Origin: Branchiostoma lanceolatum
Lineage: Eukaryota; Chordata; Leptocardii; Amphioxiformes; Branchiostomatidae
NCBI RefSeq assembly: GCF_035083965.1
Contig: NC_089740.1
Location: forward strand, 7,065,552-7,129,551
Reading direction: 5' to 3'
Length of the DNA stretch: 64,000 bases
In this document: in pieces, positions 1 through 64,000 of the stretch
Layout: each line of letters opens with the position of its first letter
Position numbering within the stretch: position 1 is the stretch's first letter
Translations under genes and position numbers: made by a program
Notes under the pieces: generated by a model
What the model was told of the DNA's origin: nothing
Seen by the model: only the letters and a program-made list of their open reading frames with translations
Databases searched by the model: none

Positions 1-49
1 TTGCTCTGGAAATCAGCAGGACAAGGGTTAAGATATTCCCTTAAACTTA

Positions 50-135
50 GCTTTAGCCTTTAAAGCACACTGAAGTAGCCGTTTGACACCCAATTCCCTA
101 TTGGTTACAGAGTTAGGCAGCATGGAGAAGCTTCA
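50..135. repeat. Short dispersed MITE-like repeat, copy 1
   Basis: This roughly 85-bp segment contains the core GCACACTGAAGTAG and then ATTCCCTATTGG. It recurs at 2383-2472 and 52305-52386. In the other copies the ends are inverted (TTAACCTT at the left, AAGGTTA at the right), as in a very small MITE. The ends of this copy are less clear. The rest of 1-387 shows no gene and is presumably FES intron or upstream sequence. Confidence 0.55.
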
Positions 136-387
136 CCTTAAGACAATCAGAACTTTTCAAATTTGATTCATGTCACTTAAGATCTTGACATGATCATGAA
201 ATTTAGCATTTATAAATGGGAGAGCACCCTAACACAATTTTAGCAAATGCATCCTGGGAGTCTCTTTTAATCTGATCTACCAGATCACATCTTTACCCTG
301 ACAATCAGTGAACAAATTGCTGTTGAACTTAATAACGTTTAATTTGCTCTAGATTAACAAGAAAGCTCTTTATGATACTTATATATA

Positions 388-1388
388 CAGTCAAACCTGT
401 CTATAGCGGTCACTCAAGGGACTGGCCAAAACTGGCCGCTAAGGACAGGTGGCCGCTATGGAGAAAATGTTGATTAATTGACCACGAGTGACACATGTTT
501 TCAGTACCCACTGAGATACATTTTTTTTATTCACCGTACAGTACACATGTAAACATTAACATAGGTAAGGCATATTTCAGAAATTCGATTCTTGTTCTTT
601 TACTTCTATTATGGGCTTGAAAAAATCTGCCAACTCCAAAATCCATGGCTTACTCGAGCTTCATGTCTGAACAGACCAGCATTGCCATACCCTACTCTTG
701 ATCATTCGCGACTGCTTCACTGCCGGCACACGCGTCACCAACGAGTTCTAATCATATGAAACTAAGTCCTTCGCAGCAAAATGCCACCTAGTTAGTTAAG
801 AACAAAATATATGTTGCTCAGTTGCCACTTACTGTTAGTTCTCGACCGTTTTCAAACATAAAATCGTGGCGACAATTTTCCTTGTCTGTTGTTGTTTGCT
901 TGTCACGATCGGCTTCTACCTTAGCGCATCAGATACATGTGCGGGCTGTATTTTCCAAAAACTACCGTAATTTTTGCCCAGTCCAAATGCACAGAAATTG
1001 TCAAATATGCTACGATGTACAAACGCAAGCCATGTGAAGAAAAACCATGGATAATCTAACAAAGATAAAACATTCTTGTTTTCTTTATCATTATTATCCT
1101 GTCAAGTTGAGTTCACATAAACTTGATAACTGCATAAAAAAATGAAGATTTTGAACCCGGCTTGTGGTCGCGATGCGGCTTCCACCGGCGCACATTGCCC
1201 GTTATCGGCAGTGTTACTGTACTCGCGGGACCGAAAATCGTCTGGCCGCGACCGCGTTGGACAGGTGGCCGCTATAGCCTAATTCTTAATGCTTATGTCA
1301 ATGGGAAAAATCCAAGGGACCGACAAAAAGTGACCACTATGGGCAGGTGGCCGCTATGCAAAGGTGACCGCTAATACAGGTTTGACTG
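388..1388. mobile_element. Non-autonomous pogo/Tc1-mariner-type DNA transposon with TA target duplication
   Basis: The ends are inverted: the left starts CAGTCAAACCTGT and the right ends ACAGGTTTGACTG, each next to a TA dinucleotide (386-387 and 1389-1390). The subterminal motif GGTGGCCGCTAT occurs near both ends (about 450, 1266 and 1346). The 1001-bp interior holds no transposase that I can recognise; ORFs of about 70 codons inside look like noise. TA duplication with CAG-type ends fits pogo/Tigger-like members of the Tc1/mariner superfamily, but the family was not confirmed. Confidence 0.65.
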
Positions 1389-1555
1389 TATCATCATCAT
1401 CTCATCATCTTGTCGTGAGAGTGTCACGGATGAACATCACCCTCCTCCTCCAGTCCTCCCTGTCCATTGTTCTTGGTAGTTCTTGCAGAATAATGTATTA
1501 TATGATTGATAAAAATCAAAGCTGTATTTTTAATGCATTCTTTTTTTTCTTTTAG

Positions 1556-7567
<6,012 letters not shown>

Positions 7568-9951
7568 GACTGCCAGTCTTAGCCTAGGGATTAGTTGAAT
7601 ATGCTGCCTAGAAAGCTGGTGAAATCTTAAAAACGTCTTCCATGAGAGTATGGACTTTCATAGGTCAAAATTTCATGTATTTCTAAAGGATTTGCGTAAA
7701 TTCTGACAATGTCTTCCTTAAATTTCTGCGAAATTCTGAGACAGTCAGGCAATCTCAGAGCTTTTTGTAAATTATACTAGTAATTTGTAAAAGAGATTTT
7801 TTTAAAGGGTATGTTATGACCACATTTTAGGTAATGTGTCTATGGTGAACTTTTCTGTATCATAATCACAGTTTAATGATTTGCAACAATTCTATAGTAC
7901 AGTATTACAGTAGTAATACATGATTGGAAAAGCATAATTGCAGTATCATAAATTTATGGTGGAGAGGTCATTTCAAGAAAAATGAAAATAAAACCATCGC
8001 AAACATTCTAAGATTTACAGTACATGTTTTGGTATTCAGGACTTTTTGGTAAATGAAATACAATGTATAAAGCAATGCTTGAAAAAAGAATTCAAAATCG
8101 TAGTGTGCCTTAGACACCCTTTTGAAAATTTGGTAGGTACATGCACATGTAGTTTATACAACCACTATCTGTAAGTTTTAGTTAATGTGTTTAGTACTTG
8201 TGTTTGTATATGTGCACTGTTTCCCCAACTCTTACCTTGCCATGTTGCAAAAGATCACCACTATTCCTGAAAAGTCACAAAGTTAGGATACAAAAGTTAC
8301 AAAACTCTTATAACCCATGTGGAATTAATAGAAATTCGCCATAATTGTTAACATAGATATGTAGGGGAATCAGTGTATTGTATCTGTTTACAGCAAGCTC
8401 TTACATGTACATACATCTCTAATCCTGCAACTGAAATTAGGTATTATACTTCATAAGGTTGTTACATCATAGAATCTCAAGAAGGTGGTAGTTAGATTTT
8501 TTACTCCATTCTCTTGTTTTATCAGGTATCTTGTGTGTTAAAGGTGATTTTGACCAGTAAGTGTCAGTATCAATTGATAGTAGACTAATAATAACCATTT
8601 CTAGTGTAGTTAAAGACACATTGTTTTTGCTGTCATCACTTTTTAACAGGATGTTTTAAAGACCACAGACTCAGTAGTTGTGTAACTACACGGAGATTGA
8701 CCATAAAACATTCATATGAAGGCCATAGAATAATTTTGATACTTCTTAATACATTCTTTGGTATTCTAATTTTGAGAAACATTTTACAATATGGGTATAA
8801 ATACTACTAATTAACATATATTGATGATATTTAGTAATGAACTAGATGGATCTAGTGGTTTTTCATTTCACAAATAGAGATTTTTATTTGTGGGAGACGT
8901 TTTTTGTATATATTCAGTGTTATGATATCTGATCAATCATCTGCATTTTGTACAAGAATCGTTTTTGATAGTAAAAGTACAGCGAGAAGAGAAAGTGTGG
9001 TACATGTAGTTATATTCACCTGCTGTGCAGATAGAACAAACATTTTATAAGAGAAAAGGGCTCTAACAGTTACTGTTAAGTAGTGATTGTGGGAATATCG
9101 GTACAAGCACTCAATTAGATAATTAAAATAGGAACTCATCATACAGTCTATGTGTATTAAATTCCTAATCTTTCTTTATTTGAAGGGAATTTGGGGTCAT
9201 GATCAAAGTTAACAAAAGAAATACAACATACCAGTCCTGTACTTGTATTGGAGCAATGCCACCAGAATTTCAGTGGGGACATTGTACATGTATTTCTTAC
9301 ATTAATGACAATGAGGCTGATCTTGCATATACAATGTCCTTTAGTGTATAAAACTTCTTTTTCTTATTGCTTCTCTGGTCCTGTCTTATCCCCAGGTGTG
9401 ATTTCCTTGTGATTTGCGGAGATTTGTATGTTGTATTCACATTGACCACTTAATTATCTACAACATGTGACTGCACTGTAATATTTTCCTCAGACAGCTA
9501 AGATAAATGACACAATTATTCACACTGTTTCTTGTGTTCATGAGTTGTAATTTCCTCTTGTTGTTCCCACTACTTCTATCAAGTGTTATCTGTGATATGA
9601 ATTGCATACTGGTGTATATATACTTATTACATCCTTGGAAAACGTTTTTCACTTTTTTCTACTTTTGATTCACAAACTTCCCATCAAAGACTAATAAATT
9701 ATTAAGGTCTTTACAACCAAAATGCCTATGACTAAACTGCTACAATCTTACACGTTGATAATAATTTTCTAACTTGTCAAACCATTACTAACTGATAACA
9801 AGACACACTATGATAATAGCAGATCATAGGAATAGTGTGAAATAAAACCCATATTTACGGTCCAGTTACTAAGGAAGCTTTACACTTTAAAGAAAATACA
9901 TCATAGATGTGTACACTGAACTGTAACTCACCATCAAGTTGTTTCAACACT
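7568..9951. other. FES 3' UTR and convergent intergenic region
   Basis: AT-rich sequence between the convergent FES and TRIM-like genes. A polyadenylation signal AATAAA lies at 7987-7992, about 420 bases after the FES stop, and is a candidate 3' end. ORFs here are short and in random frames. About 9470-9680 has a diverged copy at 13380-13620, upstream of the TRIM gene, so part of this flank was duplicated with the TRIM 3' end. Confidence 0.6.
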
Positions 9952-9957
9952 TTTATT
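9952..9957 (-). promoter_or_regulatory. Polyadenylation signal of the TRIM/glycine-rich gene
   Basis: AATAAA on the minus strand, about 35 bases beyond the stop codon at 9992-9994. No other strong signal lies closer, so the predicted 3' UTR is very short. Confidence 0.55.
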
Positions 9958-9991
9958 AAAATGATTTTTTTTAATTTCTTTTCATAGATTT

Positions 9992-12776
9992 CTACTTGGG
10001 AATCTGTTTAGTATAAATGACCACATACCCTGGTCCATCATTTGCCCCATTCTCACCACTTTTGTCTTTACCAGAATTAAATGAACCTCCGCCTCCTCCA
10101 CCACTTTGTAAACAGAAGTCTCCCGTGCCTCCACCTGAGTACCCCCCTCCCCCACCCCCTCCTCCACCAAACCCATAACTCCCTCCCCCTCCACCAAACC
10201 CACCATCAGCACCATTGCGTGTGCCCTGTCCCCCTTCACCACCATTGATAAATGCCTTCCCACCTTTCCCACCACTACAATAACTGCTTCCATCCGAAGA
10301 CCGTCCTCCCCCACCCCCACCCCTGCCATCAGATTCATACCTTGGTGCCCCATTACCATTAGATCCTCCTCTACATGCAGTTCCTCCATAACTTGTATTA
10401 CCAGTTTCAGACACTGTCCCGTCACACAGGGGGTTACGAGTCTGTAACCCTGCCCCTCCTCCCCCACCCCCAGCAATAATGATTGGGTTATTTTTTAGTC
10501 CAGTAGTAAGTATGATGACAAATGTACCACCCCCTCCTCCCACACCTGCTCCAGACTTGTTCTCGGCACCTTCTTGTCCCACCAGAATCTTCAGACCTTC
10601 ACCTATCAAGAAAAAAAAAGTTTATTACCTTCGCCTAGAAGGTTATGTTTTTAGTAGCATTTGTATGTGTGGATGAAGATGACAGCATAACTCAAGAAGG
10701 CCTGGGTGGATTGTATTATGTTCTGGACATGCCATGGTCATGATTTTGAGTGGTAGATGTAAGTGGTGTAAGTTTTGGTCCCCTAGCTGCTTTTTTTTAA
10801 CTGCAGGAGCAGGTTTTGTTCCAAACTTTGAAACAGAATAACTCGAGAAGGTGTTGATGGATGGTAATGGTTTTTGGTATGTGGATAGCTTGCTTAATAA
10901 CTTTACAGGGAGGCTTCTGTTTTATCCACAAATTTACAAATTACATCATGGTAAGACGTTAAAACTCTAACAGGTGCTATCATGATTAAGAATGTCCCAC
11001 CTTGTTTGAGCTGAAATGTTCCCCTCAGTACGGCACCCCGACCTCGAGCAGACTTTGGGTCAAAAGGACCCCACCCTGCAGCAGCTCCTGATAAAAAGGT
11101 AGCAAAGAAACGTTAACAGTTGAGTAAAATGTTGAACCGAATTCCTAGCTAAGCAGCACAAGCATGACATTATCATGGAAGGTGTTGGTAGTAATCATAA
11201 TACAATGCTATGTTTAGCATTGTATTATAATATAAGCATGACATTCATCACATTTACATGTACCATCATTAACTAAAAGCTCTAACCTGCTGCCTCTATG
11301 ATGTATGTTCCTGTCTCTGGTACAGAAAAGCGTTGTATCCCTTTATGTAGTGTCACCAGGTGTTCATATTGTTGTCCTTTGTAGTGGTTCCCCAGGGTAG
11401 TGGGGCCCAGACGGCCTGTGGCCCCCAGGGTGGTGAACTTCATACAGATACTGGTCTGGTCCTGTACTGTCTGCTCTTCAGCAACAGGTCGATCTGAGAA
11501 AAAGAATAAATTGTTTTTTTCTTTTACTATCATTTTAGAAAATTAGCTCATATGGCATACTACATATGGCATCTGAAATACACAAAACTTGATTTCGTTA
11601 CTTCACAACCCATGTTCTGTTTTTGTGACACAAGTACGAAATCTGACCAGTAATGTTGGCGGTCGCACCAACAATGTTGCCAAGGTCGATTTTCTGTCCT
11701 TTCCTCTTCATCTGAGGATGAAACGTGACGTCACTGATGTCGTCAGGAATGTCCGGAGTTGGACATTTCAGCAGAGTTGCTAGCCGCGCCGTGACGTCAG
11801 AGTACACGTTCATGACGTCAAAGTCACTGCCGTGCTCCACGACTTTCTGCGAGAAGTCTAATGTGCTGGACAGACAGCCTAAAGTGCTCTCAACACTGTC
11901 TGATGTGGCAGAGAGCTGTTTGGAACGGGCTGCAACGTCTGTTGCTAACTGTTCTTTGAGTTCTGTCTGCTTGCCTATGATAAGGCCACTGAAATACTTG
12001 GTCTCTTTGTCCGCAGCTGCATCTATATCATCTGCGGCCCTCTTACTCTTGTTGTCAAGCTCGGCTTGCTTCTTGGCTAGGACACTTGCAACTTCTTGGT
12101 ATTCATCGATCTTTGGCTTGGCAGCTTCCATTGTGTCCTTGATCTTTACCCTGAAGTCACCAACGACGTTTGCCAGGTATCCGTACTTGTGGTCTCTGTG
12201 CTGCAGTACCGTACAATCTCGGCAGATGGGGCGCAGGCACGACTCACAGAAGAACTTCAACTTCTCGTCTTCGTGATTTGGACAGATGGGCAGTGATCTT
12301 GACTTGACGGAATGCGCCTTGGCGAGCAGCTTCTCTTTCAGCTCCGCCACACCAATGATTTCATGCTCGCGAGTACGTTTGGCTCGACGGTGGGCCAGAG
12401 AGCACTCGCCACACAAGAACTCTTCACAGATCTCACAGCCACCGCTTGCTTCTTCTTCTTCGCAAACATCGCAATGGAATTTGTCATCCTCCTTGCTAAC
12501 CAAACTCTTTTGAGCTTCTACGGTATCCCTCAAGCTCAGGACAAAGAAGTTGTCTTTGAGCCCAGCGAGACCGCCCTCCGAAAGCACGGTTTCGGTCCGA
12601 CATGTTGGACAGGGAAACTTTCCCTTCACGTCACCTTCCTTCGCCAAGAACTTCCCAAGACAGCCCTTGCAGAAGGTGTGAAGACACGGCAGGATCTTGG
12701 GGTCCTTAAAGGACTCCAGGCAGATCGCACATTCCAGAAATTCGCCTGAGATTTGGCTAAGAACGGCCTCCGCCAT
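9992..12776 (-). CDS. TRIM-type RING E3 ligase fused to an ALK/LTK-like TNFL/glycine-rich domain
   Basis: Four exons (12776-11648, 11493-11287, 11087-11001, 10602-9992) join in phase to 677 aa. The N-terminus is a classical TRIM: a C3HC4 RING (C16, C19, C31, H33, C36, C39, C56, C59), B-box 1 (C102-H138), B-box 2 (C165-H196) and a helical, Lys/Glu/Ala-rich coiled coil (about 205-330). From about residue 377 it changes to a module matching the extracellular TNF-like/glycine-rich domain of ALK and LTK: FTTLGATGRLGPT, KGIQRFSVPETGTY, a conserved ILVGQEG, PIIIAGGGGGG, then many oligoglycine runs. No signal peptide or membrane helix is seen, so it is presumably cytosolic. RING TRIMs transfer ubiquitin; the C-terminal module usually chooses the target. 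The start is the ATG 15 codons before the RING; an in-frame ATG at 12902 would add 42 residues and is probably 5' UTR. Confidence 0.88.
10620..10920 (+). repeat. Dispersed 'GCATAACTCAAGAAGG' repeat, copy in TRIM intron
   Basis: Contains TTACCTTCGCCTAGAAGGTTATG, split by variation, then GCATAACTCAAGAAGGCCTG, GGACATGCCATGGTCATGA and GGTCCCCTAGCTGC, as in the other copies. It lies in the intron before the glycine-rich exon of the minus-strand gene. Confidence 0.6.
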
Positions 12777-12902
12777 TCTGGCGCGTGTATCTCCAGCCAA
12801 CTGAGAAGAAATAAGTTGAACTTTGAACTCTAGACTTGGAAATACGTCACTTCGCTTGATTGAGGCGCGCGCTTTTTGAAATATTTTGAGGGTAAATGGC
12901 AT

Positions 12903-13690
12903 GTTTCCTGGAGCTGAACTGTGTGTCAGAAAACTTTAACCATGATGTAATTCTGTAATATTGGTTAGAAACATACGTTCAGTGGTCTGTGAAGTCACAG
13001 AATTAAATGTGGGCTCTTGGTGGCCTTAAGTTTGCTCAGAACCCCATGCATAGCTATCTAACTTTCTTGTAGTAATTCCACTTTGGCTCTGATACTTGTG
13101 ACACATGTATATACACCATCAAATGGTGTATTCTCTTAGATCTATGTTAACATTTGATACAAGCTTTTAAGTAACTGTGAATGTGTAACGTATAGGATGA
13201 GTGTCAAACTCAATCTTGAAATGTCCAAGACTCATTGTTGGATTTTTCATACAATCACACTTTTTTACAAGAAGAAGAATACTTTTGTGATTTCTATTAT
13301 TCAGTACAGCCTATAGATACACTGAACTAATAGGATGAAATTGAAAACTGCATGTTGTGCAACATCATAACATGTGTTCTACACTGTCATATGATCAATA
13401 GTTTCTTCCGACAGTAAAATAAATTATAATCATTCACTCTACCTGTTGTGTTCATTAACTATTGAAATTTTCTATCGCTGTCTCAAACTTGTTGGCACTA
13501 CTTCTACTTTGATACTGAGATATGGGGTAGATATGTGTATATTCTAGTTGACACTCTTCTTTTGATAAAACAAGTCTGAATTTTCTACTGACAACTAACA
13601 AACTTCCCATCAATCTATAACAAGTCAAGTAACATATCTAGTTAATTCAAACATTTTCTTTAGCTCTTATCTGTTAACTAAGCAATGATT
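12903..13690. other. Upstream flank of the TRIM gene; partly a duplicate of its 3' flank
   Basis: No gene is visible. The TRIM promoter should lie here, but no TATA box or clear motif cluster stands out. From about 13380 to 13690 the sequence resembles 9470-9990, the 3' flank of the same gene, including ACAAACTTCCCATCAA at about 13600 and 9674. Confidence 0.5.
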
Positions 13691-13694
13691 TCTA

Positions 13695-15250
13695 GTTCTG
13701 TTTAGTAATGACCACATACCCTGGTCCATCATTTGTCCCATTCTCACCACTTTTGTCTTTACCAGAATTAAATGAACCTCCGCCTCCTCCACCACTTGGC
13801 ATATTAAATTAGCAATCGTGTCTGGTTAGATTAGAAAAATATTGTTTATACTGGAATTTGAAGGTGAATTTAAAAAAGACCAAAGTAATAGTCTTCACTA
13901 AAGGAGGTCGATTACCAAAAAATTGTATCTTTATGTTCAATGATAATGTCATAGAAATTGTATTGTCTTACTGTTACTTAGGTATAGTTGTAAGCGCGGC
14001 TGGTACGTTCAAGGCCAATAACAAACAATTATCCAGCAAAGGACTAAAATCTTTGTTCAGTATCAGACAATCACTAGACAACGCTGATGCCTCACTAACA
14101 GTCAAAAACAAACTTTTCGACACATGTGTTAAACCCGTTCAGCTATATGGGTCTGAGATATGGGGGTCCTTCAAAACCCCAAAGTTTTGTCCTATTGAAT
14201 CCGTACACTTAAAATTTTGCAAATACGCACTTAATCTTCCAAGAACAGCTTGCAACCTTGCAGTACGGGCAGAACTAGGGAGGTACCCCCTTCACCTAGA
14301 GGCCTCCCTAAACGCCATTAAATGCTTTCTTAGGATGCGCCACAACGTACCAGCTGACAGTTTACAAGCCGACGCCCTGTTATGCCAACTTCAATTAGAA
14401 GCCAATGGCAAAAAATGCTGGGCGTCCGGTGTCCGTAACATGCTAGAGGAATGCGGTTATGCCTTTGTTTGGAGCCCACAAGTATCCTTAGCAACAAATT
14501 TCTCACATATCATTAACTCCATTAGTCAACGATTAAAAGACATCTATATTCAAACATTCTCAGCCGAAATTCACAACGATAACAGGGATAAATCTTACAG
14601 CAACAAACTCCGAACTTACCGTCTGTTTAAGTCATTGTATAAAGAAGAAGAGTATTTATCCATTAGCAACATCAAACACAGAGTGGCTACTACTAAACTC
14701 CGGGTTAGCTGTCACAGATTACATGTCGAAACAGGAAGGCACAACCGCACGCCTCTACAGCATAGACTTTGTCAACATTGTAATTTAAATCGAGTAGAAG
14801 ATGAACAACACTTCGTCCTAGACTGTAAATTATACGATAGCGAAAGAAGTGTATTTTTTAACCTTATTAAAGAAAAATTCCCATATTTCGAACATCTTAA
14901 TGCAACAGACAAATTCATATATTTATTACGCCTGGATAATCCTTGTATTAGAAATATTGTCTGCTCATATATTTACACATGTACAAAGAAGCGAGAAGAA
15001 GTCGACTCTACTGGACTAGCTTAGTTTAATAACACGTTTTGTCTACACTATATGTTTACAGCTTGTATTGTTGTATTATGTCCTTGTATGTTCCATGTGT
15101 TAAGTTAGACGACCTGTACCTAGCCCCTCGGGGCATGAATGCACAATAAAGGTCTTTCATCATCATTAAAGTGTCCCCAGGTACCCCCTGAATACCCCCC
15201 TCCACCGAAACCATAACTCCCTCCACCAAACCCACCATCGGCACCATAAT
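13695..15250 (-). pseudogene. Broken second copy of the glycine-rich 3' exon, split by a LINE insertion
   Basis: 13695-13797 repeats the terminal part of the glycine-rich exon (10008-10104), with the same run of codons to GGGPG-type coding. After the LINE at about 13798-15170, the copy resumes at 15171-15250 with sequence matching 10130-10215. Both pieces have the parent's orientation. The intervening ~25 exon bases are gone and the rest of the exon, the earlier exons and the TRIM part are missing, so this is a remnant of a tandem gene copy. Confidence 0.8.
13798..15170 (+). mobile_element. 5'-truncated CR1-like LINE, reverse transcriptase C-terminal part
   Basis: A long open frame (13858-15024, 388 codons) matches the C-terminal part of CR1/Jockey-type reverse transcriptases: NLKKTKVIVF, the thumb-like YLGIVVSAAG and LYGSEIWG, and a cysteine/histidine motif C-x2-C-(x13)-H-x4-C near residue 300 (LCQHCNLN... 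EQHFVLDC). The frame is open to its natural stop, suggesting a recent insertion. A 3' UTR follows with the tail CCCCTCGGGGCATGAATG and AATAAAGGTC, ending in a short CATCATCATT repeat, as CR1/L2-type elements do. The 5' two thirds are absent, so it cannot move on its own. Confidence 0.8.
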
Positions 15251-15959
15251 AGAGGGCCTGTATGGGGGGTCCCGACAACGATCTACGCTAAGTTCGGACG
15301 GCCGACTACGTATTACGCTAAATTCAGGACGCCTCTCTACGCTCTACGCTAGATTCTGAAGCTTCCCAATGCATTATTCAGGACTCAAAGACAATGGGCC
15401 CTAAATGTAGTTGTCTTGCTGACTGGAAGGGCCGTATTCTTTCTCCACCGCTATTAAATAATTAATCCTGAACACAGACCAGAACGCTGCTGAAACATCC
15501 TGAGGTCCTCCCGTGTAGACAACTCTGTTCCTCTCGTGTCGACAACTCTGTTCCTCTCGTGTCGACAACTCTGTTCCTCTCCGACAGAAGTAGGTTCTCA
15601 AATTTTTTGTTGTTCTTTCGTTAATCGACGATGGACAGAATGAAAAGTTTTTCAAAGGTTTGATGCGGAAGACTTGTTGTCTATTCTCGATTCCGTAAGT
15701 TTCTAAAAAGATAGGTTGAATATTAGGTTGGACAGATTTGTCATTTGTAATCAAAGCTGTACTACAATGGCTCTCCACATGCTCTGATGAAATATTTCTA
15801 TCATTTTCAGTCCTGGTGTGCAGGACATTCTATAAGGCTCTCATAGTAGGCCAGGTATTTACGCTTAGGATCTTGAAAGAAACTACTGAAAAGATTTTAT
15901 TTTTAGCTACTTTCTATAAAGGTTGCTCTTGACCAATCGATTTCCACCAATCAACAGAT

Positions 15960-16200
15960 ATATTTGAGTGTACAGTACGTCGTGCTTGTTTACTAAGACG
16001 TAGTTGGGGCGAAGTACGATGTAGTTTGCTGAAATACGTAGTGTTGTGCTGAAATACGACGTATTTGAGTTTTGACCGGAATAGAAAACCATATACGTCG
16101 TTGTGACCAAAGGGTACGTTGTAGTTATCCGTGCTTTGGGGCGGAGTACGACATGTCTGAAATACGACGTAGTAATATATACGCAGTACAACGTGTTGAC
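15960..16200. repeat. Cluster of degenerate TACGACGTA motifs
   Basis: About ten variants of the near-palindrome (A)TACGACGTA(G) occur within 240 bases, in both orientations: for example GTACGTCGTG, AAGACGTAG, AGTACGATGTAG, AAATACGTAGTG, AAATACGACGTATT, ATACGTCGTTG and AAATACGACGTAG. CpG is otherwise sparse in the area. Confidence 0.6.
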
Positions 16201-16661
16201 TGAATGATCTACTTAATGTAACTGATGTTTTGGCACATGGTATTGCTGTTACTACCTATTTTCCACTTAGTTTGAAATGAAAGGGGACACCTATGGGACC
16301 TCCTCGAGAGCAAAGTATTTGAGCCTGATGATCATGATTATGATATCAGATAGTTACCCGCAGTATAGCAACAAAGTAGAAAAAGCTGGCAGCAGATTGA
16401 TAATTTGACTCTCACGTGTTATTCGAAAGTCCGTATATTTACAAGTTCAAGGAGGGGAAGCAAGTTTCATGGAGCGGCCATGACATTTTGGTCCGTAGGG
16501 ACCAATAGCTTTATAATGACTGGTTTTATTTGCACACAATTACATACACATACCATTGCAGCCTTACCGGCTGAATTGGGGTATGGGATAAAACATTCAA
16601 TTGCTCATACAAGTTTTACCATAACTTAACATTTTTTTAAACTATACACTTGAGTCAAAAA

Positions 16662-17540
16662 CTACAATTCATTCAATAACTCTACGGTAAAAGGTAATGT
16701 GGTGTTCTTAAATCTGGAAGTTCTGCAGCTGAACGGTGTGAATTTGTTCTTTGACCTTAGATCCCTACCGTGGACGCTTCCCCGTTTCGGAGGGAGCCAA
16801 CTAGAGAGGGTGGGGGATTTAGAGATGGACAGTGCAAATTTCATACACAGATTACGTCGTCTCAGGTACAGGGGAGTGAGTGACAGCTGTTCTAATGCTC
16901 TGTCGTAGCTAACATAGTTTTTACCTAGAATCATGCGGCACGCCCTCTTTTGTACAGCTTCTATGTGGTTTGACTGGAGAGTAGTGAGACCAGGATGCCA
17001 CACAGGGCAAGCATACTCTAACAATGGTCTTACAAAACCACAGAAAACAAGCGTTAAGTCATAGTTAACAAGTCCATGTTTCTTTAGGACACGTACCAGA
17101 TAAAGCCTACGGTTAGCTTTGCTCACTATCGAGTTTACATGAGTGGACCACTTGAGATCGGCTTGCAGGATTACACCTAGAACTCTAGCAAACTGCACTA
17201 ATTCCAACTCTGATGGTCCTACATACAACTGTGGAGGTGGGGGTGGGTTTCTCATAAAACATATCACCATTACTTTACATTTCACTGGATTAAGTTGCAT
17301 GTAATTAGATTCAGTCCAGCGCACAAGTCCGTCAACGTCCCTTTGCATTGTAGAAGGAAGAGTTCTGGGTCTGGGTTCGGCCAACGACATGTCGTCAACG
17401 TATTTCCAGCTATCCGCCGACCCTTCTTCAACCGGAACAGCGTCATTGATGAGGGCCAGGAATACGAGAGGGCCTAACTTAGTTCCTTGTGGTACTCCGC
17501 ATGACAGTGTTTCCCATTCAGAAAGAGTTCCATGGTACTT
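16662..17540 (-). mobile_element. Jockey/CR1-clade LINE fragment with reverse transcriptase core
   Basis: Read on the minus strand from about 17540, the frame gives CGVPQGTKLGPLVF, then YVDDMSL (the YxDD active-site box), then LNPVKCKVMVI, FARVLGVILQADLKWSTHV and YACPVWHPGLT: the palm and thumb of a non-LTR reverse transcriptase. An in-frame stop lies before the first block, and the 5' part and endonuclease are missing. It differs from the LINE at 13.8 kb. It is flanked by inverted repeat blocks (see 15430-20030). Confidence 0.85.
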
Positions 17541-20250
17541 GACACGTTGTACAGGCTACACAACCTAATCATGTCAATCATAGCACTGGTGCATTTCAAA
17601 ACACATGGAATTAATTATCAGGAAGATCTCACTCTTGTATATATTTTATCAGGGGACTTGGAGAGCCGTTGTAGTACATATTTGGTTACAAATGGCAAAT
17701 CTGTCCAGCTAACGCCGTTGGCAAATCACTCAACCTATTGTTTCAGCAACATGATACGGTGTCGAGAATAGACAACAGATTTTTCGCATCAAATCTTGCA
17801 TGGGAGGGGTAAGTTGTAAAACAGGTTTTTGATTTTTCAGGGTAAGTTGTCACGGTGAATGCACGGCTCAGATTGGCCAAGATAAAGGACTATGTAACTT
17901 CCTTGCCCTGAACAAGGACGAGATCGCTGAAACATTCTGAGATCCGCAACTGCTGTTCCTCTCGAACAAGCCGGAATAGAAGTAGGTGCTGATTTGTATT
18001 GTTGTTGCTTAAAAGAGTCCTAAACTCTAGAAGGGAGTGTTATTTTCCACTAGATTATGTATCAATGAATACATCACCAGTTGACTTTTTACAGAATTCC
18101 GCTTGAGGTGAATTTCACAAGGTGTGTTTTGTAAAATAATATGTAACTCACTAAACCCGTGCAGACCCTACCCACGTATTCCCTATACGCATACTCGCTT
18201 CCTTTATCGTGAATATTTTTGGCATGAATGAGGGGGGTTAAGCACAATAAGAAGGCCAGTTGCTAATAAGATATAAAGGAACACATAACAAGACAATTTT
18301 TTCTTAACCCCCCTGACATCTTATGTGTAGCCTAACTTTTGCCAGGCCTTGTCAGGTACATTGTATTCAGGCATAGGCTGAGGTTGTTTAATTTGATTAA
18401 TTACAAAATAGAGGATCACCAGGGGAATTTAGTAGAATACTCAATGCTTTTTGATGCGCACGGGACTAGTGGGTACTTTATCGTATACTGTAATAAGTAT
18501 TCATTTTTACTTCCTAAAATTATCATCTATGGGAAAATAATTCTCCCCCTCTGGAGTTTAAGACTCCTTTGAATCGAGGATAGATAGAATGGAAAGTTGA
18601 CCATTATAGCATAGATAGGTTTGATGAAGGACATTATATATAATGCCCTTGGTTTGATGTGGAAGACTTGTTGTCTATCCTCGACTCCGTAGGTTGATGC
18701 AAAAAAACTTCACGATCTAATTCATACAATCTCAAAGCCGATTTGTTGTTATTGTTCCATGAAGTACGTATAACCCTTATCTTTCTCTCTTTATTTGACG
18801 ATTTCTACGCATTTGTAAGTTTTAAGCGTCCAAAGAACCAAGGAGGTTTTATAGAGAAAGAACACACATATTTTGCACTACTTTACAGTATCAAGACCCT
18901 TCGTTGTCTATTCATATCCGTTTAGTTACAAAAAGGAATCATTAGCAAAAAATCCCACCTGAAGTGGCTTTGTTACCATTATTGTTATTCTTTGAATAAA
19001 TTCTATACATGTTTATGTAGCATCAACTTTGTGTATAGCGCATTTTGCAACATTCGACTACCCAACTCCATTATTCTAATCAACTGTGGATCGGATGTTA
19101 GGTGACTTTGCCGGAAAATCCGTACAAAAATGTACGGAACAAAGTCGAACCGACAACTCAAAGCGCTTGGTTTTGCAACAATCGACAACAAAATGCGCTG
19201 AGATGACATTTACATAAGACCGGGGGTGTTAAAGGTGCCCTAAGCGATTTCAGGGGGTAAAACTTGAAATATTCTGGGGAAAACAATTCTGTTTTGTGAG
19301 GTAGAAATTGACGTTTGCTTCCCCATATTACGACATCTGCATCATAATTTCAGACTTTGGGCGTTTAAAAATAGCACAGAAGCAAGCCACAAAAGGAGTA
19401 TTTGATTTATTGGGTCCCCCCAAAAATCAGGCCAGAATCCAGCCGTAACCGTTTTCTGTTGACAATTTTCGGTAACTTCCGGCCGCGTGACGTCACAATG
19501 CCCAAGGACATTGAGCCATGACCACGTGATTATTTCTTCGGATGCGTTCGGGACGTATCGGTCAGAATCGTGCATGTTCGGAAGATTTGAAATGATGGCT
19601 GGCCTCCAAGTGCTCAGATTTTCAATGAGTTGCCACCACACAACGACATCACATTTTTGCTCCATGATGGTCGATATGTGATGATATAGTGTTATCTAAA
19701 CTTACTATGGATAGAAATCAGAAAAAAAAATGATTTTGAACATATGACTTTCAGCGCTCTAATATTGCTTAGGTTGCCTTTAATAACCCACAACTTGGCC
19801 ATCATTTTCTAATTGTCGTTGACGTTCGGTGACCTGCCAGCAGCCATATGATTGGACCTCGCTAGAAGTAGAAGACTATTGTCTGTTGTACAGTGTACAT
19901 GTACACGGGGTAGCAACCTTTATAGAAAGTAGCCAAAAATAAAATCGTTTCAGTAGTTTCTTTCAAGATCCTTTGTTCTTTAAAAAGCGTAAATATATGG
20001 CCTACTATGAGGGCCGTCATTCGACTTATGATATGTCCTGCTACTGGAGAGAACAACGTTTACGTCAAACAACTTGTCGGACTTGCGGTTTCCCCCATGA
20101 GGCAATCACTCCGCAGGCTTGATATGAATGCCTTGTCAGCTTCCTCGCCCTCCAGTAGAGGACTGTCTTGTTTTATCTACTTGCAATCTAAACAAAAAAC
20201 TTTCATTCAAACTCCCGTGACATTGGACATGGTACATGTATATAATATAT

Positions 20251-20440
20251 CATAACTCGAGAGTGCCTGGGTGGATTGTCTTCATACTTGGTCTTTTCAA
20301 GACCTCGAAATGATTAGATTTAGGGCCCACTAGTGGCTTGTTATGGTACTGCAGCGGAACTTCCGGGTTTGATATCTCGTGTTTTGGACATGCTATGGCC
20401 ATGACTTTTGAGTGGTAGATAGCAAAAAAGTCATCATGTT
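20251..20440 (+). repeat. Dispersed 'GCATAACTCAAGAAGG' repeat, copy
   Basis: A short copy with CATAACTCGAGAGTGCCTGG, ATGATTAGATTTAGGGCCCA, GGTACTGCAGCGGAACTTCC and TTTTGGACATGCTATGGCCA, just upstream of the NXPE first coding exon. Confidence 0.65.
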
Positions 20441-20629
20441 GACGAAGGCTATAAATATATGACGGATGAATACTGCCAAAACAGCCCATAGTTCATGCTC
20501 CTTTTGCTTTGAAAAAAAAAAACAAGATAGAAAAAAATAGCGCTGTTCTTGTGGGCCACCGTAGAATCCGCTGATAAGCTTTTTTTTTCTTCTTATTTCA
20601 GGGTTGCATAGTAGCTTTGATGCTGTAAA

Positions 20630-23600
20630 ATGGGAGCATCAAAAGGAATCCTCTTCGCCTTGTCGCTTTGTTTCTGCGGGCTACTTCTGTTATACACAAC
20701 AAAGGTAAGTTTTTTTTTTCAATTTTACTTTTAAACTTAAAAATTTAACCCGTGTTAGGGAAAGGAAACATTCTGTTGAAGTGTGAATTGTTTCAAAGAC
20801 TTACTATCCGTTTGTTTTGCAAAAAAAGAAGGACTTTCGTGGGAACAAGCTTTCTTAAAGCACCTCTAATAGGTCTCCTTTTGAATAGCCTGTATGTCAG
20901 ACCTTGGATCGGTCTCTAGAATATCCATCGTTAGGGGTCAAGTTGACTATAAAAAGATTTTCGAGCAGTGGGACGAGAAGCTGATACTAATGGCCATTTA
21001 CAACACAGGAAGCCTACTACAGGGCAGATACCACAGGCAGACTTGTGCCTAGCCACTCGGGGCACGAATATACAATAAATGTCTTCATTCTTCTTCTTCT
21101 TCTTTATCCCTCCCTTAGGAGAGCATAGTTAAAAAAAGTTAAAATCCTCCCACACCATAATTGATGTATGGGGCGGTGCCCATCTCCGTTTCATAGCCCT
21201 GGGGCCACACTGTGGTGCAATCACTGCAGCAGGGGGCTAGTCCACTGGCAGTGGAGTGTGTTTAACTTCCATACTGTTTCATAAGTATGTACCATTTTTA
21301 TAAAGTCTTTGGTATGACTCAATGCGCCTCTTGTCCAGAGGTGCCCTACCTGAGGCTAGAACCCCAGTCCTTCTGGTCCAAGTAATTTGAACCAGATGTG
21401 GCAGAGTAGCAAAGGCGCAGACCACTACACCACAGGGACACCAGAGCATAGCACATTTAAAATATAACAGTATTGATACATATTCAGAAGACAAAGAAAT
21501 ATTTACAAATCTCACGTTGTATGCCATCCGTCACATCTATATGTCTAAGCCTGTGGCGCTCGTTGTTCTACTGTAGTGTTCGATTTCACTTAAGTCTCTA
21601 CTCCCCTCACCGGGAATAATTTTTCAACGGCTTATAAGTTGTCATCACACATAATCACATGGTCATCAGCCCTATCCGCATAGCTTCATCACACTTCAGT
21701 TAAATATAACGGTATTGATACATCTATAAAAGACAAAACATATTCACACATCTCACGGCCAGTGACGTATGCCACATTAATATGTCAAAGCTTGTGTTAC
21801 TTGTTGTTCTTCTGTAGTGCTCGATTCATTTCTGTCTCTCCTCCCCTTATCGGGTATAATTTTTCAGCGGCTTTTAAGTTGTCGTCACACATAACCACAT
21901 GGTCATCAGCCCTATTTCCTTTCACAGTTTCCACATTGTGACCCTTACATACATTCTCTGGTGTCCTTTCTTGACTCTAATTACCAGGTATAGTTAAAGT
22001 CTCTGTTCGTCTCAGTTCCTGGGTTTTACTATATCAATGTCTGTAAGTTCTTTGTTCTTTGCGCGTGTGTTGCAGGCTGTTGCTATCATTTCCATCTCGT
22101 GTGCTTCTTCAATAAATGTCTTCATTCATTCATTCATTTATTCATTCATCACCAAGGAAACGTTCTCTCCCCTTGCATTCCAACACAGGAGAAGAACCTG
22201 ATGTTCAAAAAACCGAAGAACCCGATGTTCAAAAGACCGAAGAACACGATCTTTAAAAAACCGAAGAACCCGATCTTCAAAGAACCCCCCTTTGAATCAT
22301 CCCATGAACAAAATAAACAAAAACGAGTAATAAACATTAATGGGATCACCACAGCAGCCAACATGTCGGTATCTGTTGTTAATCCTCAGACTCAAGTTGC
22401 TGTTGGAGAAATATTATCAATCAAAATAGTTGCCCGTGATGCATATTCACGACCTAAACGTTACGGAGGTGATTTTCTATTGGCAAAATTGTGTACAGAA
22501 TCTCCTGTAGATGCTTGCATGGCTGGGAGAATAACAGACTATGGAAATGGTACTTACACGGCCAAGTTTCTCTTAAACTGGCCGGGAGACAGTTCCGTCT
22601 CAGCTTTGCTGATACACCCGAGCGAAGCTGTACAAGTTCTTAGGAGGATCCGAGATTCCTTTTCAGACAGGCGGCTTACGTATTGCAAATTTGAAGACAA
22701 AAAATTGAATATTTCCGAATGGACCAGATGTAGCTTTGACCCAAATCATGATATTAATCCGCAAAGTATCTGTGATTATTCTAATCCGATACCGAACTCT
22801 ACATGGGTCTGTGAAAAGCCAAAAGGGTTCACTTGCAACTCCATGGAGGCATGCCGACATAACGTAGAGGCCGAGAAAACGATGATAGAGAGGATGTTTA
22901 CCGCAAGCGAGACTCAACTGTTTGACAGGTATTGTATACCATATATATTTTTCATAATGTTGTACAATATCCCGCTAAACGTCATAGATAATGCACAAAA
23001 AGTAATAATAACGATTTGGAATGAAAATGGTTTTTAGTCTTTACAATGCAGGTTACGTACTAAGTACTGATTCGGTATAGATTATCCGCTGTTAAAGTAA
23101 GTTTAGCAGTCAAATCATCAGTCTAAGATTATTTCATTCTTTTTTATGGGCCAGCACTTTGCTGGGTCGCATGGAGAAACTTGCTGTATAGAATAAATCT
23201 CATGCCATTTAACCATTATGATTTATTCCCATTGCAGGACCCATGTAAATCAGAAGATTCCAGGTGATCTGAGGATCTTTGTAAGAGATAAAGGTAAGTA
23301 CGTGATACGTGAATACTGAAACAACTGGTGAATAAAGTTGATTAACCAACTCCTTACTGTTTGACTGACAAGACTGTTCAAATGTTGACTGTGTGGATTT
23401 CAATATGTTAATATTGATGTTGAACCGTTGAACCATTTTACGTGTGTGTGGGGGGGGGGGGCACTAGTGACTACAGACCCCCCAACTTCCAACCTCTGTA
23501 TGTTTTTGGTATTGTTGTTTTAGTGCAGTGAGTCTTAACACAACAAAGTGATTAGCTTCACAAATGGAGGAAGTTGATTTTGATCACTAAGCATTCGACG

Positions 23601-24539
23601 TTATGCCCATGGGAGAGGCACTTTACACGTCCTTCCCTGACGGTGGTGTGACGCCCACTGAGCCACTTCGGCCAATCTGTCAAAATGTGTGCCAAAAACA
23701 CACTACGGATTCGGTGCGCGACATATCCACCAAGAGCCGTTAGATTTTTTAGAACTCATTACTTTTTATTATCTTCCCTACTAGGTTCTAACTATCAATC
23801 TAGTGCAGGGCCTCTACCACGTTGCGGTCCGCATCTGCCAGAGGCGATTTCTGAAGGGTACTGGTACAACGGCACGTGGATTTCACTCAGATGTCGATCG
23901 CTAAAATTCTCCACACATATGGCCCACAACTGTCTCAAGAACAAAGTCATCTTTATAATAGGCGATTCGACAGGAAGACAGTACAGGGATTACTTCATAG
24001 ATATATTGAAAGGCAATCTGGTAATGATAAATGATGGTATGAGAAACCAGGAAAATATCTTTAACAGTACAGGATTACATTTCCGACTCCATGCCTATCC
24101 ATCTGCACATGATAGTATGCATGCAAGGAGCCTTAAATATACTACCGAGATTATTGACAGCATCGTCGGTGGACCCAATGTAGTTGTCATTCTCAGTATA
24201 TGGGCACATTATACTGCTTTACCCCTAGAAACGTTTACGTCTAGAGTTTACGGAATTCGCCATGCCATCGAACGTTTGCAGAGAAGAAATCCCGGCACAA
24301 AGGTCGTCTGGCGAACAAGTAATATGAGGGGACATACGGAGTTGGGTCACTTTGTGCAGAACAGTAACTGGTACGCATATCAATTTGTGCTGGCGGCCAA
24401 GCGGATACTCAGTGACCTTGATATATTTATTATGGATGTTTGGGATATGTCTGTATGTACTAAGTACATAATACATCCAGAGCCTCATGTTATCAAGAAC
24501 CATATTGATTTGATATTGTCTTACATGTGCCCTCAGTAA
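20630..24539 (+). CDS. NXPE (neurexophilin and PC-esterase) family protein
   Basis: Exons 20630-20704, 22189-22928, 23238-23293 and 23785-24539 join in phase to 541 aa. The first exon encodes a short cytoplasmic tip and a hydrophobic segment (about residues 6-22), i.e. a signal peptide or type II signal anchor. Four octapeptide repeats of the type (M/I)FK(K/R)PKN(P/T) follow at about 28-57. Then comes the neurexophilin-like beta domain (RDAYSRPKRYGGDFL, NGTYTAKFLLNWPG, LIHPSEAV) and the C-terminal PC-esterase/SGNH-like domain with GDSTGRQY (350-357) and a late D508/D511 plus H521/H525 set (DVWDMS, IHPEPH) that fits the Ser-Asp-His triad. Several cysteines suit a secreted or luminal protein. 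Family function in animals is poorly defined; sugar O-acetylation is proposed for related PC-esterases, so an esterase/acetyltransferase role is inference. A 5' UTR acceptor (TTATTTCAG at about 20601) implies an upstream non-coding exon. Confidence 0.9.
21038..21075 (+). mobile_element. LINE 3' tail
   Basis: TGCCTAGCCACTCGGGGCAC followed by AATAAATGTC and a CTT-rich run matches the 3' tail of the LINE at 15110-15165. Only the tail remains. A similar AATAAATGTCTTCATTC tail stands at about 22111-22140, just before the second NXPE exon. Confidence 0.6.
21129..21442 (-). mobile_element. tRNA-derived SINE with 9-bp target-site duplication
   Basis: On the minus strand it begins with a tRNA-like head: CCTGTGGTGTAGTGGTCTGC (A box) and GGTTCAAATTAC (weak B box). 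Perfect AGAGCATAG repeats flank it (21120-21128 and 21443-21451). It is 314 bp long and lies in NXPE intron 1. Confidence 0.7.
21453..21930. repeat. Tandem ~245-bp duplication in NXPE intron
   Basis: 21453-21697 and 21699-21930 are direct copies at roughly 80% identity. Shared stretches include AATATAACAGTATTGATACAT (with one change), ATAATTTTTCA-CGGCTT and CACATGGTCATCAGCCCTAT. Confidence 0.75.
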
Positions 24540-24692
24540 AGACAGGAGAACATATTTTGAATTATGAAGATGATATCTTTCGGTACAGATCACAACCTGA
24601 GTCTCTATTTGTAAATATTAAGCAGACTAAACTTAATTTCGTAAAGCATACTGCAATATGTTAGATATACCACTAAGATCAGTTTTTACTTG

Positions 24693-24826
24693 TTTTACAC
24701 TAGTCCATCATAGATTAGCGTTTTCACAAAATTTGAAATTGGACTCGTTGAGTATTAACGTTACATCACCAGGCCGCGAATTTCAAATTTTGTAAAAACG
24801 CTAATCTATGATGGACTAGTGTAAAA
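24693..24826. mobile_element. 134-bp MITE with ~48-bp inverted repeats
   Basis: The left arm (starting TTTTACACTAGTCCATCATA) and the right arm (ending TATGATGGACTAGTGTAAAA) are almost perfect inverted complements around a ~37-base loop. It would form a long hairpin. No clear target duplication was found. It lies in the NXPE 3' flank. Confidence 0.8.
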
Positions 24827-25523
24827 CCTTGTGTGTTGATGATGTACTGTGATTTAGCTCCTACTTTGGTTCTGAAATCTTTCTCAAAATACTTGAATGT
24901 GCACTTTTGTTTTTAGTCCAGTGAGATATAATCTTTTCAGTGTTATATTAGGCATTAACATTGTGTTCACAGCACTATTTGATTTAGATACTGAGGTGAC
25001 TGTTGTAACTTTGATGTACAAAGTTTATGGCAACTACATGCCTGAGGGCTATATGCAAGTAGAAGTATATTATTTTGTTTACAGTGTCATCCAAGCCCAT
25101 ATGGGGCACAACACAGTAAATAATAAAGCACCCATGTATTTATGTTCCTCACCTTCTTATTGTGCAGTGCTCTTTTATTCAATCCCATTCTTCCAGTTGA
25201 AATGTAATAATCATGGTTAAAGTTGTATTTCCTAATCTTTTCCAAAATTCCCAAACCATTGTCCTTATACCAAGACAATCTCAAACGAAAAGTCTACTCA
25301 TAACTTATTGAGTTTATCAGTTTACAAATAAACTAATTGTGGTGAAAATATAATCTCCTTGCCAAAATATCTTATGAAAATACTGACAGTCATTTCTAGC
25401 ATCAAAAATATAATATAATTCGGTATAATCTAATACTGGATCATTCTACTAAAAAGTTATATTTCAAAAAGCCTTCCCAGACATTTCATTTTGACACAAG
25501 CATTGCAAAATTTCAGGATTCTC
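24827..25523. other. Convergent intergenic flank of NXPE and the nucleotidase gene
   Basis: AT-rich. AATAAA at 25122-25127 could serve as an NXPE polyadenylation signal, 580 bases after the stop. No other feature is visible. Confidence 0.4.
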
Positions 25524-26417
25524 TCAGGTGTGAGAATCTAAGATCTTTTTCAGTATTGAGTTCACCACATCCATGGTTTCATCCTGGACAAGCACAATGT
25601 CGTACAACTCAGTAAACGTGTCCAGCCTCTCCAGATGTGCGTTCAGATATCCGATCTTCAGCACGTTCTCTACGTTCGGCACGCCGTCCGCCATCTGTAG
25701 ATCTCCCGGCGAGTCTCCGAGAAGAATCACGTTCGTACGCTCGCGTTGGTCGGTGAAGTAGCTCTCGTCTGGAAGCACGCTTTTATTCTTGTTGAAGATG
25801 TGGATCAACGGATCGTGGAAACCAACAAGCTTCCCGGCACCATCAAACTTCATGAAATTCGAGACAACACGACAGTTTGGATACACCATGTTGTACTTCG
25901 CGAACATTTCTTGGATGACGTCTCCGAGCCCAGCGGAAAACACGAGTAGCGGGACATCATGGCGGTGAAGCGTGCTCATGAAGGCGTCGCAGCCTTCCCG
26001 TAGCGGCGGGCTGGAACCGCGTATGGTGGACGAGATGTCTCGTTGGTTCAAATCGGACGCCAGAAAGATGTCGTGGATTTGTGTCCAGAAGTCGACCATC
26101 AGCTGAACCTTCTCTGACATAGGGATGGATAGGGAGATCTCTTTTGGGTAATAATAATCCACAACCTTTTTCACCTTCGCCCGGGTTGGCTCGGACAGAA
26201 GGCTGGATTGTGCGATGACGTCGTGACTCATTGGACACCTCACGCCGTTGAAGGCATAGCGACTGAGAGTCTGGTCGAAGTCGCTGATGACGCGTAACTT
26301 CTGCTTCCCGGCTGCCACGAGATTGGACAGTATCTGCTCCACACGGCGGACATCTGTGATGTGGATGTGGTCTTGTTCGACCAATCGCAGCAAGCGTAGC
26401 ATTGATGCACTGGACAT
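25524..26417 (-). CDS. NT5C3: Cytosolic 5'-nucleotidase III (pyrimidine / 7-methyl-GMP nucleotidase), single coding exon
   Basis: A 297-aa uninterrupted frame. The HAD-type motif I is DFDQT (46-50; DFDMT in vertebrate proteins), followed by the family signatures KVVDYYYP, PLREG, VFSAGLGD (motif II serine), VVSNFMKF, HIFNKN and the magnesium-binding LLGDSPGDLQMADG (motif III/IV), ending VLVQDETMDVVNSIL. Length and order match NT5C3A/NT5C3B. The enzyme removes phosphate from pyrimidine monophosphates and, in the B form, from m7GMP made by mRNA cap decay; A versus B was not resolved. The Met-to-Gln change in motif I lies between the two catalytic aspartates, which are kept. The start is the first ATG, preceded by a possible acceptor (TTTCCATTTCAG at about 26465), so a 5' UTR exon may exist. 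Vertebrate orthologues have many coding introns; none is present here. Confidence 0.93.
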   Translation of the reverse strand: MSSASMLRLLRLVEQDHIHITDVRRVEQILSNLVAAGKQKLRVISDFDQTLSRYAFNGVRCPMSHDVIAQSSLLSEPTRAKVKKVVDYYYPKEISLSIPMSEKVQLMVDFWTQIHDIFLASDLNQRDISSTIRGSSPPLREGCDAFMSTLHRHDVPLLVFSAGLGDVIQEMFAKYNMVYPNCRVVSNFMKFDGAGKLVGFHDPLIHIFNKNKSVLPDESYFTDQRERTNVILLGDSPGDLQMADGVPNVENVLKIGYLNAHLERLDTFTELYDIVLVQDETMDVVNSILKKILDSHT

Positions 26418-26990
26418 CTCAGTCTCTTGCACTGGACTTCAAGAGGATTACAAATCCTGTAGCACTGAAATGGAACAATAACTTGATTTTTGTGCCTTTC
26501 TATTAATGAATCATTAATTTCAAATCATTCTGCTCCACATTGTTTTGTTTTTTTTTGCATCAAAGCAAAACATGGTCACTAAGTGATTAGTCTACATCTA
26601 CATCTAATACGGGCGTGGAGTTAACCACTAGAATTCCTCGGCCGTGGAAGTAAACAATCCACGGTCTTGAGAAATAGCTCTGTACCAGTATTTTGGGAGC
26701 CAAATATACCCCCGCCACCCTCCCTCTATCTATGCCTTGCTCCTTGGTACTGGCGCGCGCCAGGTACTGTATAGGTACATGAAAAAATATGTCTTCTTCT
26801 CCGTGGTACTCACCTTCAATGACTGAGTCTAAGCTAAAGGCTATCTGAGCCAAAGGAAGGTTCACAAAGCATAGTATCGAATCAAAATCGTGAGAAACTC
26901 GTGGACGAAGTCCAAAGTCCCTCTCTTCCGTAAACTAGGTCATGAACCCTGGATGGACTATACCAAAACATTTAAGGTAAACCTTGGCAC
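26418..26990. other. Nucleotidase upstream region
   Basis: Probable promoter and 5' UTR side of the minus-strand nucleotidase gene. No TATA box or clear motif cluster is seen. A 92-codon minus-strand ORF (26865-26587) has no recognisable homology and was not called. Confidence 0.4.
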
Positions 26991-27059
26991 AAACGTATGG
27001 CTTTTCTCTTCAGTATCATCAATTTAATTGGATTGATTATTGCTTATTTCTTTGATATA

Positions 27060-28090
27060 GAGCTAAGTTTGTTTAATTTCATCCTACGTTTTGCTTTTCA
27101 ATCGTCAAAAAGGATGTTTAATGATCTTGATTTACACCCCTACAAACGTAATGATTATGTCAAAAGAACCATGTACAGACACGGTCTAGCAGCGACGACT
27201 ATCGTTTTGATACAAAACTGCAAGCAATGAATTCAACTAACAGTGGGGAAGACGGACATGTGTCTCTCGTACGGCTTTTTTGAGGCGCTCTCAGTTACCA
27301 CATATTACGTTCTACATTACATATGTATAAAGTTAAGGCGAATGATATGTTCCACTGTTTTCTTGTTCTGTTTCTGTCCTTTTTTTCTGCCATGGTTCTA
27401 ACGGAGTTCATTCCGTCACCAGAAGTAATCACAATATCAAACACTGTATAAGATCTCTTACTGTTGATGTAAATGGTTATGGACACTGTATTTAAATTGA
27501 GTCATCTGTTCATCTATATCGTTAAATTTATGTATGTATGCGTTTATTTTAAAGAAATCATAATCAAAGAGACAGATTGCTTCACACGTCAAACCATGAC
27601 TGTCTCAAGACGTCCTTGGAACGACAGACTTTGTACACTTTGTAACTCCAACCGTATAGAAAGTTCATTTTGTCTTACTATACAGTAACATACGTAATTC
27701 TTTTATTGGGGCCCTGAATTTAGATATGCGATTTAAACAATTAAACATCTTTCATATAAAATATTTAAATATTTGTATATTTAATAGCATCCTTTGACAA
27801 CGTTATACAACAAAAACTATATGAATTCGTACACACTTGTTTTAAGAAGAGGGAAGAGACATGTAAACAATAGATTCAATGATAGCATAGCATTATGTGT
27901 TTGATTATTGTGTAATCGATAGATTTAGTTGTTATGTTTATCTGATTGTGTAAGAACGCTTCATGCATATGTAACGATTCTCTACACTGTACTGAATACG
28001 TATCATATAATATTGAAACTACAATACTGCATATGCATTTAGCCCATGTACATGTAGGCAGGAACGTGCAAATAAAGATCATTGTCAATA
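27060..28090 (+). mobile_element. Decayed CR1-like LINE 3' end
   Basis: At 27600-27680 the sequence encodes RPWNDRLCTLCNSNRIE, the same Cys motif region as the intact LINE C-terminus (LCQHCNLNRVE), with frame disruption after it. At about 27840 FKKREE-like coding corresponds to the TKKREE near the intact element's stop. An AATAAAGATC tail at about 28070 ends the copy. Confidence 0.6.
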
Positions 28091-28226
28091 TACACATGTC
28101 ACTGTCACGAAAAAAGTAATTAGATGAGAATGTGTTTGGATCACAGGCGTGCTGCACCAAGACCCGAGCACCCAATCGGACAGCATGGCACAGACAGGAG
28201 AACCGCCGACAAAGGCGGGCTTCTTA

Positions 28227-30884
28227 CATCTGCTTGGAGATTACGGATAAAGTCTCCAAGCAGATGTTGGGGTGAAATATCGTTATGTTTTCTGAAGACG
28301 GCCGGGCTTCTCTGACAGCCCCTTACCCCCCATGTAGACAGATAAAAAGTTACGTAAAAGACCAAAGTTGTTAAGGAAAAGCAAATGTTGTCCATATATA
28401 TCCTTAAACTGTCTATAACGTACAAGTTATGGTGAATACACAAATGTAGGCGGCGCTTCGACGGGCGGACATGGTGTTACATGGGCTCCTCGCGCGGCGC
28501 CTACAAATCGATCCTTTCCATGTCAACTAGTGTTTTATAGGTCATTCTATAGGTATGTAAAGATGCCTGGAACTATCCTGGAAATTTTTTACTAGCCTTA
28601 TGCCTAATGTATTCTAAATGTTTACATTTTTCAAGTGGGGATTACATCCCCTATCATAGCCCAATCTGCAGTACCGCTCCCGGTCGTTTCCTGAAAAGTC
28701 ACTAAGGAGACCGCCAAATTGCCAAATTTCGGTCTTTTCGGGAATGGAGAAATCGCGAAAGACTCGCAAAGGGCTTTGGAGTTTTGAGGCTTATTTGACC
28801 TTGAACTTGAAACTGCGACCACGAAAAACAATGATTGTGATATTTCAGACATTTCGCCAAAATTCAGTAGAATATTAGGTCATACATGACATCATCGGTT
28901 TCCTTTACATTTGACCAATAGAAACAGTGTGCATTTCCTGTAAATGGTCACTTTCTGAAAAGCTACCACATCCAAGTTCAATTGTAATCTATGAAACAAG
29001 AAGACATTGAACAATTGAAACGGTGTTCATGTCTGTTTATTGATCAATAGATCCAATTTCCTTTCAAAATGATGTAAGGTGTTTTGGTGACGGCTGCAGC
29101 CGTGAATGCTATCATGGTGCTTATTATCATAATCTATCCATGTGATATGCTGGTAGCTAAGACATGAAGTTGCTTTAACGGGAAAAGGCATTTTACATGT
29201 GAAATGTTGTACATCATGATGTACCGATGTCATAGAAATAGTATATTGGCGTGATTCTGTGGATGTTGCTGAAATACTGATGTTGCACTGATGTTTCATA
29301 AACAAGCCACCATATCAGACCACAATCAAAACTTTTTGAGTCAGAGACCTCAAAGATAGATAGCTCTACTCGGTCATCAGGCGTGATAATTCTTGGGTAT
29401 GTTGGTCATTCAGAGTTACAGCTACAAGTGAAGTCTACCAAGCTTAGTGCAAGATGGCTATGCTTGAAGATCGGTGGTTTCCTTAATGAAGGAAACATGT
29501 TGTCTTAAAACTACTACCCCCATGACGGGAAGTATATGAAAAATAATCAGGAAAGGAACTTTTTTTAAATATTTCTGTGTGATCATAGTAAAATTATGTA
29601 TATATGTATCAATATTGTTCCTCCATGAGGTAGAAGCTATTGTGAGCTTCCTTAAAGAAGCCGACGGTCTTCAAGACAAGGTAGCTTTCTCGTCTGATGA
29701 CAGTACTCCAGACACACTAGATTGACTACACTTGGTAGCTGTCGGTCCATAGGCACAACATACCCAAGTTAAGAGGTATTAGCTGAGACCTGGAGTAGCT
29801 CTCTGTAAGGTCGACTGTGACTTAGAAAGTTTTGTTTGTGGTCTGATATGGCACATTGTTTATGAAACATCAGTGCAACATCAGTATTCCAGCAACAAAA
29901 GTCACTGAACTACTGTGATAAACTACATAAGTACATAATCAAGTATATGAAGATACCATATATAACATATGAAATGCAATTTCTGATAATACCAACTACG
30001 CGTACATATCTTGACCAGCACCCGTATCTAAATTAATAGATTATGAGAATAGTCAATATTGCAATTGCTGTTGCACTGTCAAGGAATGCAAACATCTTTT
30101 TTTTAAGACATAAACACAGTTGCAGCTGTTCAACGTCTTCCTGTTTCATGAATCACGATTAAACTTTATAAAGCGAAAATATACAGGAAATGTTGACTCG
30201 AACACTTCTATCGGGGAAATACGAGGGAAACATGTGATTTATGACCCAATGTCCCATGACATTTTGGCAAAATGTCTAAAAATATCTTAATTCTTGGTTT
30301 TATATGGCCACAGTTTAGAGTTCAAGGTCAAATAATCCTAAAAACTTCAAACCCCTTTGCGAGTCTTTAACGATTTTCCCCGAAAAGACCGAAATTTGGC
30401 GGCCTCCTTTGCCACTTTTCAGGTCGCGGCCGGGAGCGGTACTGCAGATTAGGGTGTGATAGAGTATTCAGTCCTGACATCTAAAGTGTGAAAATATACA
30501 AGAATTTAGGCTTACAGCTAGTGCTTACTTTCTGAAATAGGTCAAGATATATCTATTTACATTGAGAAAGATCTTTAAGACTCTGGTTGGCATGAGAAGG
30601 ATCGATTTGTAGGCGCCGCGCGAGGAGCCCATGTAACACTATGTCCGCCCGTCGAAGCGCCGCCTACATTCATGAAAACATCGCATCTTGTACGTAATGA
30701 GTTGGATAAGGATATATATGGACATCGCTCGTTTTCCCTTAACAACTTCGGCCTTTTACATAACTTTTATTTCCTTGTATATGGTCAGGGACTGTCAGAG
30801 AAGCCTGGGCGTCACTCAGACAATTTCACGATCCTTCACCCCAACATCTGCTTGGAGACTTTATTCGTAATCTCCAAGCAGATG
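28227..30884. mobile_element. 2.66-kb foldback element with nested inverted arms
   Basis: The two ends are long inverted complements. The outer 28227-28320 (CATCTGCTTGGAGATTACG, then its own inverse CTCCAAGCAGATG) pairs with 30785-30884. GGCGGCGCTTCGACGGGCGG at 28450 pairs with 30640-30665. TTTCGGTCTTTTCGGGAA at 28728 pairs with 30380-30400. An inner pair, 29250-29335 and 29830-29905, carries GATGTTTCATAAACAA and its complement. The centre is near 29550. No transposase is encoded. The end motif CTCCAAGCAGATG recurs at 34767, 44634, 44770 (inverted) and 49410. Confidence 0.8.
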
Positions 30885-31049
30885 CAAGGACACTTAGGAA
30901 GAGGTGAACCGTTAGAAAAAAACAATTTTTAAAAGAGTACCAAATCCTACCAATGTTGCAAAAACGGGCGTAAAGCACTGAGCATGTGCCGGTTCTACTT
31001 GGAGATTACATATCCGAGCTCATATGACCGATGCGGCCTTTTATTACCT

Positions 31050-31910
31050 TCGCCGAGAAGGTTATGCAGAGGTTTGTTTGTAACGTACAGCATAACTCGA
31101 GAAGGCTGGGATGAATCGTCTTGATATTTGGTAGGTGGGTAGGTCTTGATGAGACATGGAAATGATTAGATTTTGGGTCCCCTAGTGGCTTGTTATGGTA
31201 CTGCAGCGGAACTTCCTGTTTTAATATCTCGTGTTCTGGACATGCTATGGTCCTGATTTTTTTAGTGGTAGAAAGCTCTTTGGACCAAGGAGGTTTTATA
31301 TAGATTCTATATAAAACCTCCTTGTTTGGACGGAGAGTAAGTGGTATAGATTTGGGCCCCTGGCGGCTTTTTCTGGAACTGCAGGAGCAGGTTTTGCTTC
31401 AGACTTTGAAAGGTAATAACTCAAGAAAGGGCATGATGGATAGTCATGATTTTTGGTAGGTAAATAGCTTGAGTGATGATGTACATGATTAGGTACCTAT
31501 TATGCAAAACAGTATCCAATTTGCATAAATAATGAGGAAAGTTTATACAGCCACCAAATTCCATGATAGGACTGTCAAACATGTGACATATGTAACTGAG
31601 GAAGAGAGAAATATTAAAAGATATCAACTATGAAAATGAGGACCTCATTTGCATAATTAATGAGAAAATACTATAACTCATGATTTTTGGTATGTAGATA
31701 GCTTACGTGATACTTTGTATGATTGGACGATAATTATGCAAACCAGATTCTAATTTGCATAATTAATGAGACAATTGTAAAAACTTGCTGTATTCCATGA
31801 TATGACTATTCAAATACGTGACATTTGTAACTGAGGAAGAGAGGGATGTTGACAGAAAATATGCAATTGTAGGCCTAATTCGCATAATTAATGAGAAACT
31901 AATATAATTC
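31050..31910 (+). repeat. Dispersed 'GCATAACTCAAGAAGG' repeat, long copy
   Basis: The copy starts at TTACCTTCGCCGAGAAGG and includes GCATAACTCGAGAAGGCTGG, GGTACTGCAGCGGAACTTCC, GTTCTGGACATGCTATGGTC and TTGGGCCCCTGGCGGC. It then has an AT-rich 3' half in which TTTGCATAATTAATGAGA recurs three times (about 31650, 31755, 31875), as in the copy at 46755-47480. A 39-bp palindrome interrupts it at 31286-31324. Confidence 0.7.
31286..31324. repeat. Perfect 39-bp palindrome
   Basis: CAAGGAGGTTTTATATAGA, one base, then its exact complement. It interrupts the dispersed repeat between blocks that are adjacent in the 46755 copy. CCAAGGAGGTTTTATAGA also occurs once alone at 18838. Confidence 0.85.
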
Positions 31911-32643
31911 CATACAGGTTAATGATGGCAGTTTCATAGTTGTGGCATTTTTAGTTTTGATTTCAATTTTCCTGTGGTGATGCTGATATACATGTAGGCA
32001 GCTCGCTAGATAGAGCTCCAATGTGTCTCAAGTTAATCCTTTTATGTTGATTGATGAAAAACAATTTTCTTCTTCAAATGTTACAATGGATTTCAAGACA
32101 ATGAATAATAGAGCAACGTTTTTGGACTGTATTTTCAGAATTAAATTCAGTTATGTTATGATGAATGTATAATTCTCGCCGTTATCCGTGTCTTGCATGA
32201 AAAGAATATGCATGACGGATCTATCATGAAGTAGTCATCATTTGACTTGTTGGTATTCTTTTCTAAGATGAAGTAGATCGTGTGAGTTAGATGTGAAGTG
32301 GTAAGGTATGACAATGATTTTGTTTGTAATAGTTGATAGAAAGAAGTAATAGACATGTAGGAAGGAAAGTATCCCTTGAAATGATGCAGAATGTGTAGGT
32401 CATGAATAACTAGGTATGTATATACATTCTACTGTGTTTTCACAATTACATTTTAGAAATATTATGATAAAGGCATTGCTATAAACACTGACCTTTCTTT
32501 TCTTGTACTTATGAATGTCATCATATCAGATAGTATCATATTGCATAATATTATAAATGAGAGAAGAAGAGTATTATAAACTACAGTATGAACGAAGTTA
32601 TGAACTAGTGATCATTTAAGCCCCAATAGTTTTTGATAATCTA

Positions 32644-33922
32644 AACTACGCACAAAAAGTTCGGAAACTTAACTTTGGTCGATCATATTTCCGTTATTTT
32701 TTTACCGATTTCAATATATTACATATCATTTAAAAGCCTACTTGATTTCCTTTCCCATGATACCAAACTTATTGTGATTGCAAGTTCATGAAACGAGCAT
32801 CAGGCCTGCTAAAGTGAGTGGGTCGAAGAAATAAAGTGCCCAGATTACCTTACAATAGTCAAACATGCTATTCCGTACATATTCTTCTGTTGATATTGAC
32901 TTCTGTACGAGGGTATTGTGAAAAATCAACAAGAATAAACAAGACATATCCATGAAAGGTAAGTTTATTCTTTATCAAAACCAACAATCTGTGTCTTAGT
33001 AACGGGTTAGCAAGGAGTCTTAGTAACGGGTGATCCAGCCACGCGCTGTCACTACAGCACGGCACCTCCTCCTCATACTCGTCACCAGTCGCGCAATGCG
33101 ATGCTGTGGGATAGCGTCCCATTCCTCCACCAGCAGTCGTCCTAGGTCAGCCAGCGTTGTTCTCTCGGTCACTCTTGCACGGACAGCCCGCCCAAGCTGA
33201 TCCCATAGATGTTCGATGGGGTTCAGGTCCGGGCTCTTAGAGTGCCACTCCATCCTCTCTACACCTGCAGGCTGGAGATGGTCGGCGATGATCCCTGCCC
33301 GGTGTGGGCGGGCGTTATCATCTTGCAGCAAGGCATTCGGCCCCATGTTATGGAGGAAAGGGATGGCCACCGGATCAAGTATTGTGTCACGATATCTTTC
33401 TGCGTTGAGGGTTCCTGGTACAAGTCTTGTCTTTCCCCTGGAGTTTATGCCTCCCCATACCCCAATGTTTGTTGTGAAACAATAACAAAAAATAACACCT
33501 GTGGATGACGATAATGTTGCAGGACGCAGGTGTTTATGTGGTGTAAACAATTGGTTCTTCGATGTGCTAAAAATAACCTTGGATGTTCTGTGTGCTAGAA
33601 ATAACCTTGGATGGTCTGTGTTCTAAAAATAACCTTAGAACCTGAGGAAACAATATATTGAATCATCATCCGCGCCCATACCGATAGGATGTCACAGCGC
33701 GCGTATGACACCAACAAGGAATTTTGGGCACTTTTTCTCCGTGACCCACTCACGTTATTAGTCCTGGTACTTGTTCCGTGGGTTTTCAATCACAATAAGT
33801 TTGGTATCATAGAACAGGGAATCACACAAGCTTTATAATGATACACAATGCATCAAAATCGGTAAAAAACAACGGAGATATGATCAACCAAAGTTAAGTT
33901 TCCGAACTTTTTGTGCGTAGTT
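32644..33922 (-). mobile_element. Internally deleted Tc1-like transposon with long inverted ends
   Basis: TA duplications (32642-32643, 33923-33924) flank ends starting AACTACGCACAAAAAGTTCG. The inverted ends continue with gaps to about 190 bp (AACTTATTGTGATTG at 32768 and its complement near 33790). The minus frame 33550-33020 encodes the C-terminal part of a Tc1 transposase: GVWGGINSRGKT, LNAERYRD, LLQDDNARPH (second catalytic Asp) and PDLNPIEHLWD (catalytic Glu). The DNA-binding domain and first catalytic Asp are missing, and a ~30-bp unit with AAATAACCTTGGATG is repeated at 33570-33640. It is non-autonomous. Confidence 0.9.
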
Positions 33923-34504
33923 TATTATAGAACAAGGATTGTGTGAGGACGTAATAAAATGGGAAATAAGTACAAACTATAGGTTGTTGTTTATAATTGC
34001 TCTTTTTTTCATTCTAACAATTTATAATACGGAAGAGATTTTTCTTGTATTGTTGCAAAATTTTAACTTCGTGGAAAAGCGTTAGGTGTCGAGTTATGAC
34101 GGTTATTCTCGGCGTTCCTAGAGTATACTATCTTATGTACATAATGAAAAAATGAGATACAACAACTGATGCAAATTATACAGATTATGATGAGCTATAC
34201 TACTAGTTTTATCATTTAGCTGATTCTACAAAGTTTTCAGGAGTGTACCTGACATGAACTTATGAAAACGCAGGAGCGAGTTCGCAAATCCACTACCTTG
34301 TTAAGTCTAAGACTAGTGTTTACGCCCTTATGCATCTAGTAATCCAGACTAACTCACGTTGAAAAACAAGTTTCTTGATTCTGAACGTTGGCCGAGAAAA
34401 GCAGATAAGAGTGTCAAGGTACATCGCCTCACGTCCTCGGGCATGCGCATTCGCGCTGGCATCAGACCTGCTCCGTGGGGAGGTCTGGTTATCGAGAAGG
34501 CTAT

Positions 34505-34790
34505 TACCTCCGTGCAATTAAGGTATTGTTCTCTTTGTGTTTGCCTGTCAGGTGTTTGTTTTTTCCGAATATTTTTCGTCAGCATAACTTAAGAACCTCT
34601 TGATGGTTGGAAACCTCAATGTGAAAGTTTGGGCCTCCTTACAAGTATCCTTGGTATTGCAGTAGAATTTCCAGTTTTTGTATCTTTTGGACATGGTATG
34701 GTCTTGCTTTGTTGAATAATGGTAATAGCTTTTTATGTGTGGGGAGGGGCATCGGGGTAACTACTCTCCAAGCAGATGGAGGGGACCTTC
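34505..34790 (+). repeat. Dispersed 'GCATAACTCAAGAAGG' repeat, copy ending in the CTCCAAGCAGATG motif
   Basis: Contains GTCAGCATAACTTAAGAACC, TTGGTATTGCAGTAGAATTTCC and TTGGACATGGTATGGTCTTG (all diverged). It ends near CTCTCCAAGCAGATGGAGG, the end motif of the foldback family. Confidence 0.5.
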
Positions 34791-34864
34791 TTCCTGGATA
34801 GCAAAGTTCTTTAGTCACAACCATCTAACACGAGCCAACGTCGTTCGATGACCTCAAGTATACA

Positions 34865-35185
34865 TAGATGACCACATGCATACATATACACAAGCATCCA
34901 GACACATATTCATTGCACGCATACATACAAGCTTGCAGAGATACATACATAGTAACATGCATGCATTCATAAACGCATGCCTGCTTTCATACAAGTATAT
35001 GCAAACAAGCATGCATGCGTGTATTCATTGCACGCATACATATATACATAAAAGCATACATACATACAAGCATGCAAACATACACACAAGCATAAAACAT
35101 GCACACAAGCATGCATGCCTTCATACATACAAAAGCATTAATTCATTTCTTCATTCATTCATTCATGCATGCATACAGCCCAACT
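34865..35185. repeat. Degenerate CATA/CATG tetranucleotide repeat
   Basis: About 320 bases of imperfect ATACATACAAGCATGCATGC-type sequence ending in (TTCA)n. The 121-codon ORF across it is a by-product of the repeat. Confidence 0.85.
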
Positions 35186-35189
35186 ACAG

Positions 35190-36224
35190 CACAGCCGACT
35201 TACCACCGCTGAAGGAGGACAGACCGAGTGGCGTATGGTGATGCAGGCTTCTGGAGGTGGCATTCGATCATAACCTTGGCGACCAGGACATTCATACAAT
35301 CATTCGCACATTCAGTTCAATCCATTAAACTATAGAGAGCAAACGGAAACTGTCTGGGTTCAAATCGTGTCTTTAGTAGCATTGTTGTCGACAAAGTACC
35401 GGATCGTCAAGTGTACAGCTGTGCCACTCTGGCATTTTGAAACATTATCTCGAAATTCACATGAATACAATATTGCACAATCTTTTTACCCTACCTCTAG
35501 AACAACAATGTGTAAGCCTCATCTCTAATACTACAAACATCTATTCACCACAAGTAACATAAACACAATAGTTCACAATATTTCTATTAGTACCCTAGCC
35601 CTAAGACTAACAAAAGTGTAAAGTTAACCTAACCTGTCATAAATACTAGCTAAAATACAACAAAAATACAACAACTACAGTCCCCATGCATAGAAGCCCC
35701 ATTTATGAAGAATCAGGAAAACTATTTTGGGTCCGCTCAAAAGGCTTAGGCTTAGGTGTAAGTGCTGAGAGTTAGTCAAAGGAGTTAATGTGAATGTTAG
35801 TGTGAGCCTCTACCCAAGCCTTTTAAGCATGGCTAGATTCAAAGGAGCTGAACGAATTTTCATGGGACTTCTGTACACGAGACTCTAAGCCATAGACTAG
35901 TCTAAGCTACTTCAACCTAAGCTAACAAATTCTAGGCTACCATAGTCTTAACTACTAAAGTCTAAGCTACCTCTGTCTATTGACTTTCTATGTAACGCCA
36001 CAAAGAAGAATCACTGCCAGAGTTCTTCACAGCGCCATTGCCTCTGTGCCAAGTCCCGAAGATGTCTTCTCCCTCACACGCCGGAACAGAAGTCCCGAAG
36101 TTGTCTGGTCACTTCCAGGTCGCCGAGGTCTGCATGTGTCTAGTTAAGGAGCATTTTGGTGCAAAATATCCATTCAAAGGGTTCGTTTTCCATCTGGAAG
36201 AAAAGCAACAGGTACAAACAGACA
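35190..36224. other. Gene-free stretch before the satellite field
   Basis: No coding or RNA feature recognised. 35880-35980 contains several degenerate copies of CTAAGCTAC (CTAAGCTAC, AAGCTAAC, AGGCTACC), a minor local repeat. Confidence 0.4.
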
Positions 36225-37020
36225 AACAAACCTGTGGAGAAAAAGACACAAGCACACATATCTTCAATCTGGAAGAAAAGTAACAGAAACACACACACAG
36301 ACCTGTGGAGAAAATGACACAAGCACACATATCTTCTTTCTGAAAGAAAAGCAACAGAAACACACAGACAAACCTGTGGAGAAAAAGACAAGCACACATA
36401 TCTTCAATCTGAAAGAAAAGCAACAGAAACACACAGACAGACAATCCTGTGGAGAAAAAGACACAAGCACACATATCTTCAATCTGAAAAAAAAAGCAAC
36501 AAAAACACACAGACAGACAAACCTGTGGAGAAAATGACACAAGCACACATATCTTCTTTCTGCAAGAAAAGCAACAGAAACACACAGACAAATCTGTGGA
36601 GAAAAAGACACAAGCACACATATCTTCGATCTGGAAGAAAAGCAACAGAAACACACAAACAGACCTGTGGAGAAAATGACACAAGCACACATATCTTCAA
36701 TCTGAAAGAAAAGCAACAGAAACACACAGACAGACAATCCTGTGGAGAAAAAGACACAAGCACACATATCTTCAATCTGAAAAAAAAGCAACAGAAACAC
36801 ACAGACAAACCTGTGGAGAAAATGACACAAGCACACATATCTTCAATCTAAAAGAAAAGCAACAGAAACACACAGACAGACAATCCTGTGGAGAAAAAGA
36901 CACAAGCACACATATCTTCAATCTGAAAGAAAAGCAACAGAAACACACAGACAGACCTGTGGAGAAAATGACACAAGCACACATATCTTCAATCTGGAAG
37001 AAAAGCAACAGAACAGAAAC
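36225..37020. repeat. 72-bp satellite, block 1 (about 11 units)
   Basis: The unit is about 71-75 bp: CTGTGGAGAAAAAGACACAA, then GCACACATATCTTCAATCTG, then GAAGAAAAGCAACAGAAACA, then CACAGACAGAC. The purine/CA-rich strand is the plus strand. Units differ by point changes and by 2-4 bases in the CAGACAGAC part. Confidence 0.95.
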
Positions 37021-37074
37021 AGACAGAACGTACAGAAACATACAGACAAATTTGTTGAGAAAATAAAAGCACAC

Positions 37075-37425
37075 ATATTATTTATCATTTGTCTTTTATC
37101 ATTATTCATCAATATTATTTATCAATTATTATTATTCATCATCATTTATTATCATTTATTATCATTTACTATTCATATCATTTATTATCATTTATTATTA
37201 TTTATCATTTATTATTAATTATCATTTATTCTTCATCATTATTATTTATCATTCATTATCATGTATCATTCATTATTATCTATCATTTATTATTCTTTAT
37301 CATTCATTATCACTTATCATTAATTATCATTTATCATTATTTATCATTTACTATTTATCATTTACTATTTATCATTTACTATCTGTTATCTATCATCTAT
37401 TATTTATTTATCTTATTTTTTTTAA
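37075..37425. repeat. (TTATCA)n-like AT-rich microsatellite between satellite blocks
   Basis: Imperfect TTTATCATTTATTATCA-type sequence for about 350 bases. It splits the 72-bp satellite into two blocks. Confidence 0.9.
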
Positions 37426-37440
37426 TTTCACTCTGGAAGA

Positions 37441-39020
37441 AAAAGCAATAAAAACACACAGACCTGTGAAGAAAAAGACACAAGCACACATATCTTCAGA
37501 TCATTCTGGATGAAAAGGAACAGAATCACACACACAGACAGACAGACCTGTGGAGAAAAAAAACACAAGCACACATATCTTCAATCTGGAAGAAAAACAC
37601 ACTGACAGACCTTTGGAGAAAAACACAAGCACACATATCTTCATTCTGGAAGAAAAAGCAACAGAAACACACAGACAGACAGACCTGTGGAGAAAAAGAC
37701 ACAAGCACACATATCTTCGATCTGGAAGAAAAGCAACAGAAACACACAGACAGACAGACCTGTGGAGAAAAAGACACAAGCACACATATCTTCAATCTGG
37801 AACAAAAAGCAACAGAAACACACACACACAGACCTGTGGAGAAAAAGACACAAGCACACATATCTTTAATCTGGAAGATAAAGCAACAGAAACACACAGA
37901 CAGACCTGTGGAGAAAAAGACACAAGTACACATATCTTCAATCTGGAAGAAAAAGCAACAGAAACACACAGACAGACTTGTGGAGAAAAAGACACAAGCA
38001 CACATATCTTCATTCTGGAAGATAAAGCAACAGAAACACACAGACAGACCTGTGGAGAAAAAGACACAAGCACACAAGCACACATATCTTCAATCTGGAA
38101 GAAAAGCAACAGAAACACACAGACAGACCTGTGGAGAAAAAGACACAAGCACACATATCTTCATTCTGGAAGAAAAAGCAACAAAAACACACAGACAGAC
38201 CTGTGGAGAAAAAGACACAGGCACACATATCTTTAATCTGGAAGAAAAAGCAACAGAAACAGACAGACAGACAGACAGACCTGTGGAGAAAAAGACACAA
38301 GCACACATATCTTCATTCTGGAAGAAAAGCAACAAAAACACACAGACAGACAAACCTGTGGAGAAAAAGACACAAGCACACATATCTTCAATCTGGAAGA
38401 AAAGCAACAGAAACACACAGACAGACCTGTGGAGAAAAAGACACAAGCACACATATCTTCAATCTGGAAGAAAAGCAACAGAAACACACACACAGACCTG
38501 TGGAGAAAAAGACACAAGCACACATTTTCCTCCTGGAAGAAAAGCAACAAAAACAAAGACAAACATGTGGAGAAAAAGACACAAGCACACATATCTTCAT
38601 TCTGAAAGAAAAGCAACAGAAACACACAGACAGACAAACCTGTGGAGAAAAAGGCACAAGCACACATATCTTCATTCTGAAAGAAAAGCAACAGAAACAC
38701 ACAGACAGACAAACCTGTGGAGAAAAACACAAGCACACATATCTTCATTCTGGAAGAAAAAGCAACAAAAACACACAGACAGACAGACCTGTGGAGAAAA
38801 AGACACAAGCACACATATCTTCAATCTGGAAGAAAAAGCAACAAAAAACACACGGACAGACCTGTGGAGAAAAATACACAAGCACACATATCTTCAATCT
38901 GGAAGAAAAGCAACAGAAACACCGTTACAGACAGACCTGTGGAGAAAAAGAGACAAGCACACATATCTTCATTCTGGAAGAAAAAGCAACAAAAACACAC
39001 AGACAAACGTGCGGAGAAAA
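37441..39020. repeat. 72-bp satellite, block 2 (about 22 units)
   Basis: Same unit as block 1. Spacing of the CCTGTGG landmark is 75, 74, 72, 72 and 72 bases across 37684-38049. Because 72 is a multiple of three and the plus-strand unit has no stop codon, all three plus frames stay open for hundreds of codons (e.g. 37550-38236, 37836-39065, 38131-39084), as do several minus frames. I read this as repeat-driven and not as a gene. Confidence 0.95.
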
Positions 39021-39074
39021 GTCACAAGGAAAAAAAAACATGGCTTGTATCTTATCTGCCTTTAACTTAAACAG

Positions 39075-39560
39075 ACGTAGCTAACATCTTAAGTCGGTAT
39101 CTGCCTTCAAACATAGCTGACCTCTTAAGTTGGTATCTGCCTTGAAACAAACTTAAGTTGGCATCTGCCTTCAAACATCTTAAGACGGTATCTGCCTTCC
39201 AACAGACATAGCTAACATCTTAAGACGGTATCTGTCTTCAAACAGACATAGCTAACATCTTAAGACAGTATCTGCCTTCAAATATAGCAAACATCCTAAG
39301 TCGGTATCTGCCTTAAGACGTAGCTGACAGCTTACGTAGGTATCTGCCTTCAAACAGACATAGCTAACATCTTAAGTCGGTATTTGCCTTCAAACAGACA
39401 AGGCTAACATCTCAAGGCGGTATCTGCCTTCAAACAGATATAGCTAACATCTTAAGTCCTTGCCTTCAGACCTGCTAACATCTTAAGTCGGTATCTACCA
39501 TTTAAACAAACATAGCCAACACTGTAAGACGGTATCTGCCTTCACATCTATTTGAATCGT
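39075..39560. repeat. 40-bp minisatellite (about 11 units)
   Basis: Units of the form AGCTAACATCTTAAGTCGGT plus ATCTGCCTTCAAACAGACAT, some shortened. It directly abuts the 72-bp satellite. Confidence 0.9.
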
Positions 39561-40829
39561 TGAATCAGTCTGAGGTAATCGGTGCAGGACAATAGTCTGC
39601 TGTGCGGCTGTGAATCATAGTGACAAGTGGTTTCGCTCCACCACGGCTACTCCGCACTCGCCTCAAGACTAACAGCCAAACCCTACATGGCACAATAGTG
39701 CACAAGTAACGACCTCACCATAAGGGCCACAGATTAGGCCCCCATCCTCAAGCTAATCACTAAAGCTAATCCTATGCCGACTGTACGCCACACCCCTGAA
39801 AGCACGAGTGAAAGCACCCCCGTACGGCAACCAGGGAGTCGTCCTCATCCCACCATGGACGATCCGCTCAGGTGCCACACGCAACCTAGAAGGTTCCCTT
39901 TCCTCGGCAGTTTTCAGCGGTCACAATGGTCCAAAACTGCAGCTTCGAAGAGGAATAGGATCCCTGGTCACCCCCATACTGATTGCTCAGTACTGCCGCT
40001 CGAATGCCTAGGTGACCGACAGTGGTGCACAAGCAGTTGACAACCGCACGGCGGACGAGCCGAAGCCGCCCAGTGTAACGTCGCCTTCACACGTTCCCAC
40101 AAGTCACATCGGAGTCTCTCCGCACCCTACACCCCTGCCACCTCGACACTCCCCGGTACAGTGAGGCCGTGAGCTACAACTATTTCAATGTTTCATATTT
40201 AATACCCTAACGGAGTGTACCAGTGAGGACGTCGTGATGGAACGGAAACGCCCGCTTCAGTGTGTAGCCAACTCACGTGTGACAAGGGGCCCATGACCGC
40301 ACCAGCAAATCAGCCTGATACCGCCTGCCGCGGAGGGCCAGCCCTCGCGCGACCACGTGGGGTACCATCCTCACAGACTGCCTGGCTTTGTGACCACCAC
40401 TGCCCTCGGCGCGATAAGTCAGGGTTCAACACAAGGTATCACACAAGGACAGACTTTTCATTGACTGGCTGAACGATAATAATGTGGGCTATGAGATCCG
40501 GTATCGCCTGCAGATGCTGGGACCCATCAACTTCCACTGCCTTCAAGACGTAGTCTTGGACACCCCGGCGGTTACCCGGAAGGCCTGACCCGAAGTCACC
40601 CTGCCTGTGGAACTTTCGCCCGTATTATCGTTCCGATTGCACGTACCACACCAAGCCAGTACTAGAACTCGCTGTCCCGCGGACTCTCACCATCTAACAG
40701 GGGTTAAACGCACAGTATGCTAACAACAGCCTAACCGTCTATCCAGTTTTGGAGCACCACTTATTTCCGGGCGCTCACTGATGGCCAATGCACAGCAAGT
40801 TACCGTACCTGTTACCGCAGACGGATTAT
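39561..40829. other. Unassigned GC-richer stretch between satellites
   Basis: More GC-rich than its surroundings and with several ORFs of 65-88 codons, none of them recognisable. No splice structure or known motif was found. It may be decayed transposon sequence; this is a guess. Confidence 0.35.
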
Positions 40830-41975
40830 TTCTAATTGGGTACCTGCCCAAATCAAATGGAACAACACATCGATGATTTTAATTGGGTACCTGCCCAAAC
40901 CATGTGTAACAACACATTCATGACTTTAATTGGGTACCTGCCCGACAAGGCTAGGGAGGTAGAGGGAGCCTGTCCCCTGCACTCTGGTAAAGATCCAGCC
41001 CATCACCAACAATAGACTTTAATTGGGTACCTGCCCGACAAGGCTAGGGAGGTAGAGGGAGCCTGTCCCCTGCACTCTGGTAGAGATCCAGCCCATCACC
41101 AACAATAGACTTTAATTGGGTACCTGCCCGACAAGGCTAGGGAGGTAGAGGGAGCCTATCCCCTGCACTCTGGTATAGATCCAGCCCATCACCAACAATA
41201 GAGCACATTACTTAATACTGACTACTGCGTGCACAGTGCGCCTACATTTACATATCCAAATGACCATCCCTAATGACAATGACATTACATTGCCTACCTG
41301 TTTAGGTGAGCTAGAACAGACAGAAATGTCAGCCCAAACCAGGTGTAACAACACATCCATGACTTAAATTGGGCACCTGCCCAAACCAGGTGAAACAACA
41401 CGACTTTAATTGGGTACCTGCCCGACAAGGCTAGGGAGGTAGAGGGAGCCTGTCCCCTGCACTCTGGTAAAGATCCAGCCCATCACCAACAATAGACTTT
41501 GATTGGGTACCTGCCCGACAAGGCTAGGGAGGTAGAGGGAGCCTGTCCCCTGCACTCTGGTAGAGATCCAGCCCATCACCAACAATAGACTTTAATTGGG
41601 TACCTGCCCGACAAGGCTAGGGAGGTAGAGGGAGCCTATCCCCTGCACTCTGGTATAGATCCAGCCCATCACCAACAATAGAGCACATTACTTAATACTG
41701 ACTACTGCGTGCACAGTGCGCCTACATTTACATATCCAAATGACCATCCCTAATGACAATGACATTACATTGCCTACCTGTTTAGGTGAGCTAGAACAGA
41801 CAGAAATGTCAGCCCAAACCAGGTGTAACAACACATCCATGACTTAAATTGGGCACCTGCCCAAACCAGGTGAAACAACACGACTTTAATTGGGTACCTG
41901 CCCGACAAGTCTAGGGAGGTAGAGGGAGCCTATATCCCTGCACTCTGGTATAGATCCAGCCCATCACCAACAATA
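40830..41975. repeat. Satellite with 93-bp monomers and a 480-bp higher-order unit
   Basis: The 93-bp monomer starts TTTAATTGGGTACCTGCCCG and ends ATCCAGCCCATCACCAACAA. Three monomers plus a ~200-bp spacer (GAGCACATTACTTAATACTG onward) form a unit repeated with a period of exactly 480 bases: the spacer starts at 41201 and again at 41681. The two spacer copies look identical over at least 180 bases. A shorter motif, AATTGGGTACCTGCCC, also recurs alone at 40835-40940. Confidence 0.95.
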
Positions 41976-43770
41976 GAGCACATAACCTACTGCGTGCACA
42001 CAGTTGACTGCTCTACTGGCTGCTCTACACAAGGAAGAGCTGAGAAAAATGGTATAGACTCATTGTTTGTTCCCCTTGTAATTTTTTTTCGTTTTCAGAA
42101 AATAATGTTTGAGGTCTAAATAGGTTTGATTGAAACTAAAACAACCTTCATGGCAGTTTCCTTCAAATTACCTCATGACTCATAGATCGTTTTCTCCCTA
42201 CGAACATCTTAAGTCACTACTTTCAATTGTGGTTATAAAACAAGTTAACAAAGAAGAGTATAACGAGAAGCTAGATAGTACAGAACACAAAATGTCTCCA
42301 TTACAATCCATAGTCTTTTCCACAAACATGCTAATCAACTTACTGAGTAGTAAAACCGGAAGGCGGGAGAAAATAGAGAAGATCAGGCAAGTAACCAGTG
42401 CAGGGATCCAACCTCCTGGGTTATAACACCGGGAACGAACCAGACTGCAAACGTTGCATCGGCAAATGAGAGAAAAATCATAAGAGAAAGATAGTGTAGT
42501 CCTGGAAAATACCTACCTCCGTGGAGGGGGCTCTGAAGACTCAAACCCAGATCGTACACCGTATTCGTGTACGTACAACGTGCTAGCGATCAGAACAATA
42601 GAGACAGTAACCATATCTATTACTGTACATCAACGTTGGAACATTTTGGGGTGTGCTCTCTTTTCATATTATGTGCAAACTACACCACCATGCCTCGGAG
42701 CTTTGCTCTGACGTTCCCCTCGCCGGCACTATGTATTTCAGCCCCAATTTGGGAATAAGGAGCCCTGGTGTTGCTGCAAGCCAAATGTCGGCTATTCAAA
42801 GCCTTCGGGCAAGCAGCCCGCACCAGCATCATAGTCCTGTAAACAAGGCATACAATTTGGGTGTCCGCTCAGTCCAGACTTCGTCCATGCAGGACTCGGT
42901 GGTGTACAATAGTCCAATCTGTTTGCACTTTAGGCCCTTAATAATGGCCTGTTGGGAGGATCATTGTCACAATCCCACACCGTGATGGTGATAACCCCTG
43001 CGTTTGTGTAAATGTACAGCAATAGATATGATCACTCTGCTCTATGGCTCTAAACTCTAGCAACGTTGCACGGACAAGAAAACGGCGTACAATTTGAATA
43101 TGACTCGACAGAACCACCCGAAACGAAGGCAAGTATCTTGTAGGACTGCACAGTCTTCCGCCTATGATTTTCCTTTCATCTGTCAAGGCAATGTTCGCAG
43201 TCAGGGTCCATCCCGGTACTGTAACCCAGGAGACCGAATGCCCTGCACTGGTCACGTGATCGACATTTTCTGTTTTCTTCCACCTTGCGATTTAACTCCT
43301 CAGCAAGTTGATTTGCATGTTTGTGAAAAACACTATACATCATAAAGAGGGCATCTTGTATCCTCTACTTTCTAACTTCTCGTTATACTCGTCTTCGTTT
43401 AGCTGATTTTGGAACCACAACAGGTGACGGAAGATTTAAGTGGATGGCGAAAGGCCTGTAAGTGGTAAATCGAAGAGAAACCAGATGGACATGGAAGTTG
43501 TTTTTAGAAAAGCATTTTTGAACTAACTTTGAATTCTACCACAGAATCTGCATTCCACTAGAAATGTAAGTCCAAAATGTGATTGAATTTGAGAGTATCT
43601 CACTTTCAGATATACCATCGTTTTCTCATCAGACAAATGAAATGTCGAAGGATTTTTTTAGTTTCTTTTAACAATGACTGCTGAGACATATAGATGTATA
43701 TATGAGTGTGATGCTGTGTTAAAGATCAATGTCAAAGGTCAGCGAATGCGTGTTTTGCAATGTTGAGACC
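41976..43770. other. Gene-poor stretch
   Basis: Short ORFs only (the longest, 42130-42426, 98 codons, has no recognisable homology and ends without splice context). A CpG-containing patch at 42680-43260 could be an old element. No RNA gene is visible. Confidence 0.35.
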
Positions 43771-43774
43771 CTGC

Positions 43775-43890
43775 CTCTGGACCAAGAGGTCAGAGGTTCG
43801 AATCCCCGCTGTTGTCGCTCATCGTGTAAGGGTTGCAGTCTTCAGGAAGGGATGTTAAAATAATTTACCTCTTCAGCATGAATATGAATA
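43775..43890 (+). mobile_element. Decayed tRNA-derived SINE
   Basis: Contains GACCAAGAGGTCAGAGGTTC, which runs into the B box GGTTCGAATCC, then GGGTTGCAGTC and AGGAAGGGATGTTAA. The same order occurs, on the minus strand, in the SINE at 62592-62784. The A-box half is badly decayed. Confidence 0.6.
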
Positions 43891-44384
43891 TCATAAAAGT
43901 ATGTGCATATAACACATTTATTATGATGAAAGAAGCCGACGCCTTGGTGTGCACACAACTTTATTTACTATGGTACGATGCATTAGAAGGTGCAACGTAT
44001 CTCGTAGCCTCTTCAGTGTAAAATAAAAGTCTGCAAACTAAGACAGTTTGTACATGTATATTCTTTATTATCTGGCAATCGTCACATACATTTCTAAAAT
44101 TTCTGAACTGGTCTTTGTTTTGTCAACACCTACCCACATACCAAATATCAAAAATCTGTTCACAACTTCTTGAGTTATGAGTTGAGACGGCACTGCTGCA
44201 TGAGCGCATTCAGAGTATCAAAGAACATATAAGCTTTAAATCAAATTACATGTCTGCTTTGTACGGAGTTACTGTATATAAGCTCGCACGTCCACGTGTA
44301 CATTTACATTACATAGCTTCACACGATGTCGCATGCGCAGGGGACGAGGAAATGTTGTCAGCAGCGCATTGCATGTTGGCATGA

Positions 44385-44540
44385 GTAGGGGGCAAGCGGG
44401 AGTGGGATGTGGAGCAAGCGGGAGTGGGATGTGGAGCAAGCGGGAGTGGGGTGTGGAGCAAGCGGGAGTGGGATGTGGAGCAAGCGGGAGTGGGGTGTGG
44501 AGCAAGCGGGACTAGGGTGTGGAGTAAGCAGGAGTGGGTT
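44385..44540. repeat. 22-bp minisatellite (about 7 units)
   Basis: Unit GTGGAGCAAGCGGGAGTGGG plus AT or GT, head to tail, purine-rich on the plus strand. Confidence 0.95.
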
Positions 44541-44630
44541 GGGGAAAAGAAGGGGTGATAATAATAAGTAGGGGAAAGATTGTGATGGATAGAAATTAAA
44601 GTAAATTTAACTGACCTGATTTTAAATAAT

Positions 44631-44788
44631 CTCCAAGCAGATATAAGGATCCGGAGGAAACCAATGACTACAAAAGGTCGATACTAGAGAAGATAATAAA
44701 AGATATGGCAACAGGTAGGAACCAGGAACCATTGTCAGTGAGAATGAGCCGGATCCTTACATCTGCTTGGAAATTAATTTTGCAGTCT
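44631..44788. mobile_element. ~158-bp MITE with CTCCAAGCAGAT inverted ends
   Basis: The left end is TAATCTCCAAGCAGATATAA followed by GGATCCGG; the right end is CCGGATCCTTACATCTGC followed by TTGGAAATTA. The ends share the terminal motif of the 28.2-30.9 kb foldback element, so both probably use the same transposase source, which is not in this window. Confidence 0.75.
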
Positions 44789-46112
44789 GTATGGCATCCA
44801 GGAGATCACGCATATGCAGCAGATTCGGAAATCCATCAGTGAGTGGTGGGGAGGGCGAGGGCGCTCACATTCTCATCTATCCAATGGCTTTACCTGAAGT
44901 AAATAACACAACAGGAGTCTTAAAATTCTAACTTCGGTAAAGGCATTAAATGTCAATGAGGAAAACGCAAAAGAGCGCATTAATGTGGCGTCATCTGTGA
45001 ATTCCGTACCTATAGCTCAAATGTTTCACTGTATTCTGATATTTCAATATTTACAATATGGCGGACAGTTTGTGTTGCCATGACAATATCGCCACTGAAG
45101 TTTGTATGCAAATTAGGATGACGTAACTGGATGCGCTCTTTGCACGGCCACAGGCAATAACAGCAGCAATAAGCCGTATACAGGTTGCATATTCAAACGT
45201 CGAAAATTCAACCATTCTATCAGATAGGTAAATAGGCCAATAGAACTGGACAGTGAAAGGCAAGTAGGTTTACAAACCTTTCCACGTCATAGGAACACAC
45301 AATGAATGGCGCTATTTACGTGTTTACACTCATACATAATTATGCAAATGACATGACAAGAAACCAGGTGCGTATCTCCAGCCCACCACTTCGCTCAACA
45401 TTCCTTGCATTTAACTTTAAACGTTCGTGATATGAATGAAACAAACTATCAACAGTGGCGCTTAAAGCTTTTGCCGACACACTAAGAGGCATCTCCTGTT
45501 TCGATATTCACAGCCTCACCTAACCGTCGTAAAAGAGTCGTAAAAATAGTCTGTGTTAGTGTTACGACGTATAACAAGAGAAAAATACACTAGTAGTATA
45601 CTTCCACAAACGACAACATAGCAAAAAAAGCCAACCGTGGTCGAAAACGCTCGCTGTCATATACTAAACAACAAAAGAAGAATGTAACGTTACACAATAG
45701 AAATTTTTACTCACTTGTTTGGCTTGAAAATGAAGAATCAGTGTTGTTTGTGGTGTGTCCAGCTATGACTGCGGCGAAAAACAAAGACGATATCCATAAA
45801 TATATGTAACGTTACATCAAATGATCCCGTTGAATGTGTGATTACCATAAACCACGTGTTGACAATTAATTCTCAATGCCTCAGCTTGACATTTTTGCTG
45901 TAAAACTTTCAGTACAGTTTCTCGCGCCCTTGTTCAAGTTTCATCAATTTCCAAAAAGTCGTCGGTTATTTTCACAAGCCTTTGTTATGTCCAGTTTCAA
46001 CTGTACGGTAAAAATACACAAGACACGAGTTGCCGACCACACTGTATTGCTTTGCTGACAAATCTTAACGCTTTTCGTCGAAAACACCAAGAAAAATTTT
46101 CTGTAGGCTTAC
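44789..46112. other. Gene-poor stretch downstream of the candidate minus-strand first exon
   Basis: Nothing coding is recognised. A donor-like CAAACAA/GTGAGT on the minus strand at about 45715 could mark an exon of the possible gene starting at 46203, but no matching acceptor was established. Confidence 0.3.
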
Positions 46113-46203
46113 CTGTAAGGTTCTGCGTCACATGTTTGAATCCAAAGCCATCCGACGGCCCTTCCAAGCTCTTCCGCAAGCTCTCCCGGCCATTCTCGCC
46201 CAT
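46113..46203 (-). CDS. Candidate first coding exon of an unidentified minus-strand gene
   Basis: On the minus strand, ATGGGCGAGAATGG has a strong initiator context (TACCATGGG). The frame MGENGRESLRKSLEGPSDGF continues to CCTTACAG followed by a consensus donor GTAAGCC at 46112. The 30 residues match no family I recognise. Promoter-like motifs lie just upstream (46357-46424). No second exon was found, so the gene is not proven. Confidence 0.35.
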
Positions 46204-46339
46204 GGTATTCCAGAAGCCCTTCTCCGCAATTTTTGTGGACAAATGTCCGCAAAAATGTGAGAAAATAGCAAGTTTTGTATGTCGAAAGTTGGAACTTTTG
46301 GACACGTCGTGCACACACGGACCACGCTACAGCAGGAAT

Positions 46340-46440
46340 GCAACACCTGGTGAATCTAACGTCATCGCGGCGGGAGATTTGAATATCACGTGAGGTAATT
46401 TAGGCAAGGGGCGTCTCTGATTGGCCACGAAGGTAGGATA
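46340..46440 (-). promoter_or_regulatory. Candidate promoter patch
   Basis: Within about 70 bases on the minus strand: CCAAT box (complement of ATTGG, 46420-46424), E-box CACGTG (46387-46392), E2F-like TCCCGCC (46369-46375) and a CRE-like TGACGTTA (46357-46364). No TATA box. The order and spacing suit a CpG-type promoter driving 46203 leftward. Confidence 0.45.
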
Positions 46441-46754
46441 TAATTGATTAAAGACATGCTGACGAAGTCGTCACATCAAAATCCTTTTCTAATTATTCGT
46501 GACCTTTTTACCTTATCAACTCAAAGTAAGAAACTCGTGTAAAACTGATGAATAAAAAAAGAAACCCTGCCTAAGGCTTGGTTTACACAAGAATTTCTAA
46601 CCTCGGGTTTGGAGTGGGCGCCGAATACTCTGAGCAAACTCGGAGTGTGCTCCGAGATTAATGGAAACGTGTGTGTAAAAAGGGCCTTAGGATACCTGTA
46701 GTGCCGATATTCACCTGTACAGTTACGTTGGCATGTGACGTTCATCACACGTTT

Positions 46755-46785
46755 ATCACCTTTGCCAAGAAGGTTATGTTTTCGA

Positions 46786-46841
<56 letters not shown>

Positions 46842-47480
46842 AGACCAGCATAACTCAAGAAGGCCTGGATGGATTGTCTTGATATTTGTTTGTGGGTAGG
46901 TCTTACCGTCTTGATGAGACTTGGAAATGATTAGATTTTGGGCCCCCTAGTGACTCCCAAAACTACTGCAGTGGAACTTCCTGTTTTGATATCTCGTGTT
47001 CAGGACATGCTATGGTCCTGATTGTTTATTGGTAGAAAGTAAGTGGTATAGGCTTGGGCCCCCTAGCGCCTTTCTTGGAACTGCAGGAGCAGGTTTTGCT
47101 TCAGACCTTGAAGGGGAATAACTCAAAAAGGGCTTGATGGATAGTCATGATTTTTGGTATGTAACTTTACATAGCTTGAGTACTGATTGACATAATTAGA
47201 TACTTATTATGCGACTCGGCACCTACATTGCATACTTAATGAGGAAAGTGTATGCATCCGCCGTAACCGAGGAAGAGAGAAATATTAAAAGATATCAACT
47301 ATGCAAATGAAGACTTTATTTGCATAATTAATGAGAAAATACTATAACTCAAGATGGGGTTGACGCATCATCAAGATGTTTGGTAGATAGATAGCTTAAG
47401 TGTTGCCTTGTATCATATTCTAATTTGCATGACTAATGAGGTAATTTAAAAACCAGCTGGTATGATTTATAATCAATGAG
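46755..47480 (+). repeat. Dispersed 'GCATAACTCAAGAAGG' repeat, long copy with (GT)n
   Basis: CACCTTTGCCAAGAAGGTTATG (split), a (GT)n run at about 46790-46838, CAGCATAACTCAAGAAGGCC, CTGCAGTGGAACTTCCTG, AGGACATGCTATGGTCCTGA, GGGCCCCCTAGCGCC, then AT-rich sequence with TTTGCATAATTAATGAGA. This and the 31050 copy are the longest and best preserved. Confidence 0.7.
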
Positions 47481-48555
47481 AAACACTCTAATATGTCAGT
47501 CATAAAGGTTAGAATCATTTGGTGAAGATGTGAGGTTGTGGAACTCTAGTTTGTTTTGTTGTGACCTGTACTTACCCCAGTGTGGCAAAAATGTGCATTA
47601 GTAAAGCCTTATAATGCTGGTAAACATAAAACTGCTGCATTCTTTCAGGGTTTATTTCAAAATGCAACAGAATCAGGGTTCTATTGAAGGATGTGTTCAT
47701 CTTCAATGTTGCAATCGTCCGTCACTGCAATCGCCACCACCGTCCGTATTCAGATTATGAATAGGGTGGTCAACATCGCGGTGATTGCCACGGTATTGAA
47801 GCGCCCCCTAGTGATCAAAGGTGGCAACTCAAGCATGAACAGCAACCCCTTGTCGGCACTGTGGTCTGTCAACAAACGACCATAAAGCTGCCAATCATGA
47901 AATATAGTCACATAGCATGTCAACAACAAGGTCTAGGAGCCAATTAGAAGTAAAAGACCCGTACTGTCATTCAACGGGAGCCTTTGGCTGCCAGCGCACG
48001 AGTTTTTGTCTATATCACCTGCATTATGAAAAGTGGTCACTGGAGGGCGCTTTTTACATGCCGTAGAAACGTTGCTCTGACAAGTATCAATATGCTGCGT
48101 TTCATATTTGTTCCGCTAGGCGACGCTAATAGACCGTTCTGAACAGCTTACATAGCTAACATTTCAGCGTTGGGTTTTTCTTCAACAATAAACGCACTGT
48201 TTACCTCATCATTCGTTTTTTAACCTCTCGTTTGTGGAAGATTTCTGCCTTTTCCATTCTTAAACACTACGTTCCAGCTTTATTGAGCAAAACTACTCTT
48301 CTACATTACTTCTGTGAAACAAATTCAATATCCAATAGAACAGTCAACAGAGCCACTAACAAGTAATTACACCAAAAGTTGTCATGTGTAGGAAAATCAG
48401 CTGCTGTAGAATATTAGAAATAACAATTTTTAGACATTTTTTTCTACTAGACTGATAAAAAACAAAGGGTGAAAGAAAATAAATTCTATAGTGCAAGACA
48501 ATTTCAAAATGTTTCTTCTGTACAAAGCACTTGTTTGCAATCACTCCATTCACAC
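47481..48555. other. Gene-poor stretch
   Basis: Short ORFs only. 47715-47790 contains partly complementary blocks (CAATCGCCACCACCG and CGGTGATTGCCACGG), a possible weak hairpin. No known gene feature. Confidence 0.3.
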
Positions 48556-48667
48556 TAGCCTCCACAGCAGGCTTTCTGGGCCTTTTGCTGAAGACTTCTT
48601 TTTGTACTGGGTCATTTGCGCAGCCAGCCTGTAACCATTAGGCCCGGTACGCCTGCTGTGGAGGCTA
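48556..48667. mobile_element. 112-bp MITE
   Basis: Left end TAGCCTCCACAGCAGGC, right end GCCTGCTGTGGAGGCTA, a perfect 17-bp inverted pair. No convincing target duplication. Confidence 0.75.
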
Positions 48668-50076
48668 ATCCACACAAACTATAGAACAACTCCAGAGAAA
48701 CAGACAACAACTGGGCAGTTTTGATACTTCTTTATCAGAAATCTCCAACCTGCATGTGTATAACACCAAGTGTCTCTTAAAGGCAGGGATATTATAATTA
48801 CACATGGCACAAGGTTACATCTACTTGTCATCTTGACTTATCACTGTCAATAGGGCTTTCTTACTCATACAGAATCCTTCCGATGTTTATACTCCATAAC
48901 ACTATTTTACAGATGGATAATTTATGTGTTCAGTGAAAATGTTCAGGCCAAAAATGTACTCTATCCAGGGTGTCACTGGCTTACTTACATTGGTCAATTT
49001 TTCATTTCTTTTTTTCAAATGAATGTCCGACTAACATATTCTGGACAGGAGATATTTATTACTTTTAGTAATATCATATTCAGATCATACTAGTTCCTGA
49101 TGTGAGAGTGTCTTATATAGTTTTGTCAATCATCAAAAGATGACAGAATAGAAGTACTGTGTGGATGTACAAGGAAGGATGTTGGGACATTTTTGGGGGT
49201 GGCAAGAGATTATGGAAATTCTTTTTCGTTTTGTCTTTTTCTATAATCGTCCTTATACATGTGTATAAACTATCATTTTGTAATTGCCTGGTGCAAATTT
49301 TCCTTCCACTTTCCCTTAACTCCTTTCTGGTATGTACGCATATCTACCAAGGAATGTGATGTAGAAAATCTACACTACAGAGTGCATTCTCCTCTAAATG
49401 TATACTTCTCCAAGCAGATATATGGCTCTTGCCTACTTTTGCTCAATGTGTAATCTTTCAAGGAGTGCTCTTTTTAAGACAGCCATTCTTGAAATAAAGT
49501 GTAGAAGTTATAAAGTGTTAAGTAAGTGGAAAGAAATACAAAAACAAGCCAAAGCCATATGTCTGCTTTGAGATTAGTAAATAGAGACACTAGTGGAGTT
49601 AAATATGTAACAGAAGAAAGTGTCTGCCTTGTCAATACAACTAGAACATTTCTGTCTATCCTGTGTGGTACAGTGTATGTTCTTACTGTGATCTCAAAAC
49701 CTTTTCACCATGTAACATATCGCTGTTCTTGTCACAGTCATACGGTTTTCTATAGAGATGTCTACACAGAACAATCTTGAAGTCATTTCCGTACCAGCTC
49801 TTTTATTTGTCTCAGGTTACCTATGACATCTTGTCCTGACATTTCTCTAAGCTAGATCTACATGACCTTCATAATATGTTCTAGTTCAGTCCTTTTTTTT
49901 ACAGTCTCCACCGTCTGTATCATGTATGTAGTATTCGTGTTGCCCTGTGAATTGAAGGTCTCCTTTCTTCGCTTGCAATCCTTCCAACATTTTTCTCTCT
50001 CTACATTTCTTAAGAAACTATGCTGCACGCCCTTAAAAAGTCTCAAGAATCCTCTGTTCAGCTCAAAGTGGGACTA
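48668..50076. other. SUPT5H 3' flank and probable 3' UTR
   Basis: The minus-strand AATAAA at 49802-49807 lies about 270 bases after the SUPT5H stop and is the best candidate polyadenylation signal. The rest is AT-rich with no gene; CTCCAAGCAGATATA at 49410 is a lone foldback-family end motif. Confidence 0.5.
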
Positions 50077-53000
50077 CTAGTCCTTCTGCCCAAGCTTTCC
50101 CAGAAATCTCAGCTGTAGGATCTTGAGCTGCGCGTCCAGGTCCATGCGTACAATCCCGTCCTGGCCGTCGATGTTGATGAGAGTTCCCGTCGCTTCTCGG
50201 TCCTCTCCCAAGATCACCTTCACCTGGACAGAACACATCAAGTTCAAAGTCAAATATCTCCATAGATATGTAAGGTTATACAGTGATATCAAAACAGTAA
50301 GGATAGCGGCTCTTTCAAATTGCATACATTGTGTAAAACAGTACACAGTATACATTAATTTCGGTCTTAATAATTATTAAAATGTCCAGAACAGAAGACA
50401 CAAACACAGGTCCACTGTAGTACTGAGGAAAGCTGCTGGGACTCGAAATCAGCACTGCTAAGCAGTCTCCATTCTAACTGAATATGTTATTACAAATGTA
50501 TCATGACTGAAAGGAAAGCAGCTTTCAAATGACATATACTGTATAAAACTTTGCTGCACGTCCAGTTACAACTTGAAACATGCAGTGACCAACAAAATTT
50601 CAGACAAGTCTTCTGGATGATTGGTATCTTATGATGTTACAGGTGAGACGTGTCCACTACAGCACCAAGGAAAGCTACTAGGAGGCTTGAAATAAACACT
50701 GACATTGCAATCTCTATACTAGCTATATGTGTTATGACAAACAGCAGGAAGGAAACATAAAACTTTCCTGTACATTCAGTATCAAGTTCATACATACACT
50801 GACCAACAAAATTTAAAACAAGCCTTTGCTGATGTGAATGACCAGTATCAATGATGTTGCAGGTGTTACCTTGTCGTTCTTGGCAGGTGCCTCAGGTTCC
50901 AGGTGTTCTCCCATCACGTTCACCATCTTGTCTGCTTCAGACAGGTACACAGAACACATGCCACCCTGGGGGGAGGGGGGCAGGCAATAGTGAGTACATT
51001 TTCCTCAAAAACGCATTACCTATGTGCTTGGTTATTGGTTCTTGCCCTTCCCCATACAATGATTAGCATCGGGCTTAGGGAGAAGAGTGGCTGTGACAGT
51101 CCTATTCATGTAACCTGTAACCTTGAAGTGACCTTCAGGACTTGTTGTTTCGAAGAAAAATAAAGGCCTTGATTTGACTTGACCATTGAGTAAGTAGTTC
51201 AGTGCCTAGAAGTGATCTCTTCAACTTCAGAAATACAACTAGAAATCAACAGGCTGAATAAAAGTTCCAAACAGGAACTCCAGAATGATACCAGAAGTCG
51301 TGCTGACAGATGACTGTGGTACGATAGATGTCTGTTAGCTGTGGAATGAATCTACTTTACTTTATACAACTAGAAATTTCTGTTTTCTACATGAACAGAT
51401 GACCCGAGATCTCACCGATATGCTGCGGATGACTCCTCTCTGGTGGATGAGGTCGGGGTCTTCGTGGGTCTCGCGGATTCGCACGGTGATGTCCACTGTC
51501 TGCCAATCAGTACCTCCCTGGTCCAGGCTAGCCCCCGGGGTCTGGGGATTGAACCCTCCTGGGGAGGGCGCCCCCGGGGTCATGGGGCTGAACCCCAGGG
51601 GGGAGGGGGTGGCCTGGTACCCTGCTGGGGAGGGCGTTGCCTGGTAGCCAGCGGGGGAGGGTGTTGCCTGGTAGCCGGCGGGGGAGGGGGCAGGCTGGTA
51701 ACCTGCAGGACTGGGGGTTGCTGGAAATACAACACAGGCAGGTTAACCTTTGTATGGCTAAGGGTGAATGCAACACAGGCAGATTAACATTCTGACTGCT
51801 TCAGGTGCTTCCTAATACTGTGAGTGCATTCAAGTTTGCAGTGATATAATTTCAAGGTAGGGAGTGGTTTTTAGCTTGCATTTGTAACAAGGTGGTAGGC
51901 AGGCAAAAGACAGAACAAGCATTTTGGCGGTGGTTTGAAATTTGTGGTGAAGAGGCTACTGTGAACATTAAACCACTGCATACTTAAATGCATTTACAGT
52001 AGATATTTCAACCTTCCCTCTACTAAGGCTGCTGGCATGTTATTTCAAAGGGCTATGCAAATATAGCTACAGACACATGCAGCAATCTATATAAAACATC
52101 TAAGGATTTGGCACAAAATTCAATGTCCACTTACTTTGCACTAAAATTCAGATTATTTCTTAACCTTAATCATACTAGTTGATTAATATTTATACATACA
52201 AAGACAATTTGGTGATGTGTTTATAGCAATGTCTTCTACATTTTTTGGAAGAAGCCAGTGTTTTCTAAATTGAAACGTCTGCACTACAGGATCTACATGT
52301 AATCTTTAACCATTAGCACACTGAAGTAGCCATTTGGCACCCCATTCTCTATTGGTTACAGAGTTAGGCAGCAGGGAGAAGGTTAGTATAGGGACAGAAT
52401 ATCCCATACCTTGGTAAGATCCTTGTGGAGATGGTGTGGGTTGGTACGGTGAGTACGTGGTCTCACTCCCGTACATGCCCGCTGTCCCGGGCGTCTGTGG
52501 CGTGAACGGACCCGAGTGGTCGGCTGGAGAGTCCGCAGACACGTACCCCGGAGTGGCGGGGTTCGGCGTGGCGGCTCCGTAGCCTTGTGGCGACGGCGTG
52601 GCATCATCGAAACGGTAATCAAAATCATCTGGCCTGGAAGTATGGGACAGTATATGATGTTATTCAAATGCTTATGTCACCAATGAGACTAAAAATAAAA
52701 TGAAACAGTTCCTGATTACAATCAACCACCACAAGTATTGTTCAACGAATACAAAATATTCAAAATATTTATACAAAATAAACACCCTTCTGATGTTTCC
52801 TGCCACCAGGTAATCAAGTTAATTTTTCGCTCATGACGTCACATTTCTTTAAGCAACTTATTACTTCAATGTGTAAAGTACACTTGTGTCCATATAGAAA
52901 TAAAAACTATGACACCATTCGAACTAACTTCTTTTTACCTTTCCCAATTTCTACAATTCTGATCTATGCCCATAAAAGGCAGATTGCAGATGGCTATATT

Positions 53001-56000
53001 GAAGACAAATATGTAAATGAGACCACACCCAACACAATGATGTAATGGTCTGTTATGGCTTACCTGGAGGGCGTGTTTGGATTGGTCGGGTCCCACGCTC
53101 CTGTTCTGCCTGGTGTGCGGCTACCATCGTCATGCAGAGGGGTCTGGGACCCGTAATGGGGGGTTCTGCCTCCTGTGGGGGGTACAGAGTATGGTGGTTA
53201 ACTTGTCTGTGTTTTTTTTTCTCTGGCTCTTTAGCCTCTGCCATACAGGGTTATATGCAAATCATATATTGTGCAATTTTCATGAATTTTATACCATTTT
53301 GAATTTCGGCGTCAAAACAGTTGGAGTTTGTAACAAAAGCATGCAACAAGACAGCATCAGATACCCTTCCATGTAACAGTATATATATGTTAATACTCTG
53401 CGTTTGGGAACAAATCTATAAGCAGCAACATCTGTCAAAATTGCCCTGAGGAAGGTGACAGATGGTTGCCGAAATGTTGGTTGAATAAATCACTAAGTCT
53501 TGGTTGTGTACAAAGTCTTTTCAGCATCAAAATGTTTTTAGTCCACTTCTTTCAACAAAACTAGTCAGAAATCACAATGCCATTCGTGTTGCCACATTTA
53601 AGTTTGATTATTTTCATGGAGATATTGTTCTGCGCATGTCTGTGTGTCTGTCTGTCTGTGAGTCTGTGTGTGTGTGTTTGTGTTTCCGGATTTTTGTAGT
53701 CAGCATAACTCAAGAACTTCTGAATGGAGTACAATGTGTGGGTAGGTGTTGGGAAGACAAAGGTCAAGGTCGATTTTTAGTTCAGTCTTACCTTCGTACT
53801 GCGGAGTCTGTGAACCGTACATGGGTGTACGGGATCCGGCGCCGTACATTGGGGTCTGTGATCCGTACATCGGAGTTCTACCGTATGATGTACTGGCGCC
53901 GCTTCTCATTGGACCCCTGGAAAACAACAAAACAAAACCATCTATTAAATGTATCATGGTTTAGATTTCACTGCATCTATCAATCTATGTGAGAGTAAGC
54001 CAGGTTGTATAAAGGAAGACCTAGGCAAAATTTTCACCTTTTTTTCATAAACCTGGTGTTACTGGTATCTACTGTATATTGTACTTAGCTACTGTAAATG
54101 CTTATCAAGTTTTCTTGACTGTGTTCCCTTCAATTATATAAGTTTTCTTGAACATCACTTTTATCATAGCTGTGCTCCATGTAAGCCCAGTAGCACTGTA
54201 AGAAAACAAAAAGGAATGTGCTGTAACACATGTTACGTACCCTACAGGGTTGAGTCTGGACCTGTCTACAGAGATAGTCTAACAGCTGGATTATAATACA
54301 GACTGGATGTACAGTAACAAATGTTACGTACCCTACAGGGTTGAGTCTGGACCTGTCTACAGAGATAGTCTTACAGCTGGATTATAATACAGACTGGATG
54401 TGCAGTAGTAACACATGTTACGTACCCTACAGGGTTGAGTCTGGACCTGTCTACAGAGATAGTCTAACAGCTGGATTATAATACAGACTGGATGTACAGT
54501 AACACATGTTACGTACCCTACAGGGTTGAGTCTGGACCTGTCTACAGAGATAGTCTTACAGCTGGATTATAATACAGACTGGATGTGCAGTAGTAACACA
54601 TGTTACGTACCCTACAGGGTTGAGTCTGGACCTGTCTACAGAGATAGTCTTACAGCTGGAGTGTAGTTCCACCCTGGCTGTGGACTCTGTAGCATCCTTC
54701 ACCATACCGATATAGCCTGGAAACACACAAGACAAACATAACATTTAATACAATTAAATTCAATATCTAATCTTCTCTCTGAATGTCAGTATCTACAATA
54801 TGGATGAAAATATGAGTGTCTCATTTTTTCCTGCACCATAATACATGTACTAGGTACATAATTTTGGGTATTGTAGGAATTGAATAAATGAATTGAGACA
54901 ATCACCTCACTTCCATGTACCTTTGATTGATTTTGTAATATCTTAAGGTCAAATGACAAAAAGAATTAATAAAAAATTTGATTCATTTACATTACATCGT
55001 GTTGGCTTTCATTTTTGCAGAAGGCAATCATACTTAAAGTGCTAACAGGCTAGCACACTTTTGTAAGGCCTTGACACTTTGCCTGATGAACACTTACCTT
55101 TGTAAGGCCCCTGACAGATCCTGACAGTTTGCCCGATGAGCTCCATGTCCCTTCTTGCCCGTCCCCTCCCCCTACCCTGGCCACCGCCCCCACCCCCTCC
55201 TCCTCTGTCTCCTGTAAACATAATAACAACATCAAAAATTGTATTCACAAAAATATGAAAGACAACATTCACTGCAGTGTTTCCGCCAGAGGGGCGTCTT
55301 CCCGTCAAATGACGGCCTTATGTCGCTTTGGACGGCCTGAACTTAGACAGAGGCCGTCCTCTTTTTAAAAAAAAGACAAACTAAATGCCGAGAAATCGGG
55401 GGAAAAAATACGAGAGGTCGGCATAATTTCTTTGTTTTTCTTTGTTACTGCGGGCGTGGGGACGCTCTATATCGTTGGACATTCACACTCTTTTGTTTGT
55501 TGCTATTGTTATGCTTGCGAAGAATCGATGTTGGTGCCTTTGGCATACGGTGATCTCATTAAAAACCCGTTTTTCAAGACTCAATCGAAGAAAGTCATCA
55601 AAGAAAACAAGGAAAAACGTAAACAAAACAAGAATTTCGCCCGTGCATTTCAGCCTCTACGTCGTGATTTGCCGCGGTTCGCCTTCATTTCTGGCCGTAT
55701 TCGACATAATATATATTCCTTTGAATATTTTTCCGTGAAAATTCTCCGTATGTACCGTAGATAAATCGTATTTTCGCTATGAATTCACATAAGTCATGAT
55801 GCTCGCGAGTCCCGGGCCGTCCGCCATGTTTTTAAGCTCATTGATATGCAAGGTTCTGAGCTCTGATTAGTCTGCGTCACAAAACCTGTGCTCTGATTGG
55901 TTGACGGCAAGATGTCACGTGACCACAGGGCGGGAGATCCCCATTACACTTCAGGCGTTTCTGGTCAATATAGATCGCATTTTGTGACGACTTGAAGCAG

Positions 56001-59000
56001 TATTATAGCGACCTTCGTAACAAATTGATTTGGAAAAATTAACAAAGTCTTTTCTGATCACAACATTCAGTTACTTTTCCTAGTCAATTAATTTTCGCGG
56101 TACGGTCAATTAGTTTTCGCGGTACAGTCAGTTAATTTTCGCGGTACGGTCAATTAATTTTCGCGGTAGCGCCCTCCCCAAGTGGACGGCCTCTCAGTCG
56201 CGGTCTGGCGGAAACACTGATTCACTGCATCAAAACTTTCCAATGTGCGTCATATTTTAATACACAAAAAGACAACATACAACATTTACTGCTTCAAAAT
56301 TCAATCTATCCAATGTATATCCTCAGAAATTTCATACACAAAAAAATACAACATTCACTGCTTCAAAATTTAATCTATCCAAAGTAGATCATTAGATATT
56401 TCATATGAAATGCATAAAAACACGATTCTCTGTATTAAATCTAAACTGACATCTATCTATTGTTTACAGTAGAAGTCAGTAGGACGAGGGTTATGGGTAT
56501 TGACTTACCCCCACCACTGCTGGGGTGCTGTGGACTGGACAGTCGCGGGGACATGGGGGCAAATCCTGCCATCACTGTGGTGGTGTTACTGGGCTGTATG
56601 GTCAGAAAATATCACCATAAACTTACAGCATATTTCATAATCATACTTAGTCTGGCAACATTTAGTTACTGTTTTACTGTACTAAAACAACAGTAGCTAA
56701 TTGAACTATTGGCATAAAACTTTGTCTTGAATTAACCTTTTTTAAAGACTACTTGAAGACATCCTAAATTGTTTTAACCTCATTAACATATCTATTCAGA
56801 GTTTTGGTATAAAACCTGGTGTTCTCAGTCCTATCGTTAGTCACTGACGAAAGACAGTGGATACTGTTTCAAAATCTTATCCAGTTGCTTGAGTAATTAT
56901 TTTTGGCCTATTTCATACTACTCAGATAAAATGCATAGTATTTTACACTTTTTGGAAACACCTCAGGGGCAGGCCTAATGGTAAAGAATTGTAAGGAGTC
57001 TGCAAGAATTCTAGGAATTTCACAGGAATGTGTACACAGGAATTTCAGTCCACAGGACAATAACTCATTAGTTTTTGAAAGTTTTGACTTGGAAAAGTGA
57101 CTGCTAAAACAATCATAAAAATATATGTATAGCGAAGATTTCAAGATCTACAGTATGTAACTGACCCTTGAACCTCCAGCGAGTACCACGTGTCTGGACC
57201 GCACCACAAACATGCCTCCGTTGTCTGTCATCATCTTGGAGTACAGGAAGGCATAGCTACGGTACAGATGTTTCACTTCACCTTGCCGACCCTATAGGAG
57301 GAAAAATAATTACACTGTAAACACATCAAGTGGTTTGACTGTGAACTGTTTATGTCGGAAACTGCAGAACCAACAAGAAGCATAGCAACCTGCAAGGGGG
57401 CTCAAACCTGCTCCACGTCTTCTTTACGTCAACATCTATCTACTACAAAACAATCAAGACCATAGCATCACGTCCATGACCAGAGAAACAAAAACTGAAA
57501 GTCCTGCTGCAGTACCAAGGTCAGTCACTAGGAGACCCGAAATTGACCTTGACCGTTCACAATGCCTACCCCATCTACCAAATGTCATCGCAATCCATCT
57601 AGAAGTTCCTAAGATATTCTGCCGAACACACACGCATGCAAACAGAGCGAAAACTGTTGTTCCAACACGTAGTTATTTCTTGAATGTGTCAGGTGTTGAG
57701 ATGCCTAAGAATGCTGACATTGTTCTAGTTTTGCGACTTAAACTTGTGTCTTATTCACAACAATGCACCTTCCAATCTACTATCACTAGACAATACTGCT
57801 GCCACTTCAACAATGGCCTACTACATGTACATCAATAGGAAAACCTGCACGAAGGCAACTTCAATGCTGACTCACCGAGTGTTGTCCATCTATGACCTTG
57901 ACAATGTCTCTGACTTGAATGTTGTTCTGTTCAGCGTCAAGAGCGACAGCGTTCCTCGTGTTTTTCTTCTGTGTGACTGCGTTCTGTTTGACGTTAACAA
58001 CCTGGCAAGGAAAACAAGCAAATTCACATGTTGTTTGGTCCATAACACTGTATGCTAGCCATAGCTGTTGTATGGCTAGCACTAGCCTTAAAATCATGGT
58101 TTGAAATTGAAAAAAAAAATTTGGTCGAGTTTGAGATAGATTTCTATTGGGTTTGGCAGTATAAGAGAAGAAGAAGAGAAAAAGAAGTATCAAGTCTAGA
58201 CTACTACACCCTTTGTTACTGTATCATTACTGTATGATTACTGTATCATTACTAAATTGAAAGAGACTGTCCTTACCTTTCCATGCATGTTGAGTACTGA
58301 GAAAGACTCCCTCTCTAGTCTTACAATGATGCCTACTGTCTGTGGGCTGAAGGGAAAAATGTACATCAAATAAAAAGCAATGACTACAACTGTGTACTGT
58401 TATTCTTGTAATTTTTGCTGTGGTTTTATGTTCACATTTGTTTTTGGTGATCGCTTCATGGTCAACATAAAACCAGTGAGAAAATGCCTCCCTCCTTGTT
58501 TCAAAAACAATAATATTTTCTCAAGTTCAAACTGAAAGTTTTATGTTTATCGTGAAGAGGCGTATTGTTTTGTCTACAGCTTTTGATTTCAAAATCAAAC
58601 ATATCCCAGAGGCAGACAATTCAACGATCTATTTCTCCTACAGGCAAATAAAATATGATGATATGAGTACTGACTCTAGCATGACCAGGTCTCCAAACTG
58701 GAACTGTCCCATAGAGTCCACTCCTGAACTCATCTCTGTACACAACTGGAGGTCCTGGGGTCGCACTTTTAACTGGAAAACACACAAACCTCAGTTATAA
58801 CATGGTCAGGAAAGTTTCAAGACAATGAAAGACTAACTTTCCTCAAGAAAACCTTGTCCAAAGTAACTATATCAAGGCATATATGGCTCTTGCAAATTAT
58901 AACCATACATAAATGCCTTTATACCTTGTGAAGGTTAGAAATCTAGGGACATGTAATAAGATAAAAAAAAAAACCAAGTTACTCAAGCAATGTGTAACTG

Positions 59001-62000
59001 GTAGTGGATGCTACCTAAAACGTCTGACCGTTTCCAAAATCATATGCAGTTGCTTGAGTAACTGTTTTTTGCATATAAAAGCCTTTGTTTCTGAGCAATG
59101 CATACATTTTAAAAATCATTCCGTAACAAATACATGCAAAGTTCTTTTATTAGCATTTACGCAAACAATGACATACTGACATACAATGAAGTTTACCAAT
59201 TATGACAACAATGTAAAATGTATACATAAAATACCTGTATAGCACAACACTGTAAAAACGTAGGATTTCTTAGAGACTACTAACCTCGTGCATGGTCAGG
59301 TCAGAAAACAGTACCACATAGTTGTCCTCCACACGGACAATAAGACCTGTGTCCCCCTCGTAACGACCCGCGATGACCTTCACGTGGTCGCCCATGTTGA
59401 AGTGTTTCCTCAACTCATGAGAGGGGAACTCCAGAGGTTCCTGTGGAAATAAAGTTACAACAGTTGAATCAATTGCTAAGAACAACATTGCAGAGCCACA
59501 AAGTATCATGTCTATCCATCAATTTATGCAAAAAAATACACAATAGGGAAACAAAGTGTTTTTGGTACTGCCACAGGGGTGGAGCCATTTTTTGTTCATT
59601 TTCACTCATCAAACTAAGTAACATAAGAACTAGGATTTGAAAGTAAGCTGTCTAACCTTATGCAATGAATTATGGAATCTAGATGTGTTAAAATACAAGT
59701 CTATTTACACCATTTCAGTGAGAATGATTACTATTATTTCTTACTACCTTTTAAGCATTTCCTTTAATAGAAATTATTTCCTGTCAATAGCTTGTCTATC
59801 ATAGAGTTTGAAAATTATCTGGAAGATTTTAGTTATCAGGCTTTTCATAATTCACATACCTATCACATATACAAAGTATGAGCCGATTTGACTCTTAACA
59901 GATACAAGGAGATAGTTAAACAACACTACGTACCTTGAGGTCCTCATGTTTAGGCATGATGGTGACTTTGTTGCCGTCCACAGTCATGACCTTGCCCTGC
60001 AGGTGGATGAGTTCTCCCTCTGCGACCTCTACGATGTCACCAGGTGCCAGACTGTGCTGCTTGTCCACCTTACTTCTGGACTCAGGCACCACTGGTCAGT
60101 ATACGGTCAAGGGACTAACACAAACATCTATACAGTTAATTAATACTGTAAATGTATTAACTTTTGCGGCGGTTTCATTTTGTGGTAGAAGGGAAAAGGA
60201 GATTTTCGCAGAGTTTGAAACAATGCTGTAGTACAGTAGAATTAAAAGTGCTATGATTCCGCAGTAAGAGATCACCAGTTTCAAGATCTACAATAACACT
60301 AAAGAAAGTTATGACAAAATTATGGAGCAAGAAAGTTTTGTGGCTACCCACCAATCAACACGAAGAAATTGACAGCGATTAGTTGTACACCATTTGGGTG
60401 GCATCATGGGCTACGTCATGTGATTTTCTTTGGCACCCTGTGTGACCCCTTGCGACTTACAAAGGACAGGGCTCGAAATAGTGGGTGCATGTGCATCCAA
60501 AATTGGAGCTGTGCACCTAATTTTTGACTCTGGGTGCACTGGTGCACCTATATATTTTTGTAGCCTATAGGGTTAAGGTACTATTGTACACTAGTATACA
60601 GAATATTCTTGAAATGTAAGTATAAAAAACAGCATGATAACTTTTTGCTGTACTTTATTTAATGTATTATCTGTTTGAAATTTTGAAGTTAGCTATAGAA
60701 TTACAGATTAAAGTTGTTAAGAAAGGCAGCAGCGTTAAACTTTGTAATTATGTTCTGAAGAACATTCAACTTTATCTTATCTGGTGCACCCGAAATTCTT
60801 TCTGTGCACCCAATTTTTTGAGTTGGGTGCACCAGTGCACCTATTCCCAAAGATGAATTTTGAGCCCTGAAGGAGCAAAATGATATAAAAAGGATACACT
60901 CTATGTCCATCCCCTCTGGCTGGTCTTCAAACTTCTCCAACTCTGACAGGGTTGGTTTCACTCCTTCTGTGATCTGAGGATTCAAATGGATACTTCAGTG
61001 GATCAAAATCAACATATAACAATCTCACACTACAACCTTAGAGCAATAACTGTTTGGTGGTAAAACAATTTGTTAAAGAATGCCATTTGTCTTCTACAAA
61101 AAGTGTAGTAAGGTCTACCAGCGAATACTATGTGTGATTTAGTGTGTCGTTTACTTTGAATTTCTTATTACAAGCACATTTCCTGCCTATTTTGTGATCT
61201 ACTGTAACAGAATAATATCAGTATTCAAAGAAGTATAACAACTTACAATGGCAGACATGACAAAAGTCTTGAAGAGGAAGCCCTTGCGACTGTAGCGGTT
61301 CCCCTCGAAGATCAAGAAATCTCCATCTGAGGTCACCTCACCCCCAATAGCTCTGAAAGTGAAACAAAGGATAAGTCCACAAACTTTAAGGTGTTGGACA
61401 AGTGTTGACTTATTCATTGAGATTATACCACATATTTGGAAGGATTGGCATAACATGTGACTATCACCGTTTCAAGATGTCAACCCAGACACCAGGCTGT
61501 AAGGTTTGATCCACTCACACGAGGAAGGGCGCCAACTTTTTCGATAAGTGTGGTGGGTTCTTTAACATGCTTGAGGTGTGGCTCTCCAGAAACTTGGGAC
61601 CTCTGGCTTTACGTCCCATCCGAAGGGATGATTCTAACTAAGCCAACAACCCTAACTTCAAGGAGACAACCTAGGCATTGTAAAGTACCCCCCCCCCCCC
61701 CACACACACACACATATGCACTAGTCTTCTAAAATATAGGATGTTATGCCAACTGACAGTTTACCAGTTACATGAACAGTGTTCTCACCAGAATTTTTTC
61801 ACAGCATAGGGGTCAGGTACAGAATGCCAACTTTACGCGGTGCAAGTCACGCGTGGAGTGCTGAAGACATGACCAGAGTAGGGAGTCCGGCATGTTCCCC
61901 CGGAAAATTTGCAAATTCATAACCCAATGAGACATTATTGCATGCATTTTGAGGGATAGATTTTGTGAAGTACATGTAGAGTTTTTCCTCTGTCACAGCC

Positions 62001-63832
62001 TCATTCTAAAGCCAAATATGAACTTTTTATAAGATTTATGAAGGGTCACAAGGTTTGTCCCAGAAAGAAACACCCCGGTATGCTGGTTGAAACACAGCAT
62101 AGGGGTCCAGATCACAGCATAGGGGGTCCAAATCGCAGCATAGGGAGCCCCTATGCTGAAAAGGCCTGGCGAGAACACTGATGAATGTATGTATGACTCT
62201 CACCTGACAGCGTCAACATCAAACAGTTTCTGTGGAGGTCTGCGGAACTTTTTCCTCTTCTCTCCCTGATCCTGGGCAGCAGAAAACAACAGTGTACAGT
62301 TCACAATGACAAAAATTTCAGTTACAGAGGAGAGGTGATAGAAGATCAAGAATACACTGTAGCCAAAGTGTATTTTTTCAATCATCTTCATTCAAACTTT
62401 TTTTCTGAAACTGAGTGGCTCTAAGCACATTTTTTTACCTGTAAAGCCTTCTAGGCATCTTTCAAATTAGTATAATTGACTACAAGGTAAGTAAAAAGTT
62501 AAAGTGATCTTTAAACAGTTTAGCTCACTGAACGATTGAAATACTCTTTCATTGGTCGTGACAGAGAAGACAGACGCTATATACAGTTTAAAGGTTCATT
62601 TTCATGTGAGAAATTCCCCTGGATCTTTTCGACAAGTACCATGAACAATGAACCACGGCTTAACATCCCGTCCTAAGGACTGCGACCCTTTCCAGTAGCA
62701 TGCAAGTGCATGTGTGACAACGGCCGGGATTCAAACTCACAACCTCTTGGTCACTAACCACTGGATCATGCATGCCCCAAGACTCAGTTTAAGGCATCAT
62801 CTAAACAAGAGTTCCCAACAAATTCATTTTTTTCTTTTACCCCATGACAAATACCATCTTATTGCAACTCTTAGTAAAAATACAAGAACTGTTCTAAGTT
62901 TTCCTAAACTTGTTCCTCACCTGGGAAGCCTTATTTACCCCTCTCGCCTTGGTGTAGTCCACACGAGGGATGAGTTTCAGGTGCACAGAGTTCATACTGG
63001 GCTCCACATAGTCCACCTGCGCTAGGTCGTCCTTGTACACACCTCGCTTCAGACGTACCCACGACTTGGGTTTCAACGCTACGGTTTCTTTTACCACCTT
63101 CAGAACATCTAGAATAAAAAGTTGTGATACATCGGTGTAAATTCAAAATCTTAAAGTTGAATAAAAGTTACAAAAAAGTTCGAAAATACAACAAAAAGGG
63201 ACCTCAAAAACAAGTTCAATTACAAAGGAAGGAGGCTGAAATTCAAGAGCACACAGTAGGCATTTTTTTTCCTTTTACATTCTTACATCTTGTGCAAGAC
63301 AATTCCTAAAAGTAGTTTGAAAATATTTTAGGAACTAGAAGATATATGCTACCATTGGACAATATGGGAGGCCTAAACTAAGAAGATAGCGTAAACATAT
63401 TGGTGAATATACTTTGTAAAACAAAGGGTTTACATAGCATTTTCTGCATAAAATGTAACAAAAATTCATCTTCCATTTTCTTTGAGACGACTTTTACTTC
63501 GGAATTCATAAACCTGGCGTAATATATGACATATTCTTTTTCTTCCAATTCCTTACAACTTTCATATCATCATCTAACTTTAACCTTTCCCCTACTAAGG
63601 GAGCCTTTTGGTACAAGATTTGTCCCGGTTATAATGTTGTGTAGTAGAAAGAAGGTTAAACAGACGACCCACCTGTCATTTCCTTGATGGGGACCATCTG
63701 TTGCTGCCACATACCCATGCGCAGGTTACCCACGCCGGTGATGGCAGCCTTCACGTGGGTCTGTTTGAACGACTCCACGTACACATAACCCTTCAGACCC
63801 TCTTTAGCAACGATCGACTTGATCTGTAGGGG
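50077..63832 (-). CDS. SUPT5H: Transcription elongation factor SPT5 (DSIF large subunit), C-terminal 874 aa
   Basis: Twenty exons, all phase-consistent: 63832-63673, 63108-62921, 62271-62204, 61352-61247, 60973-60900, 60075-59934, 59440-59285, 58772-58675, 58346-58277, 58001-57876, 57291-57166, 56593-56509, 55211-55098, 54716-54611, 53916-53792, 53172-53064, 52633-52410, 51720-51416, 50965-50870, 50223-50077. The product runs from mid-NGN domain ([18 protein letters not shown]) through the KOW domains (e.g. [66 protein letters not shown]), the CTR1 repeats ([11 protein letters not shown]), the CTR2 repeats (TPSPAGYQ) and the final KOW (RFLGKL). Identity with vertebrate SPT5 is high throughout. 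With SPT4 it forms DSIF, which sits on RNA polymerase II, pauses it with NELF and promotes elongation after P-TEFb phosphorylation of the CTR. The acidic N-terminus and first NGN half lie beyond the window. Exon 60973 ends with donor GTGTAT, a weaker site. Confidence 0.97.
51600..51720 (-). repeat. In-frame TPSPAGYQ octapeptide repeats (SPT5 CTR2)
   Basis: About four to five 24-bp units in the exon 51720-51416 encode (A/P)TPSPAGYQ. They are part of the SPT5 C-terminal region, a kinase target in other species. The DNA units are very alike, suggesting recent unit duplication. Confidence 0.9.
52305..52386. repeat. Short dispersed MITE-like repeat, copy 3 (SUPT5H intron)
   Basis: Core TTAGCACACTGAAGTAGCC and TCTCTATTGGTTACAGAGTT, ending GGGAGAAGGTTAG. 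Same family as 50-135 and 2383-2472. Confidence 0.6.
53600..53790 (+). repeat. Dispersed 'GCATAACTCAAGAAGG' repeat, copy in SUPT5H intron
   Basis: TTTCATGGAGATATTGTTC, a GTCTGTGTGTCTG run, GTTTCCGGATTTTTGTAGTC and AGCATAACTCAAGAACTTC, arranged as in the 4257 copy. It stops at the donor end of the SUPT5H exon 53916-53792. Confidence 0.6.
54228..54610 (-). repeat. Four tandem copies of a SUPT5H exon 3' end with its 5' splice site
   Basis: The exon 54716-54611 ends (minus strand) AGACTCAACCCTGTAGG followed by donor GTACGTAAC. Four near-identical copies of about 45 exon bases plus ~45 intron bases lie downstream in the intron. The landmark CCTACAGG occurs at 54241, 54332, 54426, 54517 and (the real exon) 54611, giving spacings of 91, 94, 91 and 94, so the array itself is a duplicated dimer of 185 bp. 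Each copy keeps a consensus donor but none keeps an acceptor. Confidence 0.92.
55040..55097 (-). repeat. Duplicate of the SUPT5H exon end immediately after its donor
   Basis: After the donor at 55097 the intron reads (minus strand) TTCATCAGGCAAAGTGTC and AAGGCCTTACAAAAG. This repeats the exon's CATCGGGCAAACTGTC and GGGCCTTACAAAG. The donor in the copy is damaged (AG/TGTGCT). Confidence 0.7.
55275..56219. mobile_element. Non-autonomous hAT transposon with 8-bp target duplication
   Basis: The ends are exact 16-bp inverted repeats CAGTGTTTCCGCCAGA. The flanks carry the perfect 8-bp duplication ATTCACTG (55267-55274 and 56220-56227), the hAT hallmark. Near the right end a ~22-bp unit, TCAATTAATTTTCGCGGTAC, occurs four times (56084-56168). 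An internal 110-codon ORF shows no transposase motif. It lies in the SUPT5H intron between exons 56593-56509 and 55211-55098. Confidence 0.92.
60467..60869. mobile_element. 403-bp hAT-like MITE with 5-bp target duplication
   Basis: The left end is CAGGGCTCGAAATAG and the right end, complemented, CAGGGCTCAAAATTC. GTGCACC-rich blocks repeat inside both ends (GGTGCACTGGTGCACC type). AAGGA occurs directly outside both ends (60462-60466, 60870-60874). Its right end lies only 30 bases beyond the donor of the exon 60973-60900. Confidence 0.75.
61480..61665 (+). repeat. Dispersed repeat fragment with TGGTGGGTTCTTTAACATGC
   Basis: Contains GGGCGCCAACTTTTTCGA, TGTGGTGGGTTCTTTAACAT and ACGTCCCATCCGAAGGGATG. 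I recognise this pattern as a common interspersed repeat of marine invertebrate genomes but cannot name the family. It is followed by (C)14(AC)n at 61687-61712. Confidence 0.45.
61777..62180. mobile_element. 404-bp hAT-like MITE with 5-bp target duplication
   Basis: The left end is CAGTGTTCTCACCAG and the right end, complemented, CAGTGTTCTCGCCAG. ATGAA directly flanks both ends (61772-61776, 62181-62185). CACAGCATAGGGG-type units repeat inside the right half. It lies in a SUPT5H intron. Confidence 0.75.
62592..62784 (-). mobile_element. tRNA-derived SINE
   Basis: The minus strand reads TAGTGACCAAGAGGTTGTGA, then the B-box-like GAGTTTGAATCCC, then GGACGGGATGTTAAGCCGTG and a tail to AAAATGAACC. 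CAGTTTAA flanks both sides (62584-62591, 62785-62792). It shares order with the decayed copy at 43775-43890 and lies in a SUPT5H intron. Confidence 0.65.
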
Positions 63833-64000
63833 CTGGAACAACGTCATATGTTACGAGAATTCTAGACTTAACTTTACTGACAGAAGTAGAGATGACAGCA
63901 TGAAATGCAGCAAATGAAGCAACAGTTACTGAATTCTGTTTTTCGGCATACTGTAACCTGTTATAAACATTGTACAACAAAGCAGTTACTGAAACATGCA

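Follow-up and report, generated by a model that had tools for sequence, protein, structure and literature searches.

A lancelet gene predicted to join a TRIM ubiquitin-ligase framework to a TNF-like/glycine-rich module related to that of ALK and LTK

A gene on the minus strand of the window (the whole 64,000-nucleotide stretch of Branchiostoma lanceolatum DNA that was analysed) reads as one protein in which the RING and B-boxes of a TRIM are followed, in the same frame, by a TNF-like/glycine-rich (TG) module (Table 1). We consider it reasonably probable (roughly 0.6) that the product of this single gene is a cytosolic TRIM E3 ubiquitin ligase in which the complete TG module forms the target-binding end, with the loops of the module binding the ligand. 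At the DNA level the pairing of the two parts looks real. The exon coordinates and landmarks given in a preliminary description of the locus (FTTLGATGRLGPT, KGIQRFSVPETGTYII, KILVGQEG, and PIIIAGGGGGG) were all found again, and its proposal that a TRIM continues in phase into a module replacing the NHL or SPRY end agrees with the single reading frame and the phase 1 junction.

Table 1. Coordinates in the window of the gene, its parts, and the decayed copy upstream
Feature	Position	Strand	Remarks
Four-exon gene	9992-12776	-	one 677-residue protein
Exon 1	11648..12776	-	start codon, RING, B-box 1, B-box 2, helical stretch, linker up to aa 376
Intron 1 (TRIM/module junction)	11494..11647	-	154 bp, phase 1
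Exon 2	11287..11493	-	TNF-like part, first strands (FTTLGATGRLGPT ... KGIQRFSVPETGTYIIEAA)
Exon 3	11001..11087	-	TNF-like part, GAVLRGTFQL strand region
Exon 4	9992..10602	-	KILVGQ strand, glycine-rich stretches, final strand GYVVIYTK, stop
AATAAA polyadenylation-type signal	9952..9957	-	~35 bp past stop; ATTAAA also at 9975
Decayed upstream exon 4 copy, 3' piece	13697..13808	-	96% identical over 104 bp, 3-bp gap
Decayed upstream exon 4 copy, 5' piece	15154..15261	-	beyond inserted element
ORF of inserted element	13813..15024	+	403 aa stop-to-stop, splits decayed copy; LINE-protein end by eye
3' flank of decayed copy	13397..13640	-	64% identical to the flank of the intact gene, 9480-9713

The TRIM portion and its C-terminal module

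The three zinc-ligand patterns of the exon 1 product are all complete. Against Pfam, the RING (aa 16-59, C3HC4 pattern) matched PF13445 at 39.4 bits (cutoff, 25.2), B-box 1 (pattern at aa 102-138) matched PF22586 at 27.6 bits (cutoff, 27), and B-box 2 (pattern at aa 165-196) matched PF00643 at 52.2 bits (cutoff, 24.1). B-box 2 is followed by 42 residues free of proline and glycine (aa 222-263), and the exon 1 product probably contains a coiled coil. Its closest solved relatives among PDB sequences were TRIM3 and TRIM2. A Pfam search of the protein detected no kinase domain and no NHL or filamin domain, and neither a signal peptide nor a membrane segment was apparent by hydropathy and by eye (the best hydrophobic 19-mer scored 1.28); a cytosolic recognition role is therefore the natural reading. 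The fusion protein would be expected to act as an E3 ubiquitin ligase. The C-terminal domains of TRIMs are described as often setting interaction specificity (PMC3137616).

Residues 375-677 matched LTK at 3.2e-9 and ALK at 1.6e-8 in a phmmer search of 177,635 PDB sequences. The match was carried mainly by the non-glycine part: the TNF-like half was significant, with little composition bias in the case of ALK, and the glycine-rich half searched by itself against ALK was not significant. As a control, the module was reversed and searched against PDB, Pfam, and PHROGs, with no match up to an E value of 10. A match to the Pfam glycine-rich profile, which had been put forward as a check, was narrowly missed, with PF12810 (ALK_LTK_GRD) scoring 20.5 bits on the whole protein, 22.7 on the module, and 23.3 on the TNF-like half against a cutoff of 24.5. 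PHROG 22713, a phage family with no assigned function, matched module residues 53-294 at 5.8e-30. A profile of our own, built from 33 copies without the TRIM, scored the spliced module at 183.7 bits over positions 5-289 of 291, a score that is partly high by construction because those copies were found via the TRIM module; the reversal and 20 shuffles scored nothing (0/21). Unlike that score, the PHROG 22713 match is free of TRIM-based selection. By these sequence comparisons the module can be classed as a complete, full-length TNF-like plus glycine-rich TG module. The preliminary description had called it ALK/LTK receptor-type, and the homology holds, as the LTK match indicates, but the restriction to ALK and LTK does not, since the family extends to Bacteroidota and phages.

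Both positions of the first-loop cysteine pair of ALK and LTK are leucine in the TRIM module. A pair of this type was present in 4 of the 16 rows aligned, namely, ALK, LTK, a Flavobacteriales copy (L023), and a nanohaloarchaeal copy (L025), the last in a protein at 3167-4417 of its locus that retains the pair as FTTC...DC. The lost pair was considered as proof of a cytosolic home and rejected, since the modules of a second Bacteroidota protein (L024), which ends in a Por tail, and the viral rows are also without it. The TRIM module contains five cysteines, and these, together with relatives acting outside the cell, could point to an extracellular ancestry or destination.

Relatives, fold, and origin of the module

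Neither tblastn of the whole module against phages at 1e-5 nor initial single-sequence scans of viral and prokaryote contigs gave a match. At an E limit of 10, tblastn returned four phage records: a pair from a single genome at 8e-5 and the others at 0.6 and 1. Three proteins from those records matched by phmmer at 8.5e-24 to 2.2e-18, values that refer to a set of 11 proteins. Scans with an alignment of three phage relatives located at least 19 viral loci, of which two are alike, and at least 4 prokaryote loci. Among the viral relatives is SSZBM1_50 of cyanophage S-SZBM1, a 291-residue protein encoded two genes from one with a structural annotation. At this locus (4827-7387) two further glycine-rich proteins, SSZBM1_49 and SSZBM1_48, come after the TG protein, near structural-annotated genes. 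A gene at another phage locus (4518-10282) is annotated as "ALK tyrosine kinase receptor," apparently owing to its TG module. In the Flavobacteriales genome that holds L023, PF12810 matched 32 times, and it was present in 12 of the 16 genomes returned for that order. The PKD domains of L023, and the fn3 and HYR domains and Por secretion tail of L024, led us to read both proteins as exported.

The exon 4 product folded poorly by itself (pLDDT 38), and for this reason the fold of the TRIM module was taken from that modelled for a bacterial relative 41% identical to it. Two of the 10 modelled strands differ from those of the TRIM (NVV/TLH and SNQNNQAGVN/KDKSGENGAN). Solved structures related to the modelled fold come from receptors and from the fibre or tail-tip proteins of phages. 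The TG module of ALK and LTK binds protein ligands, and PDB titles of the solved relatives name complexes of the two receptors with ALKAL or AUG. In alignments with relatives the TRIM module retains the entire TNF-like framework and its variable inserts, beyond the glycine runs.

We propose that the coiled coil would pair two chains and that each TG module would fold into a small beta-sandwich bearing a projecting lattice of polyglycine-II helices. At the tip of this lattice, the non-glycine loops would bind the ligand, much as has been proposed for phage fibres sharing the fold, and the RING, with its E2, would thereby reach the target and attach ubiquitin to it. In the case of S16 gp38, the variability of the distal loops of the polyglycine sandwich is related to host range, and a role in binding the receptor has been proposed (PMC6851490). 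Glycine-rich helical bundles are also described in Obg, a ribosome-binding GTP-binding protein (PMC8409303), and a glycine-rich architecture therefore needs no secreted setting. We infer the cytosolic location, the dimerisation, the binding by loops, and the nature of the ligand, which may be the surface of a microbe or a protein of the animal itself; the function may lie in immunity or in the handling of aggregates. A narrower version, in which an adhesin-type head of the kind borne by phage fibres and exported bacterial proteins was placed on an intracellular ligase, where it reads microbial surfaces or exported proteins and marks them with ubiquitin, the module itself possibly being of microbial origin, seems to us rather unlikely.

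The glycine-rich end might instead be an assembly device, with the polyglycine-II lattices of several TRIMs packing into a signalling or condensate scaffold. TRIMs commonly work through higher-order assembly, and the module is intact along its full length. Glycine-rich PPII bundles have, moreover, been proposed to associate and to drive condensates (PMC8409303). However, what has been kept is the TNF-like framework with its variable inserts and not the glycine runs alone, and the solved fold relatives are the receptors and the fibre or tail-tip proteins of phages, which makes a role in assembly unlikely compared with target binding by the loops.

For the comparison among relatives, 34 modules including the TRIM were retained (domain E value of ≤1e-6, identical copies excluded). 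ALK and LTK were then added, as short printed fragments and not entire domains, and 12 modules without GQxG and 7 without an FT..GP start were removed, leaving 17 rows, of which one partial row was further removed to give a tree of 16 rows and 111 columns; this dropping of rows favours the better-conserved ones in both the TNF-like comparison and the tree. The TNF-like half of the TRIM module scored 64.4, 62.7, and 58.2 bits against three Bacteroidota copies, 48.8 against the nanohaloarchaeal copy, and 45.2 to 43.5 against three viral copies, compared with 40.8 for ALK and 40.1 for LTK, a microbial lead that is inflated because the prokaryote and viral copies had been chosen by their likeness to the TRIM module. 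ALK also preferred L023 (61.7 bits) over the TRIM (40.3 bits). In the tree, the TRIM module was placed among cellular copies and ALK/LTK, and nine viral rows stood apart (99/98). Its branch was long (2.15), and this could reflect relaxed constraint instead of fast adaptation. A common branch of the TRIM, ALK, and LTK had a p-AU of 0.637 and is neither shown nor rejected. The module may derive from ALK, from another animal glycine-rich protein, or from a microbe.

Direct descent from the lancelet's own ALK, with the fusion dealing intracellularly with ligands of the ALKAL/Jeb type or with ALK signalling, would account for the phmmer matches to ALK and LTK and is compatible with the common branch, and the way in which the bacterial copies were selected weakens the contrast in scores. 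Against this, the three bacterial modules and also the three viral rows outscored ALK and LTK, the cysteine pair of the receptors is replaced by two leucines, and the ligands of ALK are extracellular. We regard such a descent as decidedly improbable.

Gene structure and surroundings

All three introns are in phase 1, and the 677 codons contain no internal stop and no frameshift. The glycine-rich stretches of exon 4 comprise seven runs, each of 3-9 glycines. The G+C content is 0.51-0.58 in the exons versus 0.305-0.374 in the introns. The relatives align without gaps at the join of exons 3 and 4 and with small gaps close to the join of exons 2 and 3, and both joins are supported because the alignments pass across them. 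That exon 1 is spliced to exon 2 is a prediction from the splice sites. Scored with a consensus matrix, the exon 1 donor (GTCAGA, after 11648) is in phase 1 and is the sole above-zero GT on the minus strand in 11800-11580, but it is weak in absolute score (0.88, the 92.8th percentile among minus-strand GTs in the window). At the 11493 acceptor, 12 of 13 positions are pyrimidines, and the only rival AG with at least 8/13 in 11600-11380 reaches 10.

It is at this junction that the locus could be divided into two adjoining genes, a TRIM without a C-terminal domain, ending at 11598 inside intron 1, followed by an independent glycine-rich gene. The frame of exon 1 does continue into the intron as far as that stop, and the weakness of the donor fits the same arrangement. 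However, the two parts lie only 154 bp apart with no AATAAA or ATTAAA in intron 1, the exon 2 acceptor is clean and the phases match, and no signal peptide is apparent by eye ahead of the module; the sole in-frame ATG in the gap begins MIVKEKNNLFFFS, which by eye does not resemble one. The alternative to a fusion that had been named, in which the module belongs to another gene having a promoter and a signal peptide of its own, would have only those 154 bases to accommodate both, and we consider the two-gene arrangement very unlikely.

Upstream of the single gene lies a wrecked second glycine-rich exon, which indicates that the locus duplicates and decays. The 3' piece of this decayed exon 4 copy has an additional 6-bp gap immediately ahead of its own stop, and no Pfam match was obtained for the ORF of the inserted element between the two pieces. 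The upstream glycine-rich piece scored 241 versus a best score of 170 among 200 shuffles. A candidate relic of the TRIM exon beside it was rejected, being a weak, stop-containing match whose score was equalled by 161 of the 200 shuffles. The contrast between the coding tail (96% identity) and the flank (64%) points to gene conversion or to constraint that lasted for a time before the decay. Least credible of all is that the gene is a young chimera in the course of being lost from an unstable locus, its protein having no selected function: the wrecked copy ~1 kb upstream, the long branch of the module, and the dispersed repeats within intron 3 are in keeping with this, but the intact reading frame, the retained zinc-ligand patterns, and the near-complete module argue the other way.

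The dispersed repeat of intron 3 occupies 10620-10892 and has partial copies near 20251-20420, 31040-31471, and 46751-47162. Elsewhere in the window, a tandem repeat at 36188-39028 has a period of ~75 bp, ~39 copies, and several open frames, and a piece of a DDE_3 transposase, which we take to be Tc1-like, is located at 33023-33622. A weak similarity to reverse transcriptase at 16665-17555 (27.3 bits) fell under the cutoff of 29.6. Neighbouring matches were to a Neurexophilin/NXPE-type protein (21994-24539), a pyrimidine 5'-nucleotidase (UMPH-1; 25527-26438), and SPT5 KOW6 (51365-51742).

Comparison with known systems

No report of a TRIM combined with a TG module was present among the matches listed from the open-access literature; the preliminary description had likewise known of no characterisation of the combination. 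The C-terminal domains listed for human TRIMs in PMC2533329 do not include the TG module. Marin's survey, which includes Branchiostoma, describes lancelet TRIMs that gained MATH domains, and the word "glycine" is absent from its main text (PMC3503706). Predicted-protein databases may well already contain the combination unremarked.

Ligases of the TRIM2/TRIM3 type (Subfamily C; Marin 2012) likewise have the RING and two B-boxes on a single exon, but the fusion ends in a TNF-like/glycine-rich module and is without NHL or filamin. The two-MATH TRIMs of Branchiostoma are lancelet members of Subfamily C that acquired their new domain through recombination (PMC3503706); the domain is MATH there and TG in the present gene. 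In comparison with the TG domain of ALK and LTK (PF12810), the fusion is without the kinase, the transmembrane part, and the first-loop cysteine pair; its PF12810 score falls narrowly short of the cutoff, and ALK may not be its closest kin. The Bacteroidota copies L023 and L024 gave the highest TNF-like scores among the rows compared (58-64 bits) and align over the full length at 41-44% identity, but those proteins are read as exported from their PKD domains (L023) or their fn3, HYR, and Por secretion tail (L024). SSZBM1_50 and the tail fibre gp24 of Pam3 are phage proteins, and in the tree the viral rows branch apart from the TRIM module.
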